Assembly (NCBI RefSeq): GCF_004136635.1
Contig: NZ_NOIU01000001.1
Span: 930,001-994,000 of the forward strand
DNA: 64,000 nucleotides
Direction of reading: 5' to 3'
From: Rothia halotolerans
GTDB lineage: Bacteria > Actinomycetota > Actinomycetes > Actinomycetales > Micrococcaceae
Below, piece by piece: positions 1-64,000 of this stretch. The first letter of the stretch is position 1; every line of letters begins with the position of its first letter. Both the position numbers and the translations under genes were made by a program. The notes beneath the pieces were generated by a model. That model had not been told where the DNA came from and did not search any database. It worked only from the letters and a program-made list of their open reading frames with translations.

Positions 1-2
1 GG

Positions 3-323
3 CGGCACGAGCACGGATTCGAGCCGCGGGTCTCGGTCTCCCGCTCGATCTTCCCGATCGTCAGCGACCTGGACCACCGTTACTTCCTCGGCAGCGGGGA
101 ACGCAGCGACCAGGTCGGCTACATCGACAGCACCCGCTCGGTCTTCGGCCGCACCTACGCGGACGAGCCCGAGGCGCTCGTGGAGCAGCTCCGCGGGGAC
201 GAGGCGATCCAGGCGGCGGACACGCTGCTGCTGACGGTGCCGAATCAGCTGGGGGTCGCCTACTGCGCGTCGGTGATGGAGAACTTCATACGGTATGTCG
301 CGCCCGCCCTGGGGTGGCGGTAG
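3..323 (+). CDS. LLM-class flavin-dependent oxidoreductase, C-terminal part only
   Basis: The frame is open from the window edge to a TAG at 321-323 and gives 106 residues. They resemble the C-terminal end of a luciferase-like monooxygenase (TIM barrel, FMN-dependent), with the usual late segment LLLTVPNQLG followed by a short helix before the stop. The FMN-binding N-terminal part lies outside the window, so substrate cannot be judged. A second luciferase-family protein lies at 36030-37280. The downstream gene is 536 bp away on the same strand, so the two are probably not co-transcribed. Confidence 0.7.
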   Translation, partial: RHEHGFEPRVSVSRSIFPIVSDLDHRYFLGSGERSDQVGYIDSTRSVFGRTYADEPEALVEQLRGDEAIQAADTLLLTVPNQLGVAYCASVMENFIRYVAPALGWR

Positions 324-859
324 AAGCGCCTCGTCGCTCGGCCAGCAAACTCCTCGCAGAGAAGCGACGGCTCTTGCTCGAGAAGGCAGATCATATTGGA
401 ACGCTTCACAGGGCTCTTACCGCCGCGGGAATCCAGAACGTGCGCGAGCTTCGAACTCGAGTTCCCCGGATGTGTCGAAGCCTTCAGCGGCAGTCCTGTC
501 GATCCCGCGGAGCGGCCAAGCCTCACCCGCTCGCGATCGCGCATGTTTTCGCTGGTGAGCGACTATGTCTGAGTCGAGGACGGGGAGGGATGCCCAACCA
601 CCGCCTGCCCTTCACCACCTTCCCCTAGGCTGAGCAGCCCCCTCGTGGGAGACGGAGGCCTCTCACCGGCTCGGCGGTGGCCGCAACGATCACACCCGGA
701 ACGAGTCGGAGGAGAGCCAAGACCCTACCCAATATCCAATAGGATATGTAGTCTGGAGGGAATCCGCGTACCCGGACGGGGAGCCCCGGATGACGTGCGC
801 GGAACAGAGGCGCCGGCTCGCAGAGTCGCGCAGCACGACGAAGACAAAGGAGTTCTCGC
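324..859. other. Intergenic region with one inverted repeat
   Basis: No gene is supported here. A 104-codon open frame on the plus strand (314-628) overlaps the end of the previous gene, lacks a clear ribosome site and matches no family I know, though its stretch LLAEKRRLLLEKADHIG looks protein-like and could be a gene remnant. The right end holds the inverted repeat at 732-747 and the promoter region of the dehydrogenase gene. Confidence 0.4.
732..747. promoter_or_regulatory. Inverted repeat ATATCC-N4-GGATAT, probable operator
   Basis: A perfect 6-bp inverted repeat with a 4-bp spacer lies about 110 bp before the dehydrogenase/GntP gene pair, inside otherwise GC-rich sequence. Its position and symmetry fit a repressor site controlling that pair. 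No regulator gene is adjacent in the window, so the binding protein is unknown. Confidence 0.4.
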
Positions 860-1831
860 ATGCCCATCTCGACCGTAACCATCGTCGGCGCCGGCTATAT
901 GGGAGGTGGGATCGCCCAGGTCCTCGCCATCGCCGGCTTCGACGTCCGGCTCGCCGACGTCGACGTCGAGGCCGCTGACCGCTCCCTCGCCCGCCTGCGC
1001 CAGGAGGCCCGCGACTTCGAGGACCAGGGCCTGTTCGCCCCCGGCAGCACCGCGCTCGTGGAGGAGAACATCTCCGCCGGGGGCACCATCGAGGAGGCCG
1101 TCGCGGACGTCGACTTCATCGAGGAGGCCGTGTTCGAGCGCCTCGACGTGAAGCGCGAGGTGCTCGGTCGCATCTCCGAGCACGCGCGCCCCGACGCGAT
1201 CATCGGCACGAACACCTCGACCATCCCGGTCAAGGAGCTCGAGAGCGCCGTGAGGAACCCCGAGCGCTTCCTCACGGTGCACTTCTCCAACCCGGCTCCG
1301 TTCATCCCCGGCGTCGAGCTCGTCGCAGGCGAGGCGACGTCCCCCGAGACGGTCACCTCGGTCAAGGAGCTGCTCGCCCGCTCCGGCAACGAGGGAGCGC
1401 AGGTGGCCGATACCCCCGGCATGGTCCTGAACCGCCTGCAGTACGTCCTGATGAAGGAGGCGACCGCGATCGTCGAGGAGGGCGTGGCCACGGCCGACGA
1501 CGTCGATACGATCGTGCGCTCGACCTTCGGCTTCCGCCTCGGCTTCTTCGGCCCGTTCGCGATCGCCGACCAGGCCGGCCTCGACGTCTACGCGAACTGC
1601 TTCGTCACCTTCGAGGATGCCTTCGGCGAGCGCCTCGCGACCCCGGCGATGCTCACCGAGGCGGTGGCCGAGGACCGCAAGGGCGTCAAGAACGGCCAAG
1701 GACTGCTCGGCGACTACGACGACGCCACGCGCGATGAGCTCATCGCCTACCGCAACCGGGCCTACGCGAAGATGGCGCAGCTCCTCGCCGAGCTCGGGCC
1801 GGCGCCCCGCCCGGCACCGCGAGCCGACTGA
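860..1831 (+). CDS. 3-hydroxyacyl-CoA dehydrogenase family NAD-dependent dehydrogenase
   Basis: 323 residues. The N-terminus has a Rossmann dinucleotide-binding motif, GAGYMG at residues 11-16, with the acidic end of strand 2 (ADVDVE) that favours NAD(H). The middle has the HFSNPAPFIPGVELV segment, which contains the catalytic histidine of the 3HCDH N-terminal domain, and the C-terminal helical domain (GMVLNRLQYVLMKEA) follows. AGGAG sits 6 bp before the ATG. The family covers 3-hydroxybutyryl-CoA dehydrogenases and also L-gulonate 3-dehydrogenase (lambda-crystallin type). Because the next gene, 44 bp on, is a GntP sugar-acid permease, a sugar-acid dehydrogenase is at least as likely as fatty-acid oxidation; this is inference from context. 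Confidence 0.85.
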   Translation: MPISTVTIVGAGYMGGGIAQVLAIAGFDVRLADVDVEAADRSLARLRQEARDFEDQGLFAPGSTALVEENISAGGTIEEAVADVDFIEEAVFERLDVKREVLGRISEHARPDAIIGTNTSTIPVKELESAVRNPERFLTVHFSNPAPFIPGVELVAGEATSPETVTSVKELLARSGNEGAQVADTPGMVLNRLQYVLMKEATAIVEEGVATADDVDTIVRSTFGFRLGFFGPFAIADQAGLDVYANCFVTFEDAFGERLATPAMLTEAVAEDRKGVKNGQGLLGDYDDATRDELIAYRNRAYAKMAQLLAELGPAPRPAPRAD

Positions 1832-1875
1832 CCCAGGCCGACCCGGCCGTCCCACACACGTCAACGGAGATACCT

Positions 1876-3273
1876 GTGGAAGACCTCGTCCTCGCAGAGC
1901 GGCCGATCTGGCTGCTCCTCACGATCGCGGTGGTCGCGATCGCCCTGCTGCTGGTCCTCATCATCAAGGTGAGGCTGCACGCCTTCTTCTCCCTGCTGAT
2001 CATCGCGGTGGCCACGGGTCTCGCGGCGGGGACCGGCGTCGGCGACGTGATCGACGTCGTCATCGAAGGCTTCGGATCGACCGTCGGATCGGTCGCGCTG
2101 CTGGTGGGCTTCGGTGCGGTGATGGGACGGCTGATCGAGATCACCGGCGGAGCCCAGGTGCTCGCCGACAAGATGATCGGCACATTCGGGGAGAGGCGGG
2201 CCCCGCTCGCGCTCTCGGTGGCCTCGCTGTTCTACGCGTTCCCGATCTTCCTCGACGCGGGCTTCATCGTGATGCTGCCCGTCATCTACACCGTGGCTCG
2301 CCGCCTCGGGGGCTCGTTCATGCTCTACGCGCTGCCGTCGATCGCGTCGTTCATGACCATGCACGCCCTCCTGCCTCCGCATCCGGGCCCCACCGCGGCC
2401 GCAACCGTGATGGGGGCCGACGTCGGCATGGTGGTCCTCGTGGGTCTGCTGGTCGGGCTCCCCACCTGGTACCTCGGCGGCTACCGCGTCGCCCGGCTCA
2501 TCTCCAGGCGCTTCCCGGACACCCCGGTGCCCACCCTGCTCGGTGAGCCGCGCGACGTGCCGGAAGAGGAACGACCAGCCTTCGGGACGATCCTGCTGGT
2601 GCTGCTGCTCCCCCTCGTGCTGATCTTCTTCAACACCGGTCTTGCGACGCTCGAGGCCCAGGGCACCGTCGCCGAGGAGAACTTCCTCTTCCAGCTCTCC
2701 CAGCTGCTCGGGGACACGTCCGTGGCGCTGGCCCTATCGGCCCTGGCCGCGATGCTGCTGCTGTACGTGATCCCCCGCCGCCGACGCGGGGAGAGAGCCG
2801 GGGGCCTGCTCGAGCAGCTGATCGACGACGCCCTCGCTCCGGTCTGCTCGATCATCCTGATCACGGGCGCGGGAGGCGCCTTCGGCAGCGTGCTCACCGA
2901 GACCGGCATCGGAGACTCGGTCGCCGACGGCCTCGACGCGATGGGACTGCCGGTCATCCTGACCGCCTATCTCGTGACGATGGCGATGCGCATCGCCCAG
3001 GGGTCGGCCACCGTGGCCGCGACCGTCGGTGCGAGCATCATGGCCCCGGCCATCACGGACGGCGGCTTCAGCTCGGTAGCCGTCGCCGCCGTGGTCGTCG
3101 CGATCGGCGCGGCGTCGATCGGCTGGTCCCACGTCAACGACTCCGGCTTCTGGCTGATCGGCCGCTTCTGCGGCTTCGACACGATGACCACCTTCAAGAC
3201 CTGGTCGCTGGTCGGCACGACGATCTCGCTGGTGGCCTTCGCCCTCTCCGCGATCGTCTTCACGATCGCATGA
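1876..3273 (+). CDS. GntP-family gluconate/organic acid permease
   Basis: 465 residues, starting at GTG 1876 with GGAG six bases upstream. The protein is almost wholly hydrophobic with about 12-14 membrane segments and the GntP landmarks: the early AVMGRLIEITGGAQVLADKM segment, the HALLPPHPGPTAAA loop around residues 164-177, and the late WSHVNDSGFW motif. It should be a proton-coupled importer of gluconate or a related hydroxy acid. It shares an operon with the preceding dehydrogenase and is followed at once by a strong hairpin terminator, so the pair forms a two-gene uptake/oxidation unit. Confidence 0.92.
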   Translation: MEDLVLAERPIWLLLTIAVVAIALLLVLIIKVRLHAFFSLLIIAVATGLAAGTGVGDVIDVVIEGFGSTVGSVALLVGFGAVMGRLIEITGGAQVLADKMIGTFGERRAPLALSVASLFYAFPIFLDAGFIVMLPVIYTVARRLGGSFMLYALPSIASFMTMHALLPPHPGPTAAATVMGADVGMVVLVGLLVGLPTWYLGGYRVARLISRRFPDTPVPTLLGEPRDVPEEERPAFGTILLVLLLPLVLIFFNTGLATLEAQGTVAEENFLFQLSQLLGDTSVALALSALAAMLLLYVIPRRRRGERAGGLLEQLIDDALAPVCSIILITGAGGAFGSVLTETGIGDSVADGLDAMGLPVILTAYLVTMAMRIAQGSATVAATVGASIMAPAITDGGFSSVAVAAVVVAIGAASIGWSHVNDSGFWLIGRFCGFDTMTTFKTWSLVGTTISLVAFALSAIVFTIA

Positions 3274-3277
3274 CGAT

Positions 3278-3305
3278 GGGCCGGTGCGCGCGGGCGCACC
3301 GGCCC
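3278..3305 (+). terminator. Hairpin terminator after GntP permease
   Basis: A perfect 12-bp stem, GGGCCGGTGCGC with its complement, closes a 4-base loop. It begins 5 bp after the permease stop. There is no U-run, as usual in high-GC actinobacteria. Confidence 0.7.
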
Positions 3306-3328
3306 GCAGGACGTAGGATACGACGCCC

Positions 3329-3356
3329 TTGACGCCTCGCGACCGTGCTATAAGAT
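3329..3356 (+). promoter_or_regulatory. Promoter of the erm leader/methylase unit
   Basis: TTGACG at 3329-3334 and TAAGAT at 3351-3356 are separated by 16 bp, a good housekeeping-sigma promoter (TATAAG at 3349 is an overlapping alternative with shorter spacing). Transcription should begin near 3362-3364, at or within two bases of the leader-peptide ATG, so the leader peptide would be translated from a leaderless mRNA. Confidence 0.6.
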
Positions 3357-3363
3357 TCCAGGC

Positions 3364-3408
3364 ATGGGAATTACGAGCATCGCCGTGACAAAGATTCGCC
3401 GCCACTAG
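3364..3408 (+). CDS. Erm leader (attenuator) peptide MGITSIAVTKIRRH
   Basis: Fourteen codons plus TAG, ending 105 bp before the methylase start. From memory, the stretch TSIAV matches the start of the ErmAL1 leader (IAVV class), and MGI-SI-V also resembles ErmCL (IFVI class). In those peptides the ribosome stalls at this motif when a macrolide is bound. The last codons (RRH) overlap the first arm of the downstream hairpins. Family knowledge supports drug-induced stalling; that it happens here is inference. Confidence 0.75.
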   Translation: MGITSIAVTKIRRH

Positions 3409-3504
3409 CGGCGGAGACCACGCGATAACCACTCCGCCGCATTCAGCACGTCAGTTGCTGGGCGGCGTCTCATGCTGCCCGGGCCATCCCATCTTCGCCC
3501 GGAG
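3397..3504 (+). promoter_or_regulatory. Translational attenuator with four complementary segments
   Basis: Four GC-rich segments can pair in alternative ways: 1 = 3397-3403 CGCCGCC, 2 = 3408-3416 GCGGCGGAG, 3 = 3432-3440 CTCCGCCGC, 4 = 3461-3467 GGCGGCG. Segment 1 pairs with 2 (6 bp) or with 4 (7 bp); 2 with 3 (9 bp, perfect); 3 with 4 (6 bp). A further stem, 3479-3484 with 3497-3502, covers the first bases of the GGAG ribosome site at 3501-3504. A ribosome stalled in the leader peptide would block segment 1 and shift the pairing, as in inducible erm genes. Which fold is the off-state cannot be settled by eye. Confidence 0.7.
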
Positions 3505-3513
3505 TCTTGTCCC

Positions 3514-4323
3514 ATGCCTACCTATCATTCTGGCCGCCACGAGCTCGGCCAGAACTTCCTCACCGACCGCAGGACCGTCACCGCGGTCGTCGACCTCGTC
3601 GCCCGCACGGAGGGCCCCATCCTGGAGATCGGCGCCGGAGACGGCGCGCTCACCCTGCCCCTCCAGTCGCTGGACCGCCCTCTCACCGCGGTCGAGGTGA
3701 GTCTGCGGAACGTCCACCGGCTCCGCCGCCGGCTCTCCCCGGAGACCGCCGTCGTGCACGCCGACTTCCTGTGCTACAGGCTGCCCTCGACGCCCCACGC
3801 CCTGGTGGGGAACCTGCCCTTCGACCAGACCACCGCGATGCTCCGCCGCATCCTCCACGCCGAGCGCTGGACCTCGGCGGTCCTGCTGGTGCAGTGGGAA
3901 GTGGCACGACGTCGCGCGGCAGTCGGCGGGGCGACCATGATGACCGCGCAATGGTGGCCCTGGTACGAGTTCGAACTGGCCGCACGCGTCCCGGCATCGG
4001 CGTTCACCCCGTCGCCCGGCGTCGACGGCGGGCTGTTCACCATCACGCGGCGGCCCGTCCCGCTCGTGGAGCCCCGGCTGCGCTCTCGGTACAGGGACTT
4101 CGTCCACGCCGTGTTCACCGGCAGAGGGCACGGCCTCCATCAGATCCTGGCACGCGTCGTCAGCGGGCCGGAGAGGGCCGCGGCGAGGAGATGGCTCGCG
4201 GGCCAGGGGTTCCGCGGCGTGCCGCTGCCCCGCGACCTCTCGGCCGCGCAGTGGGCCGAACTCTTCGCCATCGTCGACGGGCCCTCGGCGAGAGGAGGCG
4301 GGAAACGGGGCGGACGCCGATGA
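3514..4323 (+). CDS. erm: 23S rRNA (adenine-N6)-methyltransferase, Erm(X)-like
   Basis: 269 residues from ATG 3514, which has GGAG nine bases upstream and gives the standard Erm N-terminus GRHELGQNFLTD. ATG 3472 in the same frame would add 14 residues but lacks a site. The SAM-binding motif is EIGAGDGALTLPL, the catalytic loop is GNLPFDQTT (N-[IL]-P-[FY]), and the WEVARRRAAVGGATMMTAQW stretch is close to Erm(X) as I recall it. The enzyme dimethylates A2058 of 23S rRNA and gives macrolide-lincosamide-streptogramin B resistance. The basic tail (GGGKRGGRR) is typical of actinobacterial Erm proteins. No mobile element adjoins it, so it may be resident rather than acquired. Confidence 0.93.
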   Translation: MPTYHSGRHELGQNFLTDRRTVTAVVDLVARTEGPILEIGAGDGALTLPLQSLDRPLTAVEVSLRNVHRLRRRLSPETAVVHADFLCYRLPSTPHALVGNLPFDQTTAMLRRILHAERWTSAVLLVQWEVARRRAAVGGATMMTAQWWPWYEFELAARVPASAFTPSPGVDGGLFTITRRPVPLVEPRLRSRYRDFVHAVFTGRGHGLHQILARVVSGPERAAARRWLAGQGFRGVPLPRDLSAAQWAELFAIVDGPSARGGGKRGGRR

Positions 4324-4452
4324 CGCGACGCCGGGCGCTCCCCGATCGGCGGAAGATCGTAGGATGACTCGTGCGAGGAGACCGAAACATCGTGGGTCCG
4401 CCCCGGCCCGGCGCGGTCTGCAAGCGGATCGATCCGGCGGGACGCTGATCGC

Positions 4453-4887
4453 TCAGTGGGGACGACTCCGCCTGTCCCGCAGATACTCCACTTCCCTCCG
4501 CCGGATTTCTCGCAGCCAGCCGGGGTACATCCACAGCGGCAGGATCCAGCGGTAGACCGTCATCAAGAGCATTGCGATCCAGGCACCCAGCTCGACGACA
4601 ATAAACAGTCCAGTCACCGTGTTCGCCGCTAACGTGCCGATGCCCAGCAGCGTGACCAACGGGATGACCGGCCCCGCGAGGAGCAGGGTCTGTCCGAGCA
4701 TCGGTGTCCACGCCAGGGCGAGTGCCTCGAGGTTGGCATAGTCAGCAGCCTGGTCGATGTCCTTCCGTCGCGCCCAGCGGCGAGCTGCCGTCGATCGCCC
4801 CCAGCGGAACCACGCCGCCAGCAGGAGCAGGGCCGTGCCCACCGCCGCCACGAGCAGGCCCAGCAAGGCAGCGGCCACCACATCCAT
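4453..4887 (-). CDS. Small membrane protein of unknown function
   Basis: About 144 residues with three to four hydrophobic segments: one at the N-terminus (AALLGLLVAAVGTALLLLAAW), two in the middle (LLLAGPVIPLVTLLGIG; GLFIVVELGAWIAMLLMTVY), and a basic C-terminal tail. ATG 4887 is preferred because GGAG lies eight bases before it; ATG 4893 is also in frame. It faces the erm gene tail to tail. I do not recognise the family and see no catalytic motif. Confidence 0.6.
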   Translation of the reverse strand: MDVVAAALLGLLVAAVGTALLLLAAWFRWGRSTAARRWARRKDIDQAADYANLEALALAWTPMLGQTLLLAGPVIPLVTLLGIGTLAANTVTGLFIVVELGAWIAMLLMTVYRWILPLWMYPGWLREIRRREVEYLRDRRSRPH

Positions 4888-5319
4888 CGACATGGCTCCA
4901 TGCTCGCACACACAGATCAAGTCGCATCGCGCCCTGGTGGGGCGTCAAACCCCGGTTTGGCAGAGGCCGTTTTCTTGGTTTCCTGGCCTCGGGATTTTAT
5001 GGTTAGGGTCATCCATCCAGGGGGCTGAACCGTCTCCGGTGTGATGCCGCTTCCTTTCAAGAGTGGAAGGAAGGTAGCGACCACGCCGAAGAGCATCCCG
5101 GAGGAGGCCAAGCAGAGAGCGATCCGCTGTGGGCTCGACCACATCGATGACGTACCCGAATCTCACAATCGTGTGCAAGACCGTCACAAGACAGCTCGGC
5201 GTTGTTTTTTGTACACATGTCTTGCAGACGTTCGCCGAGCACCTCGCGCCCGCACTCGGGTGGCGGCCGAACACGGTGGGGCCGGTCGAGGGACGCGGTC
5301 GAGCGAGGTCCGAACGACC
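4888..5319. other. Intergenic region, no supported gene
   Basis: Several short open frames on both strands lack ribosome sites, hydrophobic segments or recognisable motifs. The base composition is lower in GC than the neighbours (for example GTTGTTTTTTGTACAC near 5200), which suggests old non-coding or decayed sequence. Nothing further is supported. Confidence 0.4.
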
Positions 5320-5574
5320 TCAGAACCGGGCGTACCGGGATAGGCAATCCGAATTCACTACGCGCTTCGTTGAAGGCGGCGTGTTCCGAAGTGGGCGTTC
5401 CGGTCGGATCGGCCGTGGGACGAGGTTGCCTCCGCAATTCGGGCACGCACGGTTCTCGAACAGCTCGGCGCAGTCCGCACACCAGGTGCACTCGAACGTG
5501 CAGATGTAGACCTGAGGATCATCGACCACAAGATCCCGGTCGCAACACTCACAATCGGGGCGAATCCCCAGCAT
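5320..5574 (-). CDS. DUF1272 cysteine-rich protein
   Basis: 84 residues. The first 58 match the DUF1272 pattern as I know it: MLGIRPDCECCDRDL, then CTFECTWCADC, then CPNCGGNLVPRPIRP. Eight or more cysteines in CxxC and CECC arrangement suggest one or two bound zinc ions. The C-terminal 25 residues are a variable extension. Function is unknown in the family. It is divergent from the acetyltransferase gene. Confidence 0.85.
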   Translation of the reverse strand: MLGIRPDCECCDRDLVVDDPQVYICTFECTWCADCAELFENRACPNCGGNLVPRPIRPERPLRNTPPSTKRVVNSDCLSRYARF

Positions 5575-5661
5575 GAAACGAGTGTATAAGTCAGAATCGT
5601 GCAGTCGGATCTGCACGACCTCCTCGATCCGGAGGGAATTATCCACGGAAGGGAAGAACGC

Positions 5662-6075
5662 ATGATCCGCACCCTGCGGAGGAATGAGACGGCGCGGCCG
5701 GAGTTCGCCCACCTGATGTGGCTGGCCACCGAGACCGGCGAGGAGGAGCTCGGCAGGATCCTGCGCGAGGAGCTGCCGGGGCTCTCGGTCATCGGCGTGA
5801 TCGAGGAGGGCCGCGTCGTCGCCTTCGCGGCCCTCGATCCCCGCACCGAGCCGACGGTGATCGAGTACATCGCGGTCGAGGAGGCGTCCCAAGGCAGCGG
5901 CCACGGGAGCGCGCTGGTGGACGCCGCCCGCGAGGCGGGGTCCGGCCGGGCCGTCTACGCGGAGACCGATGACGACGCCGTCGACTTCTACCGCCACCTC
6001 GGCTTCACGGTCACCGAGAAGGCGCCCGACCCGCGCTGGCCGGAGCGCCAGCGCTACGCCTGCCTGCTGGGGTGA
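5662..6075 (+). CDS. GNAT-family N-acetyltransferase
   Basis: 137 residues from ATG 5662, preceded by AAGGGAAG; an upstream start at 5599 in frame has no site. The fold is visible as GNAT strand 4 (VIEYIAVEEASQGSGHGSALV), where QGSGHGSAL is the acetyl-CoA pyrophosphate loop (Q/RxxGxG/A), and the late DFYRHLGF motif. The substrate cannot be told. It is monocistronic and shares its promoter region with the DUF1272 gene. Confidence 0.85.
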   Translation: MIRTLRRNETARPEFAHLMWLATETGEEELGRILREELPGLSVIGVIEEGRVVAFAALDPRTEPTVIEYIAVEEASQGSGHGSALVDAAREAGSGRAVYAETDDDAVDFYRHLGFTVTEKAPDPRWPERQRYACLLG

Positions 6076-6125
6076 ACCCTCCGCGGTTGCGCAGATGCAG
6101 TCGTCGTCACGACGCCGTCGGCCGG

Positions 6126-6569
6126 CTAGCCCCGCGCCCGCCGCTCGGCGTTCCGCCGGATCAGCTCGACGGTCTCGGGCGCGACGCCGTCGAGGGTCGC
6201 CGCGGAGAAGGTCCTGCGGTAGGCCCCGCCCCTGAACCCGCCGACGATGCCGGCGAGGAAGAGCAGAACCCCCACCGCCAGCAGGAGCCCCTCCAGGACG
6301 CCGACGCCGCTGCCTGCCCCGGAGGCCAGCCAGGCGAGGACCACGCACAGCAGCCCCGCGAGCCTCGCCGACCAGGAGAGGCCCCGCCACCGGTCCCGAC
6401 GCTGCCGGAGCGACTCGAGGAGGTTGGCCTGCAACGCGGCGTCGTACTCGGCGAAACGCCGGAGAACGGTCAGCGGGCGGCGCTCGGCGCGCAGGCCCTC
6501 CACCGCCGTGCGCAGCCGCGCGGCCTCCTCCTCGGAGAGATCGGGATCGACCCCGTAAGAATGGCCCAT
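6126..6569 (-). CDS. Two-helix membrane protein, hypothetical
   Basis: 147 residues: a charged N-terminal region of about 70 residues (SEEEAARLRTAVEGLRAERR, probably coiled), two close transmembrane segments (LAGLLCVVLAWLASG and LEGLLLAVGVLLFLAGIVGG), and a short cytoplasmic tail. No known domain is recognised. It ends 50 bp from the acetyltransferase gene, tail to tail. Confidence 0.6.
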   Translation of the reverse strand: MGHSYGVDPDLSEEEAARLRTAVEGLRAERRPLTVLRRFAEYDAALQANLLESLRQRRDRWRGLSWSARLAGLLCVVLAWLASGAGSGVGVLEGLLLAVGVLLFLAGIVGGFRGGAYRRTFSAATLDGVAPETVELIRRNAERRARG

Positions 6570-6693
6570 GGTGACTTCCGCTCTGGATAACAGTGAGAGC
6601 CATAATGTATCTCATGCCGCCGCGGCTGGATACCCCTTCCCCAGGGATGGGTGAGCTTCGGCGGAAGCAGGCTGCAACCGCTCGTCCTCGCCC

Positions 6694-8079
6694 TCAGCCC
6701 TCGGTTCCCCCGACCTCGGCCCGGCTCCTGCGCCCCGCATAGATCCCCAGCACCACGAAGCCCACCACGGCCCACCCCGCGCCGATCAGCAGTGCCAGCG
6801 GCGTGGAGTTCGCCAGCACCAGGGCCAGGACCGCGGCACCGACCACCGGGATCACCACGTGCCGGAAGACCGAGGGCCGCCCGCCGCGGCGCCTGATCAT
6901 GAAGTACGTCAGCACCGAGACGTGGACCATGATGAACCCGACCAGCGCGCCGACGTCGACGATGGAGACCACCGTGTCCAGCCCGTCGGAGCGCGTGGCG
7001 GCCCATCCCGCCACCAGGACGTTCCCGGCCGCCGCCACGAGCACCCCGACCAGGGGCACGCCGGTCTTCCCGGTGACCCGGGAGAAGACCTTCGGGATCG
7101 CCCCGGAGCGCCCCATGTCCATGAGGATGCGGGAGGCCGCCGACTGCCCGACCAGCGCCGCGAACGCCCCGCCCGCCGCCTTGGCCAGCGCGAGCAGCCA
7201 GTAGAGGAACGGCGAGATCGCCGAGTCCACGGTGTCGTAGTACGCGCCGCCCTGCAGCGAGGGATCGGCCTGCAGCTGCTCGGTGGAGTAGGGGCTCAGC
7301 AGGGCGCCCACGTAGGTCTGCGCCATGAAGAGGACGCCGACGACGACGAGGCAGACCAGCGTCGCGCGCCCGATCACCCGGTGCCCGCCCTTGGTCTCCT
7401 CGGCGAAGGTCGCCAGCGCGTCGAAGCCGAGGTAGGAGAGCACCGCCGCGGAGACCGCGCCGAGCATGAGGTGCCAGGAGAGGCCGGCGTCGCCCCCGGT
7501 GAAGGGGTCCAGCCAGCCGCGCACCGGGCCGCTGGTGGCCAGCACCCAGGCGCCGGCCGCGAGCACCATCAGCAGGACCACGACCTCGATCACCACCACC
7601 GCCGTGGAGACCCGCGAGGTCACCTTCACGCCGGAGAGGTTCAGGCCCGTGGTCACCACCACCGCGAGGATCACGAAGACCCACACCGGCACCTGCGGGA
7701 ACAGCGAGTTCAGCGCGATGCCGGAGAACAGGTAGGCCACGGAGGGGATCAGCACGTAGTCCAGCAGCACCATCCAGCCGGACATGTACCCGGTGCGCCG
7801 CCCGATCGCCTCGCTCGCATAGGCGAACACGCTGCCCGCCCGCGGCACCGCCCGGGACATCACCGCGTAGCTCGACGCCGTGAGCGCCATCGCCAGCGTC
7901 GCCACGAGGTAGACGAGGGGCACGACGCCGCCCGACTTCGCATCCAGCGTCCCGAAGACGCCGACGGCCGCAGCCGGGCCGATGAACACCAGCCCGTAGG
8001 CGACGAGCTGGTGGAAGGATACCTCCCGGCGCAGGCCCGGCCCCGCGGCAGGGGCGGCCTGATCATGTGAAGTGGCCAT
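6694..8079 (-). CDS. APC-superfamily amino acid permease
   Basis: 461 residues with about 12 membrane segments. The N-terminal GLVFIGPAAAVGVFGTLD segment holds the APC substrate-binding glycine loop of helix 1, and the SYAVMSRAVPRAGSVFAYAS region is typical of helix 3 in this family. The LSYLGFDALATFAEET motif is the usual helix 6 segment. It imports or exchanges an amino acid or amine not identifiable from sequence. It is transcribed alone, toward the small membrane protein gene. Confidence 0.9.
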   Translation of the reverse strand: MATSHDQAAPAAGPGLRREVSFHQLVAYGLVFIGPAAAVGVFGTLDAKSGGVVPLVYLVATLAMALTASSYAVMSRAVPRAGSVFAYASEAIGRRTGYMSGWMVLLDYVLIPSVAYLFSGIALNSLFPQVPVWVFVILAVVVTTGLNLSGVKVTSRVSTAVVVIEVVVLLMVLAAGAWVLATSGPVRGWLDPFTGGDAGLSWHLMLGAVSAAVLSYLGFDALATFAEETKGGHRVIGRATLVCLVVVGVLFMAQTYVGALLSPYSTEQLQADPSLQGGAYYDTVDSAISPFLYWLLALAKAAGGAFAALVGQSAASRILMDMGRSGAIPKVFSRVTGKTGVPLVGVLVAAAGNVLVAGWAATRSDGLDTVVSIVDVGALVGFIMVHVSVLTYFMIRRRGGRPSVFRHVVIPVVGAAVLALVLANSTPLALLIGAGWAVVGFVVLGIYAGRRSRAEVGGTEG

Positions 8080-8181
8080 GAGGCGATCTTAGGCCCGTGG
8101 GCGCGGGGGCGGATCCCCCGGTTCGCTGAGGGCCAGTGAGTCACATGCGGCCCTAGCACTGACTTCGGCCTCGGCAACGAG

Positions 8182-8266
8182 CCGTAGGAGGTGGTCAGCC
8201 CCCCCGGGGGGGGGGGCGAGGCCGCGCTGTCGCGCGGCCTCGGTCGTCGCTGCGCTCCTCCTACGG
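8182..8266. repeat. Nested inverted repeats around a C7G11 run
   Basis: Outer arms CCGTAGGAGG (8182-8191) and its exact complement (8257-8266) enclose an inner perfect 10-bp stem (8217-8226 with 8233-8242) and the homopolymer run C7G11 at 8199-8216. It lies downstream of the aldolase gene, the last gene of the fructose operon, so it may act as its terminator. The long G-run is unusual and prone to slippage. Confidence 0.55.
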
Positions 8267-8297
8267 GCGCTTGCGCGCCCTGCACGCTGTCGCGTGC

Positions 8298-9137
8298 TCA
8301 CCCCGCCGTCGAGTACAACTCCAGCAGCCGGGCCACTTCGTCGGTCATCGCCCGGTACCCCGGGCCCGCCCACTTGCGCGAGTCCACCATCTCGGGATGC
8401 TCGTCCAGCACCTGCCGCACCGTGCGGGTGAAGACGTGGTTGAGGTGCGTCGAGACGTTGATCTTGGTCATGCCGGCCCGGATCGCGGCCACCATGCTCT
8501 CGTCGCTGACCCCGGAGGAGCCGTGGAGCACCAGCGGGACCGGGACCGTCTCGGCGAGGCGCCCGATCAGGTCGAGGTCCAGCTGGGCGGTGCGCTCGGT
8601 CATCGCGTGGGAGGAGCCGACGGCCACGGCCAGCAGGTCGACGCCGGTCTCGGCCACGAACCGGGCGGCGTCGTCGGGGTCGGTGCGGGCGCCCGGGGCG
8701 TGGACGCCGTCCTTCCCGCCGACCTCGCCCAGCTCGGCCTCCAGGCTCACCCCGGCGTCGAGGCACCAGCCGGCCACCCGGGCGGTCTCGGCGCGGTTCT
8801 GCTCGTCGGGCAGGTGCGAGCCGTCGTACATGATGGAGGTGAACCCGAGGCCGATGGCCTCGCGGATCAGCCCGGTGTCCTTGGCGTGGTCCAGGTGCAC
8901 GCAGGCGCGGGAGGAGCTCTGCTCGGCCAGGGCGAGGACGCCGCGGGCCAGCGGCGCCAGGCGCCCGCCGTGGAACTTCACGGCGTTCTCCGAGATCTGC
9001 AGGACCACGGGGACGTCCAGCCGCTCGGCCGCCTCCACGATGGACTCGGCGTTCTCGAGGTGGATGACGTTGAAGGCACCCAGGCCTGTCCCCTTGCGGC
9101 GGCAGTGCAGGGCGAGGTGCGTGAGCGGGGCGAGCAT
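8298..9137 (-). CDS. Class II fructose-bisphosphate/tagatose-bisphosphate aldolase family
   Basis: 279 residues. It carries the zinc-ligand motif CVHLDHAKD (HxDH) near residue 81 and the later glycine/serine phosphate-binding segments HGSSGVSDE and TKINVSTHLN. The length fits the GatY/KbaY/FbaA short class II group. As the last gene of a fructose PTS operon it most likely cleaves fructose 1,6-bisphosphate made by the upstream 1-phosphofructokinase, giving triose phosphates. Confidence 0.9.
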   Translation of the reverse strand: MLAPLTHLALHCRRKGTGLGAFNVIHLENAESIVEAAERLDVPVVLQISENAVKFHGGRLAPLARGVLALAEQSSSRACVHLDHAKDTGLIREAIGLGFTSIMYDGSHLPDEQNRAETARVAGWCLDAGVSLEAELGEVGGKDGVHAPGARTDPDDAARFVAETGVDLLAVAVGSSHAMTERTAQLDLDLIGRLAETVPVPLVLHGSSGVSDESMVAAIRAGMTKINVSTHLNHVFTRTVRQVLDEHPEMVDSRKWAGPGYRAMTDEVARLLELYSTAG

Positions 9138-9212
9138 TATCGGTCTCCCTCGGTGACGAGTCGGCGGTGGGAACGGCGGGATCGGCGGCGGGACGGGGCG
9201 CCGAGCGAGGCG

Positions 9213-9656
9213 TCAGGCGTCAAGGCGGGCTCCCAGGGCCTCGTGGATCTCGGCCTCCGTGCCGCCGTTGAGGGTCTCGCGGAGCCCCTTGTTCATCAGG
9301 GCGCGAGCCACCCGGGAGAGGATCTGCAAGTGGGTGGTGCCCGCCTCGGCGCCGGGCACCAGCAGGGCGACGCCGACGCCGACGCTCTCCCCCGCGGTCC
9401 ACTCCACCGGGGCGGCGCTGCGCAGGACCAGGACGCCGGGGCGCCGGATGGCCTCGTGCTTGGCGTGGGGGATCGCGACGCCGTCCATCAGGGCCGTGGT
9501 CGACTGCTTCTCGCGGTCCAGCATGGCCGCGACGACGCCGGGGACGTCCTCGAGGATCCCCTGCTCCGCGCCGAGCTCGGCGACCGCCTGGAGGAACTGC
9601 CGCTGGTCCCGGGCCGGGACGCCCAGGCGGATGGACTGCTGGGTGAAGATGCTCAT
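9213..9656 (-). CDS. PTS fructose-type EIIA component
   Basis: 147 residues, a free-standing EIIA of the fructose/mannitol (PTS_EIIA type 2) family. The phosphorylated histidine lies in DGVAIPHAKHEA near residue 60. It passes phosphate from HPr to the EIIB domain of the neighbouring EIIBC protein. It lies 19 bp downstream of that gene and is clearly in the same operon. Confidence 0.93.
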   Translation of the reverse strand: MSIFTQQSIRLGVPARDQRQFLQAVAELGAEQGILEDVPGVVAAMLDREKQSTTALMDGVAIPHAKHEAIRRPGVLVLRSAAPVEWTAGESVGVGVALLVPGAEAGTTHLQILSRVARALMNKGLRETLNGGTEAEIHEALGARLDA

Positions 9657-9675
9657 GGTGTTCTCCTTGATCTTG

Positions 9676-11175
9676 TCAGGCGGAGGGGACGGGGTCGGAG
9701 GCGGTCGCCTCGGCCCGGAGGGCCTGCCTGCGGGCGGCCCGGGTCCGGTAGAGGCCGAAAAGCAAGCCGCCGACGAGGGCGCCGATGAGGATCGCGCCGA
9801 ACCACAGGAACGGGTGCGTGGCGATCGGCAGGACGAGGAAGCCGCCGTGGGGCGCAGGGGACCCGGCTCCCCACAGGAGGCTCAGGATCGAGGCGATCGA
9901 GCTGCCGACCATGAGGATCGGGATGACCACCAGCGGGTTGCGGGCCGCGAAGGGGATCGCGCCCTCGGTGATGTGGGTCGAGCCGAGGATGTAGTTGACG
10001 TACCCGGCCCGGCGCTCGGCGGGCTCGAAGCCGCGGGGGAAGAGCGTGCAGGCGATCGCGGTGATCAGCGGCGGGGCGATGCACGCCGCGGAGACCGCCG
10101 CCATGAAGGTGATGTTCCCGTCGCTCAGCAGCGCGACGCCGGTGACGTAGGCCGCCTTGTTGAGCGGCCCGCCCATGTCGAAGGCGCACATGACGCCCAG
10201 GATCAGCCCCAGGATCACGGGGTTGGCGCCCTGGAACCCGGTCAGGAAGTCCTCGAGGAAGCCGGAGAACCCGGCCATCGGGGCAGAGATCAGGACGGTG
10301 ACGAGGCCGAAGACCAGGGAGCCGAGCACGGGGAAGATGAAGATCGCCTTCAGCCCGTTGAGGGCGGAGGGCATGCGGGACAGCAGCTTGGACAGCCCGA
10401 GCATCCCGTAGCCGGAGAGGAACCCGGTGACGATGCCGCCCAGGAACCCGGTGCCGTTGTTCATCGCGATCATGCCGGTGACCAGGCCGACCACCAGGCC
10501 GGGCCGCTTGGAGACGGACTCGGCGATGAAGGCCGAGAGGATCGGGACCATGAGCCCCAGGCCCACGCCGCCGATCTCGTTGAGCGCGGCCGCGAAGGAG
10601 TTGTACTCGGAGCTCTCCGGGTCGGCGGAGTAGATGCCCCAGAGGAAGGAGACGGCGAGCAGGACGCCGCCGCCCACCACGAAGGGCAGCATGTAGGACA
10701 CGCCGTTCATCAGGTGCTTGTAGATGGCCCGCAGCGCCCGGCGCGCGCCGCTGCCGCCGGTCTCGATGGAGTCGACGTCGAGCAGGTCGTGGTCCAGCGC
10801 GGCGTCGGCCCCGCCGTCCTCGCCCTGCGCGCCCTCGGCGGAGGAGGCCGCTCGGGCGCCCCGCTCGGCGGCGGCCAGGACGCGGTCGATCAGCTGGTCC
10901 GGCTCGTGGATCGCGACAGCGACGCCGACGTCGACCAGGGGCTTGCCCTGGAACCGCTCCGCCTGGACGTCCTTGTCCGCCGCGACGATGACGCCGGTCG
11001 CGCGCTCGATGTCCGCCGGGGTCAGCGCGTTCTCGACGCCGACCTGGCCGTGCGTCTCGACCTTGATCTCGATGCCGCGGGCTTCCGCAGCCTGGCTGAT
11101 CGCCTCGGCCGCCATGAAGGTGTGCGCGACGCCGGTGGGGCAGCCGGTGGCCGCGATGATGAACTGCTCCGACAT
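9676..11175 (-). CDS. fruA: PTS fructose EIIBC permease
   Basis: 499 residues. The N-terminal EIIB domain starts with IIAATGCPTGVAHTFMAAEA, whose cysteine (near residue 11) carries the phosphate. A linker rich in Ala/Asp/Glu (about residues 100-155) leads to the EIIC domain with about ten membrane segments, including the conserved GGPLNKAAY and GSTHITEGAIPFAARNP motifs. It takes up fructose and releases fructose 1-phosphate. The EIIA domain is encoded separately downstream. Confidence 0.95.
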   Translation of the reverse strand: MSEQFIIAATGCPTGVAHTFMAAEAISQAAEARGIEIKVETHGQVGVENALTPADIERATGVIVAADKDVQAERFQGKPLVDVGVAVAIHEPDQLIDRVLAAAERGARAASSAEGAQGEDGGADAALDHDLLDVDSIETGGSGARRALRAIYKHLMNGVSYMLPFVVGGGVLLAVSFLWGIYSADPESSEYNSFAAALNEIGGVGLGLMVPILSAFIAESVSKRPGLVVGLVTGMIAMNNGTGFLGGIVTGFLSGYGMLGLSKLLSRMPSALNGLKAIFIFPVLGSLVFGLVTVLISAPMAGFSGFLEDFLTGFQGANPVILGLILGVMCAFDMGGPLNKAAYVTGVALLSDGNITFMAAVSAACIAPPLITAIACTLFPRGFEPAERRAGYVNYILGSTHITEGAIPFAARNPLVVIPILMVGSSIASILSLLWGAGSPAPHGGFLVLPIATHPFLWFGAILIGALVGGLLFGLYRTRAARRQALRAEATASDPVPSA

Positions 11176-11217
11176 GGATCCGTCCTCCTTGACGAGTGGG
11201 TGTGGATGCGGAGGTGG

Positions 11218-12219
11218 CTAACCGGCCGTGAGGGGGCCGGGGGTCTTGGACAGGGGGCGCGAGGGCTCGGTGAGCGCGATCGCCGGGTCGGGGTCCCCGG
11301 CAACGGCGATGCGCTCCGTGAACTCCTCGCGCACGGGGAACAGGGTGGTCGCGGCCGAGACCGCGCTGGCCGCCCACAGGGCGGCGGTCCCGAGGCTGCG
11401 GGGGCCGAAGTCGCCGCCGGCGATGAACCCGGCGAGCAGGGCGTCCCCCGCGCCGACGGAGTTGGAGACGGGGATGTCCCGGCTGACCGCGCGGAAGGCC
11501 CCCTCGGGAGTGACGAGCAGGGAGCCGTCGGCGCCCAGGCTGGCCAGCACGGCGCCAGCGCCCATCTCCATGGCCTGCTCGGCCGCGGAGCGGACGTCCC
11601 CGAGGGTCCCGATGGTCCGGCCGGTGAGCTCGGCCAGCTCGTCGACGTTGGGCTTGACCAGGTCCGGTCGCGCCGCCAGCGCGAGGGCCAGCGGCTCTCC
11701 GGAGGTGTCCAGCACGACGCGCAGATCAGGGTTCGCCGCCCGGGCGGCCTCGATGAGCCCCGCGTAGGTGGCGGCCGGGACCGACGCCGGGAGGCTGCCG
11801 CACAGCGCGACCACCTCGGCCGATGCCGCCCGGGCCCGGACCTCCCGGGTCACCTCCGCCAACTCGTCCTCGGACAGCGCCGGGGCCGGCTCGTTGATCT
11901 TGGTCGAGGAGCCGGGGACGCGCAGCGTGATGTTGGTGCGGGTCTCCCGGCGGGTGGGGACGGTGCGGTGCGGGATGCCCGCCCGCTCGAGCTCGTCGTC
12001 GATGAAGGCCGACGCCGTCCCCGCCCCGGGCACCAGGACGTCCACCGGGACCCCGGCGCGGCTCAGCGCCCAGGCGACGTTGACGCCCTTCCCGCTGGCC
12101 TCCCGGGTCGAGGAGACGGCCCGGTTGACGCCGCCCAGCTCGAATCCCTCGACCGAGACGGTCCAGTCCACGGCCGGGGCCAGCGTCACCGTCAGCACCG
12201 GTCCGATGCGTACCTTCAT
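11218..12219 (-). CDS. fruK: 1-phosphofructokinase
   Basis: 333 residues from ATG 12219, which has GGAG eight bases upstream; an upstream in-frame start would overlap the probable operator. PfkB-family features are present: the early EASGKGVNVAWALSRAG motif and the catalytic NSVGAGDALLAGFIAG motif, where the aspartate is the base. It phosphorylates fructose 1-phosphate to fructose 1,6-bisphosphate. It is the first structural gene of the fruK-EIIBC-EIIA-aldolase operon. Confidence 0.95.
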   Translation of the reverse strand: MKVRIGPVLTVTLAPAVDWTVSVEGFELGGVNRAVSSTREASGKGVNVAWALSRAGVPVDVLVPGAGTASAFIDDELERAGIPHRTVPTRRETRTNITLRVPGSSTKINEPAPALSEDELAEVTREVRARAASAEVVALCGSLPASVPAATYAGLIEAARAANPDLRVVLDTSGEPLALALAARPDLVKPNVDELAELTGRTIGTLGDVRSAAEQAMEMGAGAVLASLGADGSLLVTPEGAFRAVSRDIPVSNSVGAGDALLAGFIAGGDFGPRSLGTAALWAASAVSAATTLFPVREEFTERIAVAGDPDPAIALTEPSRPLSKTPGPLTAG

Positions 12220-12251
12220 GGAGGCTCTCCTGAGAACTAAAAACTGCGTAT

Positions 12252-12275
12252 CCAACTTAAATAGTTGGTTTCCAA
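12252..12275. promoter_or_regulatory. Probable FruR operator upstream of fruK
   Basis: CCAACT-TAAAT-AGTTGG (12252-12268) is a perfect 6-bp inverted repeat, and TTGG-TTT-CCAA overlaps it (12265-12275). The block is AT-rich in a GC-rich genome and lies 33 bp before fruK. It is the natural site for the DeoR-family regulator encoded just upstream. Confidence 0.6.
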
Positions 12276-12491
12276 TGCTCTTAGTTGCCCATTATTGGCC
12301 CCCGGACGTGCTAACGCAAGAGCTTCACGAAGGAAGGCAAGAAAAAATCTGCTTTCGCAACACAGTGGGCGCAGTCATCCCACACCTGGAGAGGGAAGAA
12401 GACGCCGGAAGGCTGTACCCCAGGGAGGGGAAGGAGAGGCCCGAGGGCAGTCCGGGGCGGGATCGGTCCCTTCCGGATCAGCGCCGCGACA

Positions 12492-13274
12492 TCAGGCCAT
12501 GACCACCGTGATGCCGAAGGACTCCAGGCGCCGCCGCTGCTCGCGGTCCAGCCCGACGTCGGTGATCAGCACGTCGATGTCCCGGAGGGTCGCGTGCTGG
12601 GCCCCGCGCACCAGGCCGATCTTGGAGCGGTCCGCCAGCAGGATCCGCCGCTCGGCGCTCGCGAGCATCCGCCGCTTCACGGCCGCCTCGTCTGGCTGGG
12701 GCGTGGTGAGGCCGCGCTCGAAGGAGATGCCGTTGGTCCCCAGGAAGGCGACGTCGACGTTGATCTCCTCCAGCGCGCGCGTCACCGAGTCCCCGACGGT
12801 GGCCACGGTCGGCCGCCGCAGCGTCCCGCCCAGCAGCTCGACGCGCGCCTCCGGGAGGCGCAGGAGGGCCTGGGCGGTGGGCAGGGCGTTGACGTAGAAC
12901 TGCAGGGCCGAGTCCATCGGCAGCAGGCCCGCCAGGACGGCGACGGTGCTCCCGGCGTCCATCAGCGCCGAGCCCGTGCGGGGCAGGAACTCGACGGCGG
13001 CGGCCGCGATGCGCCGCTTCTCCTCGGCATAGTCGGTGCGGGCCTCCACCTCGGGCTCGAAGGTGAGCGCCTCGATCGGGACCGCACCGCCGTGGACGCG
13101 GCGCAGCCTGCCCTGGTTCTCGAGGGCGATGAGGTCCTTGCGGACGGTCTCGGTGGTGACGTTCATCTCCCGCGCCGCGGCCGCGGCGTCGATCTTCCCG
13201 GAGGCCGCCAGCGTCCGCATCAGGTCGGCCCGGCGCTCGGAGGCGCGCCGCACCGTGTGGGACTGCTGGTTCAT
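12492..13274 (-). CDS. DeoR-family transcriptional repressor of the fructose operon
   Basis: 260 residues from ATG 13274, behind a GGAGG site; in-frame codons further upstream lack one. The N-terminal helix-turn-helix (DLMRTLAASGKIDAAAAAREMNVTTETVRKDL) and the linker LRRVHGGA are DeoR hallmarks. The C-terminal sugar-phosphate-binding domain has the DAGST and LGTNGI segments. It lies 270 bp upstream of fruK on the same strand, so it is a FruR-type regulator whose inducer is probably fructose 1-phosphate. Confidence 0.9.
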   Translation of the reverse strand: MNQQSHTVRRASERRADLMRTLAASGKIDAAAAAREMNVTTETVRKDLIALENQGRLRRVHGGAVPIEALTFEPEVEARTDYAEEKRRIAAAAVEFLPRTGSALMDAGSTVAVLAGLLPMDSALQFYVNALPTAQALLRLPEARVELLGGTLRRPTVATVGDSVTRALEEINVDVAFLGTNGISFERGLTTPQPDEAAVKRRMLASAERRILLADRSKIGLVRGAQHATLRDIDVLITDVGLDREQRRRLESFGITVVMA

Positions 13275-13466
13275 GGATCCCTCCTGAGGCGCCGCGCGGT
13301 ACGGCACCAGTCTATGCGCCGCGCGGCGGGCGGCGGCGCAGGGGCCTGGACCAGAGGGTTTCGGCTCGGGCTATGAAAACTATAAAGAAGTACACAAGAA
13401 ACAGCGGCCGTCTCCACCAGTACGTGCGCTCGATGACGAGCGACGCCGCCGCGTCCGCCCCGCGAC

Positions 13467-13835
13467 TCACGCCCAGGCCCGCATATGCTCTCCGATGAGC
13501 CGGCCGCTGTCCTCCAAGGTGCGCTGCCCCTGCGCGACGCTCATGATGAGGTCATAGGCGGTGTCCGAGTCCATCTGCAGCCGCAGGCCGTTGACCCTCA
13601 GGAACGCGCCCATCAGCACCAGAGCGGTCCTCTTGTTGCCGTCGATCATGGCGTGATTGCGAGTGATCGACTCGGTCTGCGCCGCGGCCGCGAGCTCGAG
13701 CCGAGGGTAGGCGTACTCGCCGAAGACCCTGGTCACCGGGCGGTCCAACGCCGACTCCAGGAGGCCGGCGTCGCGCACGTGGAATCCCAGGCGGCCGGTG
13801 ACCGCCAGCGCCGCCTCGATCGCCACCCGCTGCAT
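13467..13835 (-). CDS. doc: Doc/Fic-family toxin (death-on-curing)
   Basis: 122 residues, the length usual for Doc. It has the Fic/Doc motif NHAMIDGNKRTALVLMG (H-x-[FI]-x-[DN]-G-N-[KR]-R) near residues 66-82, containing the catalytic histidine. Doc phosphorylates EF-Tu and stops translation. Its ATG overlaps the antitoxin stop by one base (TGATG), so the two are translationally coupled. Confidence 0.9.
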   Translation of the reverse strand: MQRVAIEAALAVTGRLGFHVRDAGLLESALDRPVTRVFGEYAYPRLELAAAAQTESITRNHAMIDGNKRTALVLMGAFLRVNGLRLQMDSDTAYDLIMSVAQGQRTLEDSGRLIGEHMRAWA

Positions 13836-14041
13836 CAGGAGTCGGCCAGACGCCTGAGGGTCTCGGCGTGATCGGTCATGATGTGCTCGGCGCCCTCCAT
13901 GACCAGGCGCTGGTGCTCGCGCTCCTTGAGCATGGCCCGCACGCTCTCGAGCGCCAAGGCGTGCTTGGTGCTGTGCTCCGCCTCGGCCTGCGCTTCGAGG
14001 GCCTGGTCGAGGTCATCGGGGAGCCGGAGGAGAAAAGCCAT
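13835..14041 (-). CDS. Antitoxin partner of Doc
   Basis: 68 residues. The N-terminal half, FLLRLPDDLDQALEAQAEAEHSTKHALALESVRAML, has the shape of a ribbon-helix-helix DNA-binding domain (beta strand, two helices). The C-terminal acidic helix (HQRLVMEGAEHIMTDHAETLRRL) would bind and neutralise the toxin. It precedes the toxin gene, as in most such modules. No ribosome site is visible before the ATG. Confidence 0.8.
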   Translation of the reverse strand: MAFLLRLPDDLDQALEAQAEAEHSTKHALALESVRAMLKEREHQRLVMEGAEHIMTDHAETLRRLADS

Positions 14042-14054
14042 ATCACTATGATAT
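14040..14054. promoter_or_regulatory. Operator of the toxin-antitoxin pair, ATATCA-CTA-TGATAT
   Basis: A perfect 6-bp inverted repeat covers the antitoxin start codon and the stop codon of the upstream deacetylase gene. Its position fits autorepression by the antitoxin. The TA pair is thus inserted directly against the end of a long operon. Confidence 0.55.
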
Positions 14055-15080
14055 CTGCCCCTTCAACGCCCGTGAAGAGTCGAGCTCGTCCTTCAACCGC
14101 ACGAACATCTCATACGGATGACCCGGCTCGGGCTCCATCCTGCCCGACCACTCGGCGACGGTCTCACAGGTGCCGAACCAGGCATCGCCTTCCTCTCGGA
14201 TCTCCGCCAGGAACTCGCGCAGGAAGGCCGCCCGCCCCGGCGTCCCCATGACCTCGGCATTGAGCCGCAGGTGGAACAGCGTGCCGTAGCGGAGCGCGCC
14301 GCGGTACTCCAGCTCCCAGTTCTCCCGCACCGTCTCGATCGGGGAGATCCGCGACTGGCCCGGCGGGAAGGGCGGGTCCAGGTTGTAGCCGAAGTACTGG
14401 TGGTCCTCCAGCTCGTACCGGAAGGGGATCTCCACCAGGCCGCCGACGCCGCAGCGGAACGGCCGCTCGTCGGCGGGCAGGGAGGAGCTCCACCGGAACC
14501 CGGCCTCGCGGGCGGCCTCGGGGAACCCGTGGGCCCACTCGCCGGCGGGGATGCGGAAGCCCGCGCCGAGGGCGGACGACACGCCGGTGGCCGCACCGCC
14601 GATGGATGGACCGTCGGCAGAAGGGCTGCCGGCGGAAGGGCCGATGGCGACTGCATCGCCGTCGGATGCGCGGTGGCCGTCCTCACCGCCCGATGCGAAC
14701 GCGGCATCCCCGCCGGCCAGTACCTCCTCCAGCGCGGTCCGCCCGTCGACGATCTCCGCGAGCTGCTCCTCCAGGCTCAGCCCGTTGAAGTCCAGGTGCA
14801 GGTCCCCGTGGGAGCTCACCGCGTGCCCCCGGGCGGCGATCTGGCGGACCAGCCGGGGGTTCTCGCGCGCGGTCAGGCCCGGGACGAACCAGTCGGCGGC
14901 GAGGCCGGCGTCGTCGAGCACCCGCAGCAGCCGCGCCGCGCCCTCGTCCAGGCCGTAGCGCCCGACCGAGCGGGACTTCTCCCGGCCCGCGTTCTCGGGG
15001 GCGGCGGAGCGGAACGGCGCGTCGCCGTCGAGGTCCACCGTCACCAGGACCCCGCAGGACTTCCCTTCGGGCCACCTCAT
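14046..15080 (-). CDS. Polysaccharide deacetylase-fold hydrolase (PuuE-like), second copy
   Basis: 344 residues from ATG 15080 (GGAGG seven bases upstream; ATGA overlap with the gene before). NodB-fold motifs are visible: motif 1 VTVDLDG, motif 2 GHAVSSHGDLH (HxxxH metal ligands), and GFRIPAGEW. A low-complexity Asp/Gly/Ser/Ala insert of about 45 residues separates motif 2 from GFRIP and is absent from the sister protein. It shares the GTPGR motif with that protein. This group includes enzymes cutting acyclic amides and imides rather than chitin, so an N-acyl, N-formyl or carbamoyl substrate is as likely as a polysaccharide. It has no signal peptide, hence cytoplasmic. Confidence 0.85.
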   Translation of the reverse strand: MRWPEGKSCGVLVTVDLDGDAPFRSAAPENAGREKSRSVGRYGLDEGAARLLRVLDDAGLAADWFVPGLTARENPRLVRQIAARGHAVSSHGDLHLDFNGLSLEEQLAEIVDGRTALEEVLAGGDAAFASGGEDGHRASDGDAVAIGPSAGSPSADGPSIGGAATGVSSALGAGFRIPAGEWAHGFPEAAREAGFRWSSSLPADERPFRCGVGGLVEIPFRYELEDHQYFGYNLDPPFPPGQSRISPIETVRENWELEYRGALRYGTLFHLRLNAEVMGTPGRAAFLREFLAEIREEGDAWFGTCETVAEWSGRMEPEPGHPYEMFVRLKDELDSSRALKGQIS

Positions 15081-16006
15081 GCTCGTTCCTCCCCGCACTC
15101 ACGGGCGACCTCGCGCGCCGTCCTGAACCTCACAGCCCCCTCCTCCAGCAGCCCGGCCAGGAACCGCTCCAGCTCGATCAGCCGCCCCGGCGTCCCGATG
15201 ACCTTGGGATGCCAGATGCTGGCCGTGGTCAGCCCCTCGGCCGCGGCGGCCCGGGCCTCCAGGGCCCAGGTGGCGAAGGTCGTCCGGTAGGAGGCCACCC
15301 GGTCCAGCCCGCGCGGGAAGTCCGGCGCCCGGTGGTAGGCGAAGTAGGCGTAGTCGTCGAACATCGACTTGGCGGGGATCTCCACCAGCGGCGCGTCCCG
15401 GCGCAGGAACGGCCGGTCGCCGCTGCGCAGGGAGCTCGAGTAGGTGTACCCGGCCTCGGCGAGCAGGGCCGGCGTGGCGGGGTCGTAGTCGCCCGACGGC
15501 GCCCGGAAGCCCTCCGCCCGCTCGCCCAGCACCGAGAGGAAGGACGCCTGGGCGGATTCCAGCACCTCCCGCTGCTCTTCGGCCGGACGGCCGAAGAACT
15601 GCTCGTGGAGGTCCCCGTGGCCGGAGACCTCGTGCCCCTCCTCCCGGATGCGGAGGCACAGCTCGGGCCAGGTCCGCACCACCCAGCCGGGGGTGAAGAA
15701 GGTGGCCCGGATGCCGAGCTCCCGCAGGATCCCGAGGATGCGCGGCACGGCCCGGTGCGGCCCGTAGGCGCCCTGGCAGAAGAAGCCGGGCTTGTCCCAC
15801 AGCTCCCCGCTGACCAGGGCGTCCCCGGAGGGGCCGTCCAGGTCGAAGCACAGGACGAAGGTCCCGGCGGCCTCAGCCGACGCCGCCCTGCGGGCACCCT
15901 CGTGGCTGGTCATCAGCGACGGAGAACCGTTGGTCCCCGCCGCCGACTCACGGCCGACGCCGAGCGACGAGTCGCCCCGGGCCGAGCCCCGCACGTCACG
16001 CCTCAC
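15077..16006 (-). CDS. Polysaccharide deacetylase-fold hydrolase (PuuE-like), first copy
   Basis: Up to 309 residues from GTG 16006, which overlaps the binding-protein gene by 11 bp; a shorter form from the internal ATG (MTSHEGARR) is possible. Motifs: VLCFDLDG (catalytic and metal aspartates), GHEVSGHGDLHEQF (HxxxH), GFRAPSGDY, and WHPKVIGTPGR near the end. No secretion signal is present. It probably hydrolyses a C-N amide bond in the compound brought in by the adjacent ABC importer; this is inferred from context. Confidence 0.87.
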   Translation of the reverse strand: MRRDVRGSARGDSSLGVGRESAAGTNGSPSLMTSHEGARRAASAEAAGTFVLCFDLDGPSGDALVSGELWDKPGFFCQGAYGPHRAVPRILGILRELGIRATFFTPGWVVRTWPELCLRIREEGHEVSGHGDLHEQFFGRPAEEQREVLESAQASFLSVLGERAEGFRAPSGDYDPATPALLAEAGYTYSSSLRSGDRPFLRRDAPLVEIPAKSMFDDYAYFAYHRAPDFPRGLDRVASYRTTFATWALEARAAAAEGLTTASIWHPKVIGTPGRLIELERFLAGLLEEGAVRFRTAREVARECGEERA

Positions 16007-16853
16007 CCTTCACCCCGTTGATCTCCGGCGCCCGGGCGCCGGACTCGATGCCGTACTTCTCCAGGATCCGGACCATCGTGCCGTCGTCGTACATGTCCTG
16101 GAAGGCGTCCCGGATGGCCTCGGAGAGCTGGGTGTTGTCCTTGCGCACCGCCGCGCCGAAGGGCAGGGCCGTGAGGTCGGAGAGGACCACCTCGTACTTG
16201 CCGGGCTCGGTGGTGGCGAAGTACGCGAGGTTCTCGCGTCCCTGCACGGCGGCCACCGCGCGCCCCTGGTCCAGCTGCAGGCGCGCCGCGGCGCCCGAGT
16301 CGGTGGCCACGATGCTGATCTCGGGCAGCCCGTTGGCCTTGCAGACCTCGTCGTTGTAGTCCAGCAGCGAGGTGTAGTAGTCCGTCTTGGTGCTCACCGA
16401 GACCGGCTGCCCGCAGATGTCGGCGTCCTCCCGGAACCTCCCGGCGTTCTCGGGCAGGGTGTAGAACTGGCCCACCGACTGGTAGTAGTCCACGAAGTCC
16501 ACGGTCTTCTGCCGGACCGGGGTGTCCGAGATGCCGGAGAACACCACGTCCACGCGATCGGTCCGCACGGAGGTGATCAGCTGGTCGAACTTCTGCTCCT
16601 CGAACTGCACCTCCATGCCCATCCGGCGGCCGGCCTCGCGGACCAGCTCGACGTCGGCGCCCACCAGCTCGTTGTCGTCGTCCCGGTACTCCATGGGCGG
16701 GAAGTCCGGGGACATGCCGACGATCAGGGTGCCGGGGATGACGGTCTTCTCGCTGCGGTCGACGTCGGCGGCCGGGATGCAGCCGGTGAGGACCAGCACC
16801 AGGGCGGCGGCGAGCGCGGCGAGCATCCCGCCCCGTCGGGTACGCGTTGTCAT
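15996..16853 (-). CDS. Amino acid ABC transporter substrate-binding lipoprotein (family 3)
   Basis: 285 residues. A lipoprotein signal ends in LVLTGC (cysteine near residue 25). The mature part has the family 3 pattern: GTLIVGMSPDFPPMEY at its start, EVQFEEQKFDQLITSVRTDRVDVVFSGISDTPVR in the middle, and GAAVRKDNTQLSEAIRDAF near the end. It should bind a polar amino acid or amino-acid-like compound and deliver it to the permease encoded upstream in the operon. It is separated by 10 bp from the ATPase gene. Confidence 0.93.
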   Translation of the reverse strand: MTTRTRRGGMLAALAAALVLVLTGCIPAADVDRSEKTVIPGTLIVGMSPDFPPMEYRDDDNELVGADVELVREAGRRMGMEVQFEEQKFDQLITSVRTDRVDVVFSGISDTPVRQKTVDFVDYYQSVGQFYTLPENAGRFREDADICGQPVSVSTKTDYYTSLLDYNDEVCKANGLPEISIVATDSGAAARLQLDQGRAVAAVQGRENLAYFATTEPGKYEVVLSDLTALPFGAAVRKDNTQLSEAIRDAFQDMYDDGTMVRILEKYGIESGARAPEINGVKGEA

Positions 16854-16863
16854 GGCCTTCTCC

Positions 16864-17661
16864 TCACAGCACTCGGGAGAGGAAGGCCCGGGTGCGCTCG
16901 TGCTGCGGGTCGTCGATCACCGCATGGGGCGGGCCCTGTTCGATGATCTCGCCGTTGTCCATGAAGACCACCCGGTCGGCGACCTCGCGGGCGAAGCCGA
17001 TCTCGTGGGTCACCACGATCATGGTCAGCCCCTGCTGGGCCAGCTTCTTCATGACCTCCAGGACGTCGCCCACCAGCTCGGGGTCCAGGGCCGAGGTGGG
17101 CTCGTCGAAGAGCATGAGCGCCGGGTCCATGGCCAGGGCCCGGGCGATCGCGACCCGCTGCTGCTGACCGCCGGAGAGCTGGCCGGGGTACGCCGAGGCG
17201 CGGTCCTTCAGCCCCACGGTGTCCAGCAGCTCCAGGGCCCGCTCCCGGGCCTTCCGGGAGGCGACGTGCCGGACCAGGCGCGGGGCGTGCGTGATGTTCT
17301 CCAGCACCGTCATGTGCGGGAAGAGGTTGAAGCGCTGGAAGACCATGCCCATGGTGCGGCGCTGCCGCGCGAGCTCGGCCTCCTTCAGCTCCCGGAGGGC
17401 GCCCGCCGAGCGCGCGTCCTTGCGGAAGCCGATGACCTCCTCGTCCACGATGACGAAGCCGGAGCTCGGCTTCTCGATGTGGTTGATGCACCGCAGCAGC
17501 GTCGACTTCCCCGAGCCGGAGGGGCCCAGGATGCAGACCACCTCGCCGGAGGCGATCTTCAGGTCGATGCCGCGCAGCACCTCGTTGGAGCCGTACGACT
17601 TGCGGATCTTCTCGAGCCTGACCAGCGGGTCCGTGCTCGTCGCGGTATCGGTGGTGCTCAC
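16864..17661 (-). CDS. Amino acid ABC transporter ATP-binding protein
   Basis: 265 residues from GTG 17661, with GGAGG five bases upstream. Walker A is GPSGSGKST, the signature is [17 protein letters not shown], Walker B is [13 protein letters not shown], and the switch histidine is in MIVVTHE. It is a GlnQ-type polar amino acid ATPase. The start overlaps the stop of the permease gene in GTGA, so the two are translationally coupled. Confidence 0.95.
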
Positions 17662-18560
17662 GGGTTCCTCCTGGAGGTGCCGAGGACGGTCTGGATGCGG
17701 CTGAGCAGCCCGACGCCGGCGGTCTGCGCCGCGTGCCCCCGGCCGAAGTGCCTCTCGATGTAGTACTGGACGATCGAGAGGACCGAGACCGCCAGCAGGT
17801 ACCAGATGGCCGTGACGATCAGCAGCTCGATGATGAGGTTGTTGACGAGGTAGATGTGCTGGGCCTCGTTGAGGATCTCGGTGGCGCCGATCGCGGAGGC
17901 CAGCGACGTCGTCTTGAGCATGCCGATGGTCTCGTTGCCGATGGGCGGCAGGATCACGCGCATCGCCTGCGGGAGCACCACGGTGCGCATCGAGCTCAGC
18001 CCGGTCAGGCCCAGAGCCTTGGCCGCCTCGTCCTGCCCGCGGTCCACGGAGAGGATGCCGCCGCGCACCACCTCGGAGGTGTACGCCGCCTGGTTGAGCC
18101 CGAGCCCCAGGATGGCCGCGACGATCGGCGTCACGATGTCCACGGTGCGGCCCTCGTAGATACCGGGGATGCCGTAGCGCGGGAAGACGATCGCGATGTT
18201 GAACCACAGCAGCAGCTGCAGGTAGACCGGGGTGCCGCGGAAGAACCAGACGTAGAGCCAGGCGATCCAGCTGACCACGGGGTTGTGGGCCAGGCGCATC
18301 ACGGCGATGAGGATGCCGAGGACGATGCCGATGGCCATCGAGATGACCGTCAGGTAGATCGTCACCATGAAGCCGGTGAGGATCGACTTCGCGGTCAGGT
18401 ACTCCCCGACCGTGGCCCAGTCGATGTCCGCGCGGGCGAAGGCGAGGACGACCGAGAGCAGCAGGAGCACGGTGACCACGGCCGCCACGTACCTGCCGAC
18501 GTGCTTGTTCCGGATGACCCGGTAGGACTCGACGTTCGTTCCGGTGGGGACGGTGCTCAT
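17658..18560 (-). CDS. Amino acid ABC transporter permease (HisM/GlnP type)
   Basis: 300 residues, ATG 18560 overlapping the lyase stop in ATGA. About five to six membrane segments follow a 27-residue cytoplasmic N-terminus. The EAA loop, [33 protein letters not shown], is typical of polar amino acid permeases and docks with the ATPase. The protein is the only permease in the operon, so it probably works as a homodimer. Confidence 0.94.
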
Positions 18561-20008
18561 TGCGGTGACCTGCCGTTCTGGGATGCGCTGCGGGAAGCTT
18601 CGAGGAGGTCGGCGAGCGCGGCCTGCTGCTCGCGGACCCGCTCCGGGGAGGTGCCGTTGGCCCCGGTCCGCCGGGCGACCGCGGACTCCAGCGTCAGGCG
18701 CTCCAGCACCTCCGGGGTCAGCCGCTCGTCGATCGCCCGGAGGTCCTCGGCGGTGAGGTCCTCCAGCCCGATGTCGCGGGCCTCGCAGTGCACCACGGAG
18801 CGGCCGGCGACGTCGTGCGCCTCGCTGAACGGCAGGCCCTGCTCGGCCAGCCAGTCGGCGATCTCGGTGGCGAGCGTGAAGCCCTGGACGGCCTGCCGAC
18901 GCATGGCCCCGGCGTCGAACCCCACGGTGCGGACCAGCCCGGTCAGGGCCGGGAGGATCGTGCGGAGAGTCCCGGCGGTGTCGAAGACGTAGTGCTTGTC
19001 CTCGGAGAGGTCGCGGTTGTAGGCGAAGGGGAGGGACTTCAGGGTGGCGAGCATGCCGGAGAGGTTGGCGATCAGCCGGCCGGTCTTGCCGCGGGCGAGC
19101 TCGGCGATGTCCGGGTTCTTCTTCTGCGGCATGATCGAGGAGCCGGTGGACCAGGCGTCGTCCAGCCGCGCCCAGCCGAACTGCTGAGAGGACCAGAGGC
19201 AGATCTCCTCGCACAGGCGGGAGAGGTCGGCGCCCAGCATCGCGCCGGCGTAGAGGAAGTCGACGACGTGGTCGCGGCTGGAGACGGCGTCGATGGAGTT
19301 GCGCACGACGTCGTCGTACCCCATGTCCGCCGCCATGGCCCGCTGGTCCCCGGCCAGGGTGGAGCCTGCCATCGCGGCCGCCCCGAGCGGCGAGGCCATG
19401 CAGGCCAGCCGGGCGTTCTCGAGGCGGGTGAGGTCCCGGGCCAGCGGGAAGGCGTGGGCCAGCAGCTGCTGGGAGAAGAGGATGGGCTGCGCGTTCTGCA
19501 GGTGGGTGAACCCCGGCGCGACGACGCCCTCGACCTCCCGGGACCGGGCCAGCAGGGTCTCGGTCAGCTCCCGCACGCCCTCGGCGATCTCGGGGATCAC
19601 GCGGCGCAGGTGCAGGCGGAGGTCGTTGGCGGTCTGGTCGTTGCGGGAGCGGCCAGCCCGGATCTTCCCGCCCAGGGGCCCGAGCCGGGCGATGAGCTCG
19701 CGCTCGAGGTAGCCGTGCACGTCCTCGTCCTGCGGCAGAGGGCGGATGGCGCCCTCGCGGTGGTCGACCACCAGCTGCTCGAGGGCGGCGGCGATGCTCG
19801 CGCGCTCCTCGCCGGTGATGATCCCGGCCCGCTCCAGCTCCCCCGCGTGGGCCAGCGAGCCGGCGACGTCCTCGGGGACCAGGGAGAAGTACTGCTCCGG
19901 GGAGCGGGAGAGGCGCTCCAGGGCGGGTGCGCTGGCGCCGGTGAACCGGCCTCCCCAGAGCTTGCCCTCCGCGTGGGCTCCACCGTCATGTACGTGTGTG
20001 TCCGTCAC
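18557..20008 (-). CDS. Argininosuccinate lyase-family C-N lyase
   Basis: 483 residues from GTG 20008 (GAGAGGCGAG just upstream); ATG 20041 in frame lies inside a palindromic operator and lacks a site. The fumarase/aspartase superfamily signature [12 protein letters not shown] and the FTHLQNAQP catalytic histidine segment are intact. Some substrate-side positions differ from actinobacterial ArgH as I remember it: [17 protein letters not shown] here, against GRSRNDQVAT followed by a different stretch. It heads a GntR-controlled operon with an amino acid importer and two amide-hydrolase-like proteins, not an arginine operon. It may release fumarate from an N-substituted aspartate, as EDDS lyase does. 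True ArgH remains possible. Confidence 0.8.
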
Positions 20009-20026
20009 CGTCTCGCCTCTCGATCC

Positions 20027-20045
20027 ATAATTGTCATACAATTAT
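20027..20045. promoter_or_regulatory. GntR operator 1, ATAATTGT-CAT-ACAATTAT
   Basis: A perfect 8-bp inverted repeat with a 3-bp centre contains TTGT-N3-ACAA, the classic GntR/FCD-family half-site pattern. It lies between the divergent lyase and GntR genes, right before the lyase start. Confidence 0.8.
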
Positions 20046-20083
20046 TCGTACAGTCTGGTGGCACAGGTCACTCATGTCAAGAG

Positions 20084-20098
20084 GATTGTACGACAATC
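20084..20098. promoter_or_regulatory. GntR operator 2, GATTGT-ACG-ACAATC
   Basis: A perfect 15-base palindrome with the same TTGT-N3-ACAA core as operator 1; the centres are 55 bp apart. It lies 17 bp before the GntR start, so it suits autorepression, and the pair may loop or bind cooperatively. Confidence 0.8.
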
Positions 20099-20114
20099 GG
20101 GAGAGTTTACTCAG

Positions 20115-20843
20115 ATGAAACAGAATTCGCGGAACGACGCGGCCTCGCCCGCGGCTCCCCTCGCGCCGGTGGGCTCCTCCCCGGAACGCCCGGCCCCGGG
20201 GACGGACTCCTCCCCGGTGACCGCCGAGATCGTCCGCAGGGTCCGCGCCGCGATCGTCGAGGGGACCCTGGGCTCGGGGGCCGAGCTGACGGAGAAGTGG
20301 CTGACGCAGACCTACGGCTCCTCGCGCACCACCGCCCGGGACGTGCTGCGGCTGCTGGCCAAGGAGCGGCTGGTGGAGCTGCGCCCTTACCGCAGCGCCC
20401 GGGTGCGCTCCTTCACCGGGCGGGAGATCGAGGACATCTTCGAGGCGCGCCTACTCCTGGAGGGTCACGCGGCCCGCGGTTGCGCCTCGGCCTCGGGAGA
20501 AGCCCTGGAGGCCCTGCGGAAGGCGCTGGAGGCCTACGTGGACGTCGTCGGCGGCGACGACGTCATGGAGACCTCGGGGGCCCACCGCGACCTCCACGTC
20601 GCCCTGGTCGCGACCACCGGGAACACCGCCCTGATGCGCTGCGAGGACGACCTCATGCTCGACTCGACCCTGATCGTGGAGGTCGTCAACTTCAAGAGGG
20701 ACGACATCGCCAAGATGCGCCGCGAACACGAGCGGCTCGCAGCCGCTTTTCTGGAGCGCGACGCCGAGCGTGCCGAGCAGCTGGTGCGCGAACACCTGCG
20801 GATGGTCAGCAGGGCCGCCAAGGACGACGTCGACGCCGTCTGA
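20115..20843 (+). CDS. GntR-family (FCD subfamily) transcriptional regulator
   Basis: 242 residues from ATG 20115, behind GGGAGAG. After a Pro/Ala-rich leader of about 35 residues comes the winged helix (VRAAIVEGTLGSGAELTEKWLTQTYGSSRTTARDVLRLLAKERLVELRPYR). The C-terminal FCD domain has EARLLLEGHAARG and the metal-ligand pattern D/H at AHRDLHVALV and REHERLAAAF. It is divergent from the lyase-transporter-hydrolase operon and probably represses it until the substrate or a breakdown product binds. Confidence 0.92.
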   Translation: MKQNSRNDAASPAAPLAPVGSSPERPAPGTDSSPVTAEIVRRVRAAIVEGTLGSGAELTEKWLTQTYGSSRTTARDVLRLLAKERLVELRPYRSARVRSFTGREIEDIFEARLLLEGHAARGCASASGEALEALRKALEAYVDVVGGDDVMETSGAHRDLHVALVATTGNTALMRCEDDLMLDSTLIVEVVNFKRDDIAKMRREHERLAAAFLERDAERAEQLVREHLRMVSRAAKDDVDAV

Positions 20844-20933
20844 GCCGGACCGCGTCGGGCCCGGCGGATCGAGCCGCGATGAGAGGGCGGCACGCGCCGG
20901 CCGGGGAGATCCCGGAGCGCGCCTCATGTGCCC

Positions 20934-21863
20934 CTAGATCTCCGCGACCATCAGCGGATCCGACGTCGGGCTCTCGGACCCCCCCTCGGGCTCGACCGTG
21001 ACGGCGAGCGCCTGGGCGCCCTCGAGGTCGCCGTCCACCCAGACGCCGGCCGCCCCGGCGTCGAAGGTCGCGTCGGGCACCGGAGTGCCGTCCTCCATGA
21101 GCCACAGCTGGTACTGCCTGCCCTCGCCCGGGTCGGCCACGCCGGAGGCCACGAGCAGGACTGCGTCGCGGTCGCGGGAGGCGATCACGGTCGCCGTCCC
21201 GCCGCCGTCCATCTCGACGTGCCGCACGGCGACGTCGGCCGCGGCGAGCAGGCGCTCCTGGCGCTGCCGCTCCTGCTCATGCTCCTGCGCGACGACCCGC
21301 TGCTCCTGCTGGCCCGAGTGCTGGCCCAGCGCCCAGCCGCCCAGGGCCACGCCGGGGACGACCACCGCGGCCGCGGCCGCCAGGACCCAGCGGCCGCGGC
21401 GGCGTCGGGCGTCCAGGGAGTGCACGGCGGCCGTCGCCTGCGGGTCCGCGTGCCGCGGGCCCGTCGGAGCGGACGTCGCGGGGGAGGATGCGGTGCCCGC
21501 CGCGTCCTGGTCGGCCGCGGTCGACGCGCGGGCGGAGGCGGTGTCGTCCTCGCGGTCCGCGGAGGAAGAGGCGACGACGGTGCCGGAGGCTCCCTCGACC
21601 TCCCCGGCATCGGGCCGCGTCGCACGGATGGCCCCCAGGACGCTCTCGCGCAGCTCGGGCGGCGGATCCACCGCGGCGGCGCCCGCCAGCTCGGCGCCGG
21701 TCTCCCGGAAGGAGTCGACCTCCTCGCGGCACCGGGTGCAGCCGGCGAGGTGCTCCTCGAAGGCCCGGGCCTCGGCGGCGTCGAGGGCGTCGACGGCGTA
21801 GAGCACGGCGTCCGCGTGGACGTCGTCGGCCCGGCCGCTCCCATCAGCTCGTTCGTTCACCAT
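20934..21863 (-). CDS. rskA: Anti-sigma-K factor RskA-like membrane protein
   Basis: 309 residues. The N-terminal zinc-finger anti-sigma domain has HLAGCTRCREEV (HxxxCxxC). A Ser/Ala/Thr-rich cytoplasmic linker follows (residues 70-140), then one membrane segment (WVLAAAAAVVVPGVALGGWALG), then the extracellular RskA domain with GRQYQLWLMEDGTPVPDATF. It holds the sigma factor inactive until cut by regulated proteolysis. Its start overlaps the sigma gene stop by 7 bp. Confidence 0.92.
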   Translation of the reverse strand: MVNERADGSGRADDVHADAVLYAVDALDAAEARAFEEHLAGCTRCREEVDSFRETGAELAGAAAVDPPPELRESVLGAIRATRPDAGEVEGASGTVVASSSADREDDTASARASTAADQDAAGTASSPATSAPTGPRHADPQATAAVHSLDARRRRGRWVLAAAAAVVVPGVALGGWALGQHSGQQEQRVVAQEHEQERQRQERLLAAADVAVRHVEMDGGGTATVIASRDRDAVLLVASGVADPGEGRQYQLWLMEDGTPVPDATFDAGAAGVWVDGDLEGAQALAVTVEPEGGSESPTSDPLMVAEI

Positions 21864-22471
21864 CTCTCCCCCAATGCCGCCCGCAGGCCGACCAGCCCGT
21901 CCCGGATGCGGGACTTGGCCGTGCCCAACGGTATGTCTAAGCGCTCGGCCACCTCACGGTGACTGTAGCCGCGGAAGTACACCAGGCAGACGGCCTCCCG
22001 CTGGATCCGGCTCAGGTGCTCCAGGCCGGCGCGGACCTCGCCCTCGTCCAGCGTCCTCTCCACCTGACCCCAGGTGGAGTCGCCGGGGCCGGGCTCCGCG
22101 CGGTCCGCCTCGTACCGCTCCTCGCGGTCGCGCTCCCGCTGGCTGGAGCGGACCCTGTCCACCGCCCGCCGGTGCGCCATCGTGCACAGCCAGGCCCTGA
22201 CGCTGCCCCGCTCGGGGTCGAAGCGCGCCGACTGCTGCCAGGCCATGAGGTACACCTCCTGGACGACCTCCGCCGCGAGATCCCGCGAGCGCAGCATGCG
22301 GAGCACGACGCCGTACACGAGCGAGGCCGTCGCGTCGTAGAGCTGCGCGAAGGCTCCCTCGTCACTCGTGGCGCTGCGACGCACCAGCTCGGCATGGGAC
22401 GCCTCACCGACCGCGGCGGACCCCTCCGAGGGTCCGTCGCCGCCGTCCGGGGCGTCGGGGCCTGAGCTCAC
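21857..22471 (-). CDS. sigK: ECF sigma factor, SigK-like
   Basis: 204 residues from GTG 22471. Codons upstream in frame would run through the promoter and are unlikely. Region 2 is seen in LYDATASLVYGVVLRMLRSRDLAAEVVQEVYLMAWQQ and region 4 in YFRGYSHREVAERLDIPLGTAKSRIRDGL. Linkage with an RskA protein places it in the SigK group. Its own promoter region carries the same motif as that of the divergent CHRD-protein gene, so it is probably self-activated. Confidence 0.9.
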   Translation of the reverse strand: MSSGPDAPDGGDGPSEGSAAVGEASHAELVRRSATSDEGAFAQLYDATASLVYGVVLRMLRSRDLAAEVVQEVYLMAWQQSARFDPERGSVRAWLCTMAHRRAVDRVRSSQRERDREERYEADRAEPGPGDSTWGQVERTLDEGEVRAGLEHLSRIQREAVCLVYFRGYSHREVAERLDIPLGTAKSRIRDGLVGLRAALGERW

Positions 22472-22583
22472 GTGTTCTCGCTCTCCGCTGCGTGGTGGGG
22501 TGTCCGCCGGGAGGCGGTGCGCCCATCGAACTATGCCATATGTCACCTCGGCCTTCGACGGGCCTCGCCGCCTCATGCCCATA

Positions 22584-22610
22584 GTTCGGCACCGGGGGAA
22601 AGGGAGATGG
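22584..22610 (-). promoter_or_regulatory. SigK-type promoter of sigK-rskA
   Basis: Read on the minus strand: CCATCT, 15 bases, then CCGAAC. It agrees with the published mycobacterial SigK consensus CCATCC/CCGAAT as I recall it, with a slightly shorter spacer. The extended -10 CGGTGCCGAAC is identical to that of the divergent promoter at 22746-22772. Confidence 0.7.
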
Positions 22611-22745
22611 GTCCGCTCTGCCCGGAAGGTCCCGGGAGGTCCGGGAAGGGCAGCATCGCGCCGACGAGTGCGCGGCTCCCGTCGACGCCGGCGCGCCACG
22701 GAGAGTGCGGCCCAGAGAAATCTCAGAAAAATCACAACGCCCACC

Positions 22746-22772
22746 CATCCACCCCCTCAGCGGTGCCGAACA
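22746..22772 (+). promoter_or_regulatory. SigK-type promoter of the CHRD protein/sortase genes
   Basis: CCATCC at 22746-22751, a 15-base spacer, and CCGAAC at 22767-22772. It shares the 11-base string CGGTGCCGAAC and the exact spacing with the promoter of sigK. The gene start is 57 bp downstream, leaving room for a 5' leader with a GAGGAG site. Confidence 0.72.
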
Positions 22773-22829
22773 TCACACGTACGCTCCGGAACCGGGACGT
22801 ACGCCGCACATACCTGAGGAGAGATTCCG

Positions 22830-23651
22830 ATGCGCACGTCAACGTTCCTCGCAGCACCCGCCCTGGCGCTCGGCGCCCTTGCCATGGCGGCGGCCCCCGC
22901 CGCCGCCCACGAGGGCCACGGAGGCCACGAAGGGGCCTCCACTTACAGCAGCCAGGGGTCCTGGACCTCCATGGCGACCCTGAACTCCATGAACAACAGC
23001 GGCACCACCGGTGACGCGACCGTTCAGGTCGACGGCAACGAGGCCACCGTGACCATGCACGTGCAGGGTGCGGCCGAGACCTTCATGGACGGGCCCTTCC
23101 CGCACGCGCAGCACATCCACATCGGCGCCCAGGGCGTCTGCCCTCCCCCCGAGGCCGACATGAACGGCGACGGCGCCGTGAACGTGGCCGAGGGTCACGA
23201 CTACTACGGCATGATCGCCAGCTCGCTGACCACCGAGGGCGACACCGGCGCCGACTCGGGCCTCGCGGTGGACCGCTTCCCCGGCGGCAGTGAGTACACC
23301 TACGAGCGGACCCTCCAGGTCGACGACGCCACCAAGCAGGCCATCGAGGACGGCACCGCCGTCGTCGTGGTCCACGGCGTGGATCCGATGAACCTCAGCG
23401 AGCAGGCCCAGAACGAGATGAGCGAACTGGACCCGTCGCTGCCGCTGGCCGCGACCCTCCCGGCCGCGTGCGGCACGCTGACGGCCACGCAGATGGACGG
23501 CATGCCGGCCGGTGGCGCCGAGACCGGCGTCGCGCAGGGCACGGACGACACCGCCGCGATCGCGGGCGTGAGCGCCGGTGCCGCCGGCCTGGTCGCCCTC
23601 GGCGGCGGCGCGCTGTACCTGCGTCGTCGTCGCGCGGCGGCGCAGGACTAG
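22830..23651 (+). CDS. CHRD-domain-like surface protein with C-terminal membrane anchor
   Basis: 273 residues. A Sec signal peptide (ALALGALAMAAAPAAAHEG) is followed by a His/Gly-rich start HEGHGGHEG. The body resembles CHRD domains: a TVQVDGNEATVTMHVQG strand pair, then PHAQHIHIG and CPPPEADMNGDGAVNVAEG, where DMNGDG looks like a calcium site. The C-terminus has a hydrophobic helix (AGVSAGAAGLVALGGGALYL) and RRRR, but I see no clear LPxTG. It is the probable target of the SigK homologue and lies 21 bp before the sortase gene. His-rich ends suggest metal (copper?) contact; that is conjecture. Confidence 0.8.
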   Translation: MRTSTFLAAPALALGALAMAAAPAAAHEGHGGHEGASTYSSQGSWTSMATLNSMNNSGTTGDATVQVDGNEATVTMHVQGAAETFMDGPFPHAQHIHIGAQGVCPPPEADMNGDGAVNVAEGHDYYGMIASSLTTEGDTGADSGLAVDRFPGGSEYTYERTLQVDDATKQAIEDGTAVVVVHGVDPMNLSEQAQNEMSELDPSLPLAATLPAACGTLTATQMDGMPAGGAETGVAQGTDDTAAIAGVSAGAAGLVALGGGALYLRRRRAAAQD

Positions 23652-23672
23652 CCGGAACGGGCGGACGGCGTC

Positions 23673-24407
23673 ATGACGCGGTCATCGACGGGCGGCCGCG
23701 GGGGCCTCATGGCCTCCGCGGCCGCCGCCGTCCTGCTCCTGGCCGGATGCTCGGCGGGGGCAGGGGACGAGGACGGCGCGGACGCTCCCGCCTCGTCCGC
23801 GGCCTCGCAGTCCGCTGCGGCCGCTCCCGGCGCGGGGCCGACCGCCGCCGCGCCGGGGCCCTCCGAGACGGGTCCTCCCGAAGCTGGCCCCTCCGGGCCG
23901 GCACCCTCCGCCGAGGCGTCGTCGCCGGATGCTCCCGATCCCCCGGCGGTCATGGACCCCTCGCCGCCGACGGCCCTGAGGATCCCCTCGATCGGCGTCG
24001 GGACCCTCACCCTGCACCTGGGCCTGCAGGAGGACGGCGCGCTCGAGGTGCCCCCGGACGGACCCGGCGCACCCGCGAGCTGGTACGAAGGCTCCCCCGT
24101 CCCCGGCGAGCGCGGACCCTCCGTCTTCCTGGGCCACGTCAACGCGACCGACGGCGGGCCCGGCGTCTTCGCGGACCTGCGCTCCCTGGCTCCCGGCGAC
24201 ACCGTGGAAGTGGCCAGGGAGGACGGGTCCACCGCCACGTTCGCCGTGGACCGCGGCGAGGCCTACGCCAAGGACGACTTCCCGACGCTCCAGGTCTACG
24301 GCAACACCGACGACGCCGAGCTGCGCCTGATCACCTGCGACGGCTACGACCCCGCGACCGGCCTGTTCGACGACAACTACGTGGTCTACGCGAGCCTGGT
24401 CCGCTGA
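23673..24407 (+). CDS. Class F sortase (lipoprotein)
   Basis: 244 residues. A lipobox LLLAGC lies near residue 28, followed by an Ala/Pro/Ser-rich linker of about 65 residues. The sortase domain starts at ALRIPSIGVGTLTLHLG; catalytic residues appear as His in FLGHVNAT, Cys in LRLITCDGY, and Arg in YASLVR at the end. Class F sortases are actinobacterial and have few known substrates. Co-transcription with the CHRD-like protein suggests that protein as substrate or partner, although its sorting signal is not obvious. Confidence 0.9.
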   Translation: MTRSSTGGRGGLMASAAAAVLLLAGCSAGAGDEDGADAPASSAASQSAAAAPGAGPTAAAPGPSETGPPEAGPSGPAPSAEASSPDAPDPPAVMDPSPPTALRIPSIGVGTLTLHLGLQEDGALEVPPDGPGAPASWYEGSPVPGERGPSVFLGHVNATDGGPGVFADLRSLAPGDTVEVAREDGSTATFAVDRGEAYAKDDFPTLQVYGNTDDAELRLITCDGYDPATGLFDDNYVVYASLVR

Positions 24408-24408
24408 C

Positions 24409-24452
24409 GCGGCGGCGCGGCGCCTCCCCGGAGGGTCGCACCGCGCCGCCGC
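24409..24452. terminator. Bidirectional hairpin between convergent genes
   Basis: A perfect 12-bp stem, GCGGCGGCGCGG with its complement, encloses a 20-base loop between the sortase gene and the convergent DyP peroxidase gene. It can serve both. Confidence 0.6.
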
Positions 24453-24463
24453 GGGGCTTCGGA

Positions 24464-25771
24464 CTACCCCTCGAAGAGGAAGTCCCCCACGAACCCGCCC
24501 GGGGAGCACCCCGGCGGGATCGCGAACACGCAGGAGCCGATGGGCACGGTCCACATGTTCAGCATGTCCAGCTCGGCGAGCCGCCGCTGGATCGGCAGGA
24601 ACTGCTTCACCGGGTCGGCCTGGTAGGAGGCGAAGATCAGCCCCGACTCGCTCACGCCGCCGGAGTCCGCCCCCTTCCCGGCCAGCCCGCCGGCCGCGCT
24701 GACCGGCAGGTCGTAGTTGTACGGTCTGCGGAGGATCCGCTCCTGCGGCGTCGTCGCGGTGGCGCGCCGGATGTGGGCGTAGTCGGCGATCACGTGGAAG
24801 CCCAGGGGGGTCGTCGCGGAGAGGTCCGCGGGGTCCTCCTCGCGCTCGCCCGTCAGCGGCGCGCCGTTGGAGAGCTTCCGCCCGACGGCGTCCTCCCGCC
24901 CGGGCGCGTCCGCCTCGTCCCACGTGTCCAGGTTCATGTGGATCCGCCGGATCACCAGCGAGGTCCCGCCCGGCGCCCACGGCTCGAGGCCGTCCATCAG
25001 CCCGTACACGACGTCGTCCATGCTGGAGTCCTCCGTGGTGGGGTTGATGGTCCCGTCCACCTGGCCGAAGAGGTTGCGCATGGTGGTCCCCTCCTTCAGC
25101 GAGCCGGAGGCGTTGCGGAACCCCTCCTGGACCCAGCGGACGGTGCCGAAGCCGCGCAGCCCCTTCAGCAGGAGCCGCTGGGCGTGCGCGAGGGTCATCC
25201 TGTCGTCCGAGCAGATCTGCAGCAGCAGGTCGCCGTCGCTGTACTCCTCGCGCAGCCGGTCGATCTGCTCGAAGGCGGGCAGGGGCTTGAGCCACCCGGG
25301 CTTGGCGGAGGGGTCGACGACGTCGAACACCCGCTCCCCGAACCCCACCGTGACGGTGAGGTTGGCGGGGATCTCCGTCAGCTCGGGCTCCTGGTCGGCG
25401 ATCGGCGGCAGGCCCTCGGCGAGGTCGGCGGCGTCGGCGCTCAGCACCTTGAGCATCCGGCGGAGGTCGGCCCGGCCGACGTCCTCGCGGAGGTCGACGG
25501 CGATGAAGTTCCCGTAGGCGGGCGCGGGGGTCACGACGCCGGCCTGCCGCTCCCCGTGGAAGCCGACCCGCGCCTCGGCGAGCGGGGCCGTCGAGGAGGC
25601 GTCCTCGACCTGCGGGTTCCCCCCGCCGCCCGGGAGGCCGCCGCGGCGGACGGTGTCGATGCCGACCGCCGCCGCGGCGCCCGCCGTGGCCGTTGCCCCG
25701 CCGATCAGCGCATTGCGCCGGGTCAGCAGGTTCTTCCTCCCGCTGCCCGGTCCTTTCCTGTCAGCGGTCAT
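24464..25771 (-). CDS. efeB: DyP-type heme peroxidase (EfeB-like), Tat-exported
   Basis: 435 residues. A twin-arginine signal (LLTRRNALIGGATATAGAAAA) starts the protein. The DyP fingerprint GQVDGTINP (GxxDG, catalytic Asp) is near residue 237, the proximal heme histidine lies in DYAHIRRAT, and RILRRPYNYD follows. It uses peroxide, or takes part in iron release from heme as EfeB. No efeU or efeO gene is next to it; instead a copper chaperone gene lies 9 bp upstream, suggesting a metal homeostasis operon. Confidence 0.92.
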   Translation of the reverse strand: MTADRKGPGSGRKNLLTRRNALIGGATATAGAAAAVGIDTVRRGGLPGGGGNPQVEDASSTAPLAEARVGFHGERQAGVVTPAPAYGNFIAVDLREDVGRADLRRMLKVLSADAADLAEGLPPIADQEPELTEIPANLTVTVGFGERVFDVVDPSAKPGWLKPLPAFEQIDRLREEYSDGDLLLQICSDDRMTLAHAQRLLLKGLRGFGTVRWVQEGFRNASGSLKEGTTMRNLFGQVDGTINPTTEDSSMDDVVYGLMDGLEPWAPGGTSLVIRRIHMNLDTWDEADAPGREDAVGRKLSNGAPLTGEREEDPADLSATTPLGFHVIADYAHIRRATATTPQERILRRPYNYDLPVSAAGGLAGKGADSGGVSESGLIFASYQADPVKQFLPIQRRLAELDMLNMWTVPIGSCVFAIPPGCSPGGFVGDFLFEG

Positions 25772-25780
25772 GGGCTGCCC

Positions 25781-26515
25781 CTACTCGCTGCAGGAGGGCA
25801 GGGAGTCCTGGGCGGGGTCGCCCATGCCCATGTCCATCGACGACTCGGAGGAGCCGCCGTGCTCGGAGTGGTCCATCCCCTCCATGTCGCCCTCGGAGTG
25901 GTCCGTCCCCTCCGTCCCGTGGCCCGAGTGGTCCTCGCCGTCCTCGACGGATCCGGACTCCTCGGCCGAGGGGTCGTAGTTCTCCTGGGCGCCCTGGTAG
26001 TCGCGGATCGGCGCCTCGAAGCTCATGCCGTGGCCGTCCTCGGTCTGCAGCGTGAGGTCGATGTCGTCCCCCGCCAGCAGCGAGCAGGAGAGGTCCATGA
26101 ACATCAGGTGGTTCCCGCCGGGCTCGAGGTTCAGCTCCTCCCCCGGCTGGATGGTGAAGCCGCCCTCCTTCTCCTGCATGGTCGAGGTGCCGTTCTCGCC
26201 CGTGACCGTCTCGTGCAGCTGCATGTCCTCGGAGGCCGGGGAGTCGACGCCGGTGATGGTCACGGGCTCGTCGGAGTCGTTGGCGATGGTGCCGAAGGCG
26301 GCGGTCATCCCCGAGTCGGCGGCCTTGGCCCACTGGCCGGTGACGGTCAGGCCGACCTCCTCGTTGCTGTGCGTGTCCGGGGCGTCGGCGCTCTGCGCCG
26401 AGGAGGGCTCGGCGGTGTTCTCGGGATCGTCGTTCCCGCACGCGGCGAGGGTCAGGGCGGCGATCAGGGCCATGGAGGCCGCGCCGAGACGGCGCGCGCT
26501 GATGGTGTTCCTCAT
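25781..26515 (-). CDS. Copper chaperone PCu(A)C-domain lipoprotein
   Basis: 244 residues from ATG 26515 (a start at 26536 is also in frame). The lipobox is LTLAAC. The PCu(A)C domain shows DMQLHETV and, later, GGNHLMFMDLSCSL, giving the H-M...H-x-M copper(I) ligands. The C-terminus is a long His/Met/Asp-rich tail with repeated DHS, EGMDHSEHGG and MDMGMGD, probably an extra metal reservoir. It would load copper onto cytochrome oxidase or buffer it outside the membrane. Confidence 0.92.
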   Translation of the reverse strand: MRNTISARRLGAASMALIAALTLAACGNDDPENTAEPSSAQSADAPDTHSNEEVGLTVTGQWAKAADSGMTAAFGTIANDSDEPVTITGVDSPASEDMQLHETVTGENGTSTMQEKEGGFTIQPGEELNLEPGGNHLMFMDLSCSLLAGDDIDLTLQTEDGHGMSFEAPIRDYQGAQENYDPSAEESGSVEDGEDHSGHGTEGTDHSEGDMEGMDHSEHGGSSESSMDMGMGDPAQDSLPSCSE

Positions 26516-26577
26516 GGTGTTCTCTCTTCTTGGCATGGCTCTGCGCCCCGGCGTGGCGGGGGCAGAGAAATCGTCGG

Positions 26578-27198
26578 TCAGCTGGTGAGGAGAGGAAGCG
26601 GCGGGCCGCGAGGAGCCACGGGTCGCGGGACCGTCGCGGCCGCGAGCGCCCGGACGGTGTGGCTCCCGCACGCCCGCAGACGCGCGGTCACCAGGACGGG
26701 GCGGGCGGGAAGGCGGAACAGGCCGCGCATCGCCAGGGCCAGGGCGTCGCCCAGCAGCCCCAGGGCGCCCTCCCCCTGCCGGAGCGCGAGGTAGGTCAGC
26801 GCGGCCGCGGCGACGTGCAGCAGCACCATCGCCGGGGAGAGGTCGTGGGGCTCGGGGATCGCGGAGGAGGGGAGGACGGCGGCGCCGTGGTGCGCGTGCG
26901 CCGCCGCGGCGGGGGAGGCGGACGACGTCGTGCCGTGGCCGGTCTGGGCGAAGAGCCAGTGCAGGAGCCCCTGGGAGACCAGGACGCCCAGGGCGCCCGA
27001 GAGGGCGGGGAGCCGGCACAGGGCGATCACGGTGCACAGCAGGCCGGAGAGCGCCCAGCAGACCAGTACGACCGCGAGCTGGGGCGCGTGCCCCTCGGCC
27101 ACGGCGTGGGCGGAGGCCCCTCCCAGCACGGCGACCGTGCCGACGGCCCAGCCGCGCGCGACGACGGAGCCGCGCCGTGCGAGCATGCCTCGCTCCAT
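26578..27198 (-). CDS. Membrane protein linked to copper/DyP genes
   Basis: 206 residues with about five membrane segments and a His-containing periplasmic-type loop, AAAAHAHHGAAVLPSS, between segments 3 and 4. It ends 62 bp before the PCu(A)C gene on the same strand, so it probably begins that operon. The family is not one I can name. The His cluster and neighbours suggest a role in metal handling. Confidence 0.65.
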   Translation of the reverse strand: MERGMLARRGSVVARGWAVGTVAVLGGASAHAVAEGHAPQLAVVLVCWALSGLLCTVIALCRLPALSGALGVLVSQGLLHWLFAQTGHGTTSSASPAAAAHAHHGAAVLPSSAIPEPHDLSPAMVLLHVAAAALTYLALRQGEGALGLLGDALALAMRGLFRLPARPVLVTARLRACGSHTVRALAAATVPRPVAPRGPPLPLLTS

Positions 27199-27318
27199 GG
27201 GGGCTCCCTCCCTCCGGCGCAGCCGCTCGATGCCTACCCCAGCAGGATACCAAGGGGCGGCGGAGCCCCGTCACCCTGCTCCGGGGACCTTCTCCCCGGC
27301 CCTGGAGGCACCGGGCGA

Positions 27319-27337
27319 GGAGGCCCTCAGGGCCTCC
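27319..27337. terminator. Small hairpin with the phosphatase stop codon in its loop
   Basis: GGAGGCCC and GGGCCTCC form a perfect 8-bp stem around a 3-base loop. The loop is exactly the TGA stop (minus strand) of the IMPase gene. It could act as a terminator only after translation ends. Confidence 0.4.
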
Positions 27338-28175
27338 GGCTCTGCTCGCGCATGATGCGACGGATCAGGTCGAAGCGCGCCTCGGGGACGTGCGCGTAGT
27401 AGTGCGGGTTCTCGAAGTCGCGCTCCTCGGGCCGGCGCTCGCCGCCGAGGTAGGTCTCGTAGACCCCGCCCGCCCGGCGCACGATGAACCCGGCCGCGGC
27501 GACGTCCCACGAGCTCGCGCCGAAGCAGAACGTGGCGTCCGCCCACCCGGCCGCGACCCAGCACAGGGCGACGGCGCTGCTGCCGATCGAGCGGCGCTGG
27601 GAGAAGGAGGTGCTCAGCTCCGCGAGCTGGGAGAGCGCCAGGTCGGGGAAGTGCACCAGGTCGCGGGGCAGCGGGAAGTCACTGATCACCGTGGCCCGGG
27701 ACGGCTCCGCCGCACCGCGGCTGACCAGCAGCTCGTCGTTCAGGAAGGCGCCCCGCTCGTCGGCCCAGAACAGCTGGTCGTTGACCGGGTCGTAGACGAC
27801 GCCGGAGACCATCTCGCCGTCGAGCTCGACGCCGATGCACACGGCCCACAGCGCCATGCCGCGGGCGAAGTTGGAGGTCCCGTCGATGGGGTCCACGTGC
27901 CAGGTCAGCACGCCCTCGCCGGGGCCCGCGGCGTCGTCGGCCCCCGAGCGTCCGCCCTCCTCGCCGATGATCGCCGAGCCGGGGAAGGCCTCCCGGATGC
28001 GCGCCCGGATGTGCTCCTCGCTGCGCCGGTCGAACTCCGTGACCAGGTCGTGGAAGTCCCGCTTGAGGTCGATCTCCAGGTCGGGCGCCCGGAAGCCCTC
28101 CAGCGCGATCCGCCCGGCGCCGCGCGCCGCCTCGATCGCCAGCTCCGTGATGCCTCGTACGTTGGTCACGCGCAC
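27327..28175 (-). CDS. Inositol monophosphatase-family phosphatase
   Basis: About 282 residues. GTG 28175 and GTG 28169 are both possible starts behind GGATGGAGG. The metal-binding motifs are complete: GEEGG near residue 69, WHVDPIDGTSNFARG near residue 92, and SSWDVAAAGFIVRRAGG near residue 218. The family splits myo-inositol 1-phosphate, histidinol phosphate or sugar phosphates. No neighbour identifies the substrate. Confidence 0.92.
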   Translation of the reverse strand: MRVTNVRGITELAIEAARGAGRIALEGFRAPDLEIDLKRDFHDLVTEFDRRSEEHIRARIREAFPGSAIIGEEGGRSGADDAAGPGEGVLTWHVDPIDGTSNFARGMALWAVCIGVELDGEMVSGVVYDPVNDQLFWADERGAFLNDELLVSRGAAEPSRATVISDFPLPRDLVHFPDLALSQLAELSTSFSQRRSIGSSAVALCWVAAGWADATFCFGASSWDVAAAGFIVRRAGGVYETYLGGERRPEERDFENPHYYAHVPEARFDLIRRIMREQSRRP

Positions 28176-28246
28176 CGCGCCTCCATCCCTGCTGCTCGCT
28201 GCCTCGGATACCTGCACTCTATCGGCGGAGCGCGACGCCGCGGCGG

Positions 28247-28777
28247 TCAGCTCCCCCGCTTGAGCCGCTCCACCACGCCCAGCAGCTCCTCGACGTCGGC
28301 CGCCGGCTCCTCCAGCACGGCACCGGCGCTCAGGGCCGCCGTGTAGTACAGCCCGTCGCCGATCAGCAGGATCGCGCGGGCGGTGGCCCGGTCGCCGACC
28401 TCCTCGACGATCAGCTCGAGCCACCGCTGGTGGATCTCTGCGATCGCGGTGCGCGCCCGGGGGTGCGCCTCCTGGCCGAGCTGCAGGGTGGCCACCAGCG
28501 CCCGGTCCAGGCCCGAGTCCTCGTACACGGAGCTGCGCACGTAGTAGGCGCAGGCGCCGTCGGGGGCCGCCCTCATCTCCTCCATGTCCTGCGCCGCGAG
28601 CTCGCCGAGGCGCTCGAGCAGGCCGTCGGCGAGCGCGCCCTTGTCCTTGAAGTGGTAGAGCAGACCCCCCTTGGAGACCTCCGCGCGGGCGGCCACGGCC
28701 TCCAGCGTGGCGGCGCGCTCCCCCTCCTCGATGAGGATGGATTCGTAGGCGTCGAGGATCTTGCTGCGAGCACTCAT
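28247..28777 (-). CDS. TetR-family repressor of the adjacent MFS pump
   Basis: 176 residues from ATG 28777 (ATG 28789 in frame is an alternative). The helix-turn-helix is ATLEAVAARAEVSKGGLLYHFKDKGALADGLLERL. The rest is an all-helical ligand domain. The gene is divergent from the MFS transporter and shares the palindrome at 28806-28819, a standard arrangement for drug-induced efflux. Confidence 0.92.
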   Translation of the reverse strand: MSARSKILDAYESILIEEGERAATLEAVAARAEVSKGGLLYHFKDKGALADGLLERLGELAAQDMEEMRAAPDGACAYYVRSSVYEDSGLDRALVATLQLGQEAHPRARTAIAEIHQRWLELIVEEVGDRATARAILLIGDGLYYTAALSAGAVLEEPAADVEELLGVVERLKRGS

Positions 28778-28805
28778 GATCTCGACCATATCGCCCTTGC
28801 GATGA

Positions 28806-28819
28806 ACCGTCCAGACGGT
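28806..28819. promoter_or_regulatory. TetR operator ACCGTCCAGACGGT
   Basis: A 14-base palindrome (5-bp arms ACCGT/ACGGT around CCAG) between the divergent TetR and MFS genes. It resembles operators of actinobacterial TetR efflux repressors and should control both directions. Confidence 0.75.
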
Positions 28820-28876
28820 ACAGTAGTCATCGGGCCACACCCCGGCCCGCATCACCACGTCCGTTTGGGAGAAGCC

Positions 28877-30397
28877 TTGTCCACCGCCCTCGCCCGCCCC
28901 CGGCGCAGCGTCCATCACTCCAGGCGCTGGGCCGCGCTCGTCGTGCTCATGCTGCCCGTGCTGCTGGTCGCCGTCGACAACACGGTGCTGTCCTTCGCGC
29001 TGCCCCCCATCTCCGAGGCGCTGGGGCCCTCCGGCAACCAGATGCTGTGGATCGTGGACGTCTACCCGCTCGTTCTCGCCGGCCTGCTCGTGCCCATGGG
29101 CAGCCTGGGCGACCGGATCGGGCGGCGGCGGCTCCTGCTGATCGGCGGCACGGGGTTCACCGTCCTCTCGGCCGCGGCCGCCTTCGTGCCCGACGCCGCC
29201 TGGCTGATCGCCGCGCGCGCCGGCATGGGCCTGTTCGGGGCGATGCTGATGCCCTCGACCCTCTCGCTGATCCGCAACATCTTCGAGGACGCCACCGAGC
29301 GCCGGACCGCCATCGCGATCTGGGCCGCCGGCTTCTCCGGCGGCGCGGCGCTGGGGCCGATCGTGGGCGGCTTCCTGCTCGAGCACTTCTACTGGGGCTC
29401 CGTGTTCCTGCTGGCCGTGCCCGTGATGGTGCCCCTGCTGATCCTGGGGCCGATCCTGGTGCCGGAGTCCCGCGACCCCCGGCCGGGCCCGATCGACCCG
29501 CTGAGCATCCTCCTGGTCATGCTGACCATGACGCCGCTGGTCTACGGGATCAAGACCTTCTCCACCCACGGCTTCGGCGTCGAGACGGTGCTGGCGCTGG
29601 TGATCAGCGCGGCGGCGGGCTGGGCCTTCATCCGGCGCCAGCTGCGCCGTCCGGAGCCGATGCTCGACGTCCGGCTGTTCGCCAACCCGGTGTTCTCCGG
29701 AGCGGTCTCGGCCAACCTGCTGAGCGTCTTCTCCCTCGTGGGCTTCCTGTACTTCGTCTCCCAGCACCTGCAGCTGGTCAGCGGGCGCTCCCCCATGGAG
29801 GCCGGGTTCTTCCTGGTGCCGGGGCTGGCCGTGACCATCATCTCGGGGCTGGCGGTGGTGCCGATCGTGCGGCGGGTGCGACCTTCGCACGTCGTCGCCG
29901 CCGGGCTGCTGCTCAACGCCGTGGGCTTCGCCGTGATCGGCATCGCGGGACCGATGGGGTCCGACCTGGGGCTGGTCCTCGCCTTCGTGATCCTGGGCGC
30001 CGGCATCGGGGCGGCGGAGACGATCTCCAACGACCTCATCCTCAGCGCCGTGCCCGCGCACCAGGCGGGCGCCGCCTCCGCGATCTCGGAGACCGCGTAC
30101 GAGACGGGCGCGGTGCTCGGCACGGCAGTGCTCGGCTCGATCCTGAACGCCGCCTACCGATCCCACGTGGAGGTGCCCTCCGCGGTGCCCGCCGGGCAGG
30201 CCGAGGGGGCGGGCGAGACCCTCGGCGGCGCGGCCCAGGCGGCCGGCGGGCTGCCGGACGACCTGGCGGGTCAGCTCATGGAGTCCGCGCGGCACGCCTT
30301 CGACTCCGGCGTGGCGATCACCTCGGGGATCGGCGTCGTGCTGATGCTCGCGGCGGCGGTGATCGCGCTGCGCACGCTGCGGACCGCGAGGAGCTGA
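28877..30397 (+). CDS. MFS drug exporter, DHA2 (14-TM) family
   Basis: 506 residues from TTG 28877, with GGGAG five bases upstream. Fourteen membrane segments are expected. Family motifs include LPVLLVAVDNTVLSFALPPI in helix 1 (DHA2 acidic residue and D1-like motif), GSLGDRIGRRRLLLIGG (motif A) and GAALGPIVGGFLLEHFYWGSVF (motif C, antiporter). It is a proton/drug antiporter in the EmrB/QacA group. TetR control supports a role in efflux. Confidence 0.92.
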   Translation: MSTALARPRRSVHHSRRWAALVVLMLPVLLVAVDNTVLSFALPPISEALGPSGNQMLWIVDVYPLVLAGLLVPMGSLGDRIGRRRLLLIGGTGFTVLSAAAAFVPDAAWLIAARAGMGLFGAMLMPSTLSLIRNIFEDATERRTAIAIWAAGFSGGAALGPIVGGFLLEHFYWGSVFLLAVPVMVPLLILGPILVPESRDPRPGPIDPLSILLVMLTMTPLVYGIKTFSTHGFGVETVLALVISAAAGWAFIRRQLRRPEPMLDVRLFANPVFSGAVSANLLSVFSLVGFLYFVSQHLQLVSGRSPMEAGFFLVPGLAVTIISGLAVVPIVRRVRPSHVVAAGLLLNAVGFAVIGIAGPMGSDLGLVLAFVILGAGIGAAETISNDLILSAVPAHQAGAASAISETAYETGAVLGTAVLGSILNAAYRSHVEVPSAVPAGQAEGAGETLGGAAQAAGGLPDDLAGQLMESARHAFDSGVAITSGIGVVLMLAAAVIALRTLRTARS

Positions 30398-30456
30398 CCG
30401 CCGGGGCCGGCACATCGCGCTGCGCGCCGCGAGGAGCTAGCCGCCGGGGCCGGCAA
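30362..30456. repeat. Imperfect tandem duplication of the end of the MFS gene
   Basis: The block 30362-30412 is repeated at 30414-30456 with about 9 bp missing: both start ATCGCGCTGCGC and end GAGGAGCT-ACCGCCGGGGCCGGCA with small changes. The copy includes the stop-codon region of the exporter, so the second copy lies untranslated behind it. It looks like a recent local slippage duplication. Confidence 0.65.
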
Positions 30457-30577
30457 TTTGACGTCGCGTTGCGCAACCTGGATTCACGCCGAGACGCGGT
30501 GTGACTCATCGTTGGGCCCGGGGCCCGCCTCTTCCTAGAGTGAACCCACTGTTCACCCCGAGAAGCGGAGCACCCCG

Positions 30578-31510
30578 ATGCGGAAACTCATCCTCCTGGC
30601 CCTGATCGGCCTGGCCGCGCAGCTCGTGGACGGGTCCCTGGGCATGGCCTACGGGGTCACCTCCTCGACGCTGCTGCTCACCGTGGGGCTCGCCCCGGCG
30701 GCCGTCTCCGCGACCGTGCACCTGGCCGAGATCGGGACCACGCTGGCCTCCGGGGCGGCGCACTGGCGCTTCGGCAACATCGACTGGCGGATCGTCGGCT
30801 TCATGGCGGTCCCCGGCGGGATCGCCGCCTTCCTCGGGGCCAACGTCCTGACGGCCTCGGGCGACGCCGCGGCGCCGGTCATGTCGCTCATCCTGCTGGG
30901 GCTGGGGGTCTACGTCGTCTGGCGCTTCCTGCGGATGCCGGACCGGCGCCCGAGCTTCACGGGCAGGGTCCCCGGCTTCCTCCTGGTCCCCCTGGCCGGG
31001 GTCGCCGGGTTCATGGACGCGATCGGCGGAGGCGGCTGGGGGCCCGTGGGGACGCCGACGCTGCTGGCCTCGGGGAAGATCCATCCGCGCAAGGTCATCG
31101 GCTCGATCGACGCCTCGGAGTTCGTGGTGAGCGTGGGCGCCTCGGTCGGCTTCCTGCTCGCGCTGGGGCACCAGGGCATCGACCTCCCCTTCGTCCTGGC
31201 GCTGCTGGTGGGCGGGGTGATCGCGGCCCCGGTCGCCGCGTACCTGGTGCGCTGGCTCGCACCCCGCATCCTGGCGGTGGGCGCCGGCGGGCTGATCATT
31301 CTGACCAACGCCCGGACGCTGCTGGGGACCGACGCCGTGGGCGGGGCGATCCCGGCCGGCGTCGGGCCCGCGGTCCTCGCCCTCATTGCCCTCGCCTGGG
31401 CGGCCGGCATCGTGTGGGCGGTCCGCCGGGAGTTAGCGGACCGACGCGTCGAGCGTTCGGCCTCGGTGGTTCCGGCGCCCGACGGCGTGGGGAGCGACGT
31501 CGAGCGCTGA
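30578..31510 (+). CDS. TauE/SafE-family anion exporter
   Basis: 310 residues with about eight membrane segments. The N-terminus LIGLAAQLVDGSLGMAYGV and the central GVAGFMDAIGGGGWGPVGTPTLLA form the two inverted repeats typical of this family (the D-G/A-x-x-G-M/G-G-x-x-G pattern). It probably exports sulfite, sulfoacetate or a similar organosulfur anion. No sulfur genes lie near. GAAGCGGAG lies upstream. Confidence 0.9.
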   Translation: MRKLILLALIGLAAQLVDGSLGMAYGVTSSTLLLTVGLAPAAVSATVHLAEIGTTLASGAAHWRFGNIDWRIVGFMAVPGGIAAFLGANVLTASGDAAAPVMSLILLGLGVYVVWRFLRMPDRRPSFTGRVPGFLLVPLAGVAGFMDAIGGGGWGPVGTPTLLASGKIHPRKVIGSIDASEFVVSVGASVGFLLALGHQGIDLPFVLALLVGGVIAAPVAAYLVRWLAPRILAVGAGGLIILTNARTLLGTDAVGGAIPAGVGPAVLALIALAWAAGIVWAVRRELADRRVERSASVVPAPDGVGSDVER

Positions 31511-31560
31511 CGGCGGCCCGGGTGACGCCGGCCCACGGCCGACGTCCGAGAGTGACGACA

Positions 31561-31621
31561 GCCGGGACTGACCGCGGCTGGGACTGACCGCGGCTGAAGC
31601 TGACGGCGGTCGGGACTAGCG
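31561..31621. repeat. 16-bp tandem repeat, about four copies
   Basis: The unit GCGGCTGGGACTGACC is repeated at a 16-bp period from about 31561 to 31621, with increasing divergence in the later copies. It lies between the TauE gene and the inverted-repeat element. No coding role is seen. Confidence 0.6.
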
Positions 31622-31762
31622 GTGGCCGGGGCGGCGAAGGCGGCCGGAGAGGCACCGCTGCCGGACCGGCGCGGGGCCCGGTGGGAGCTCCGTCGACGGG
31701 CCGGCGGTGCATGCCGGAGCGGAAGCGCCGGCCGTTTGATCGAGCGATATATGTGCTGACCT

Positions 31763-31878
31763 CAACTAGCCGTTTTCGGAGTTATCGCACCGAAAATCTG
31801 CGTCCATGGCCCAGGACCCACCCCCTCACAGCGAACAGCCCGATTTTTCGGAGGGAAAGCTCCGAAAAACGCTAGTTG
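31763..31878. repeat. 116-bp element with 19-bp inverted ends and inner hairpins
   Basis: Left end CAACTAGCCGTTTTCGGAG (31763-31781) and right end CTCCGAAAAACGCTAGTTG (31860-31878) are inverted copies with one mismatch-like shift. The right end also pairs with TTTTTCGGAG at 31844-31853 (perfect 10-bp stem, 6-base loop), and TTTTCGG/CCGAAAA (31773-31796) makes a hairpin at the left. No target-site duplication is visible. It could be a miniature inverted-repeat element, a bidirectional terminator or a structured RNA. The region is much richer in AT than its surroundings. Confidence 0.6.
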
Positions 31879-32219
31879 TGTGAAGCTCTGCTGTTCTTTC
31901 TGACCTGTTTCTCTCCGATCCGTTTCCCCTGACCTTCTTCTCCCCGATCCCCTTCCCCCTGATCTGCTTCTCCCCAGCCCGTTTCTCTCTCGCCCTCTTC
32001 TCCCCAGCCCGCTTCCCTTTGGCCCAGTTCTCCCCGGACCGTTTCCCCCTGGCCCGCTTCTTTCCGAGCCGCTTCTTTCCGGATCGCTCTGGCCCGACGA
32101 GCCCAGCAGTCGCGCTGCGTAGGCATCCTGCCTGCCCTCAGTTCGTCCCCGCGATCCTTCCCCGGCCGGCGCCGCCCGGTTCGAGCTCCGAGCCCCGAGG
32201 GACCGGACGCCGTCGTCAT
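31872..32219 (-). CDS. Possible small repeat protein coupled to the LysR gene
   Basis: 115 codons on the minus strand. The ATG overlaps the stop of the LysR gene in ATGA, a strong coupling arrangement. The second half follows a five-residue period rich in Gly, Glu, Arg and Gln (GWGEE, GERET, GWGEA, DQGEG), encoded by 15-bp DNA repeats. The TAG lies inside the right end of the inverted-repeat element. It may be a real charged, disordered protein or a chance reading of the repeats. Confidence 0.3.
   Translation of the reverse strand: MTTASGPSGLGARTGRRRPGKDRGDELRAGRMPTQRDCWARRARAIRKEAARKEAGQGETVRGELGQREAGWGEEGERETGWGEADQGEGDRGEEGQGKRIGEKQVRKNSRASHN
31890..32090. repeat. Degenerate 15-bp tandem repeat array
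   Basis: About 13 diverged copies of a pyrimidine-rich 15-bp unit (roughly CCGACCCGCTTCTCC on the plus strand) run for 200 bp. The strand is strongly biased, almost without purine runs. The period is a multiple of three, so one frame stays open on the minus strand. Such arrays are unstable in copy number. Confidence 0.7.
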
Positions 32220-33160
32220 CCCCCGGCCTTCAGCCCCTCGAGCCGCCACGCCGGCCGGGGCGCCCGCTCCCTGGCCGCCGACTCGGCGAAGGCGGCCCGG
32301 CACGCCAACACCGCCGGGTGCTGGGCCCGCCCGCTGCGCACCGCGGTGAACAGCTTCCGCCGCGGGTCCCCCGGCAGCGCCACCAGCCGCGTCCCCTCCA
32401 GGTGCTGGACCGCGATCAGGGCGGGGATGAAGGCGACGGCGTGCCCCGTGCGCACCAGTTGGGCCTGCAGCAGCGGGTTGAGGGTGTCGAAGTGGGCGCG
32501 GGGCTCGAAGCCGACGCCGCGGCACATCGCCCGCGCCCACCGCCCGCTCGCCGCGTCCGGCGGGTCCACCGCCCACGGCGCCTCCGCGAGGTCGGAGAGG
32601 TACCGCGGCGGCTCCGCCAGCCGCCCCTCGGTCGGCAGCACCAGGTGGAGGGGGTCGGTGACCAGGTCCACGCGGTCGACGCCGGGATGGATCGGGTCGG
32701 GCAGGCCCGGGTACTCCTCGCCGAGGATGACGTCGAACTCGTGCGAGAGCAGCCCCTCGTACGCCGGGCCCACCTCCCGCTCCGCGATCTGCACCTGCAG
32801 CTCGGGGTGGCGCTGCTCCAGCAGCGTCAGGGCGGTGGGGGCGATGGTCAGCAGCGCGCTCTGGAACGAGGCCATCCGCAGCACGCCGCTGACCTTCTCC
32901 TGCGAGGTCGCCAGCTCCGCCTCGGCCAGCTCCAGCCGGGCCAGCAGCGCCTCGGTGTGCTCCACCAGGGTCACGGCGTCGTCGGTCAGCCGCACCCCGC
33001 GCCCGACCCGCTGCAGCAGCTGCACGCCGGCCTCGCGCTCCAGCAGCCCCAGCTGCTGCGAGACCGCCGACGGCGTGTAGGACAGCGTGCGGGCGACCTC
33101 GGCGAGGGTCCCGAGCCGGTACAGCTCGCGGAGCATCCGCAGTCGCTGGAGGTTCAGCAT
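32216..33160 (-). CDS. LysR-family transcriptional regulator
   Basis: 314 residues from ATG 33160, behind AAGGG. The helix-turn-helix is LRELYRLGTLAEVARTLSYTPSAVSQQLGLLEREAGVQLLQRVGRGVRLT, followed by a linker helix and a periplasmic-binding-like effector domain (RMASFQSALLTIAPTAL onward). It is divergent from an EamA exporter gene, which it probably activates in response to an amino acid or metabolite. Confidence 0.92.
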   Translation of the reverse strand: MLNLQRLRMLRELYRLGTLAEVARTLSYTPSAVSQQLGLLEREAGVQLLQRVGRGVRLTDDAVTLVEHTEALLARLELAEAELATSQEKVSGVLRMASFQSALLTIAPTALTLLEQRHPELQVQIAEREVGPAYEGLLSHEFDVILGEEYPGLPDPIHPGVDRVDLVTDPLHLVLPTEGRLAEPPRYLSDLAEAPWAVDPPDAASGRWARAMCRGVGFEPRAHFDTLNPLLQAQLVRTGHAVAFIPALIAVQHLEGTRLVALPGDPRRKLFTAVRSGRAQHPAVLACRAAFAESAARERAPRPAWRLEGLKAGG

Positions 33161-33293
33161 CGCACCCTTCCGATCATTAAGACTCAGTGACGGTTTTCCA
33201 TTAGATACATTCGCTAGACTATTGGTTTCCGGGCCTCCATGCTGGATGCATGCCCATCGCCCCTCGCACCCAGCCCTGCCCAGGAGCCGCCTC

Positions 33294-34361
33294 ATGACCC
33301 GCACCGATGCATCGCCGCGGCTCGGCGGCGGCGTCGCGCTCGTCGTCGGCTCCTGCTTCTCGCTGCAGTTCGGGGCCGCGATCGCCACGCACCTCTTCCC
33401 CATCCTCGGCGCGTGGGGCGTGACCTCCCTGCGCATGCTCATGGCGGCCGTGATCCTGCTGGTCGCGGTGCGCCCGCGCATGTTCGGCTGGACGTGGCGG
33501 CAGTGGCGCTCCGTGATCCTCTTCGGCGCGGCGCTGGCGGGGATGAACGGCTTCTTCTACGCCTCGATCGACAGGATCCCGCTGGGCGCGGCCGTGGCGG
33601 TCGAGTTCCTCGGGCCCCTGGTGCTGGCCGCGGTGCTCTCGCGGCGGGTGGCCGACTTCGCGATGGTCGGCGTCGCGCTGGCGGGGATGTGCCTGCTGGG
33701 GCTGGAGAGCTTCCTGGGGGCGGTGGGGCTGGATCCCCTCGGGGTGCTGTTCGCCCTGATCGCGGGGGCGTTCTGGGCCGGGTACGTGCTCTCGAGCGCA
33801 CACGTGGGCCAGGCGGTGCCGGGGACCGGCGGGCTGGCAGCGGCGATGGGCGTCGCCACGGTGCTGATCCTGCCGATCGGCGCCTCGAGCGCCGTGCAGG
33901 CCTTCGCCGACTGGCGGATCCTGCTGCTCGCGGCCGTGACCGGGCTGCTCGCCTCAGTCATCCCCTACACCCTGGAGCTCGCGGCCCTGCGCCGGCTGCC
34001 GAGCAACGTCTTCAGCATCCTGCTCAGCCTGGAGCCGGCCATCGCGGCGCTGGCGGGCTGGGCGCTGCTCTCGCAGGCCACCGGGCCGATACGCCTGGCC
34101 GCGATCGCGCTGGTCATCATCGCGAGCGTGGGCATCACCGTCTCCAGCTCCCGGGCGCGGAAGGCCGCGGCGGGCAAGGCCGGAGCCGAGGAGGAGCCGG
34201 TGGTCGGCGTCGGCACCGGCGCGCTGCCCGTCATCGAGCCCACGGAGGAAGACGAGTCCGTGCTGGGCGTCAGGACCGGGGCGATGCCGGTGGTCCGCTC
34301 CGAGGAGGACCCCGACGACGCCGGGGAGCCGGGCAGGAGCGATGACAGCACAGGTAATTAA
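33294..34361 (+). CDS. EamA/DMT-family exporter with repeated C-terminal tail
   Basis: 355 residues from ATG 33294, behind AGGAG. Ten membrane segments form two EamA halves; VALVVGSCFSLQFGAAIATHLFPILGAWGVTSLRML opens the first and IPLGAAVAVEFLGPLVLA ends helix 4. The group includes RhtA-like threonine/homoserine exporters. The cytoplasmic tail (about 70 residues) has two copies of a motif, VVGVGTGALPV and VLGVRTGAMPV, each followed by acidic residues; I do not know it from this family. Control is probably by the divergent LysR protein. Confidence 0.9.
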   Translation: MTRTDASPRLGGGVALVVGSCFSLQFGAAIATHLFPILGAWGVTSLRMLMAAVILLVAVRPRMFGWTWRQWRSVILFGAALAGMNGFFYASIDRIPLGAAVAVEFLGPLVLAAVLSRRVADFAMVGVALAGMCLLGLESFLGAVGLDPLGVLFALIAGAFWAGYVLSSAHVGQAVPGTGGLAAAMGVATVLILPIGASSAVQAFADWRILLLAAVTGLLASVIPYTLELAALRRLPSNVFSILLSLEPAIAALAGWALLSQATGPIRLAAIALVIIASVGITVSSSRARKAAAGKAGAEEEPVVGVGTGALPVIEPTEEDESVLGVRTGAMPVVRSEEDPDDAGEPGRSDDSTGN

Positions 34362-34374
34362 ACTAGTTGTTTAA
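34358..34374. promoter_or_regulatory. Inverted repeat TTAAAC-TAGTT-GTTTAA
   Basis: A perfect 6-bp inverted repeat covers the EamA stop codon and lies 10 bp before the -35 box of the next gene. It may be a regulator site for the helix-turn-helix gene, or a weak terminator for EamA. Confidence 0.45.
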
Positions 34375-34383
34375 AATAAAGTG

Positions 34384-34413
34384 TTGAAGTTTTTCCATGG
34401 GAACCCTATTCTC
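34384..34413 (+). promoter_or_regulatory. Promoter of the HTH gene, leaderless start
   Basis: TTGAAG at 34384 and TATTCT at 34408 are 18 bp apart. The ATG at 34419 is only 5 bp beyond the -10 box, so the mRNA should start at or next to the start codon. Confidence 0.55.
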
Positions 34414-34418
34414 TTCCC

Positions 34419-34877
34419 ATGACCTCGATTCCCGAACACCCCGGCGACCTCTTCACCCCTCCCCAGCCGGAGGAGGCACGAGCCCACCGCGTCTACGCCT
34501 CCCTGATGCGCATAGCCGAGCGGCATGCGACGACGCCCGAGCAGCGCGACCGCCAGATCCACCCTTCGGTCCTCGGCGCGCACGAGGCCGTCCGGCTCGT
34601 CTCGTTCCTGCTCGGCGGGATCGCACAGCTCGACGACGAGGAGCCGGAGGTGGACCAGGTCGACATCACCGCCGCCCTGACCCTCCTCCCCCTGGCCCGC
34701 AGGGAGATGGACGAGCTGGAGAGCGGGCTCCTCCAGATGGCGCGAGGTCGCGGCCTGACATGGCAGGACATCGCCTTCGGGCTGGGCCTCGGCACCCCGC
34801 AGGCGGCCAAACAGCGCTACGAACGGCTGCTCAGTCGCACCGCCCCCGTCGCAGAGTCCCCAGAGGCCCCGGAGTAG
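34419..34877 (+). CDS. Helix-turn-helix DNA-binding protein
   Basis: 152 residues. The C-terminal segment LTWQDIAFGLGLGTPQAAKQRYERL is a sigma-region-4-like helix-turn-helix found in a group of small actinobacterial proteins usually annotated only as DNA-binding. The preceding helical part has no known domain. It may regulate the adjacent amidotransferase or itself; the inverted repeat at 34358 is a candidate site. Confidence 0.65.
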   Translation: MTSIPEHPGDLFTPPQPEEARAHRVYASLMRIAERHATTPEQRDRQIHPSVLGAHEAVRLVSFLLGGIAQLDDEEPEVDQVDITAALTLLPLARREMDELESGLLQMARGRGLTWQDIAFGLGLGTPQAAKQRYERLLSRTAPVAESPEAPE

Positions 34878-34918
34878 AGCGCGCCCGCTCGCCCCCTTTC
34901 ACCGCTACGCTGAGCCTT

Positions 34919-35782
34919 ATGCTGCCGTTCCTGCTCATCCAGACCCGCTCCCACGACGACGTCGTGGCGGACGAGCTGCGCTCCACCGCGCGGCTCGGCG
35001 GTTTCGGAGAGGGACAGCTGCTCTCGATGCGCCTGGACCGGATCCTGGACGCCCGGGCTCGGCAGAGCGGCGACGGAAGCGACGCACCGGGCGACGAGTC
35101 GTCACGCGACAGGACGCGGCATGACGAGGCACGGGAGGACAAGGTGCGGCATAACAAGTCGTCGCCCTCCGCGCCCATCGACTGGCCCACGATCCTGGAC
35201 GGCCACGCCGGGGTGATCCTGGGCGGCAGCCCCTTCAACTCCACGGACCCGCAGGAGTCGAAGTCGGCCCTACAGGTGCGCGTCGAGGCGGAGTTGCGGC
35301 GCCTGCTCGACGAGGTCGCGCGGCGGGACCACCCCTTCCTGGGCGCCTGCTACGGGGTGGGCACGCTGGGCCTGCACCAGGGCGCCGTCGTCGACGACCT
35401 CTACGCCGAGCAGGCCGGCCCGGTGGAGATCACCCTGACCGAGGAGGGGGCGCGGGACCCCCTGCTGGCGGGCATGCCGCGTACGTTCCAGGCCTTCGTG
35501 GGGCACAAGGAGGCGATCCGCCGACTGCCGGGGCACGCCGCCCTCTTAGCCGCAGGCGTAGCGTGCCCGGTGCAGATGTTCCGGGTGCAGCGGAACATGT
35601 ACGCGACCCAGTTCCACCCCGAGCTCGACCTGGAGAGCCTCCTCTACCGTCTGCACATCTACGCGGATCAGGGGTACTTCGACCCCGAGCGCGCCGAGGA
35701 GACGTTCGCCGCCGCCCGGGCCGCGGTCGTGGACCGGCCCGCCATGATCCTGCGGAACTTCCGCGAGCGCTACGGCCACTGA
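34919..35782 (+). CDS. Class I glutamine amidotransferase-like protein
   Basis: 287 residues from ATG 34919. TACGCT lies 8-13 bp before it and there is no ribosome site, so it is probably leaderless. Catalytic Cys is in FLGACYGVGTLG and catalytic His in YATQFHPELD. A charged low-complexity insert (residues 58-90, rich in Ser/Asp/Arg) splits the N-terminal part. Free-standing proteins of this kind (GuaA-N type) act in purine or amino acid metabolism or as gamma-glutamyl hydrolases; the substrate is unknown. Confidence 0.85.
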   Translation: MLPFLLIQTRSHDDVVADELRSTARLGGFGEGQLLSMRLDRILDARARQSGDGSDAPGDESSRDRTRHDEAREDKVRHNKSSPSAPIDWPTILDGHAGVILGGSPFNSTDPQESKSALQVRVEAELRRLLDEVARRDHPFLGACYGVGTLGLHQGAVVDDLYAEQAGPVEITLTEEGARDPLLAGMPRTFQAFVGHKEAIRRLPGHAALLAAGVACPVQMFRVQRNMYATQFHPELDLESLLYRLHIYADQGYFDPERAEETFAAARAAVVDRPAMILRNFRERYGH

Positions 35783-36029
35783 AGGAGGGCCGGACGGCCT
35801 CCGTCGGAACGTCGCCCCATGGGAACGTCACCCGGCGGCACGTCAGCACGGCGGCGCGTCGGGCCGCCGGAACGACGGGCGCCGCCGCCCACCCGGCTGA
35901 CGACTTGCTCACGCCACGCTCGATGAGACCATCTTTGCTTTACCCTTCAACCAAAAACCTCCGGGAATAAGGCCCACACCAAGGGCGTTCCATGTTTAGT
36001 TCAGTTTTGAAATGAATCGGGAGCACACC

Positions 36030-37280
36030 ATGCAGATCGGCATCTTCAGCGTCGGCGACGTCACCCAGGACCCCACCGACGGCACCACGCCCACCGAGCA
36101 CGAGCGCATCAAGGCCACGGTCGCGATCGCCCGGAAGGCCGAGGAGATCGGCCTCGACGTCTTCGCCGTCGGCCAGCACCACAACCCGCCGTTCGCGACG
36201 TCCTCGCCCACCACCACGCTCGCCTACATCGCCGCGCAGACCGAGCGCATCATGCTCTCGACCTCGACGACGCTGATCACCACCACCGACCCGGTGCGGA
36301 TCGCCGAGGACTACGGCATGCTCCAGCACCTCGCGGACGGCCGCACGGACCTCATGCTCGGCCGCGGCAACACCGGCCCGGTCTACCCCTGGTTCGGCAA
36401 GGACATCCGGCAGGGCGTCCCGCTGGCGATCGAGAACTACAACCTCCTGCACCGGCTGTGGCACGAGGAGGTCGTGAACTGGAGCGGCAGGTTCCGCACG
36501 CCGCTGCAGTCCTTCACGCTCTCCCCGCAGCCGCTGGACGGCGTCGCGCCCTTCGTCTGGCACGGCTCCATCCGCACGCCGGAGATCGCCGAGCAGGCCG
36601 CGTACTACGGCGACGGCTTCTTCCACAACAACATCTTCTGGAACAAGGAGTTCACCGGCCAGATGATCGACCTGTACCGCGAGCGCTACGAGCACTACGG
36701 CCACGGCGCGGCGGACCAGGCGATCGTGGGCCTGGGCGGCCAGTTCTTCATGCGCCGCAACGCGCAGGAGGCCCGCCGGGAGTTCCGCCCCTACTTCGAC
36801 AACGCGCCGGTCTACGGCCACGGCCCCACCATGGAGGACTTCACGGACCAGACGCCGCTGACGGTCGGCTCCCCGCAGGAGGTCATCGAGAAGACGCTGT
36901 CCTTCCGCGAGTACGCCGGGGACTACCAGCGCCAGCTGTTCCTCGTGGACCACGCGGGCCTGCCCCTGAAGACCGTGCTGGAGCAGCTGGACCTGTTCGG
37001 CGAGGAGGTGCTGCCGACGCTGCGGCGGGAGTTCGACGCCGCCCGCCCCGCGCACGTGCCCGAGGCCCCCACCCACGCCTCGCTCGTCGAGCGGCGGCGC
37101 GCCGGCGCCGACCCGGTGCCCGGCGGGCGCGAGGACTCGCCGGCCGGAGAAGCGCGCCGGGCCGAGCGGGATCACCAGGCGGGCCAGGAGCCCGGAGCCG
37201 AACGGGAGCGCGGGACCGCCGCGCGGACACGTGAAACCGATCAGGAGCGCCCCGCGACGCGGACGGAGGAGACCCGATGA
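36030..37280 (+). CDS. LLM-class flavin monooxygenase, CE1758 type
   Basis: 416 residues from ATG 36030 with GGGAG seven bases upstream (ATG 36012 lacks a site). The luciferase fold is clear from MQIGIFSVGDV, the active-site region EIGLDVFAVGQHHNPPF, and GRTDLMLGRGNTGP. The last 65 residues are a disordered Arg/Glu/Ala-rich tail. TTCA-GTTT-TGAA at 36000-36011 is a small inverted repeat upstream. The next gene, an FMN reductase, overlaps in ATGA and should supply reduced FMN. Confidence 0.92.
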   Translation: MQIGIFSVGDVTQDPTDGTTPTEHERIKATVAIARKAEEIGLDVFAVGQHHNPPFATSSPTTTLAYIAAQTERIMLSTSTTLITTTDPVRIAEDYGMLQHLADGRTDLMLGRGNTGPVYPWFGKDIRQGVPLAIENYNLLHRLWHEEVVNWSGRFRTPLQSFTLSPQPLDGVAPFVWHGSIRTPEIAEQAAYYGDGFFHNNIFWNKEFTGQMIDLYRERYEHYGHGAADQAIVGLGGQFFMRRNAQEARREFRPYFDNAPVYGHGPTMEDFTDQTPLTVGSPQEVIEKTLSFREYAGDYQRQLFLVDHAGLPLKTVLEQLDLFGEEVLPTLRREFDAARPAHVPEAPTHASLVERRRAGADPVPGGREDSPAGEARRAERDHQAGQEPGAERERGTAARTRETDQERPATRTEETR

Positions 37281-38107
37281 GCGCGCCGACCATCGCCGTC
37301 GTCACCGCCGGCCTCTCCGAGCCCTCCTCCACGGCCCTGCTCGCCGACCGCCTGCTCGAGGCCGTCCAGGCCCGCCTGCGCCCAACGGGCGCGGAGGCCC
37401 GCGCCGTCAGGATCGACCTCCGCGGCCTCGCCCACGGCATCGCCGACCACCTGACCATGGGCTTCCCCTCCGGGAAGCTGGCCGCGGCCCTGGACGCCCT
37501 GCGCGGAGCGGATGCGGTCATCGCCGTGACCCCGACCTTCAAGGCGAGCTACACCGGCCTCTTCAAGTCCTTCTGGGACCTGGTGGAGGACGGGGAGCTC
37601 GACGGCGTCCCCACCCTGCTCGCGGCGACCGGCGGCACTGCCCGCCACTCCCTGATGATCGACGTCGCGATGCGCCCGCTCTTCGCCTACCTCAGGGCCG
37701 ACGCCGTCCCCACCGGCGTCTTCGCCGCGACCGACGACTTCGGCGCGGACGAGTCCCTGCAGCGCCGCATCGACCGCGCGGCCGGCGAGCTCGCGGAGCG
37801 GATCCGCCGCCGCACCGGGGAGCCGGCGCACGACGTCGCCCCGGCCGCAGCACCCGCCGGTCCGGCCGAACCCGGGGCCGTTGAGACGAGGTCCGCCGCC
37901 GGGGAAGAGCTCTCTCCGGCTCCCCGGCCCTTGAGGAGCGAGGAGACCGCACCGGGCGATCCAGCTCTCACCGCACCCAGTGGTGACGAGTCGTCCCCCG
38001 ATCCGGCACGAGCGGCCTCCGGCACCGCGTCCCATCGAACCGCCCACCGCGCGAGCGGTCTCCCGCCGCTGCGCGTCACGCCCTTCGAGCAGCTGCTCCG
38101 CCAGTAA
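37277..38107 (+). CDS. NAD(P)H-dependent FMN reductase, CE1759 type
   Basis: 276 residues. The flavodoxin-like reductase domain covers residues 1-175: TIAVVTAGLSEPSSTALLADRLLE at the start, GADAVIAVTPTFKASYTGLFKSFWDLV for the flavin-binding loop, and LLAATGGTARHSLMID. About 100 further residues are Ala/Pro/Ser-rich and disordered, ending in LPPLRVTPFEQLL, a segment that may be ordered again. It forms a two-component monooxygenase with the previous gene. Confidence 0.92.
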   Translation: MSAPTIAVVTAGLSEPSSTALLADRLLEAVQARLRPTGAEARAVRIDLRGLAHGIADHLTMGFPSGKLAAALDALRGADAVIAVTPTFKASYTGLFKSFWDLVEDGELDGVPTLLAATGGTARHSLMIDVAMRPLFAYLRADAVPTGVFAATDDFGADESLQRRIDRAAGELAERIRRRTGEPAHDVAPAAAPAGPAEPGAVETRSAAGEELSPAPRPLRSEETAPGDPALTAPSGDESSPDPARAASGTASHRTAHRASGLPPLRVTPFEQLLRQ

Positions 38108-38122
38108 CCCCGCCGGACGCGG

Positions 38123-38154
38123 CCGGGCCCGTGCGCACGCGCGCCCGGGCCCGG
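38123..38154. terminator. Hairpin between FMN reductase and LysE genes
   Basis: CCGGGCCCG (38123-38131) and CGGGCCCGG (38146-38154) form a perfect 9-bp stem. It lies between two convergent genes and can serve both. Confidence 0.5.
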
Positions 38155-38191
38155 TGTGCCTTCCCCACGAGCCCGCAGCACCCGCCGGACG

Positions 38192-38851
38192 CTAGAGGCT
38201 CACCACCCCGTTGACGACGAAGGCGATGCCGATGATCGCGAACAGCGCCGAGGTCACCACCTCGAGGGTCACCCAGTACCGCCGCACCAGGCGGATCACC
38301 GGGCCGCTGGAGGCGAGCCACGCGAAGGTCGAGAACCAGGCGATCCCGACGACGAGGATGACCGCCAGCAGGATCGCGGTCTGCCAGCTCGGGTAGCCCC
38401 GGCTGAAGAAGGGGGCGAAGAGGGCGGTGAAGAAGATCAGCGCCTTGGGATTCGCGAGGTTGGTCCCCAGTCCCCGCAGGTAGGAACGGCCGATCGTGGA
38501 GCGGTGCCCGGTGACGCTCGGCCCCTCGCCGCCGAGGGAGCGACGCAGCGCCCACAGCCCCGAGGCACCCATCCAGAGCAGGAAGGCGCCGCCGAGGATC
38601 TTCAGCGTCGGCAGGATGCCGGGGGCCAGGGCCACCACGGCACCCAGGCCGAGGGCCGCCGCCGTCATCCACAGCAGGTTCCCGGTCATGACGCCCTGGG
38701 CGGCGGAGAGGCCGAGGGCCCGCGGACGCGGACCCTGTCCCCCGCCTCCGCGCGGTGCAGACTGCTGGAGGATCATCAGCAGGTCGGGGCCCGGCGAGGC
38801 GATCGCCACCACCCAGGCCGCGATCAGCGGCAGGACCACCTGTAGCGTCAA
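38192..38851 (-). CDS. LysE/RhtB-family amino acid exporter
   Basis: 219 residues from TTG 38851, behind GGGAGG. Six membrane segments are predicted. The family motif at the N-terminus is VVAIASPGPDLLMILQQ, followed by AAQGVMTGNLLWMTAAALG. It should export an amino acid such as threonine, homoserine or lysine. No regulator adjoins it. Confidence 0.92.
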   Translation of the reverse strand: MTLQVVLPLIAAWVVAIASPGPDLLMILQQSAPRGGGGQGPRPRALGLSAAQGVMTGNLLWMTAAALGLGAVVALAPGILPTLKILGGAFLLWMGASGLWALRRSLGGEGPSVTGHRSTIGRSYLRGLGTNLANPKALIFFTALFAPFFSRGYPSWQTAILLAVILVVGIAWFSTFAWLASSGPVIRLVRRYWVTLEVVTSALFAIIGIAFVVNGVVSL

Positions 38852-39107
38852 GGACTCGCCTCCCTCTCCTCGCGGCGCGATCCGCCGCGAACCTCCTCAC
38901 GCTATACCACCCGGGGACTGTGTTTCACGTGAAACGACAACTCTTCCAAGATGCGTTCATCGATTCCCTCGTCAGGCCCAATGCGGGCCCGCAGCAGTGA
39001 CGAGCACGGCGCGCCGAAGGCCGGCCCCGCCGAGGTAGAGCCAGCTATAAGGATCAGTAGCGCCGTCTCCACTGCGCCCGGCCCGTCCGCCGCCCCAGAC
39101 TGGTTCC

Positions 39108-39404
39108 ATGATGATCAGCAAATTGACGGCGCTCCTGGGGATCCTGGGCCAGCGACCGGACCTGGTGATGGCCCTGATGACGACGGCGGCGGCCGCGACC
39201 CTCCTGATCGTCACCCTCGCGGCGCTGCGGTCCGCGGCGCGCTCGCCGCATCACCCCGCCGCCTCGAAGGCGCGGTGGGCCCTGGCCATCGTGGGCCTCC
39301 CCCTGCTCGGGGCCGCGCTGTGGTTCCGCGCCGAACGGGCCCCCGGGACCACCGAGGACACCGGAAAGGCCCGGCGGCACCCGCGCTCGATGGCCCTGCG
39401 CTGA
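39108..39404 (+). CDS. Small membrane protein, PLDc_N-like
   Basis: 98 residues with two membrane segments (LVMALMTTAAAATLLIVTLAAL and WALAIVGLPLLGAALWFR). The second segment with flanking residues resembles the PLDc_N superfamily found at the N-terminus of cardiolipin synthases, here as a free-standing unit. A weak promoter-like region precedes it. Function unknown. Confidence 0.6.
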   Translation: MMISKLTALLGILGQRPDLVMALMTTAAAATLLIVTLAALRSAARSPHHPAASKARWALAIVGLPLLGAALWFRAERAPGTTEDTGKARRHPRSMALR

Positions 39405-39417
39405 TCCGGCCGTGCCC

Positions 39418-39843
39418 TCACGTCCACTCGGGCTTCTGCCGCTCCGGCCGGGGAGGGAGCAGCGTCAGCACCATGAGGGCGAAGGGCCCCAGGACGGGGA
39501 TGCAACTGAGGAACCACCAGGGACCGGCCAGGCCGGCGTCGTGCAGACGCCGCCAATGGACGGAGAGGGAGGGGATGAACAGGAAGAGGCTGATCAGCAG
39601 CACCGGCAGCGCCACGAAGGCGTTGCTCATGAGGATCTCGTCCATGCGCTCCCGCCGCAGCGCGTAGAGACCGGAGAGCACCATGAACGGCCCCTGGACC
39701 CACCAGAACTCGCTCCTGGAGGCGAAGCCCTTGAACTCGAAGTAGTGCTGGAAGAAGCTCCGCCACGCCTGCCTGAGGCTCGCGCGCCGGAGGGCGCTCC
39801 GGGGAGGGGTGCGGTAGGCGGTGGAGCTCGGGGACTCTGACAT
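39418..39843 (-). CDS. DUF805-family membrane protein
   Basis: 141 residues from ATG 39843. The family pattern is clear: FFQHYFEFKGFASRSEFWW at the N-terminal side, then LSVHWRRLHDAGLAGPWWFL before the last membrane segment. Three to four membrane helices. Function of DUF805 proteins is unknown. It ends 13 bp from the preceding small membrane gene, tail to tail. Confidence 0.9.
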   Translation of the reverse strand: MSESPSSTAYRTPPRSALRRASLRQAWRSFFQHYFEFKGFASRSEFWWVQGPFMVLSGLYALRRERMDEILMSNAFVALPVLLISLFLFIPSLSVHWRRLHDAGLAGPWWFLSCIPVLGPFALMVLTLLPPRPERQKPEWT

Positions 39844-39972
39844 GGAGACGGCCTCGCTTCTCAGTCGGCATCCGGCGTGCGGCTTGCCCTCCCAGCAGAT
39901 CACACGCGGCACCGCACTTGAACCCCGGGGCCTCGCCGAGCGTCCGACGTCGCCGCCGCTTAGGATGACCCC

Positions 39973-40839
39973 GTGAGCACCCCCTGGACAGCGACCCGCG
40001 AGACCATGGAATTACAAGGACGCGAGCGGACCTTCACGCTCCTCGTCCCGGAGAGCGCGCCCGCGAGCCCGCCGCTGCTCCTGCTCTTCCACGGGTCGCA
40101 GCAGTCCTCGCGGGTCTTCCGGAAGTTCACGGCGGGGACCTTCGACGAGCTGGCGGCACGCGCCGGCCTCGTGCTCGCCTACCCGGACGGCGTCGGGCGG
40201 CACTTCAACGACGCGCGGCGCGGGGCCGACTTCGAGTGCCGGCGCCTGGGGGTCGACGACGTCGCCTTCACCGCGGGCATCATCCGCCGGCTCGCGCGGA
40301 CCCACGGGATCGACCGCGAGCGCGTGTACGCCGCCGGCTACTCCAACGGCGGCCAGATGGTCATCCGGCTGCTCCACGACGCGCCCAAGCTGCTCGCGGG
40401 CGCGGCCACCCTCGCGGCCACCCAGCCCGCCCCGGAGAACTTCGCCCCGGCGCACCCGCACGCCTCGCCGCATCCCGTGCCACTGCTGGCCGTCCACGGC
40501 ACCGCCGACCCCCTGGCACCCTACGACGGCGGCGAGGCCAGCCTGTGGGGCGAGCAGTCGCGCGGCCGGGTGCTCTCGGCGCCGGACTCCGCCGCGTACT
40601 TCGCGCGCCGCAACGGCCACGAGGGGCCGCCCCGGCTCGAGGAGCGGGGCGAGGGCGTCGTCGTGAGCTCCTGGGCCCAGGAGGGGCGGGCGCCGGTCCA
40701 GCTGTGGACGGTCCGCGGGATGGGGCACCTCGTCCCGGCGCCCCACGACCTCCCCGCCTCGCTCGGGCCGGGGACCCGGGCCTTCGTGGCGGCGGAGGCG
40801 ATCGGCGGGTTCTTCGGGCTCACGGGCCGGGACGGCTGA
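39973..40839 (+). CDS. PHB depolymerase-type alpha/beta hydrolase (esterase)
   Basis: 288 residues from GTG 39973. TAGGAT lies 6 bp before the start, so a leaderless mRNA is likely. The nucleophile serine is in the elbow GYSNGGQMV near residue 125, after a PLLLLFHGSQQ oxyanion segment; the acid and histidine are in VHGTADPLAPY and GMGHLVPAP. It fits the LpqC/esterase-D-like group that hydrolyses feruloyl or hydroxyalkanoate esters. No signal peptide is present, so it is cytoplasmic. Confidence 0.88.
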   Translation: MSTPWTATRETMELQGRERTFTLLVPESAPASPPLLLLFHGSQQSSRVFRKFTAGTFDELAARAGLVLAYPDGVGRHFNDARRGADFECRRLGVDDVAFTAGIIRRLARTHGIDRERVYAAGYSNGGQMVIRLLHDAPKLLAGAATLAATQPAPENFAPAHPHASPHPVPLLAVHGTADPLAPYDGGEASLWGEQSRGRVLSAPDSAAYFARRNGHEGPPRLEERGEGVVVSSWAQEGRAPVQLWTVRGMGHLVPAPHDLPASLGPGTRAFVAAEAIGGFFGLTGRDG

Positions 40840-40932
40840 CGACCGCTGCCCGGGGCCGCGCCCGGACCTCCCCTCGGGTCCGATCCCGCCGCCGGGCTCG
40901 TCGTCGAGCCGCCCTGATCCGCGCCCCTCCCC

Positions 40933-41697
40933 CTACGGAACGTGCAGCCGCACCCCGTGGTCGGCGCACCAGCGCGAGAGCTCGGCGTCGTGCCGCTCCG
41001 CGACCACGTCGTCCACGTACTCCAGGTCCGTGAGCAGGTAGTAGTCGCGGTAGCCGATCTTGGAGGTGTCCAGGGGCACGACGACGCGCCGGGCCGCGGC
41101 GATGGCCGCCTGCTTCACGTGGCTCTCCGCGACGTCGACCGTGAAGATCCCCTGGGGCGAGACCCCGCTGACGCCGATGAAGGCCGTGTCCACGCTGAAC
41201 CGCCCGAGCGTCTCGATCGTCAGAGCGCCGGTCACCGAGCCCCCGACGGGGTTGTACTCGCCGCCGAGCAGCGTGTGCCGGATCCCCGGCTTCTCCGCCA
41301 CCGCCATGGCGACGCCGGGTGAGTTGGTCAGGACGTTGATGGTCGTCTGGTGGAGCAGTCCGGAGAGGACCTCGATGGTGGTCCCCGAGTCGAGGAACAC
41401 GGACTGCCCCTCCTCCACCAGCGTGGCGCAGATCTGCGCGATGGCCCGCTTGGCGTCGATGTTGTGGGCCTTGCGCGCCGCCAGGGTCGACAGCGGGCGG
41501 GACTCCACCGCGATCGCGCCGCCGTGGGTGCGCCGCAGCACGCCGTCGCGCTCCAGGGCGGAGAGGTCCTTGCGCAGGGTCGGCTCGCTCACGCCGAAGG
41601 GCGCGGTGAGGTCCACCAGTCGGATGCTTCCCTCGCGGCGCACGAGTTCGGCGATCTTATGGCGACGCTGCTCGGCGAAGTCCAGGTGATTGCTCAT
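40933..41697 (-). CDS. DeoR-family transcriptional repressor
   Basis: 254 residues from ATG 41697. The helix-turn-helix KIAELVRREGSIRLVDLTAPFGVSEPTLRKDLSAL and the linker LRRTHGGA are diagnostic. The sugar-phosphate-binding domain contains FLDSGTTIEVLSGLL and GVSGVSPQGI. It is divergent from a lone EIIA(Glc)-type gene, with TTTCGTTTG repeats between them. A role in control of a PTS-related sugar is likely. Confidence 0.92.
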   Translation of the reverse strand: MSNHLDFAEQRRHKIAELVRREGSIRLVDLTAPFGVSEPTLRKDLSALERDGVLRRTHGGAIAVESRPLSTLAARKAHNIDAKRAIAQICATLVEEGQSVFLDSGTTIEVLSGLLHQTTINVLTNSPGVAMAVAEKPGIRHTLLGGEYNPVGGSVTGALTIETLGRFSVDTAFIGVSGVSPQGIFTVDVAESHVKQAAIAAARRVVVPLDTSKIGYRDYYLLTDLEYVDDVVAERHDAELSRWCADHGVRLHVP

Positions 41698-41738
41698 CGC
41701 TCTCCAGGATATCCAAGAGCGCCGCACCGGCACCGGAC

Positions 41739-41813
41739 TTTCGATTGGCTTCCGTTCCCTTCCCTTGTTTTTCGTTTGCTTCCATCATAGGCTCGTTTCG
41801 AGCTCAAACGAAA
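41739..41813. promoter_or_regulatory. DeoR operator cluster, TTTCGTTTG repeats
   Basis: Three copies of a TTTCG(A/T)TTG motif lie between the divergent genes: TTTCGATTGGCTTCC (41739), TTTCGTTTGCTTCC (41770), and an inverted TTTCGTTTG (41813 back to 41805). The last also forms the inverted repeat TCGTTT-N7-AAACGA (41793-41811). Known DeoR-type sites use similar TTTC repeats. Confidence 0.7.
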
Positions 41814-41823
41814 GGAAGCGAGC

Positions 41824-42318
41824 ATGTTCGAGCCGACCCCCACCGCTCCGGCGCCCCGCGTGGCCGCCAGGGAGCTGATCGCGCCGGTCTCCGGGCGCCT
41901 GCTGGCCCTCGAGGAGGTCCCCGACCTGCTCTACTCCGAGCGCCATCTGGGGCCCGGCATCGCCGTCGAACCCGGGGACGGCCTCTTCGCCTCGCCGCTG
42001 ACCGGGACCGTCCGGACGTGCCCCGGCACCCACCACGCCTTCTACCTCGATGCACCGGACGGCACCCAGGTCCTCGTGCACATCGGCGTGGACGCCCACC
42101 TCCTGCGCGGGCTGGGCTTCCTCCCGCTGGTCTCCGAGGGGCAGGCGGTACAGGCGGGGCAGGCCCTCTGCCTGGCCGACCTGGAGTACCTGCGCATCGC
42201 CGCCCTGCCCACGGTCTGCGCGCTGGTGCTGACCCGGCGGGGCGAGGGGGCGGAGTTCGTGGAGCCGCGGGGGCAGGTAGTGCGGGGACGGACCCGCCTC
42301 GGCCGGCTCGCGCTCTGA
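41824..42318 (+). CDS. Stand-alone PTS glucose-type EIIA
   Basis: 164 residues. The EIIA(Glc) fold shows LIAPVSGRLLALEEVPD, then DGLFASPLTGTV, and the phosphorylated histidine in QVLVHIGVDAHLL near residue 79. AAAGGAAGCGAGC precedes the ATG. No EIIBC partner is adjacent; it may serve a distant permease or act as a regulatory phosphoprotein. Its expression should be set by the divergent DeoR protein. Confidence 0.92.
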   Translation: MFEPTPTAPAPRVAARELIAPVSGRLLALEEVPDLLYSERHLGPGIAVEPGDGLFASPLTGTVRTCPGTHHAFYLDAPDGTQVLVHIGVDAHLLRGLGFLPLVSEGQAVQAGQALCLADLEYLRIAALPTVCALVLTRRGEGAEFVEPRGQVVRGRTRLGRLAL

Positions 42319-42434
42319 GACTCAGCCGGCCGCCCAGGTGGGCCTCGCCGCGCCGGACGGTAGAGCCACCCCTACCCCGCGGCGTCGAGCTCCCTCCACT
42401 GCGCGCGGGGCCGGATTCGGGGAAGATGAGGAGC

Positions 42435-43790
42435 ATGACGACCAGTATGTGGCGCAAGCTCTCCCGCCCCCTCTACGCCGTCTCGGAGGGGCCCTGGCTC
42501 GCTCTGTTCGCGCTGGCCATGCAGCCGTTCCTCGCCTTCGCCGCGCTCATGCTCCTGCTCGCCGTGGTGGGCGGCCTGGGGTCCTACTCCCTCACCAGCC
42601 CGCTGATCCTCCTCCTGCCGTTCATCTGCGTCGCGATGATCCCGCTGTTCGGCCTCTGGTACGGCTACATCGAGCGGGGCCGTCTGTGGGTCCTGGGGTT
42701 CGACGGCGTCGCGAGCGGCCACGTCCGCCTGCCGCTGCGCCCGTTCTGGACGTGGATCAGGGTGCGATACCGGGAGCCCGCCACCTGGCGCGAGGTGCTG
42801 GCCACGGTGATCGGCGGGATCTTCGGCCTGGTCAGCGCGGTGATCCTGATCCTCGAGACCGCGACGGCCGCGGCACTGGCGGCGAGCCTCGTGACCCTAG
42901 GGCTCGTGCGCGAGGAGATCCAGTCCAACTACCTCGGCCCCCTCGCACCCCTCGCACCCGACGTCGCCGGCTTCACCCCCGACGAGTGGTGGAAGTTCGC
43001 CCTCCTGCTCCTCCTGGCGCTGATCGTCTTCGGCTACCTCAACGGCCTGCTCGCGGCGATCTCCGCCTCGGCCTCCAAGGCGCTGCTCGCCCCGCGCCCC
43101 GAGGAGATCCAGCGCCAGATCGAGGGCCTGACGAACTCCCGCGCCCGCATCATGGAGTCCTTCGAGGGGGAGCGCCGCCGCATCGAGCGGGACCTGCACG
43201 ACGGCGTCCAGCAGGAGCTCGTGAACCTCAGCCTGCGCCTGGGGATGATCGAGCTGGACATCAAGGGCCTCGAGCAGCAGGGGGTCGACGCCGCCGGGGC
43301 CCGCGAGCAGCTCACCCTCGCCCAGGAGCAGGCCCGCCACGCCCTGCAGACGCTGCGCAACACCGTCCGCGGCATCTACCCCGCCGTGCTGGAGGACCAC
43401 GGCCTGCGCGCCGCGCTCGAGGAGCTGGCCAACAACTGCATCCTGCCGGTGGACCTCAGCTACTGCGCCACCACCGTGCTGCCGCAGAACATCGAGAGGA
43501 CCGCCTACTACGCCGCGAACGAGGGGATCGCCAACGCCCTGAAGCACTCGACCGCCAGCCGGCTGGGGATCACCGCGCACTCGGCCGAGGGGACGCTGCA
43601 CCTGGAGATCTCCGACAACGGCCAGGGCGGCGCGGACCCGGCGCACGGCAGCGGGATCGCGGGGCTGAACGAGCGGGCGGAGGCCATGGGCGGGACCGTC
43701 GTCGTCGACTCGCCCGCCGGAGGCCCGACGACGCTGCGCGTGCGGCTACCCTTGAACCAGGACGAGCGGGTGAACACGCTGCGCTTCTGA
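42435..43790 (+). CDS. Sensor histidine kinase (HisKA_3, NarL-type partner)
   Basis: 451 residues from ATG 42435; ATG 42426 and 42447 are also in frame. An N-terminal sensor with four to six membrane segments (putative sensor domain) precedes a helix with AEEIQRQIEGLTNSRARIMESFEGERRRIERDLHDGVQQELVNL, where the histidine of RDLHDG is phosphorylated. The ATPase domain has EGIANALKHSTAS (N box), EISDNGQGG and GSGIAGLNERAEAMGG (G boxes). It belongs to the DesK/LiaS group that senses membrane or envelope state. The response regulator follows after 78 bp. Confidence 0.93.
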   Translation: MTTSMWRKLSRPLYAVSEGPWLALFALAMQPFLAFAALMLLLAVVGGLGSYSLTSPLILLLPFICVAMIPLFGLWYGYIERGRLWVLGFDGVASGHVRLPLRPFWTWIRVRYREPATWREVLATVIGGIFGLVSAVILILETATAAALAASLVTLGLVREEIQSNYLGPLAPLAPDVAGFTPDEWWKFALLLLLALIVFGYLNGLLAAISASASKALLAPRPEEIQRQIEGLTNSRARIMESFEGERRRIERDLHDGVQQELVNLSLRLGMIELDIKGLEQQGVDAAGAREQLTLAQEQARHALQTLRNTVRGIYPAVLEDHGLRAALEELANNCILPVDLSYCATTVLPQNIERTAYYAANEGIANALKHSTASRLGITAHSAEGTLHLEISDNGQGGADPAHGSGIAGLNERAEAMGGTVVVDSPAGGPTTLRVRLPLNQDERVNTLRF

Positions 43791-43868
43791 CGCAGGAGCC
43801 CGCCGCCCCGCCGCGGGCTCGGCGCGAGCGTACGCGGCGCCCGACGGCTCCACGAAAGGCGGCTCCAC

Positions 43869-44531
43869 GTGCGCATTGTCCTCGCCGAAGACTCCACCCT
43901 CCTGCGGGAGGGGCTGGTCATGGTCCTCAACCGGCTGGGACACGAGGTGGTGCGCCAGGTGGCGGACGCCCCCTCCCTCATCCGCACGGTCGAGGAGGAG
44001 GCCGCCGAGGGGGAGGTCGACGTCGTCATCACCGACGTCCGCATGCCCCCGACCAACACCTCCGACGGCCTCCAGGCGGCCCACCGGATCCGGGAGCGGC
44101 ACCCCGGGATGCCCGTGCTGGTCCTCTCCCAGTACATCGCCGCCGCCTACGCCCGGGAGCTCTTCTCGGAGGACTCGACCGGGCTCGGCTACCTCCTCAA
44201 GGACCGGGTGGGCAGGATCGAGGACTTCGCCCGCGCCCTGGAGACCGTCGCGGAGGGCGGGACCGTGATCGACCCCGACGTCGTGAAGCACCTGATGGGC
44301 AACGCCGCCGCGGACAGCCGCTCCAGCGCCCTGGAGAGCCTGACCCCGCGGGAGCTGGAGATCCTGGAGCTGATGGCCCAGGGCCGCGCCAACTCGGAGA
44401 TCGAGCGGGAGCTGTACGTCTCCTCCGCCACGGTCGCCAAGCACATCGGCAACATCTTCGACAAGCTGGGGCTGGACCCCAACGCCGGCAACCGCCGCGT
44501 GCGCGCGGTGCTGGCGTTCCTGGGCCGGTGA
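43869..44531 (+). CDS. LuxR/NarL-family response regulator
   Basis: 220 residues from GTG 43869. The receiver domain has acidic residues in LAEDSTLLREGL, the phosphorylated aspartate in VDVVITDVRMPP, and the conserved lysine in YLLKDRVG. The output domain LTPRELEILELMAQGRANSEIERELYVSSATVAKHIGNIFDKLGL is a LuxR helix-turn-helix. It is the partner of the preceding kinase; target genes are unknown. Confidence 0.94.
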   Translation: MRIVLAEDSTLLREGLVMVLNRLGHEVVRQVADAPSLIRTVEEEAAEGEVDVVITDVRMPPTNTSDGLQAAHRIRERHPGMPVLVLSQYIAAAYARELFSEDSTGLGYLLKDRVGRIEDFARALETVAEGGTVIDPDVVKHLMGNAAADSRSSALESLTPRELEILELMAQGRANSEIERELYVSSATVAKHIGNIFDKLGLDPNAGNRRVRAVLAFLGR

Positions 44532-44556
44532 GCGGCGGCCCGCCGGGCCGGGCCGG

Positions 44557-45591
44557 TCAGCCGAACTTCTCGGCGAAGTAGGCGCGCACCATCTCGCTGG
44601 CCGCCTCCTGGCCCACCATCTGCTCGTCGAAGCCGTGGGATATCACCGCAGCGGAATATGCCCGATCGTCCACGAAGACCACGCCGACCGAGTTGATGTG
44701 CCAGGCGCCGGTGTCGTCCTGGATCCAGCCGTTCTTCACATCCACGTCCGTGACGGCCTCGCCCCCCACGGAGTCCCCGATCATCGCGCCCACGCCCCAG
44801 TTCTGCGACTCGTCCTCGGGGGTCATGACGCCGGTGAGGAAGGTCATGTCCTCGGGGTCCACCCAGTCGACGCCGTCCACGATCCCCCGCATGATCTGCA
44901 CCTGGTCCGCGGCCTGGGTCTCGTTGTCCCCCCAGGTGCCGTCGGCGTGCGTGCCCGTGACCCCGAGCAGGTCGTAGGTCTCGTTCAGGTAGTCGGAGGA
45001 CTTCCGGGCGTCCTCCTCCTCCATCGCCGGGTCCCCTGGCTCCTCGGGCCCCTGCTCCGAGAGGTACTCGCCCTGCACGCCCAGCAGGCGGAACAGCTCG
45101 GCGGTCGCGAGGTTGTCGGAGTAGCCCACCGAGCGCTCGATGAGGTCGTGCTGCAGATCGCTCAGCCGGCCGCCCTCCTCGGCTGCCCGGCGCATCGTCG
45201 ACAGCGCGATGGGCACCTTGACGATGCTCGCCTCGAAGCTCGACTCCTCGGGTGCGAAGCGGTAGAGGGTCCCGGCGTCGTGGTCGAAGACCGCGAGGCT
45301 CATCGCGGCCCCGTACTCCTCGGCGATCCCCTCCAGGACGGGACTGATCTCCTCGCCCGCCTCGTCTCCCGGCGCGGCGCCGACGCTGGGCACGGCGTCC
45401 TCCTGCCCCTTCCCGCCGCACGCGCTCAGCACGGCGCCGGCCAGCAGCGCGGAGGCGCCGAGGCCCAGGGCGCGACGGCGCCCCATCGACGCTCCGGACG
45501 GGGTGCGCTGACTCGCGGCGGGGAGCCGCTCGCCGCCGGGACGGGAGCGCTCGGCGCGAGGGGCCGCAGGGGCCCTGAATTCTTCAGACAT
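44557..45591 (-). CDS. Serine beta-lactamase-fold lipoprotein (class A-like)
   Basis: 344 residues from ATG 45591, behind GAGG. A lipobox VLSAC follows an internal hydrophobic segment near residue 55. The active-site serine/lysine pair is in FEASIVKVPIAL (SxxK), SDN in VGYSDNLATAE, and KNG in VDVKNGWIQD, standing for KTG. The class A glutamate motif (ExxLN) is not evident, so penicillin hydrolysis is doubtful; a DD-peptidase-like or non-enzymatic role is possible. Confidence 0.85.
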   Translation of the reverse strand: MSEEFRAPAAPRAERSRPGGERLPAASQRTPSGASMGRRRALGLGASALLAGAVLSACGGKGQEDAVPSVGAAPGDEAGEEISPVLEGIAEEYGAAMSLAVFDHDAGTLYRFAPEESSFEASIVKVPIALSTMRRAAEEGGRLSDLQHDLIERSVGYSDNLATAELFRLLGVQGEYLSEQGPEEPGDPAMEEEDARKSSDYLNETYDLLGVTGTHADGTWGDNETQAADQVQIMRGIVDGVDWVDPEDMTFLTGVMTPEDESQNWGVGAMIGDSVGGEAVTDVDVKNGWIQDDTGAWHINSVGVVFVDDRAYSAAVISHGFDEQMVGQEAASEMVRAYFAEKFG

Positions 45592-45815
45592 GCACCTCAG
45601 CCTAGAGATGCGAACCCCGTGGGACCAACCGCTCACGGGTTCGGGCCCCGCGATCCTCGACACATGTCATTCACGGAATACGCCCAGAGAGGGGAGGGTG
45701 AACCCGCCGGCGAGGACCGTAAAATGGAGAGCTGAAGAGACGCCGCACCCTGTGGAGCGCCGCCGCGCGGAGGGTGCGGGGCCGTGCCGCACGACCGCAT
45801 CACCGGGAGGACACC

Positions 45816-46526
45816 GTGGAGACGCCAGAGGATCCGTTCGGCGACCCGATCGGGCTGTGGGAGGCAGCGGGCGGAGAGGCCGCGGACATGCCGCCCCTCC
45901 CGCTCGCGGCCGGCGCGCCGGGCGACGTCGATGGTCCCGAGCCGGCCTCCGGCCCTGCGGCCGAGGCGGGGGCCGTGCAGGGATCCGACCCGGACCCCGC
46001 GCTCGGAGTCGAGCCGGGAGGCGTGGCCGAAGCCGCGCCGGGGCCTGCCCCGGACACCCCGCTCCCCGCCCCCGAGGCCCTCCTGGCCCCGGCGCAGGTG
46101 CGCGCCTGGCGGCAGTACTTCGAGACCTCGCAGGCGCTGCAGAACAGGCTTGAGGCGCAACTGCGAAAGCACTCGGAGCTGCGGCTCGCCGACTACAACC
46201 TCTGCCTCATGCTGCACTCGGCCCCGGACCGGCGGCTCCGCCTGGGGGACCTGGCCCGCGGCATGGTCTTCTCGCCCTCCCGGCTGAGCTACATGGTCAG
46301 CACCCTGTGCGGGAAGGGCATCATCCACCGCGTCGAGGACCCGGAGGACCGCCGGGCGACCCTGGCGGAGCTGACGGATCACGGCGTCGAGGTGTTCACC
46401 GCCGCCCGGCGGGTCCACCGCCGGCACGTGCACGACCTCTTCTTCCGGCACCTCTCCTCCGAGGAGGTCACCGCCCTGGAGATCCTCTTCTCCCGCATCC
46501 ACCAGGCTCTGCTGGAGGAGGACTAG
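45816..46526 (+). CDS. MarR-family regulator with long disordered N-terminus
   Basis: 236 residues from GTG 45816, behind GGGAGG. The first 90 residues are Pro/Ala/Glu/Gly-rich and disordered. The MarR winged helix follows: LADYNLCLMLHSAPDRRLRLGDLARGMVFSPSRLSYMVSTLCGKGIIHRVEDPEDRRATLAELTDHG. A typical MarR protein is about 150 residues, so the N-terminal extension is unusual. Its last 4 bp overlap a small convergent membrane gene. Confidence 0.9.
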   Translation: METPEDPFGDPIGLWEAAGGEAADMPPLPLAAGAPGDVDGPEPASGPAAEAGAVQGSDPDPALGVEPGGVAEAAPGPAPDTPLPAPEALLAPAQVRAWRQYFETSQALQNRLEAQLRKHSELRLADYNLCLMLHSAPDRRLRLGDLARGMVFSPSRLSYMVSTLCGKGIIHRVEDPEDRRATLAELTDHGVEVFTAARRVHRRHVHDLFFRHLSSEEVTALEILFSRIHQALLEED

Positions 46527-46717
46527 CCCTCGCGCTCGGCGCGGCGCAGCTCCTCCCGGTTGCTGGTCACGCTCGAGGCCACCACGTTCAGGGCCAGTCC
46601 GATGAGCAGGACCAGCCATCCCAGCACGCCCAGGCCCGTGGAGATGAAGATCGCCGCGAGCAGCAGCAGCACGAGCGAGGTGATGTAGGCGGGGGTGAGG
46701 AAGGCTCGGAAGTTCAT
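46523..46717 (-). CDS. Small two-helix membrane protein
   Basis: 64 residues: YITSLVLLLLAAIFISTGLGVLGWLVLLIGLALNVVA makes two close membrane helices, followed by a charged end. It precedes nothing on its strand except the 3' end of MarR and starts 12 bp after the antiporter stop, so it is probably co-transcribed with the antiporter. Confidence 0.6.
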   Translation of the reverse strand: MNFRAFLTPAYITSLVLLLLAAIFISTGLGVLGWLVLLIGLALNVVASSVTSNREELRRAEREG

Positions 46718-46729
46718 AGCCCTATTCCA

Positions 46730-48391
46730 TCATGCTTCGCCGCGGCCCGGCGCCTCCGGCCGGGGGTTCTTGTTCCCGGTTCCGCCCTGCCTGGTCAGGG
46801 CGATCATGGAGTACATATCGGGGTTGTTGACCGCCGCCATCTGGTCCAGCTGGTGCAGGACCCGGTCCACCGCGGCGGGGTCCACGCCGCGGTCCGAGCG
46901 GGCCCGGATCACCTCGTCCTGCGCGGCCGCCAGGGCGTCGTCGCGCACCTGGGCGAAGAGGGCGCGGCGCTCCTTCCGCTCCTTCATCTGGCGCCGGTAC
47001 GCCTCCTGGTCCTCGACCTCGGAGGGCTTCTTGGGCACCATCCGCCGGTACATCTCGGTCACCGTGGCGACGATCTCGGGCGGGGCCTCGTCCGCCTTGT
47101 CCTTGAGGGAGACGAGAGCCGCGCGCTGGGCCCGCTCGAGCAGCCGGCGCTCCTGGCGGTCCTGCCAGTCCTCCCGGCCCAGGCCCAGCATGCGCACCAG
47201 CAGAGGGAGGGTCAGGCCGGGGAAGACCATCGTGAACAGCAGCACGACGGCGGCGATCACCAGTCCCTCGGCGTGGAACGGGAAGTCCTCCACCGGCAGC
47301 GAGAGCGCGAGCGCCAGCGTGACCAGCCCGCGCATCCCCGCCCACGTCATCACCAGCGACTCGCCGAAGGTGCGCGGCGTCAGCGAGGTCTTGGAGCGGC
47401 CCACCTTGCTCAGCGCGGCGATGAGCAGCGTCCAGGCCAGCCGCAGGAGGATCACCACCGCGGAGATGATCACGCCGTGCAGCACCATCTCCCCGATGCG
47501 GTCCCCGGCGTCGTCGATCACCTGGCGCAGCTGCAGCCCGATCAGGCCGAAGGCGACGCCGGTCAGCAGCATCTCGACGACCTCCCAGAAGGCCGCGCCG
47601 GTCAGGCGGTCCTCGGGCTCCAGGTCGCCCTTGGAGCTGGACATCTGCACGGCCGCGACCACCACGGCGATCACGCCGGAGGCGTGGACCTCCTCGGCGA
47701 CGATGTACACCGCGAACGGGATGACCAGCGTCAGGGCCGAGCGCCCGACGCCGTGCGCGAGCCGGCGCCGCCCCACCGCGCCGAGCCAGCCCATCAGCAG
47801 CCCGACGCCGACCGCGGCGACGGCGGTGTAGACGAACTGGAGTCCCAGGGCCCCGGGGGAGAGGTGGCTGTGGCTGGTGATCGCCGCGAGCGCGGCCTGG
47901 AACGCCACGAGGGAGACGGCGTCGTTGAACAGGCCCTCCGTCTGCAGGGTCGCGACGATGCGCCGCGGGATGCCCACGGGCTCGGCGACGGCCTCCACCG
48001 CCACCGGGTCGGGCGGGGCGACGGCGGCCCCGATGGCGACCGCGGCGGCGATCGTCATGCCGGGGATGAAGATCATGGAGGTCCAGATCACGGCGAGGAT
48101 GGTGAGCACCACGAGCACCACCGAGTAGACCACGATGGCGCGCCAGTTGGTGCGGAACATCTGCCAGCTCGCCCGCTGGCCCAGGGCCCAGAGCAGCGGC
48201 GGGAGGAAGATCGGCAGGATCAGCTCGGCGTCGAGGGTCACCTCCGGGACGCCGGGGACGAAGATCACAGCGCCCGTGGCGATGGTCAGCAGGACCGGCC
48301 AGGGCAGGTTGAAGCGATCGCCCACGCCCACCAGGATCACGGTGGCCAGCAGGATGGCGATGAGTACGATCAGGAATTCCACACTAGGCAT
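46730..48391 (-). CDS. CPA1-family sodium/proton antiporter
   Basis: 553 residues. Twelve to thirteen membrane segments cover residues 1-410; FLPPLLWA in helix 3 and GAAVAPPDPVAVEAVAEPVGIPRRIVATLQTEGLFNDAVSLVAF (ion-binding helices, conserved D of the CPA1 ND-type motif) identify the family. The C-terminal 140 residues are a charged cytoplasmic domain, as in NhaP/YjcE types. It should expel sodium in exchange for protons and regulate pH. Confidence 0.92.
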   Translation of the reverse strand: MPSVEFLIVLIAILLATVILVGVGDRFNLPWPVLLTIATGAVIFVPGVPEVTLDAELILPIFLPPLLWALGQRASWQMFRTNWRAIVVYSVVLVVLTILAVIWTSMIFIPGMTIAAAVAIGAAVAPPDPVAVEAVAEPVGIPRRIVATLQTEGLFNDAVSLVAFQAALAAITSHSHLSPGALGLQFVYTAVAAVGVGLLMGWLGAVGRRRLAHGVGRSALTLVIPFAVYIVAEEVHASGVIAVVVAAVQMSSSKGDLEPEDRLTGAAFWEVVEMLLTGVAFGLIGLQLRQVIDDAGDRIGEMVLHGVIISAVVILLRLAWTLLIAALSKVGRSKTSLTPRTFGESLVMTWAGMRGLVTLALALSLPVEDFPFHAEGLVIAAVVLLFTMVFPGLTLPLLVRMLGLGREDWQDRQERRLLERAQRAALVSLKDKADEAPPEIVATVTEMYRRMVPKKPSEVEDQEAYRRQMKERKERRALFAQVRDDALAAAQDEVIRARSDRGVDPAAVDRVLHQLDQMAAVNNPDMYSMIALTRQGGTGNKNPRPEAPGRGEA

Positions 48392-48504
48392 GCTACGCAG
48401 AAGGAAGCCCTTGCGCGGACAGCGTACGGGGGTTCAGCCCTCCGTGACGCAGGGGTAGCGTCGGAAGACGAGTCATGTCCCCTCGTACAACGGAAGGAAT
48501 CACC

Positions 48505-49041
48505 ATGGCAGATCTGTCCTCCAAGAAGGTCGCCTTCCTCCTCACCCACGGTGTGGAGCAGGCCGAGCTGACCGAGCCCCGCAAGGCCCTCGACGAGGCG
48601 GGCGCGACCACGCGCATCGTCTCCCCCGCCGGCGAGACCCTCACCGCCATGAAGGGCGACTGGGACCACGCCGACACCTTCGACGTCGACGTCGCCCTGG
48701 CGGACGCCGATCCGTCCGACTACGACGCCCTGGTCCTGCCCGGCGGCACCGTCAACGCGGACACCATCCGGATCGCCGAGGGCGCCACCGACTTCGTCAA
48801 GGCGTTCCTGCGCGAGGGCAAGACCGTGGCGGCCATCTGCCACGGCCCCTGGATCCTCGCCGAGGCCGACGCGCTGCGCGGCCGCTCCCTCACCTCGTTC
48901 CAGTCCATCCGGGTGGACCTGCAGAACGCGGGCGCCGAGTGGCAGGACTCGCAGGTCGTGGTGGACAACAACCTGATCACCAGCCGCAACCCCGGCGACC
49001 TCGAGGCCTTCAGCACCGAGATCATCAAGGCGCTGAGCTAG
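48505..49041 (+). CDS. DJ-1/PfpI-family stress protein
   Basis: 178 residues from ATG 48505, behind AAGGAA. The nucleophile elbow is VAAICHGPWIL, where Cys is the conserved residue, and the N-terminus KKVAFLLTHGVEQAEL is typical for the YhbO/PfpI group (general stress protein 18). Members are glyoxalase/deglycase-like and protect from carbonyl stress. It is monocistronic, followed by a terminator. Confidence 0.92.
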   Translation: MADLSSKKVAFLLTHGVEQAELTEPRKALDEAGATTRIVSPAGETLTAMKGDWDHADTFDVDVALADADPSDYDALVLPGGTVNADTIRIAEGATDFVKAFLREGKTVAAICHGPWILAEADALRGRSLTSFQSIRVDLQNAGAEWQDSQVVVDNNLITSRNPGDLEAFSTEIIKALS

Positions 49042-49062
49042 GGCTCGACGCCGTCCCCGCCC

Positions 49063-49114
49063 GGCCCCCGCCGGCTCCCCGCGCGCCACGGCGCCGGAGG
49101 GGCCGGCGGGGGCC
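49063..49114 (+). terminator. Hairpin after the DJ-1 gene
   Basis: GGCCCCCGCCGGC (49063-49075) and its exact complement (49102-49114) form a 13-bp stem with a 26-base loop that can fold further, 21 bp after the stop. Confidence 0.6.
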
Positions 49115-49136
49115 TTCGCATGGCTAGACTCGTGGG

Positions 49137-49820
49137 GTGGCCCTGACCCGCGAGCGCATCCTCGAGACCGCCCTGGAGATCCTGAGCGCCTACGGCCTCG
49201 GGGACCTCTCCATGCGCCGGCTCGCCGCGGAGCTCGACGTCGCCCCCGGTGCGTTGTACTACCACGTCAGGAACAAGCAGGAGCTGCTGGCCCAGCTGGC
49301 CCACCGCCTGCTGGAGACCGGGCCGGGCCGGCCTCCCCGCGCCGCCGCGGCCGCCTCCCGGCCCGCTGCGCCGGCATCCGGCACCCGCACCGCCGAGCCG
49401 GAGCCCGCCTCCCCCGCCGCCGAGCCGGTCCTCCCCCCTGGCTCCCCGCCCGCGGCCCGCCGCGCGGCCGAGGCGGCCCTGGAGCGCGCCCTGGCCGTGC
49501 GCGCGAGCCTGGCGGGCATCCCCGACGCCGCCGACGTCGTCTCCCTCGCGATGGCCCTCCGCCCCGAGGCGGTGCCGCCCCTGGGCGCCGTCGCCGCGGC
49601 CCTGGAGTCCGCCGGCCTCGCGGCCGAGCGCGCCGGCTGGGCGGCGCGGACGGTCCTGTACACGGTGCTCGGCTTCGTGGGCGAGGAGCAGAGCCGGGCC
49701 CAGGCCGCCCCTGGGACGTCCCCGGCCGAGGTCGGGAACCCCTCCACCCAGGTCATGGGAGCCTCCGCCGAGGCCTGTGCCTTCGGAGTGCGCGCGGTGC
49801 TGAGGGGCCTGTTCCTCTAA
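49137..49820 (+). CDS. TetR-family regulator
   Basis: 227 residues from GTG 49137. TAGACT lies 8-13 bp before it and no ribosome site is present, so the mRNA is probably leaderless. The helix-turn-helix is ILETALEILSAYGLGDLSMRRLAAELDVAPGALYYHVRNKQELLAQL. A Pro/Ala-rich linker of about 50 residues (62-112) separates it from a C-terminal TetR_C-like helical domain. Its target is unknown; the next gene is a galactokinase on the same strand. Confidence 0.9.
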   Translation: MALTRERILETALEILSAYGLGDLSMRRLAAELDVAPGALYYHVRNKQELLAQLAHRLLETGPGRPPRAAAAASRPAAPASGTRTAEPEPASPAAEPVLPPGSPPAARRAAEAALERALAVRASLAGIPDAADVVSLAMALRPEAVPPLGAVAAALESAGLAAERAGWAARTVLYTVLGFVGEEQSRAQAAPGTSPAEVGNPSTQVMGASAEACAFGVRAVLRGLFL

Positions 49821-49922
49821 ACTGTGGTGATGTGCGCCGTCCGAGCGCGTGCCGGGGGCGCGCCGCTGACGCCGGCCGGCGCGCGGACGCATCCCGCCAC
49901 CGCCAGAAAAGAGCTCTCCAGC

Positions 49923-51299
49923 ATGTCCGACGCCCACGTCGCAGCCCACTGGGCCGCATTGCCGGACCACACCGCCCAGGTGGAGGCCCTCCGCCGAGAG
50001 TTCGCGGCCCGCTACGGGCAGGAGCCGGACGGCGTCTGGTCGGCCCCCGGGAGGCTGAACCTGCTGGGCGAGTACGTCGACTTCAACGGCGGTTCCTGCA
50101 TGCCGACGCCGCTGCCGTACCGGACGCTCGTCGCGGGCCGGCTGCGCCGCGACGGGGTGCTGCACGCCGAGTCGCTGCAGATGGAGGACCCCGCCGAGGC
50201 CAGGGTCCCCGAGCTCTCCCCGGACGGGGTCTCCGGGTGGTTCGCCTACGTGGGCGGCGTGGCCTGGGCGATGAATCAGCAGGGCGGGGCGGACATCGCC
50301 CTGCCCGCCGACTTCGGCGCCGACCTGCTCATCGACTCCACGGTCCCCGTGGGCGGCGGCCTCTCCTCCTCGGCGGCCCTGCTCTCGGCGACGGCGCTCG
50401 CCCTCCTGGAGCTCTCCTGCCCCCTGCGGGCAGCCGCCGCGCTGGTCCCGCTGCCGGTGGGCGGCTGCGGCCCGGACAACGACGCGCTGCGCGCCCGCCT
50501 CGCCGCCGTCAGCATGGACGCGGAGAACCGCGTCGCCGGCGCCCGCACCGGGGGGCTCGACCACACGGCCGCGCTGCGCTCGCTGCCGGGCGAGGCGCTG
50601 GTCATCGACTTCCGCGACCTCTCGATCGAGGCGGTGCACATCGACGCCTCCGGGGCCGGGCTGAAGTTCCTGGTCATCGACACCCGCGCGCCGCACGACC
50701 TCGCCGACGGCCAGTACTCGCGGCGCCGTCAGGCCTGTGAGGACGTCACGCGCGCCGCGGGCGTGGAGAACCTGCGCGCCCTGCTGCCCGCCCGCATCGC
50801 CTTCCCGGAGCTCGACGCCGCCGCGGCCCGGACCGCGCGGCACCGCGTCGTCGAGGAGACCCTGGACCGCTGCGCGGCCGAGCCGGCCATCCGCGACTCG
50901 GTCGGCGAGGAGACCCTGCGGTCGTGGATCCGGCACGTGTTCACGGACATGGTGCTGGTCGAGCGGGCCCGCGCCCTGTTCACCGACCGCCTGCCCGTCA
51001 CCGCGGACACGTGGACCGAGCTCGGCGAGCTGTTCACCGAGTCCCACGCCTCGATGCGCGACGACCTGGGAGCCTCCCGCGAGGAGCTCGACGTCGCCGT
51101 GCGGACCTGCCTCGAGCAGGGCGCGCTGGGCGCGCGGCTGGTGGGCGGCGGCTTCGGCGGAGCGGTGCTCGCGCTGGTCGAGGAGGACCGCCTGGAGCCG
51201 ACGGCGCAGGCCGTGGCCGACGCCTTCGCCGACCGCGGCTTCGCCAGCCCGGTCTTCCTCCCCCTGGCCCCCGGCCGGCCGGCGGACCGGGACGCCTGA
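49923..51299 (+). CDS. galK: Galactokinase (GHMP kinase family)
   Basis: 458 residues from ATG 49923; upstream codons in frame are less likely. The galactokinase signature is APGRLNLLGEYVDFNGG (usual form GRVNLIGEHTDYNGG), followed by the ATP-binding PVGGGLSSSAAL and the late GARLVGGGFGGAVLALVEE. In the signature H-T-D is replaced by Y-V-D; the sugar-binding E and D are kept. It is somewhat longer than the usual 380-400 residues. No galT or galE lies beside it. Confidence 0.9.
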   Translation: MSDAHVAAHWAALPDHTAQVEALRREFAARYGQEPDGVWSAPGRLNLLGEYVDFNGGSCMPTPLPYRTLVAGRLRRDGVLHAESLQMEDPAEARVPELSPDGVSGWFAYVGGVAWAMNQQGGADIALPADFGADLLIDSTVPVGGGLSSSAALLSATALALLELSCPLRAAAALVPLPVGGCGPDNDALRARLAAVSMDAENRVAGARTGGLDHTAALRSLPGEALVIDFRDLSIEAVHIDASGAGLKFLVIDTRAPHDLADGQYSRRRQACEDVTRAAGVENLRALLPARIAFPELDAAAARTARHRVVEETLDRCAAEPAIRDSVGEETLRSWIRHVFTDMVLVERARALFTDRLPVTADTWTELGELFTESHASMRDDLGASREELDVAVRTCLEQGALGARLVGGGFGGAVLALVEEDRLEPTAQAVADAFADRGFASPVFLPLAPGRPADRDA

Positions 51300-51475
51300 G
51301 CCCGAGCCGTATCCGGCGCGGCGACCGCGCCGGGTGCCCGGGCGCGGCCGCCCGCGCGCACATCGCACCCCCGCCGCTCCATCCCCTCGCTCCGCTGCGG
51401 GCGGACACCGGAATACTTCCGTCCTCCGCTAGGTTCTCCCTGTCGACAGATACGTGATGTGGAAAGGAAAATTCG

Positions 51476-52591
51476 GTGTCCTACTCGCAGCTCTTCCGCC
51501 CCCTGACCCTGCGGAAGCTGGATCTGAAGAACAGGGCCCTGGTCGCCCCCATGTGCCAGTACTCGGCCGCGGCCGACGGCGTCCCCACCGACTGGCACCT
51601 CATGCACCTGGGATCCTTCGCCACCGGCGGCTTCTCCCTGGTGCTCGCCGAGGCGACCGCCGTGGTGCCCGAGGGCCGCATCTCCCCGCGCGACCTGGGG
51701 CTGTGGGACGACGAGCAGGCCGAGGCCTTCGCCCGGATCGCCGACTTCGTCCACGAGCACGGCGAGGGCGCGAAGTTCGGCATCCAGCTGGCGCACGCGG
51801 GCCGCAAGGGCTCGACCACCGGCGACCTCCCGGGCCTGTCCGGCGGTCCGCTGACCGAGGACGACGGCGCGTGGCGGACCCTCGCCCCGACCGAGGAGCC
51901 CTTCGGCGGCTTCCCCGCCCCGCACGCCCTGACCGAGGAGGAGATCGAGGAGACGGTCGAGGCGTTCGCAGCCTCCGCGCGCCGGGCCGTGGAGGCCGGC
52001 GTCGACACCGTCCAGATCCACGCGGCCCACGGCTACCTGCTGCACGAGTTCCTGCAGCGCCGCGTCAACACCCGCTCCGACCGCTGGGGCGGCGAGAGCC
52101 TCGAGGACCGCATGCGCTTCCCGCTGCGCGTGGTCGAGGCGGTGCGCGGCGCGCTGCCGGAGCACATGCCGCTGCTGCTGCGCGTCTCCGCCGTGGACTG
52201 GCGCGAGCCGGCGGACACCGAGCAGGGCCGGGCCGCCAACGCCGAGGACCTGGCGGACATCACCGAGTTCGTGGCCCGCGCGCGGGACCTCGGGGTGGAC
52301 ATGGTGGACGTCTCCTCGGGCGGCAACCTCGCCGCGCCGCAGGTGCGCCCCGGGCCCGGCTACCAGACCGCCTTCGCCGAGCACGTCCGCCGGGAGACCG
52401 GCGTGCCCACCAGCGCCGTCGGGATCATCACCGACGCCGTGCAGGCCGAGCACATCCTCTCCTCCGGGCAGGCCGACGCCGTGAGCGTGGGCCGCGAGGC
52501 GCTCCGCGACCCGCGCTGGGCCCTGAACGCCGCGCTGACCCTGGGCCAGGAGACCGCCTGGCCCGGGCAGTACGCCCGCGCCCGCCGCTGA
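51476..52591 (+). CDS. Old yellow enzyme family NADH:flavin oxidoreductase (YqjM type)
   Basis: 371 residues from GTG 51476, behind GGAAAGG. The FMN barrel begins LFRPLTLRKLDLKNRALVAPMCQYSAAADG, where the cysteine in APMCQY is the redox-tuning residue of the thermophilic-like class. The catalytic His-Xaa-Xaa-His segment is IQLAHAGRKGS and IHAAHGYLLHEFLQ. It reduces activated C=C bonds of enones or nitro compounds. Monocistronic, followed by a shared terminator. Confidence 0.93.
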   Translation: MSYSQLFRPLTLRKLDLKNRALVAPMCQYSAAADGVPTDWHLMHLGSFATGGFSLVLAEATAVVPEGRISPRDLGLWDDEQAEAFARIADFVHEHGEGAKFGIQLAHAGRKGSTTGDLPGLSGGPLTEDDGAWRTLAPTEEPFGGFPAPHALTEEEIEETVEAFAASARRAVEAGVDTVQIHAAHGYLLHEFLQRRVNTRSDRWGGESLEDRMRFPLRVVEAVRGALPEHMPLLLRVSAVDWREPADTEQGRAANAEDLADITEFVARARDLGVDMVDVSSGGNLAAPQVRPGPGYQTAFAEHVRRETGVPTSAVGIITDAVQAEHILSSGQADAVSVGREALRDPRWALNAALTLGQETAWPGQYARARR

Positions 52592-52613
52592 CCGGCGCGC
52601 CCCGAGCCGAGGC

Positions 52614-52656
52614 ACGACGCCGCCCGTCCCTCCCTCCGAGGGGCGGGCGGCGTCGT
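52614..52656. terminator. Bidirectional hairpin between convergent genes
   Basis: ACGACGCCGCCCG (52614-52626) and CGGGCGGCGTCGT (52644-52656) form a perfect 13-bp stem between the OYE and transporter genes. Confidence 0.65.
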
Positions 52657-52682
52657 CGTTCTCCCGTTCCGCCCAGCCCCCC

Positions 52683-54680
52683 TCAGGACACGTGGACCAC
52701 GGGCCTCCGCGCCTCGTCAGGCTCCGCCCGGCGCAGCACCTCGTGCGCGGTCGGCGCGATCTGCCCCTGCCCGAAGAGCAGGAAGTCCAGCATGTTGCGC
52801 AGCGGCGCCCCGGTGCTCCAGTCCAGGTAGAGGTGCGGGACCTGCCCCGTCATGTCCCGGATCCTCAGCGCGAGCGCCGCGAGGTCGTTGGGCACCGTGG
52901 CGCCGCTGACCTCCAGCACCCCGTACCGGCCGACCCTGCGCCCCATCACCCGCAGCTCGCTGCGGAACTCGGAGGGGTCCTCGATGCTCACCTCCACGAA
53001 CAGGATGTTCCTCTCCGCGCCGATCTTGTGGGAGCGCCCCTCCCGCCGCCGCTTCTCGAGGTAGTCCGCCAGGGTGCAGTTGTCCGGCTTGTGGGCGATC
53101 AGGTGCAGGGGCCGGCCCGGATGCGCCGCGACGAGCTCCTCGGCCGCGGCGTCGAAGGTCACCGACGTCGTCCGCAGCTCGTAGGAGCGCGCCCACCGAG
53201 AGAGCAGCGAGACCGTGAGGATGCCGGCGATGAAGACCAGGGCGATCCGCAGGCCGTCCGGCCGCTCGATCATGTTGGCGACCGTGATGTACACGAAGGT
53301 GGTGGCCACCGCGCCGTAGAACAGGAACCGGCCGCGCTGCCCGGCGATCCTGGCCGACAGCGTCACCGCGACGCCGGCGCTGGTGATCAGCACCAGCACC
53401 CCGGTGGCGTAGGCGCCGCCCTGGGCCTCGACGTCGGCGTCGAAGACGAGCGTGACCGCCACGGCCACCGCGAGGAACACGAGCACCAGCGGGCGGGAGG
53501 CCCGTGCCCACTCGGGCGCCATGCCGTAGCGCGGCAGGTAGCGTGGCACCAGGTTGAGCAGCCCGGCCATCGCGGAGGCGCCGGCGAACCAGAGGATCAG
53601 GATCGTCGAGACGTCGTAGACGCTGCCGAAGGCCTCGCCCAGCAGCTCGTGGGCCAGGTACGCCAGCGCCCTCCCGTTCGCCTCCCCGCCGGGCCCGAAC
53701 TGCTCCTGCGGGATGAGCACGGTGGTGACCAGCGAGGAGCCGGCCAGCAGCACGGACATGGTCACGGCGGCCGTGCTCAGCAGCCGGCCCGCACCCCGGA
53801 TCCGCGCGCGCGTCCTCGCCACCGGGGTCCCGCCGGCACCCCGGATCTGGGGCATCACGACGACGCCGGTCTCGAACCCGGAGAGCCCCAGGGCCAGCTT
53901 GGGGAACACGAGCAGCACCAAGGCGACGGCGAGCCACGGGCTGCCGTGCGAGGACAGGGCCGCGCTCGACCACCCCGCGAGCAGCCCCGGCTGCGCCGCG
54001 ATCCGCAGCCCGGCCGCCGCGAGCACGACGACGTTGAGCAGCAGGTACGCCCCCACCAGCCACACCGCCAGGTTGATGGTCTCCCTGAATCCGCGGAGGA
54101 ACACCGCCCCGAGCAGCGCCAGCAGCCCGAGGGTCAGGAGCACCTGATGCCCGTGGAGGCCGGCGGGGACGAAGGGGTTGGCCTCGATGTGCGCGGCGGC
54201 GTCGGCGGTGGACAGCGTCATGGTGATCATGAAGTCGGTGACCGTGAAGCCCAGCAGCACCAGCACGAAGAGCTTGGCCGACCACCGGGAGAGCAGGCGC
54301 TCCAGCATGCGGATGGAGCCCGCCCCCTGTGGGGACTCGCGGGCCACCCGGAGGTAGATCGGCAGCGCCGCGCCCAGGGTCACCGCGACCAGCACCAGGG
54401 TCGCCACCGGCGAGAGCAGCCCGGCGGCGAGCGCGGCGAGCGCCGGCTGGTAGCCGAGGGTGGAGAAGTAGTCGACGCCGGACAGGCACATGACCTTCCA
54501 CCAGGGGTGGCCCCGCCGGTCGGCCGGTCGGCGGCCGTGCGGGCCCTGGAGGTCCCCGTGCACCGAGGACTCCTCGGAGAGGAACCAGGAGCGGAGGCGC
54601 TGCGAGCGCGGATGCGAGGCGTGCGGCCCGGGGCTCTGCGTCCCGGAGGAGCGGGTCTCGCCAGACAGGATGGTGCCCAT
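52683..54680 (-). CDS. Large APC-superfamily transporter with C-terminal soluble domain
   Basis: 665 residues from ATG 54680. About 60 N-terminal residues are cytoplasmic and charged. Twelve membrane segments follow, starting at CLSGVDYFSTLGYQPALAALAAGLLSP; SGVDYFSTLGYQP is the helix 1 pattern of KUP/APC-like carriers that take up amino acids or potassium. The C-terminal 180 residues form a soluble alpha/beta domain. The exact substrate is not known to me. The upstream region has a long hairpin. Confidence 0.85.
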   Translation of the reverse strand: MGTILSGETRSSGTQSPGPHASHPRSQRLRSWFLSEESSVHGDLQGPHGRRPADRRGHPWWKVMCLSGVDYFSTLGYQPALAALAAGLLSPVATLVLVAVTLGAALPIYLRVARESPQGAGSIRMLERLLSRWSAKLFVLVLLGFTVTDFMITMTLSTADAAAHIEANPFVPAGLHGHQVLLTLGLLALLGAVFLRGFRETINLAVWLVGAYLLLNVVVLAAAGLRIAAQPGLLAGWSSAALSSHGSPWLAVALVLLVFPKLALGLSGFETGVVVMPQIRGAGGTPVARTRARIRGAGRLLSTAAVTMSVLLAGSSLVTTVLIPQEQFGPGGEANGRALAYLAHELLGEAFGSVYDVSTILILWFAGASAMAGLLNLVPRYLPRYGMAPEWARASRPLVLVFLAVAVAVTLVFDADVEAQGGAYATGVLVLITSAGVAVTLSARIAGQRGRFLFYGAVATTFVYITVANMIERPDGLRIALVFIAGILTVSLLSRWARSYELRTTSVTFDAAAEELVAAHPGRPLHLIAHKPDNCTLADYLEKRRREGRSHKIGAERNILFVEVSIEDPSEFRSELRVMGRRVGRYGVLEVSGATVPNDLAALALRIRDMTGQVPHLYLDWSTGAPLRNMLDFLLFGQGQIAPTAHEVLRRAEPDEARRPVVHVS

Positions 54681-54799
54681 CGTGACGTGTCCTTCACTGA
54701 CCAAGGGGCACCGGTGGGCGCCCATAGAGAACATACACCCGGACGCCGGGGAGAGGGCCCCTTCCGGGAGGCTATTTCCGCCGCCGTTTTGAGCCAACC

Positions 54800-54836
54800 G
54801 TGAACAACCGCCGCGTACGGCCCCGAGGCGGTTCAC
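54800..54836. promoter_or_regulatory. Bulged inverted repeat GTGAAC...GTTCAC
   Basis: GTGAAC-AACCGCC (54800-54812) pairs with GGCGGTTCAC (54827-54836) apart from a 3-base bulge. It lies between the transporter and the CsbD gene, 120 bp from the former start. It may be an operator, or part of a 5' untranslated structure. GTTCAC halves recall PhoP sites, but the 11-bp direct spacing is missing. Confidence 0.4.
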
Positions 54837-54939
54837 AGGCCCCGGCGTCTCGCATAATGTGAGGGTCAGGAGGCGGCCCCCTCCCGGCATGGATCCGGGT
54901 AGCACAGGCTAGGGGCTGCCGATGAGGAAAGGAGAGCCC

Positions 54940-55134
54940 ATGGGTATCGAAGACAAGGCAGAGAACAAGGCACAGGATGCCTCCGGCACCGCCAAGGAAA
55001 AGGTCGGCGAGGCCGTGGGCAACGACGATCTGAAGAACGAGGGCAAGGCCGATCAGATCAGCTCCGCCGTCAAGGACGGAGCGGAGAAGGTCAAGGACGC
55101 CGCGCGGAACCTCGGTGACAAGTTCACCAAGTAG
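54940..55134 (+). CDS. CsbD-family stress protein
   Basis: 64 residues from ATG 54940, behind AAGGAG; CATAAT at 54853 is a candidate -10 box. The sequence MGIEDKAENKAQDASGTAKEKVGEAVGNDDLKNEGKADQ is a typical CsbD domain, a hydrophilic helical protein made under general stress. The function of CsbD proteins is unknown. A strong terminator follows. Confidence 0.93.
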   Translation: MGIEDKAENKAQDASGTAKEKVGEAVGNDDLKNEGKADQISSAVKDGAEKVKDAARNLGDKFTK

Positions 55135-55161
55135 TACCGCAGGCGCCTGACGCCCGACGTG

Positions 55162-55197
55162 CCCGTGGCGGGTCACCTCCAGGTGACCCGCCACGGG
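55162..55197 (+). terminator. Strong rho-independent terminator of csbD
   Basis: A perfect 17-bp stem (CCCGTGGCGGGTCACCT and complement) with a 2-base loop, followed by TGTTTT. It is the most convincing terminator in the window. Confidence 0.9.
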
Positions 55198-55249
55198 TGT
55201 TTTAAGCGCCCCGCCCGCCCGCGCCCGCATCCTCAAAGCCCAAACCTGC

Positions 55250-55280
55250 GGCCCACGGCCCACGGCCCACGGCCCACGGC
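55250..55280. repeat. Heptamer tandem repeat GGCCCAC, four copies
   Basis: Four exact copies of GGCCCAC at 55250-55277, followed by GGC, 40 bp before the shikimate dehydrogenase-like gene. It may vary in copy number by slippage. Confidence 0.85.
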
Positions 55281-55317
55281 TGACCTCAACCCACGACCGC
55301 CAGACCCCAGGAGACCC

Positions 55318-56175
55318 ATGAACCAGCAGCCCTCCGCCGAAGCACCCAGCCGCCCCGCCCTGAATCGCGACACCCGCGTGTGCATCTCGCTGGCGGGGCG
55401 CCCCAGCAACCACGGGACGTTCTTCCACAACCACCTGTACGAGAAGTACGGCCTGGACTACCTCTACAAGTCGATGACCACCGAGGACGTCGAGGGCGCC
55501 GTCCGCGGCGTCCGCGCCCTGGGCATCCGGGGCTGCTCGGTCTCCATGCCGTTCAAGCAGGCGGTGATCCCCCTGGTGGACGAGGTGGACCACTCCGCAG
55601 GGGTCATCGGCGCGGTCAACACGATCGTCAACGACGCCGGCCGGCTGACCGCGTACAACACCGACGTGATCGCGGTGGCCTCGCTGCTGCGCACCCACCG
55701 CGTGGACCCGGCGTCGAGCTTCGTGCTGCGCGGCTCGGGCGGGATGGCCCGGGCCGTGGCCGGGGCGCTGCACGACGCCGGGTTCACCCGCGGCACCGTC
55801 GTGGCGCGCAACGAGCGCACCGGCCCCGAGATCGCGCGCCGGTACGGCTTCGAGTGGGCGGCGAGCGCCGAGGGTCTGCGCGCCGACCTGCTCGTCAACG
55901 TCACCCCCGTGGGGATGGAGGGAGGTCCCGAGCAGGAGGAGCTCTCCTTCTCCGCGGAGGCGATCGACGCCGCGCAGGTGGTGTTCGACGTCGTCGCCAT
56001 GCCCGCGGAGACCCCGCTGGTCCTCCGCGCCCGCGCGGCGGGGAAGGAGACGATCACCGGCAGCGAGGTCGCGGCCCTGCAGGCCGCGGAGCAGTTCGCG
56101 CTCTACACCGGGGTCCGCCCCTCGCCCGAGGACGTGGACGAGGCGGAGGAGGCCACGCGACGACGCGGAGCGTGA
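55318..56175 (+). CDS. aroE-like: Shikimate dehydrogenase-like NADP oxidoreductase
   Basis: 285 residues from ATG 55318, behind AGGAG. Shikimate-binding-like elements: VCISLAGRPSNHGTFFHNHLYEKYGLDYLYKSM, CSVSMPFKQAVIPLVD (catalytic lysine of the MPFK motif), GAVNTIVNDAGRLTAYNTDV. The NADP site is in LRGSGGMARAVAGAL. GxPSxHS is replaced by GRPSNHG, which changes the carboxylate-binding serines, so the substrate may differ from shikimate (quinate or a related acid). It is not in an aro operon. Confidence 0.85.
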   Translation: MNQQPSAEAPSRPALNRDTRVCISLAGRPSNHGTFFHNHLYEKYGLDYLYKSMTTEDVEGAVRGVRALGIRGCSVSMPFKQAVIPLVDEVDHSAGVIGAVNTIVNDAGRLTAYNTDVIAVASLLRTHRVDPASSFVLRGSGGMARAVAGALHDAGFTRGTVVARNERTGPEIARRYGFEWAASAEGLRADLLVNVTPVGMEGGPEQEELSFSAEAIDAAQVVFDVVAMPAETPLVLRARAAGKETITGSEVAALQAAEQFALYTGVRPSPEDVDEAEEATRRRGA

Positions 56176-56259
56176 GAGCCGGGATGAATGCCCGAAGGGT
56201 GAATGACAAGGAACCGCGCTCTTCCACCCGACGGGATGATCCCCACCCCGTGCACAGAG

Positions 56260-56414
56260 TTATCCACAAGTGTGGGTAACAGCGGGGGATAACTCGCGAC
56301 GCATACGCCGGCAACCCCGATATTCCGGGGCCGTTCGGTATCCACAGCCTTATTAACAGCTGTGGAGTTACAGCCCTGTAGTTATGAACACCTGTGGGTT
56401 AAGCCTGTGGATAA
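56260..56414. other. Cluster of DnaA-box sequences
   Basis: Two perfect consensus boxes, TTATCCACA at 56260-56268 (plus) and 56406-56414 (minus), plus one-mismatch boxes at 56271-56279 (TTACCCACA, minus) and 56338-56346 (GTATCCACA). Weaker ones lie at 56284-56292, 56361-56369 and 56393-56401. The intergenic region is more AT-rich than the genome. No dnaA or dnaN gene is in the window, so this is a DnaA-binding region (titration, reactivation or promoter control) rather than a proven origin. Confidence 0.7.
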
Positions 56415-56420
56415 CGCGGA

Positions 56421-56462
56421 CGGGCCCGGAGATTCCTGTAATCACAAGAATCTCCGGGCCCG
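56421..56462. terminator. 15-bp hairpin downstream of the rhomboid gene
   Basis: CGGGCCCGGAGATTC and its exact complement enclose a 12-base loop, 45 bp beyond the rhomboid stop. It is likely the terminator of that gene and separates it from the DnaA boxes. Confidence 0.65.
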
Positions 56463-56506
56463 TTCCGCTCCCTTCCGGAGCGGCCGTCCGCCGGCCGGGG
56501 CCGATC

Positions 56507-57325
56507 TCACCGCCGGGAGGCGCCCCGCCCGCTGCGACGGCGCCCTCTCGCGGCGAGCTCGAAGAGCCAGGCGACCAGCGCCCCCACCACGAGGCCGCCG
56601 ATGTGGGCCTGCCACGCGATGCCCGGCACCACGAAGCCGAAGACGAGGTTCACCGCGATGAGGATGACCAGCGCGCGGGTGTCCCCGCCGCGGAACCGGG
56701 TCCAGGCGAAGAACGCCCCGAAGAGCCCGAAGACGCCGCCGGAGGCCCCCAGCACCAGGGTGTAGGGCGGGGAGAGCAGCAGCACCGCCGCCGAGCCTCC
56801 CAGGACGGAGAGCAGGAAGACGGCGAGGAACCGCCATCTGCCCATCCGCGGCTCGAGAGCCTGTCCGAAGATGTACAGCGAGTACATGTTCAGCAGGATG
56901 TGCGCGATCCCCGCGTGGACGAATCCGCTGGTGAGCATGCGCCAGGGCTCCGACGCCGTGAGCACCGGGATGTACGCCAGCTCCCGCGTCACCAGCTGGT
57001 TCGGCAGCAGCCACTGCAGGACGAAGACCACGAGGTTGACCGCGATCAGCGTCCACGTCACGGGCAGGGCGCCGGCCCGCGGGAAGAGGGAGCTCCTGCC
57101 CCGGACTCCCCCGCCCCGGCGCTCGGCCTCCAGGCGCGCCTGGCGGGCGCAGTCGACGCACTGCACGCCCACCGGCGCCTGCACCTGGCAGCGGGGGCAA
57201 GCCGGCCGGTGGCACCGGGAGCAGCTCACGTAGGCCACCGTGTCCGGATGCCGGGGGCAGACCGGCCGTTCGCCGCCCTGCTCCTCGTCGGCGCGCTGCC
57301 CGTAGCGGGGAGGTTCCTGATCCAT
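56507..57325 (-). CDS. Rhomboid intramembrane serine protease with zinc-finger N-terminus
   Basis: 272 residues. The N-terminus has CPRHPDTVAYVSCSRCHRPACPRCQVQAPVGVQCVDC, a B-box-like double zinc site. Seven membrane segments carry the catalytic serine in LVLGASGGVFGLFGAFF and the histidine in WQAHIGGLVVGAL; the HxxxN-type segment is HILLNMYSLYIFG. It cleaves membrane proteins. In many actinobacteria the rhomboid and cyclophilin genes lie together near the replication origin. Confidence 0.94.
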   Translation of the reverse strand: MDQEPPRYGQRADEEQGGERPVCPRHPDTVAYVSCSRCHRPACPRCQVQAPVGVQCVDCARQARLEAERRGGGVRGRSSLFPRAGALPVTWTLIAVNLVVFVLQWLLPNQLVTRELAYIPVLTASEPWRMLTSGFVHAGIAHILLNMYSLYIFGQALEPRMGRWRFLAVFLLSVLGGSAAVLLLSPPYTLVLGASGGVFGLFGAFFAWTRFRGGDTRALVILIAVNLVFGFVVPGIAWQAHIGGLVVGALVAWLFELAARGRRRSGRGASRR

Positions 57326-57375
57326 GTCTCTCCTGTGCTGTGTGCTCGTGGCGCGGGGTGTGCGGGCCCGCGATA

Positions 57376-57416
57376 CACCTGAGGCCCACTCGCGCGGGGC
57401 GAGTGGGCCTCAGGTG
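57376..57416 (-). terminator. Terminator of the cyclophilin gene
   Basis: A perfect 17-bp stem (CACCTGAGGCCCACTCG and complement) with a 7-base loop, between the cyclophilin stop and the rhomboid start. Confidence 0.8.
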
Positions 57417-57442
57417 AGGGTGTAGGCGTCCGAGACTGCCGG

Positions 57443-57988
57443 TCAGGCCTGCTCGACGTCGATCGAGGAGATCACGACGTCCTCGACCGGGCGGTCCATC
57501 ATGCCGGTGGCGACGCCCTCGATGGCGTCGACGACCTTCTTGGACTCGTCGTCGGCGACCTCGCCGAAGATGGTGTGCTTGCCCTGCAGCCAGGTGGTCG
57601 GGATCGTGGTGATGAAGAACTGCGAGCCGTTGGTCCCCTTGCCGCCGCGGGTGCCGGCGTTGGCCATGGCCAGCTTGTAGGGCTCGTTGAAGTTCAGGTC
57701 GGGGCTGATCTCGTCGTCGAACTGGTAGCCCGGGCCGCCGGTCCCCTGGCCCAGCGGGTCGCCGCCCTGGATCATGAAGTCGCGGATGATGCGGTGGAAG
57801 ATCACGCCGTCGTACAGCGGGGTGCCGGTCTTCTTCTCGCCGCTCTTCGGGTCGACCCATTCCTGCGAACCGTCGGCGAGGCCGATGAAGTTCTGCACCG
57901 TCTTGGGAGCGTGGTTGCCGTACAGGTTGACGGCGATGTCTCCGTGGTTGGTGTGGATGGTGGCTTTGGCAGTGGGGATGGCAGTCAT
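57443..57988 (-). CDS. ppiA: Cyclophilin-type peptidyl-prolyl isomerase
   Basis: 181 residues from ATG 57988. The cyclophilin core is intact: FHRIIRDFMIQGGDPLGQGTGGPG (catalytic Arg), TNGSQFFITT and LQGKHTIFGEV. It lacks a signal, so it works in the cytoplasm. It accelerates proline isomerisation in protein folding. Its place next to a rhomboid gene is the common actinobacterial order. Confidence 0.96.
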   Translation of the reverse strand: MTAIPTAKATIHTNHGDIAVNLYGNHAPKTVQNFIGLADGSQEWVDPKSGEKKTGTPLYDGVIFHRIIRDFMIQGGDPLGQGTGGPGYQFDDEISPDLNFNEPYKLAMANAGTRGGKGTNGSQFFITTIPTTWLQGKHTIFGEVADDESKKVVDAIEGVATGMMDRPVEDVVISSIDVEQA

Positions 57989-58209
57989 GGCGCTATTTTC
58001 ACACGGGCTCGCGCGCGGTCCCAAGACCGTTCCGCCTTCAGTGAAAACAAGGGGGCGATACCGGAGCAAAGACAGACCCGGCCGTGCCGCCCATCATATG
58101 GTGAGAGAGGACGACAACCGACTCGATGTGCGTGCCCCTCCCGGAACGGGAGCGGGGCATCGCCGCGGACGAGATCCGCGGCGCGTCGGTCAATGAGGAG
58201 GTACAACTC

Positions 58210-59049
58210 ATGGCAAGCAAGACCAAGAAGGCCAGGAAAGAAGCATCCAAGGCCGCTCAGAAGGCTCAGAAGAACGCCGGTGACAAGCTGCACCAGGGCG
58301 CCGACAGGGCGTCCGAGTTCGCCGGGGAGTGGGCCGCCAGGCTCCAGGAGCGCGCCGGCCAGGCCAACGAGTGGGCTCAGAAGGAGGTCGCCCCCCGCGT
58401 GCAGGAGCAGATCGACAAGGCCACCCCGGCCGTCGAGCAGGCGGTGAGCAACGCTCGCGCCAAGGCCAGCGTGGCCGCCGCGGGCCTGGCCGAGAAGCTG
58501 GACTCCGCGGAGGCTCCGCCGCAGGTGAAGACCGCGGTCGCCAAGCTCACCGGGGACAAGAAGGCGCTCAAGAAGGCCCAGAAGCAGGCCTCCCAGGCCG
58601 CCAAGGACTTCGCCAAGGAGCAGAAGAAGGCCAACAAGAAGTCCCACAAGGGCCTCCTGGTCTTCGGCATCCTGGCGGCGGCCACCGTCGCCGGCGTCGC
58701 CGCCTGGCGCGCCTCCCGCCCCGTGGAGGATCCGTGGCAGACCCCGGCCGACCCCAAGCCGGCCCCGGCCGCCAAGCCCGCCGCCCAGGACGACGAGTCC
58801 GGCGCGGCCGGCAAGGCGAACCCGGCCGAGCAGAAGGTGACCAAGCCGGCGAACGCCCCGGCGCCCTCCAACGAGGAGGTCACCGAGCACGCCGATCCCA
58901 AGAACACCGGCCACCCCGCCCCCGGCTCGGCGATGAACAAGCCCGCGAGCGCGGACACCGCGAACCGCAAGGGCGAGGACACCGTCAAGCCCGAGGTCCG
59001 TCGCAAGGACGACGGCGAGGAGCCGGCCAACAAGGACAAGAACACCTGA
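58210..59049 (+). CDS. Coiled-coil membrane protein (YtxH-like), hypothetical
   Basis: 279 residues from ATG 58210, behind GAGGAGG. Residues 1-145 are highly charged Ala/Lys/Gln-rich helix, likely coiled coil (KARKEASKAAQKAQKNAGDKLHQGADRASEF). A single membrane segment follows (LLVFGILAAATVAGVAAWRA), then about 110 residues of Pro/Ala/Lys/Asp-rich disorder. Such proteins lie near ppiA in actinobacteria; function unknown. Confidence 0.75.
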   Translation: MASKTKKARKEASKAAQKAQKNAGDKLHQGADRASEFAGEWAARLQERAGQANEWAQKEVAPRVQEQIDKATPAVEQAVSNARAKASVAAAGLAEKLDSAEAPPQVKTAVAKLTGDKKALKKAQKQASQAAKDFAKEQKKANKKSHKGLLVFGILAAATVAGVAAWRASRPVEDPWQTPADPKPAPAAKPAAQDDESGAAGKANPAEQKVTKPANAPAPSNEEVTEHADPKNTGHPAPGSAMNKPASADTANRKGEDTVKPEVRRKDDGEEPANKDKNT

Positions 59050-59070
59050 TCCTCGTCCCGAACCGGTTCA

Positions 59071-59110
59071 CGACGACGCCCGTCGCGCATCTGCGCGGCG
59101 GGCTTCGTCG
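59071..59110 (+). terminator. Near-perfect 17-bp hairpin terminator
   Basis: CGACGACGCCCGTCGCG pairs with CGCGGCGGGCTTCGTCG with two mismatches and a 6-base loop, 21 bp after the coiled-coil gene. Confidence 0.7.
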
Positions 59111-59243
59111 CGTTCGGGCGGGACTGCGCCTTCAGGACGGCTCGTCCAGCCCCGGGGACTCCCAGCGCTGAGGACGGCGTCCCGATGTCCCCCGACGACG
59201 GAAGGAATGCGGGCGCCCCGCCCCCGGAGCTGGCCCTCCCCGC

Positions 59244-59537
59244 TCAGCCGGCGTCGAGGATGGGGAGACCGGTCAGCTGGTGCAGGTACTCGCGGGCGAT
59301 CCACAGCACCCCGGCCAGGATCACCAGCACGATGACCGCGAAGAGGAGCCCGGCGAGGATCCGGGCGGCCGCGGAGGCCCGGTGCACCTGCACCACCGCC
59401 CCGTCGGGACGGCGCTCGGTCCGGCCCGCGGAGATCCGCAGCGCCAGGGCGAACAGCGCCGGCATCCCGGCGCCCAGGACCAGCCCGGCCAGCGTCACGG
59501 GGATGATGTTGGAGATCAGGGAGAGGAGGTCGTTCAT
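59244..59537 (-). CDS. Small membrane protein partner of the phosphate transporter
   Basis: 97 residues with two membrane segments (IIPVTLAGLVLGAGMPALFALAL and ILAGLLFAVIVLVILAGVLWIA). The gene lies 3 bp after the phosphate transporter gene and so is in its operon. It has no known domain; many actinobacterial pit genes have such a small neighbour. Confidence 0.75.
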   Translation of the reverse strand: MNDLLSLISNIIPVTLAGLVLGAGMPALFALALRISAGRTERRPDGAVVQVHRASAAARILAGLLFAVIVLVILAGVLWIAREYLHQLTGLPILDAG

Positions 59538-59540
59538 GGC

Positions 59541-60809
59541 TCAGGCTCCGGAGGCGCGTCGGTGGTCGGGGGCGTCGTCGGGCGGGACGGTCACGTGGGC
59601 CGTGGGCACCTGGCCTGCGGCGACGGGGACCTGGGCGAGCACGCCGGTGATCGGGGCGATGTCGTGGTCCTCGGGCTCCCACTGCTCGTTGACGTTGCCC
59701 GAGTGGACGGGCTGGCGGCGGGAGCGGACGAACATGACCGCCGAGAGCGCCGCCAGGATCGCGAAGACCACGAGGACGCCGGTCAGCTCGTTGCTCACCA
59801 GCCCGACGAAGTGGCCGATCAGCCAGCACACCGCCCCCACCACGGCGGCGGCGGGGATGGTGATGACCCAGGCGAGGACCATCCGCCCGGCCACGCTCCA
59901 CCGCACGTCGGCGCCCTTGCGGCCCAGCCCGGTGCCCAGGATGGATCCGGTGGCCACGTGGGTCGTGGACAGGGCCATGCCGAAGTGGGAGGAGGTGAGG
60001 ATGATGGCCGCGGAGGCGCCCTCGGCGGCCATGCCCTGCGGCGAGTCGATCTCCACGAGCCCCTTGCCGAGCGTGCGGATGATCCGCCAGCCGCCCAGGT
60101 AGGTGCCCAGGGCGATCGCGAAGGCGCAGGCGAGCTTGACCCAGAACGGGATGTCGGCCGAGGGGTCGATCGCGGAGGAGGCCACCAGGCCCAGGAAGAT
60201 CACGCCCATGGTCTTCTGGGCGTCGTTGGTGCCGTGGGCCAGGGAGACCAGCGAGGCGGTGCCGACCTGCCCCCAGCGGAAGCCGCGGGTCTTCTGCCGG
60301 TCCCCCACGCGCGCCGTCAGGCGGTAGACGAGGATCGTCCCCACCGTGGAGACCAGGGCGGCGATCACCGGTGCCACCAGGGCGGGGATGATGACCTTGG
60401 CGACGACGCCGGCCCACAGCACCCCGCTGACCCCCAGTCCCGCGATGGTCGCGCCGATGAGCCCGCCGAACAGGGCGTGGGACGAGCTGGAGGGCAGTCC
60501 CAGCAGCCACGTCAGCAGGTTCCAGACGATGCCCCCGACCAGCCCCGTGAAGACGATGAGCATGAGCGAGTGCCCGTCCGCCATCTCCAGGTTCACGACC
60601 TCCCGGCCCACCGTCTTGGCGACCTCGATGGAGAGGAACGCCCCCACCAGGTTGAGCACCGCCGAGAGCCCCACCGCGACCTTGGGCTTCAGCGCGCCGG
60701 TGGCGATGGACGTCGCCATCGCGTTCCCGGTGTCGTGGAATCCGTTGGTGAAGTCGAAGACGAGGGCGGTGATGACCACGATGCCGAGGATGATGAGTTC
60801 GGGAGTCAC
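59541..60809 (-). CDS. pitA: Inorganic phosphate transporter, PiT family
   Basis: 422 residues from GTG 60809. CATAAT lies 8 bp upstream with no ribosome site, so the mRNA is close to leaderless. PiT signatures occur twice: DFTNGFHDTGNAMATSI near residue 20 and SLAHGTNDAQKTMGVIFLG near residue 195. Ten to twelve membrane segments with a central cytoplasmic loop. It takes up metal phosphate by proton symport. A PHO box lies 45 bp upstream, so expression should rise or fall with PhoP. Confidence 0.94.
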   Translation of the reverse strand: MTPELIILGIVVITALVFDFTNGFHDTGNAMATSIATGALKPKVAVGLSAVLNLVGAFLSIEVAKTVGREVVNLEMADGHSLMLIVFTGLVGGIVWNLLTWLLGLPSSSSHALFGGLIGATIAGLGVSGVLWAGVVAKVIIPALVAPVIAALVSTVGTILVYRLTARVGDRQKTRGFRWGQVGTASLVSLAHGTNDAQKTMGVIFLGLVASSAIDPSADIPFWVKLACAFAIALGTYLGGWRIIRTLGKGLVEIDSPQGMAAEGASAAIILTSSHFGMALSTTHVATGSILGTGLGRKGADVRWSVAGRMVLAWVITIPAAAVVGAVCWLIGHFVGLVSNELTGVLVVFAILAALSAVMFVRSRRQPVHSGNVNEQWEPEDHDIAPITGVLAQVPVAAGQVPTAHVTVPPDDAPDHRRASGA

Positions 60810-60854
60810 ATATAGGCATTATGCCGACCGTGCGAGGATGCGGATAATTCTCGG

Positions 60855-60885
60855 GGTGAACTTTAGGTGAACATCAACGGTGAGC
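60855..60885 (-). promoter_or_regulatory. PHO box (PhoP site) before pitA
   Basis: On the minus strand GTTCACC occurs at 60872-60866 and 60861-60855 at exactly 11-bp spacing, preceded by a third weaker GCTCACC at 60885-60879. Eleven-base direct repeats starting GTTCA are the actinobacterial PhoP-binding unit. Confidence 0.8.
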
Positions 60886-60930
60886 GGTGTCCGGGGCGTG
60901 AAGATCGCGTGACGATGGGCGGCGCGGGGC

Positions 60931-61926
60931 TCAGTCCTCCCGCGCGACCGCCTCGCGCAGCGCCGCCTTCTCCGCCTCGGGCAGGAAGGACGCCTCGACG
61001 CCGTTGGCCACGAACTCGCGGCGCCGGTCCTCGCCCAGCAGATCCACGGCGAGCTCCAGCTCGTGCTTCAGCGTGGTCGGGAAGAGGGCCGGGTCGTCGG
61101 AGTTGATGGTCAGCTTCAGGCCGGCGTCGAGCATCCCCTGGATCGACTCGCGGCGCCACGGCCGCAGCGCCCGCCGGGAGGTGGTGAACGCGGCGTTGAA
61201 GTGGATCCCCTCGTCGGCGCAGCGCTTCACGACGTCGCTGTCCTTCAGCACGTGGTAGCCGTGGTCGATCCGCTCGCAGCCCAGATCGTCCAGGCAGGTC
61301 GGGATGGTCGCGGCGGTGGGGACGTGCTCGCCGGCGTGCGCGGTGCGCTTGAGGCCGTGGCGGCCGGCCAGCTGGAAGGCCTCGGCGAACTTCCCGGGCA
61401 GCCCCTTGCGCTCGTCGAAGTCCAGGCCGATGCCAACGACGGCGTCGCAAGGATGCGCGATGACCTCCTCGACCATCGCCACAGCGACCTCGGGGGTGTC
61501 CTCGCGGTTCACCGCGGCCAGCGCCCGGGCGTCGACGCCGAGGTCCCTGCGCGCCGCCTCGATCCCCTCGGAGATCCCGGCGGCCATCTCCCGGTAGTCG
61601 ACGCCGGCCGCCAGGTGCACCGAGGGGCTGAACGCGAGCTCGGAGTAGACGGTCCCGCTGTCCCGGTAGCCGTCCTCCATCGCCTCGTAGACGGTCCGGG
61701 CGAAGTCGCCGCGGGTGCGCAGGCTCGCCGAGATCAGCTCGTAGACCCGCAGCAGGGGGAACCACGGCCCGCGGCCCTGCTCCTGATCGGTGGGGTCGGA
61801 GTTGATCCGCGGGTACAGCTCGGCCGCCGGCAGCGGGAGCTCGACGCCGTTGGCGGCCGCGAGGTCGGCGAGGGTCCCGGATCGCACGGTGCCGGGCAGG
61901 TGGACGTGGAGGTCGATGGTCTTCAT
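60931..61926 (-). CDS. add: Adenosine deaminase
   Basis: 331 residues. Zinc ligands and catalytic residues: IDLHVHLPGT (HxH), RTAHAGEHVP (HAGE), ERIDHGYHVL and TINSDDPALF (the SDDP motif). It converts adenosine to inosine for purine salvage. It lies downstream of the purine permease gene on the same strand and may share its LacI control. Confidence 0.94.
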   Translation of the reverse strand: MKTIDLHVHLPGTVRSGTLADLAAANGVELPLPAAELYPRINSDPTDQEQGRGPWFPLLRVYELISASLRTRGDFARTVYEAMEDGYRDSGTVYSELAFSPSVHLAAGVDYREMAAGISEGIEAARRDLGVDARALAAVNREDTPEVAVAMVEEVIAHPCDAVVGIGLDFDERKGLPGKFAEAFQLAGRHGLKRTAHAGEHVPTAATIPTCLDDLGCERIDHGYHVLKDSDVVKRCADEGIHFNAAFTTSRRALRPWRRESIQGMLDAGLKLTINSDDPALFPTTLKHELELAVDLLGEDRRREFVANGVEASFLPEAEKAALREAVARED

Positions 61927-62051
61927 GGAGGAGTCCGTTCGTCGTAGGTGATGCTGTCGGGTGCGGCGAGGAGGCCGCGGCCGGCGTCCCGCCGCGGGAC
62001 GCAGTCACGCCGTCGTGGGCAGGGCGCTCCGCCGCCCCGCGCCGGCGTCGC

Positions 62052-63392
62052 TCAGTGGGCGGCCGCCACGAAGAAGTAGACGAGGAAGGGCGTGAGCACC
62101 CACATGCCGGGGTGGATGTCCCTGAACTTCCCGGTCGCGGCCTTGATCAGCACGTAGCTGAGCAGCCCGGTGGCGATGCCGGTGCCGAAGTTGCCCCAGA
62201 GCAGGGTGCAGGAGACCAGCAGGGCGGCGGGGATGGCCTCGGTGATGTCGGAGGTGTCCACCTTGCGGAAGCCCGCGAGCATGTTGAGGCCGATCACGAC
62301 CAGCACGGGCGCCGTCGCGGCCGAGGGGATCATGCCGGCGACCGGGATGAAGGCGAGCACCACGGCGTACAGGAGGGCCGTGGTCCACGAGGTCAGCCCG
62401 GTGCGGCCGCCGGCCTCGGTGCCGGCCGCCGACTCGAGGTAGGTGGTCACGCTGGGCGCGCCCATGAAGGAGCCGCCGGCGATCGCGGCCGAGTCCACCA
62501 GGAAGGGCCGCTTGAGGTCGGCGTCCTTCCTGCCGGTGGCCTCGCCGATCTTCTCGGTCACGGCGAGGACCACGCCGGTGGTGGAGAAGAACTCGGCGGC
62601 GAAGAACGCGAAGAGGTAGGGGAAGTAGTGCGGGGCCAGCGCGCCGATCAGGTCGATGTCGAAGGCCACCGGGCCCGGGCTGTCCGGCGGGGCGAGGTAG
62701 CTGCCGGGCAGCTCGGTGACGCCCAGCGGGATGCCCACCAGCGTGATCGCGACGATGACGATCACGAAGGCGCCGGGCACCTTCCGGGCCTGCAGAGCCA
62801 CCAGCAGGACGATGCCGGCGAGCGCGAGCAGGGCCGCGGGCGCGCCGAGGTCGCCGAGGACCAGGCCGTCGCCGTCGCCGACCACCAGCCCCGTGGAGCG
62901 GAAGCCGATGAACGCGATGTACAGCCCGATGCCGGAGCCGATCGCGAGCCGCACGTTGGTCGGCATGATCCGGGTGACGAGGCTGCGGATGCCGAGCACC
63001 GTCAGGAGCAGGAAGAGGATCCCGGACCAGAACACGATGCCCATCGCGACGCCGAAGGGCACCGACTCGTTCTGCACGAGAGTGTAGGCGACCAGCGCGA
63101 CGCCGCCCAGCCCCGGCGCGAGCACCAGCGGCAGGTTGGCGAACAGCCCCATCGCGAACGTGCCGAGGACGGCGACGATGATCAGGGCGGTGGTCGCGGC
63201 GCCCCGGGGGACGCCGGCGTCGGCGAGCATGCCCGGGATGACGACGATCGTGTAGGCGGAGGCGAGGAACATGCTGATCCCCGCGAGCAGCTCGGTCCGG
63301 ATGCTGCTCCCGCGTTCCGAGATGCGGAAGAGGCGGTCTGTCGTCGCCGCCAGGCGGTTGGTCTTCCCGGTGGTCGTCGGGGGTGTGTTCAC
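62052..63392 (-). CDS. NCS2-family purine permease (AzgA type)
   Basis: 446 residues. Twelve to fourteen membrane segments; SSIRTELLAGISMFLASAYTIVVIPGML is the N-terminal AzgA-like start and FLASAYT the NAT/AzgA motif, with GSFMGAPSVTTYLESAAGTEAGGRTGL for helix 9-10. The AzgA/PurP group takes up adenine, guanine and hypoxanthine. It lies upstream of adenosine deaminase and divergent from a LacI-type regulator. Confidence 0.93.
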   Translation of the reverse strand: MNTPPTTTGKTNRLAATTDRLFRISERGSSIRTELLAGISMFLASAYTIVVIPGMLADAGVPRGAATTALIIVAVLGTFAMGLFANLPLVLAPGLGGVALVAYTLVQNESVPFGVAMGIVFWSGILFLLLTVLGIRSLVTRIMPTNVRLAIGSGIGLYIAFIGFRSTGLVVGDGDGLVLGDLGAPAALLALAGIVLLVALQARKVPGAFVIVIVAITLVGIPLGVTELPGSYLAPPDSPGPVAFDIDLIGALAPHYFPYLFAFFAAEFFSTTGVVLAVTEKIGEATGRKDADLKRPFLVDSAAIAGGSFMGAPSVTTYLESAAGTEAGGRTGLTSWTTALLYAVVLAFIPVAGMIPSAATAPVLVVIGLNMLAGFRKVDTSDITEAIPAALLVSCTLLWGNFGTGIATGLLSYVLIKAATGKFRDIHPGMWVLTPFLVYFFVAAAH

Positions 63393-63418
63393 GGCGGTGG
63401 CCTTCCTCGCGGCGCCGG

Positions 63419-63432
63419 TGAAAGCGCTTGTA
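63419..63432. promoter_or_regulatory. LacI-type operator 1, TGAAAGCGCTTGTA
   Basis: Contains the perfect 8-base palindrome AAGCGCTT and matches the LacI/CcpA pattern TGWAANCGNTNWCA at 12 of 14 positions. It lies 27 bp before the permease start. Confidence 0.7.
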
Positions 63433-63487
63433 CGCTCATATGCTCGACCTCACGATCACGGCCTGTCAATTCGCGGTGTTAACGGCG

Positions 63488-63501
63488 TGTAAACGCTTTC
63501 A
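63488..63501. promoter_or_regulatory. LacI-type operator 2, TGTAAACGCTTTCA
   Basis: Matches TGWAANCGNTNWCA at every position. Its centre is 69 bp from operator 1, on the side of the lacI-type gene, so the regulator probably controls both itself and the permease. Confidence 0.8.
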
Positions 63502-63557
63502 GAATGTGGACTTCCGGGAGGGCGGGACCCACGGTACGGTGGTCGCAGGGAGGTCGG

Positions 63558-64000
63558 ATGGCACTTGGGGAAGACAGCGGGGCCAGACCCGCGACGATCA
63601 CCGACGTCGCCCGCGCGGCGGGTGTCTCGATCGCGACGGTCTCGCGCGCCATCCGGCAGCCCGACATCGTCTCGGAGCGCACCCGGCGGCGGGTGCTCGC
63701 GGCGGTCTCCGAGGTGGGCTACATGCACAACCCGGCCGCCCGCGCGCTCGCGACCGGCCGCAACGAGCTGCTGGGACTGACCGTCCCCTCCCTGACCAAC
63801 CCCTTCCTGACGCCGATCGTCTCCGGCGCCCAGCAGGCGGCCGAGGAGAACGGCTACGACCTGGTGATCATCGTCGACGCCGCCGATCCGGAGCGCCAGG
63901 CGACCCTCATGGCGCGGCTTCGGGGGCGCGTGGCGGGCCTGGTCGCCGTCGCCCCCCGCGGGCGCTCCGGGCTGCTGTCCCAGCAGGCGCGCGCCCAGCC
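63558..64000 (+). CDS. LacI-family transcriptional regulator, N-terminal part
   Basis: The first 147 codons from ATG 63558, behind GGGAGG; the window ends before the stop. The helix-turn-helix TITDVARAAGVSIATVSRAIRQPDIVSERTRRRVLAAVSEVGYMHNPAARAL is of the LacI type. The periplasmic-binding-like effector domain begins LLGLTVPSLTNPFLTPIVSGA. Context suggests a purine or nucleoside as effector, like PurR. Confidence 0.93.
   Translation, partial: MALGEDSGARPATITDVARAAGVSIATVSRAIRQPDIVSERTRRRVLAAVSEVGYMHNPAARALATGRNELLGLTVPSLTNPFLTPIVSGAQQAAEENGYDLVIIVDAADPERQATLMARLRGRVAGLVAVAPRGRSGLLSQQARAQ

Follow-up and report, generated by a model that had tools for sequence, protein, structure and literature searches.

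What does a bacterium do with a lyase of the argininosuccinate lyase (ArgH) family that is transcribed with an amino acid importer and two deacetylase-fold hydrolases? The question arises from a 64-kb stretch of the Rothia halotolerans genome (the window), for which an earlier reading of the letters alone (the sequence-only reading) had proposed import of an N-acyl or N-substituted amino acid, hydrolysis of an amide and release of fumarate by the lyase. The gene families support this general type of pathway. Our best reading is a new pathway assembled from known parts, in which an unusual nitrogen compound is probably taken up and then cleaved by a lyase labelled as arginine-making.

A compact operon facing an FCD-type GntR regulator

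The lyase, permease, ATPase and binding lipoprotein (SBP) genes and two deacetylase-fold genes (deac1 and deac2) are all present in the window together with a divergent regulator, all with open reading frames (Table 1). Their families are those originally assigned, namely Lyase_1 plus ASL_C2, BPD_transp_1, ABC_tran, SBP_bac_3, two Polysacc_deac_1 proteins and GntR plus FCD. The overlap claimed for nearly all of the six genes holds at four of five junctions: lyase/permease and permease/ATPase overlap by 4 bp each, SBP/deac1 by 11 bp provided that deac1 starts at GTG 16006, and deac1/deac2 by 4 bp (ATG 15080) or 22 bp (GTG 15098), while ATPase and SBP are separated by a 10-bp gap, in support of a single transcription unit. 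GTG 20008 is a likelier start for the lyase than TTG 20041, and ATG 20115 likelier for the regulator than TTG 20031, which falls within operator 1. A consensus promoter and terminator scan of positions 13800-20950 found no site at the operon start; its hits were a single promoter-like site at 14076-14048 and a pair of terminator-like ones. No tRNA was found between 5000 and 30000 and no island-like G+C step over 9000-26000.

Table 1 Features of the Rothia cassette (positions in the window)
Feature	Position	Strand	Remarks
deac2, deacetylase-fold paralogue of deac1	14046..15080	-	PF01522; alternative start GTG 15098
deac1, NodB/PuuE-fold hydrolase	15077..16006	-	PF01522; alternative start ATG 15913
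SBP_bac_3 binding lipoprotein	15996..16853	-	PF00497; LTGC lipobox
Polar amino acid ABC ATPase	16864..17661	-	ABC_tran; TcyN, EhuA and GlnQ nearest NCBIfam models
Polar amino acid ABC permease	17658..18560	-	BPD_transp_1; HEQRo_perm_3TM 68.2 against cut-off 42.2
ArgH-derived C-N lyase	18557..20008	-	ORF extends to TTG 20041
Operator 1, ATAATTG-TCATA-CAATTAT	20027..20045		perfect inverted repeat, just upstream of lyase start
Operator 2, GATTGT-ACG-ACAATC	20084..20098		perfect inverted repeat, just upstream of regulator start
FCD-type GntR regulator, divergent	20115..20843	+	PF00392 + PF07729; ORF extends to TTG 20031

The regulator carries the domain pair of an FCD-type GntR protein, and the two matching operators ascribed to it were confirmed as perfect repeats. 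Their common core, ATTGTNNNACAAT, occurs twice in the 64 kb, whereas 100 shuffles gave a mean of 0.00, and the two operators hold the only copies of ATTGT-N3-ACAAT in the window. The search took in the window, Rothia santali and nine other actinomycete loci: in R. santali both sites recur with their cores kept and an identical 55-bp spacing, a TTGT-N3-ACAA core is found at three of the nine (L032, L036, L052), and the core is absent from the other six (L031, L033, L034, L037, L038, L087).

The gene set is conserved in order across four classes

Relatives were collected through deac1 (the best 80 of 129), so its presence at each locus is by design; the partners, ureohydrolases included, were sought by tblastn with one query protein each, so that distant partners can be missed. 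The gene set was found in Actinomycetes and in alpha-, beta- and gammaproteobacteria, and most relatives add a seventh gene of the MmgE/PrpD family. All seven genes stand in the order lyase-permease-ATPase-SBP-deac1-deac2-MmgE/PrpD at 60 of 84 loci; at four the alphaproteobacterial lyase lies at the opposite end, and two are reordered. With their common origin in the deac1 search and 42 of Burkholderia type, the 84 loci are not independent. Conservation of gene order across phyla excludes chance, and the lack of conservation that the sequence-only reading had named as evidence against itself did not occur. No cassette lyase lay within the stretch fetched at L020, L048 or L064. A weaker deac1 relative from Thermomicrobium (L021; 37%) was discarded, as there is no cassette around the gene.

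The cassette lyase derives from ArgH but differs at two fixed positions

By score the window lyase is an ArgH, passing the argH equivalog cut-off (TIGR00838; 484 bits against 279.5). It shares fold, domains and expected fumarate release with the Mycobacterium tuberculosis enzyme (6iem; 451 bits) and delta-2 crystallin, its alignment row contains the ArgH catalytic motifs, whose roles we take to be the usual ones, and SSIMPQKK and THLQ are kept in the cassette lyase rows shown. Unlike ArgH, it has no argG in its cassette. A separate argG-argH pair, with the genome's only argG, lies elsewhere (on C5). The window gene was therefore rejected as the sole or biosynthetic argH; by position it is distinct from the arginine-pathway enzyme, and the single-argH genome that would have counted against the sequence-only reading did not materialise. 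At least two ArgH proteins exceed the cut-off in 27 of 28 cassette genomes tested (26 from the best-80 loci plus G000 and G021).

Two positions set the cassette lyases apart. The Gln and Asp of canonical ArgH (duck 328 and 33), presumably substrate contacts, are fixed in 29/29 canonical rows (28 genes, as this genome's own argH was entered twice, as L002 and, in part, as L027), but are Ser335 and Tyr40 in the window lyase. Across cassette lyases the Gln site is Ala, Ser or Gly and the Asp site Phe or Tyr in 73/73 rows, with the canonical pair in none; the alphaproteobacterial cassette lyases retain both residues (4/4 rows). In the tree, the window lyase and 26 other cassette lyases form one clade (support 99/100), and the alphaproteobacterial lyases fall among canonical ArgH rows; row L120, whose frame was poorly cut and whose branch length is 10, was disregarded. 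Given these four rows and the three loci with no lyase in the stretch fetched, the lyase pocket does not point to a single substrate throughout. The papers searched gave no source for ArgH substrate contacts or argininosuccinate catabolism.

Might this simply be an additional ArgH for arginine synthesis, under its own regulation, that happens to adjoin an amino acid importer and two unrelated hydrolases? Passing the equivalog cut-off is what such an enzyme would do, but the synteny over four classes, the pairing of the only argG with the other argH and the two changed positions make this most improbable.

EDDS lyase (Chelativorans BNC1, 6g3d), suggested earlier as a precedent, is likewise an ArgH-superfamily C-N lyase acting on N-substituted aspartates. 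It is a poor one, since the window lyase scores only 155 bits against it, below the 175 bits of the same genome's ordinary ArgH, and an EDDS-lyase-like identity was rejected. Judged by sequence, the cassette lyases are one ArgH-derived clade, to which EDDS lyase is no nearer than to ordinary ArgH.

The binding protein lacks an expected amino acid contact

SBP, HEQRo-type permease and ATPase together constitute a polar amino acid ABC importer, the ATPase falling under the cut-off of each of its nearest NCBIfam models. The window SBP keeps Arg114 and has Gly205 in place of the Asp of the ancestral amino-acid SBP 4zv1, which we take to contact the substrate by binding its alpha-ammonium group. 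Among 108 SBP rows, which take in second SBPs from some loci, Arg114 is retained in 107, and position 205 is Gly in 103, Ser in three and Asn in two. Thus, the system resembles polar amino acid and opine importers (PF00497 plus HEQRo permease) in its three components and differs from them in that the expected Asp is missing from all 108 rows.

Two deacetylase-fold proteins of unequal residue content

The two hydrolases had been described as PuuE-like. The fold holds for both, but not their equivalence: deac1 has the full residue set (D-x-D, HxxxH, R, HP), which we take to be the NodB/CE4 motifs, in 83/83 rows, whereas in deac2 both metal His and the metal Asp are kept in only 13/83, all actinomycete and including the window; the His of its HP motif is present in 70/83 rows and is Asn in the window. 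deac2 follows deac1 at all 84 loci. Like PuuE allantoinase, they show the deacetylase fold, no visible signal peptide and a presumed ring-amide chemistry; unlike it, they fall far below the TIGR03212 cut-off (40.3 and 36.3 bits against 424.6), and an allantoinase identity was rejected.

Hydrolysis, the step first proposed for these enzymes, is supported; as its target a ring amide, as in PuuE-like reactions, is at least as likely as an N-acyl group. If the deacetylase-fold proteins acted after or independently of the lyase, for example by deacylating an N-acyl amino acid, the importer would be taking up an N-acyl conjugate in place of a lactam. The NodB/CE4 fold does cover many N-deacetylases, and a deac1 profile built from six relatives has as its second-best solved match 3qbu, a named peptidoglycan deacetylase. 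However, its other long matches are 3rxz (the nearest, labelled only 'polysaccharide deacetylase'), 1z7a, PuuE 3cl6 and 3s6o, matches to the remaining listed chitin and peptidoglycan deacetylases span only ~80 to 130 positions, and both MmgE/PrpD and the lyase indicate a succinyl part, so that we regard an N-acyl conjugate as improbable.

Relatives add an MmgE/PrpD protein and, occasionally, a ureohydrolase

In neither Rothia does the seventh gene adjoin the cassette, and none turned up at L057, L085 or L045. Two MmgE/PrpD genes elsewhere in the Rothia genome, considered as displaced copies, share 31% and 25% identity with that of L017 (E 1e-18 and 2e-8) and are thus not of the cassette type. 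The one copy tested, that of L017, has iminodisuccinate (IDS) epimerase (2hp0) as its nearest solved structure. The dicarboxylate-binding residues and catalytic His (H90, E93, H102, H157, K207, K273; L017 numbering) are present in 77/77 cassette MmgE/PrpD proteins, and Tyr145, the second base proposed for IDS epimerase, is Asn in all 77. With this exchange and the absence of the gene at some loci, epimerisation remains putative. A passage of PMC12290011 gives a 1,4-dicarboxylate backbone as common to characterised MmgE/PrpD substrates.

An MmgE/PrpD gene beside a C-N lyase recalls IDS degradation in Agrobacterium BY6. The title of Cokesa 2004, as cited in PMC7347537, names an epimerase and a stereoselective C-N lyase as required for it; no IDS gene cluster appeared among the papers listed in a literature search. 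As relatives add an IDS-epimerase-like gene, this route fits better than EDDS lyase. Degradation of an aminopolycarboxylate chelator (iminodisuccinate, EDDS, aspergillomarasmine/toxin A type) or its lactam to a plain amine or amino acid would accord with both enzymes, and with an excerpt of PMC12363623 in which EDDS lyase forms many N-substituted aspartates. We nonetheless consider it quite unlikely in view of the low EDDS lyase score, the lost second base and the ureohydrolase neighbours, which it leaves unexplained. The window cassette differs from the IDS system in having no adjoining MmgE/PrpD and two extra hydrolases, and some relatives also have a ureohydrolase.

A ureohydrolase adjoins the cassette at four of the 84 loci, which represent roughly three lineages. 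Those of L057 and L051 are nearest to guanidinobutyrase and 3-guanidinopropionase among solved structures, nearer than to arginase. All four exceed an NCBIfam cut-off, three under the name agmatinase and one as arginase, so agmatine or arginine would suit as the released amine. The arginase is that of Paracoccus L020 (287.9 bits against 227.6), where an ornithine cyclodeaminase also lies beside the cassette.

Another candidate substrate is plain argininosuccinate, along with its epimers and both of its anhydrides, which would be scavenged to arginine and fumarate by lyases whose changed sites merely tolerate other diastereomers. Argininosuccinate spontaneously forms two anhydrides, the lyases are clearly ArgH-derived, the four alphaproteobacterial rows keep the canonical pair, and L020 combines arginase and cyclodeaminase with no cassette lyase in its stretch. 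Against this stand the loss of Gln and Asp in the 73 cassette lyases, an SBP position 205 that is never Asp, and the two ureohydrolases that are nearer to other guanidino enzymes than to arginase. On balance we find argininosuccinate scavenging unlikely.

A proposed route for N-substituted aspartates

We favour inducible catabolism of an N-substituted aspartate with release of fumarate, a proposal that we rate about as likely to be right as wrong. The substrate would carry an N-(1,2-dicarboxyethyl) group, most probably attached to a guanidino nitrogen; it would resemble argininosuccinate but lack the usual arginine end, and part of it would be supplied in cyclic form, as a lactam. Following uptake by the ABC importer, deac1, with help from deac2, would hydrolyse the amide of a ring, which could be an imidazolone, a dihydropyrimidinone or an imide, much as PuuE acts on the hydantoin of allantoin. 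Most hosts may then adjust the configuration of the succinyl alpha-carbon with their MmgE/PrpD enzyme, before the lyase would eliminate fumarate and free the amine. An amine of the guanidino type could be processed further by a ureohydrolase or an arginase. Control would lie with a GntR, LysR or cupin-HTH regulator according to lineage. The claim that no described pathway has this gene set withstood a search of open-access papers, which found none combining lyase and polysaccharide deacetylase with a transporter or MmgE.

In its most specific form, possible though doubtful, the proposal is a widespread new pathway for lactam N-succinyl-guanidino compounds, joining ring opening by a CE4-fold hydrolase and its mostly degenerate partner, an MmgE/PrpD reset of the alpha-carbon and a lyase with a changed amine pocket to a ureohydrolase. 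If true, the lyase would be systematically misannotated as argininosuccinate lyase. More generally, the favoured reading would mend a recurring argH error that can distort predictions of arginine prototrophy. The deacetylase fold and the MmgE/PrpD family, most of which is uncharacterised, would each gain a reaction, and an environmental compound imported by many bacteria would be indicated. New here are the seventh gene, the lyase clade with its changed positions, the SBP without Asp, the deac1/deac2 contrast and the ureohydrolase neighbours. A function would also be assigned to a gene set ranging from Rothia and Streptomyces to Pseudomonas syringae and Burkholderia. The Pseudomonas flanks hold an MMSDH-type aldehyde dehydrogenase, a 3-hydroxyisobutyrate-dehydrogenase-like gene, a quinone oxidoreductase and a class II aldolase, which we set aside as local context.

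Conservation of the cassette

A deac1 profile scan (deac1 being the first of the two deacetylase-fold proteins) of GTDB representative contigs returned 129 relatives; the 80 retained and four plasmid loci make up the 84 loci compared. The gene set joined by the sequence-only reading is conserved in relatives, with the order lyase-permease-ATPase-SBP-deac1-deac2-MmgE/PrpD kept in 60 of 84 loci, although these rows are far from independent because 42 of the 84 come from Burkholderia, Paraburkholderia, Caballeronia or Trinickia. Hosts comprise Actinomycetes and alpha-, beta- and gammaproteobacteria. Four loci (Ensifer, Mesorhizobium, two Brucella) read permease-ATPase-SBP-deac1-deac2-MmgE-lyase, with a different ArgH-type lyase, and two (Phytohabitans, Dactylosporangium) read lyase-deac1-deac2-SBP-permease-ATPase; the lyase lies elsewhere in the locus in seven. 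No lyase was seen in eight loci, five interrupted by a contig end and three uninterrupted (L020, L048, L064), and an adjoining MmgE is missing from L030, L045 and L078, the last of them cut. deac2 follows deac1 in all 84. Within Rothia the cassette is rare, with any deac1 match in 3 of 35 genomes and the deacetylase pair in 2.

In five Paraburkholderia-type loci (L059, L080, L081, L090, L102) the cassette forms two blocks ~1 kb apart, deac1-deac2-MmgE-SBP and lyase-permease-ATPase-SBP, each with a divergent LysR gene. Rothia santali carries an additional deac1-like gene with 29% identity; a second ABC ATPase and permease for amino acids lie ~6 kb away from it.

The cassette lyase is distinct by position from the arginine-pathway enzyme

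The Rothia halotolerans genome (3.04 Mb) encodes five Lyase_1 proteins. Its sole argG directly precedes another argH (568.9 bits), which is the second, canonical copy that had been proposed as a check; by position, the cassette lyase is not the cell's arginine-pathway ArgH. At least two proteins exceed the argH cut-off in 27 of 28 cassette-bearing genomes tested, the exception being a MAG (G060) whose cassette contig (L109) ends before the lyase. A Pseudomonas syringae genome (G050, locus L049) has, besides two full ArgH proteins, a third over the cut-off (390 bits) and, ~3.5 kb from it, a further ArgH-like gene (215 bits).

In a tree read without row L120, a mis-cut frame, the 27 cassette lyase rows fall into a single clade (99/100), which groups with actinomycete ArgH rows at 92/95. 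The window lyase scored 451 bits against Mycobacterium tuberculosis ArgH (6iem) and 155 against EDDS lyase (6g3d), and the genome's ordinary ArgH 669 and 175; identity with EDDS lyase was rejected on the comparison of 155 with 175 bits. Catalytic motifs are retained in the cassette rows shown. Two positions invariant in 29 canonical ArgH rows are altered in all 73 cassette rows: the Gln aligned with residue 335 of the window lyase (Q328 of duck delta-2 crystallin, presumably among the substrate-binding residues) is Ala in 55, Ser in 15 and Gly in 3, and the Asp aligned with residue 40 (duck D33) is Phe in 39 and Tyr in 34. We read these changes as suggesting a substrate whose amine half differs from arginine. 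In L019, L105, L107 and L108 the usual cassette lyase is replaced by a distinct alphaproteobacterial ArgH-type subfamily (Tyr323 to Phe, QQESK motif), encoded at the opposite operon end.

Partner proteins and a predicted substrate

In the importer's SBP_bac_3 lipoprotein, Arg114, which we take to be the family's carboxylate anchor, is kept in 107 of 108 rows. The aligned Asp that presumably binds the alpha-ammonium group in amino-acid SBPs, carried by ancestral SBP 4zv1, occurs in none of the 108 cassette SBPs (Gly 103, Ser 3, Asn 2); its absence would suit an N-substituted amino acid as ligand.

The D-x-D, HxxxH, R and HP residues are intact in all 83 deac1 rows. Of 83 deac2 rows, 13 retain the complete metal triad (two His and one Asp); these are all actinomycete, the window and R. 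santali among them. The triad is gone from the other 70, some of them also actinomycete. The deac2 HP motif retains its His in 70 of 83 rows; the window has Asn there. By its sequence, deac2 is a paralogue losing its metal site within one operon family. We infer that deac1 is the catalyst and deac2 a partner that in Rothia might bind metal too. The closest solved structures for both profiles are 3rxz, 3qbu (a named peptidoglycan deacetylase), 1z7a, 3s6o and PuuE 3cl6.

For the seventh gene, one protein was compared with structures: MmgE/PrpD of Burkholderia pyrrocinia (L017) is nearest to iminodisuccinate (IDS) epimerase (138.5 bits, 3.4e-39); cis-aconitate decarboxylase comes second (108.6), and 2-methylcitrate dehydratase is distant (26.7). 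For enzymes of this family, a conserved dicarboxylate-binding residue set and known substrates with a succinate backbone are described (PMC12290011). All 77 cassette proteins have equivalents of the residues given there, and all 77 carry Asn for Tyr145, the proposed second base of IDS-epimerase. The protein thus most likely acts on a succinate-backbone substrate via an enolate route, and we infer an epimerase. No cassette-type MmgE/PrpD was found in the Rothia genome; its two MmgE/PrpD genes, both over the Pfam cut-off, were rejected as being of other types.

Ureohydrolase genes accompany some cassettes. An agmatinase-family gene follows the ATPase in Phytohabitans (L057) and Dactylosporangium (L085), and in a Rhodospirillales MAG (L051) follows MmgE and a second SBP; next to the Paracoccus cassette (L020) lie genes for a true arginase and for ornithine cyclodeaminase. 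The first three pass the NCBIfam agmatinase model and the last the arginase model. Among solved structures, the L057 protein is nearest guanidinobutyrase (271.8 bits; proclavaminate amidinohydrolase, 271.7) and that of L051 nearest 3-guanidinopropionase (287.8 bits). With 91 PF00491 matches in ~193 Mb of 28 cassette genomes, ~0.1 would be expected by hand estimate in the 1.5-kb flanks of the 84 loci, versus four loci of about three independent lineages, an enrichment that serves as a guide only because the distance was picked after seeing the data.

The fumarate-eliminating lyase type, succinate-backbone MmgE/PrpD, an SBP seemingly without alpha-ammonium use and occasional guanidino hydrolases agree, which suggests an N-(1,2-dicarboxyethyl) compound as substrate, often on a guanidino nitrogen. 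Against this stand the absence of MmgE in Rothia, Asn in place of Tyr145, the canonical pocket of the alphaproteobacterial lyase and the agmatinase naming of the ureohydrolases. N-(1,2-dicarboxyethyl) compounds are known to cyclise, as in argininosuccinate anhydrides, and a ring carbon beside a carbonyl racemises easily. Ring closure and racemisation together would account for the presence, alongside the lyase, of a hydrolase with the PuuE fold and an enzyme for stereochemistry. In open-access literature, neither argininosuccinate lyase and polysaccharide deacetylase with MmgE and ABC transporter nor the same two with an amino acid ABC transporter was found; this is weak evidence of novelty, since most subscription papers lie outside that scope.

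Regulators and neighbouring genes

In the window (G000:C3:930001-994000), four of five cassette junctions overlap and the remaining one is a 10-bp gap. Two perfect inverted repeats (core ATTGT-N3-ACAAT) lie directly upstream of the lyase and of the regulator, and the core has no further copy in 64 kb (mean in 100 shuffles, 0.00). The divergent GntR with two matching operators noted from the sequence is borne out. R. santali has both sites at identical spacing. Of nine further actinomycete loci examined, three (Leucobacter L032 and the Streptomyces loci L036 and L052) have an intergenic TTGT-N3-ACAA core and six do not. GntR genes adjoin the cassette in ten actinomycete loci, LysR-family genes lie within 2.5 kb in 56, mostly proteobacterial, and a cupin-HTH gene is near the cassette in L057 and L085, with the same family also at L041 and L043.

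Coordinates of the features discussed
Feature	Location	Strand or orientation
ArgH-type lyase, ABC permease, ATPase, SBP_bac_3 lipoprotein, deac1, deac2	window 20008 to 14046	-
FCD-GntR gene	window, start 20115	divergent from cassette
Fic/DOC-family gene	window 13467-13835	-
Small ORF upstream of Fic/DOC gene	window, reaching 14041	-
argG	C5:305367-306533	
argH following argG	C5:306823-308184	
MmgE/PrpD, L028	G000:C4:431511-432233	
MmgE/PrpD, L029	G000:C4:14284-15024	
P. syringae additional ArgH-type genes	G050:C57:122796-124085 and 127624-128913	
R. santali deac1-like locus, L025	G021:C37:5926-13979	
Alphaproteobacterial lyase replacing usual one, L019	12113	
Same, L105	13071	
Same, L107	13110	
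Same, L108	13107	

Directly after deac2, the Fic/DOC-family gene (HAMIDGNKRTA motif; PF02661, 41.6 bits) and the small ORF upstream of it, which has no Pfam match, probably form a Doc-type toxin-antitoxin pair (13467-14041).
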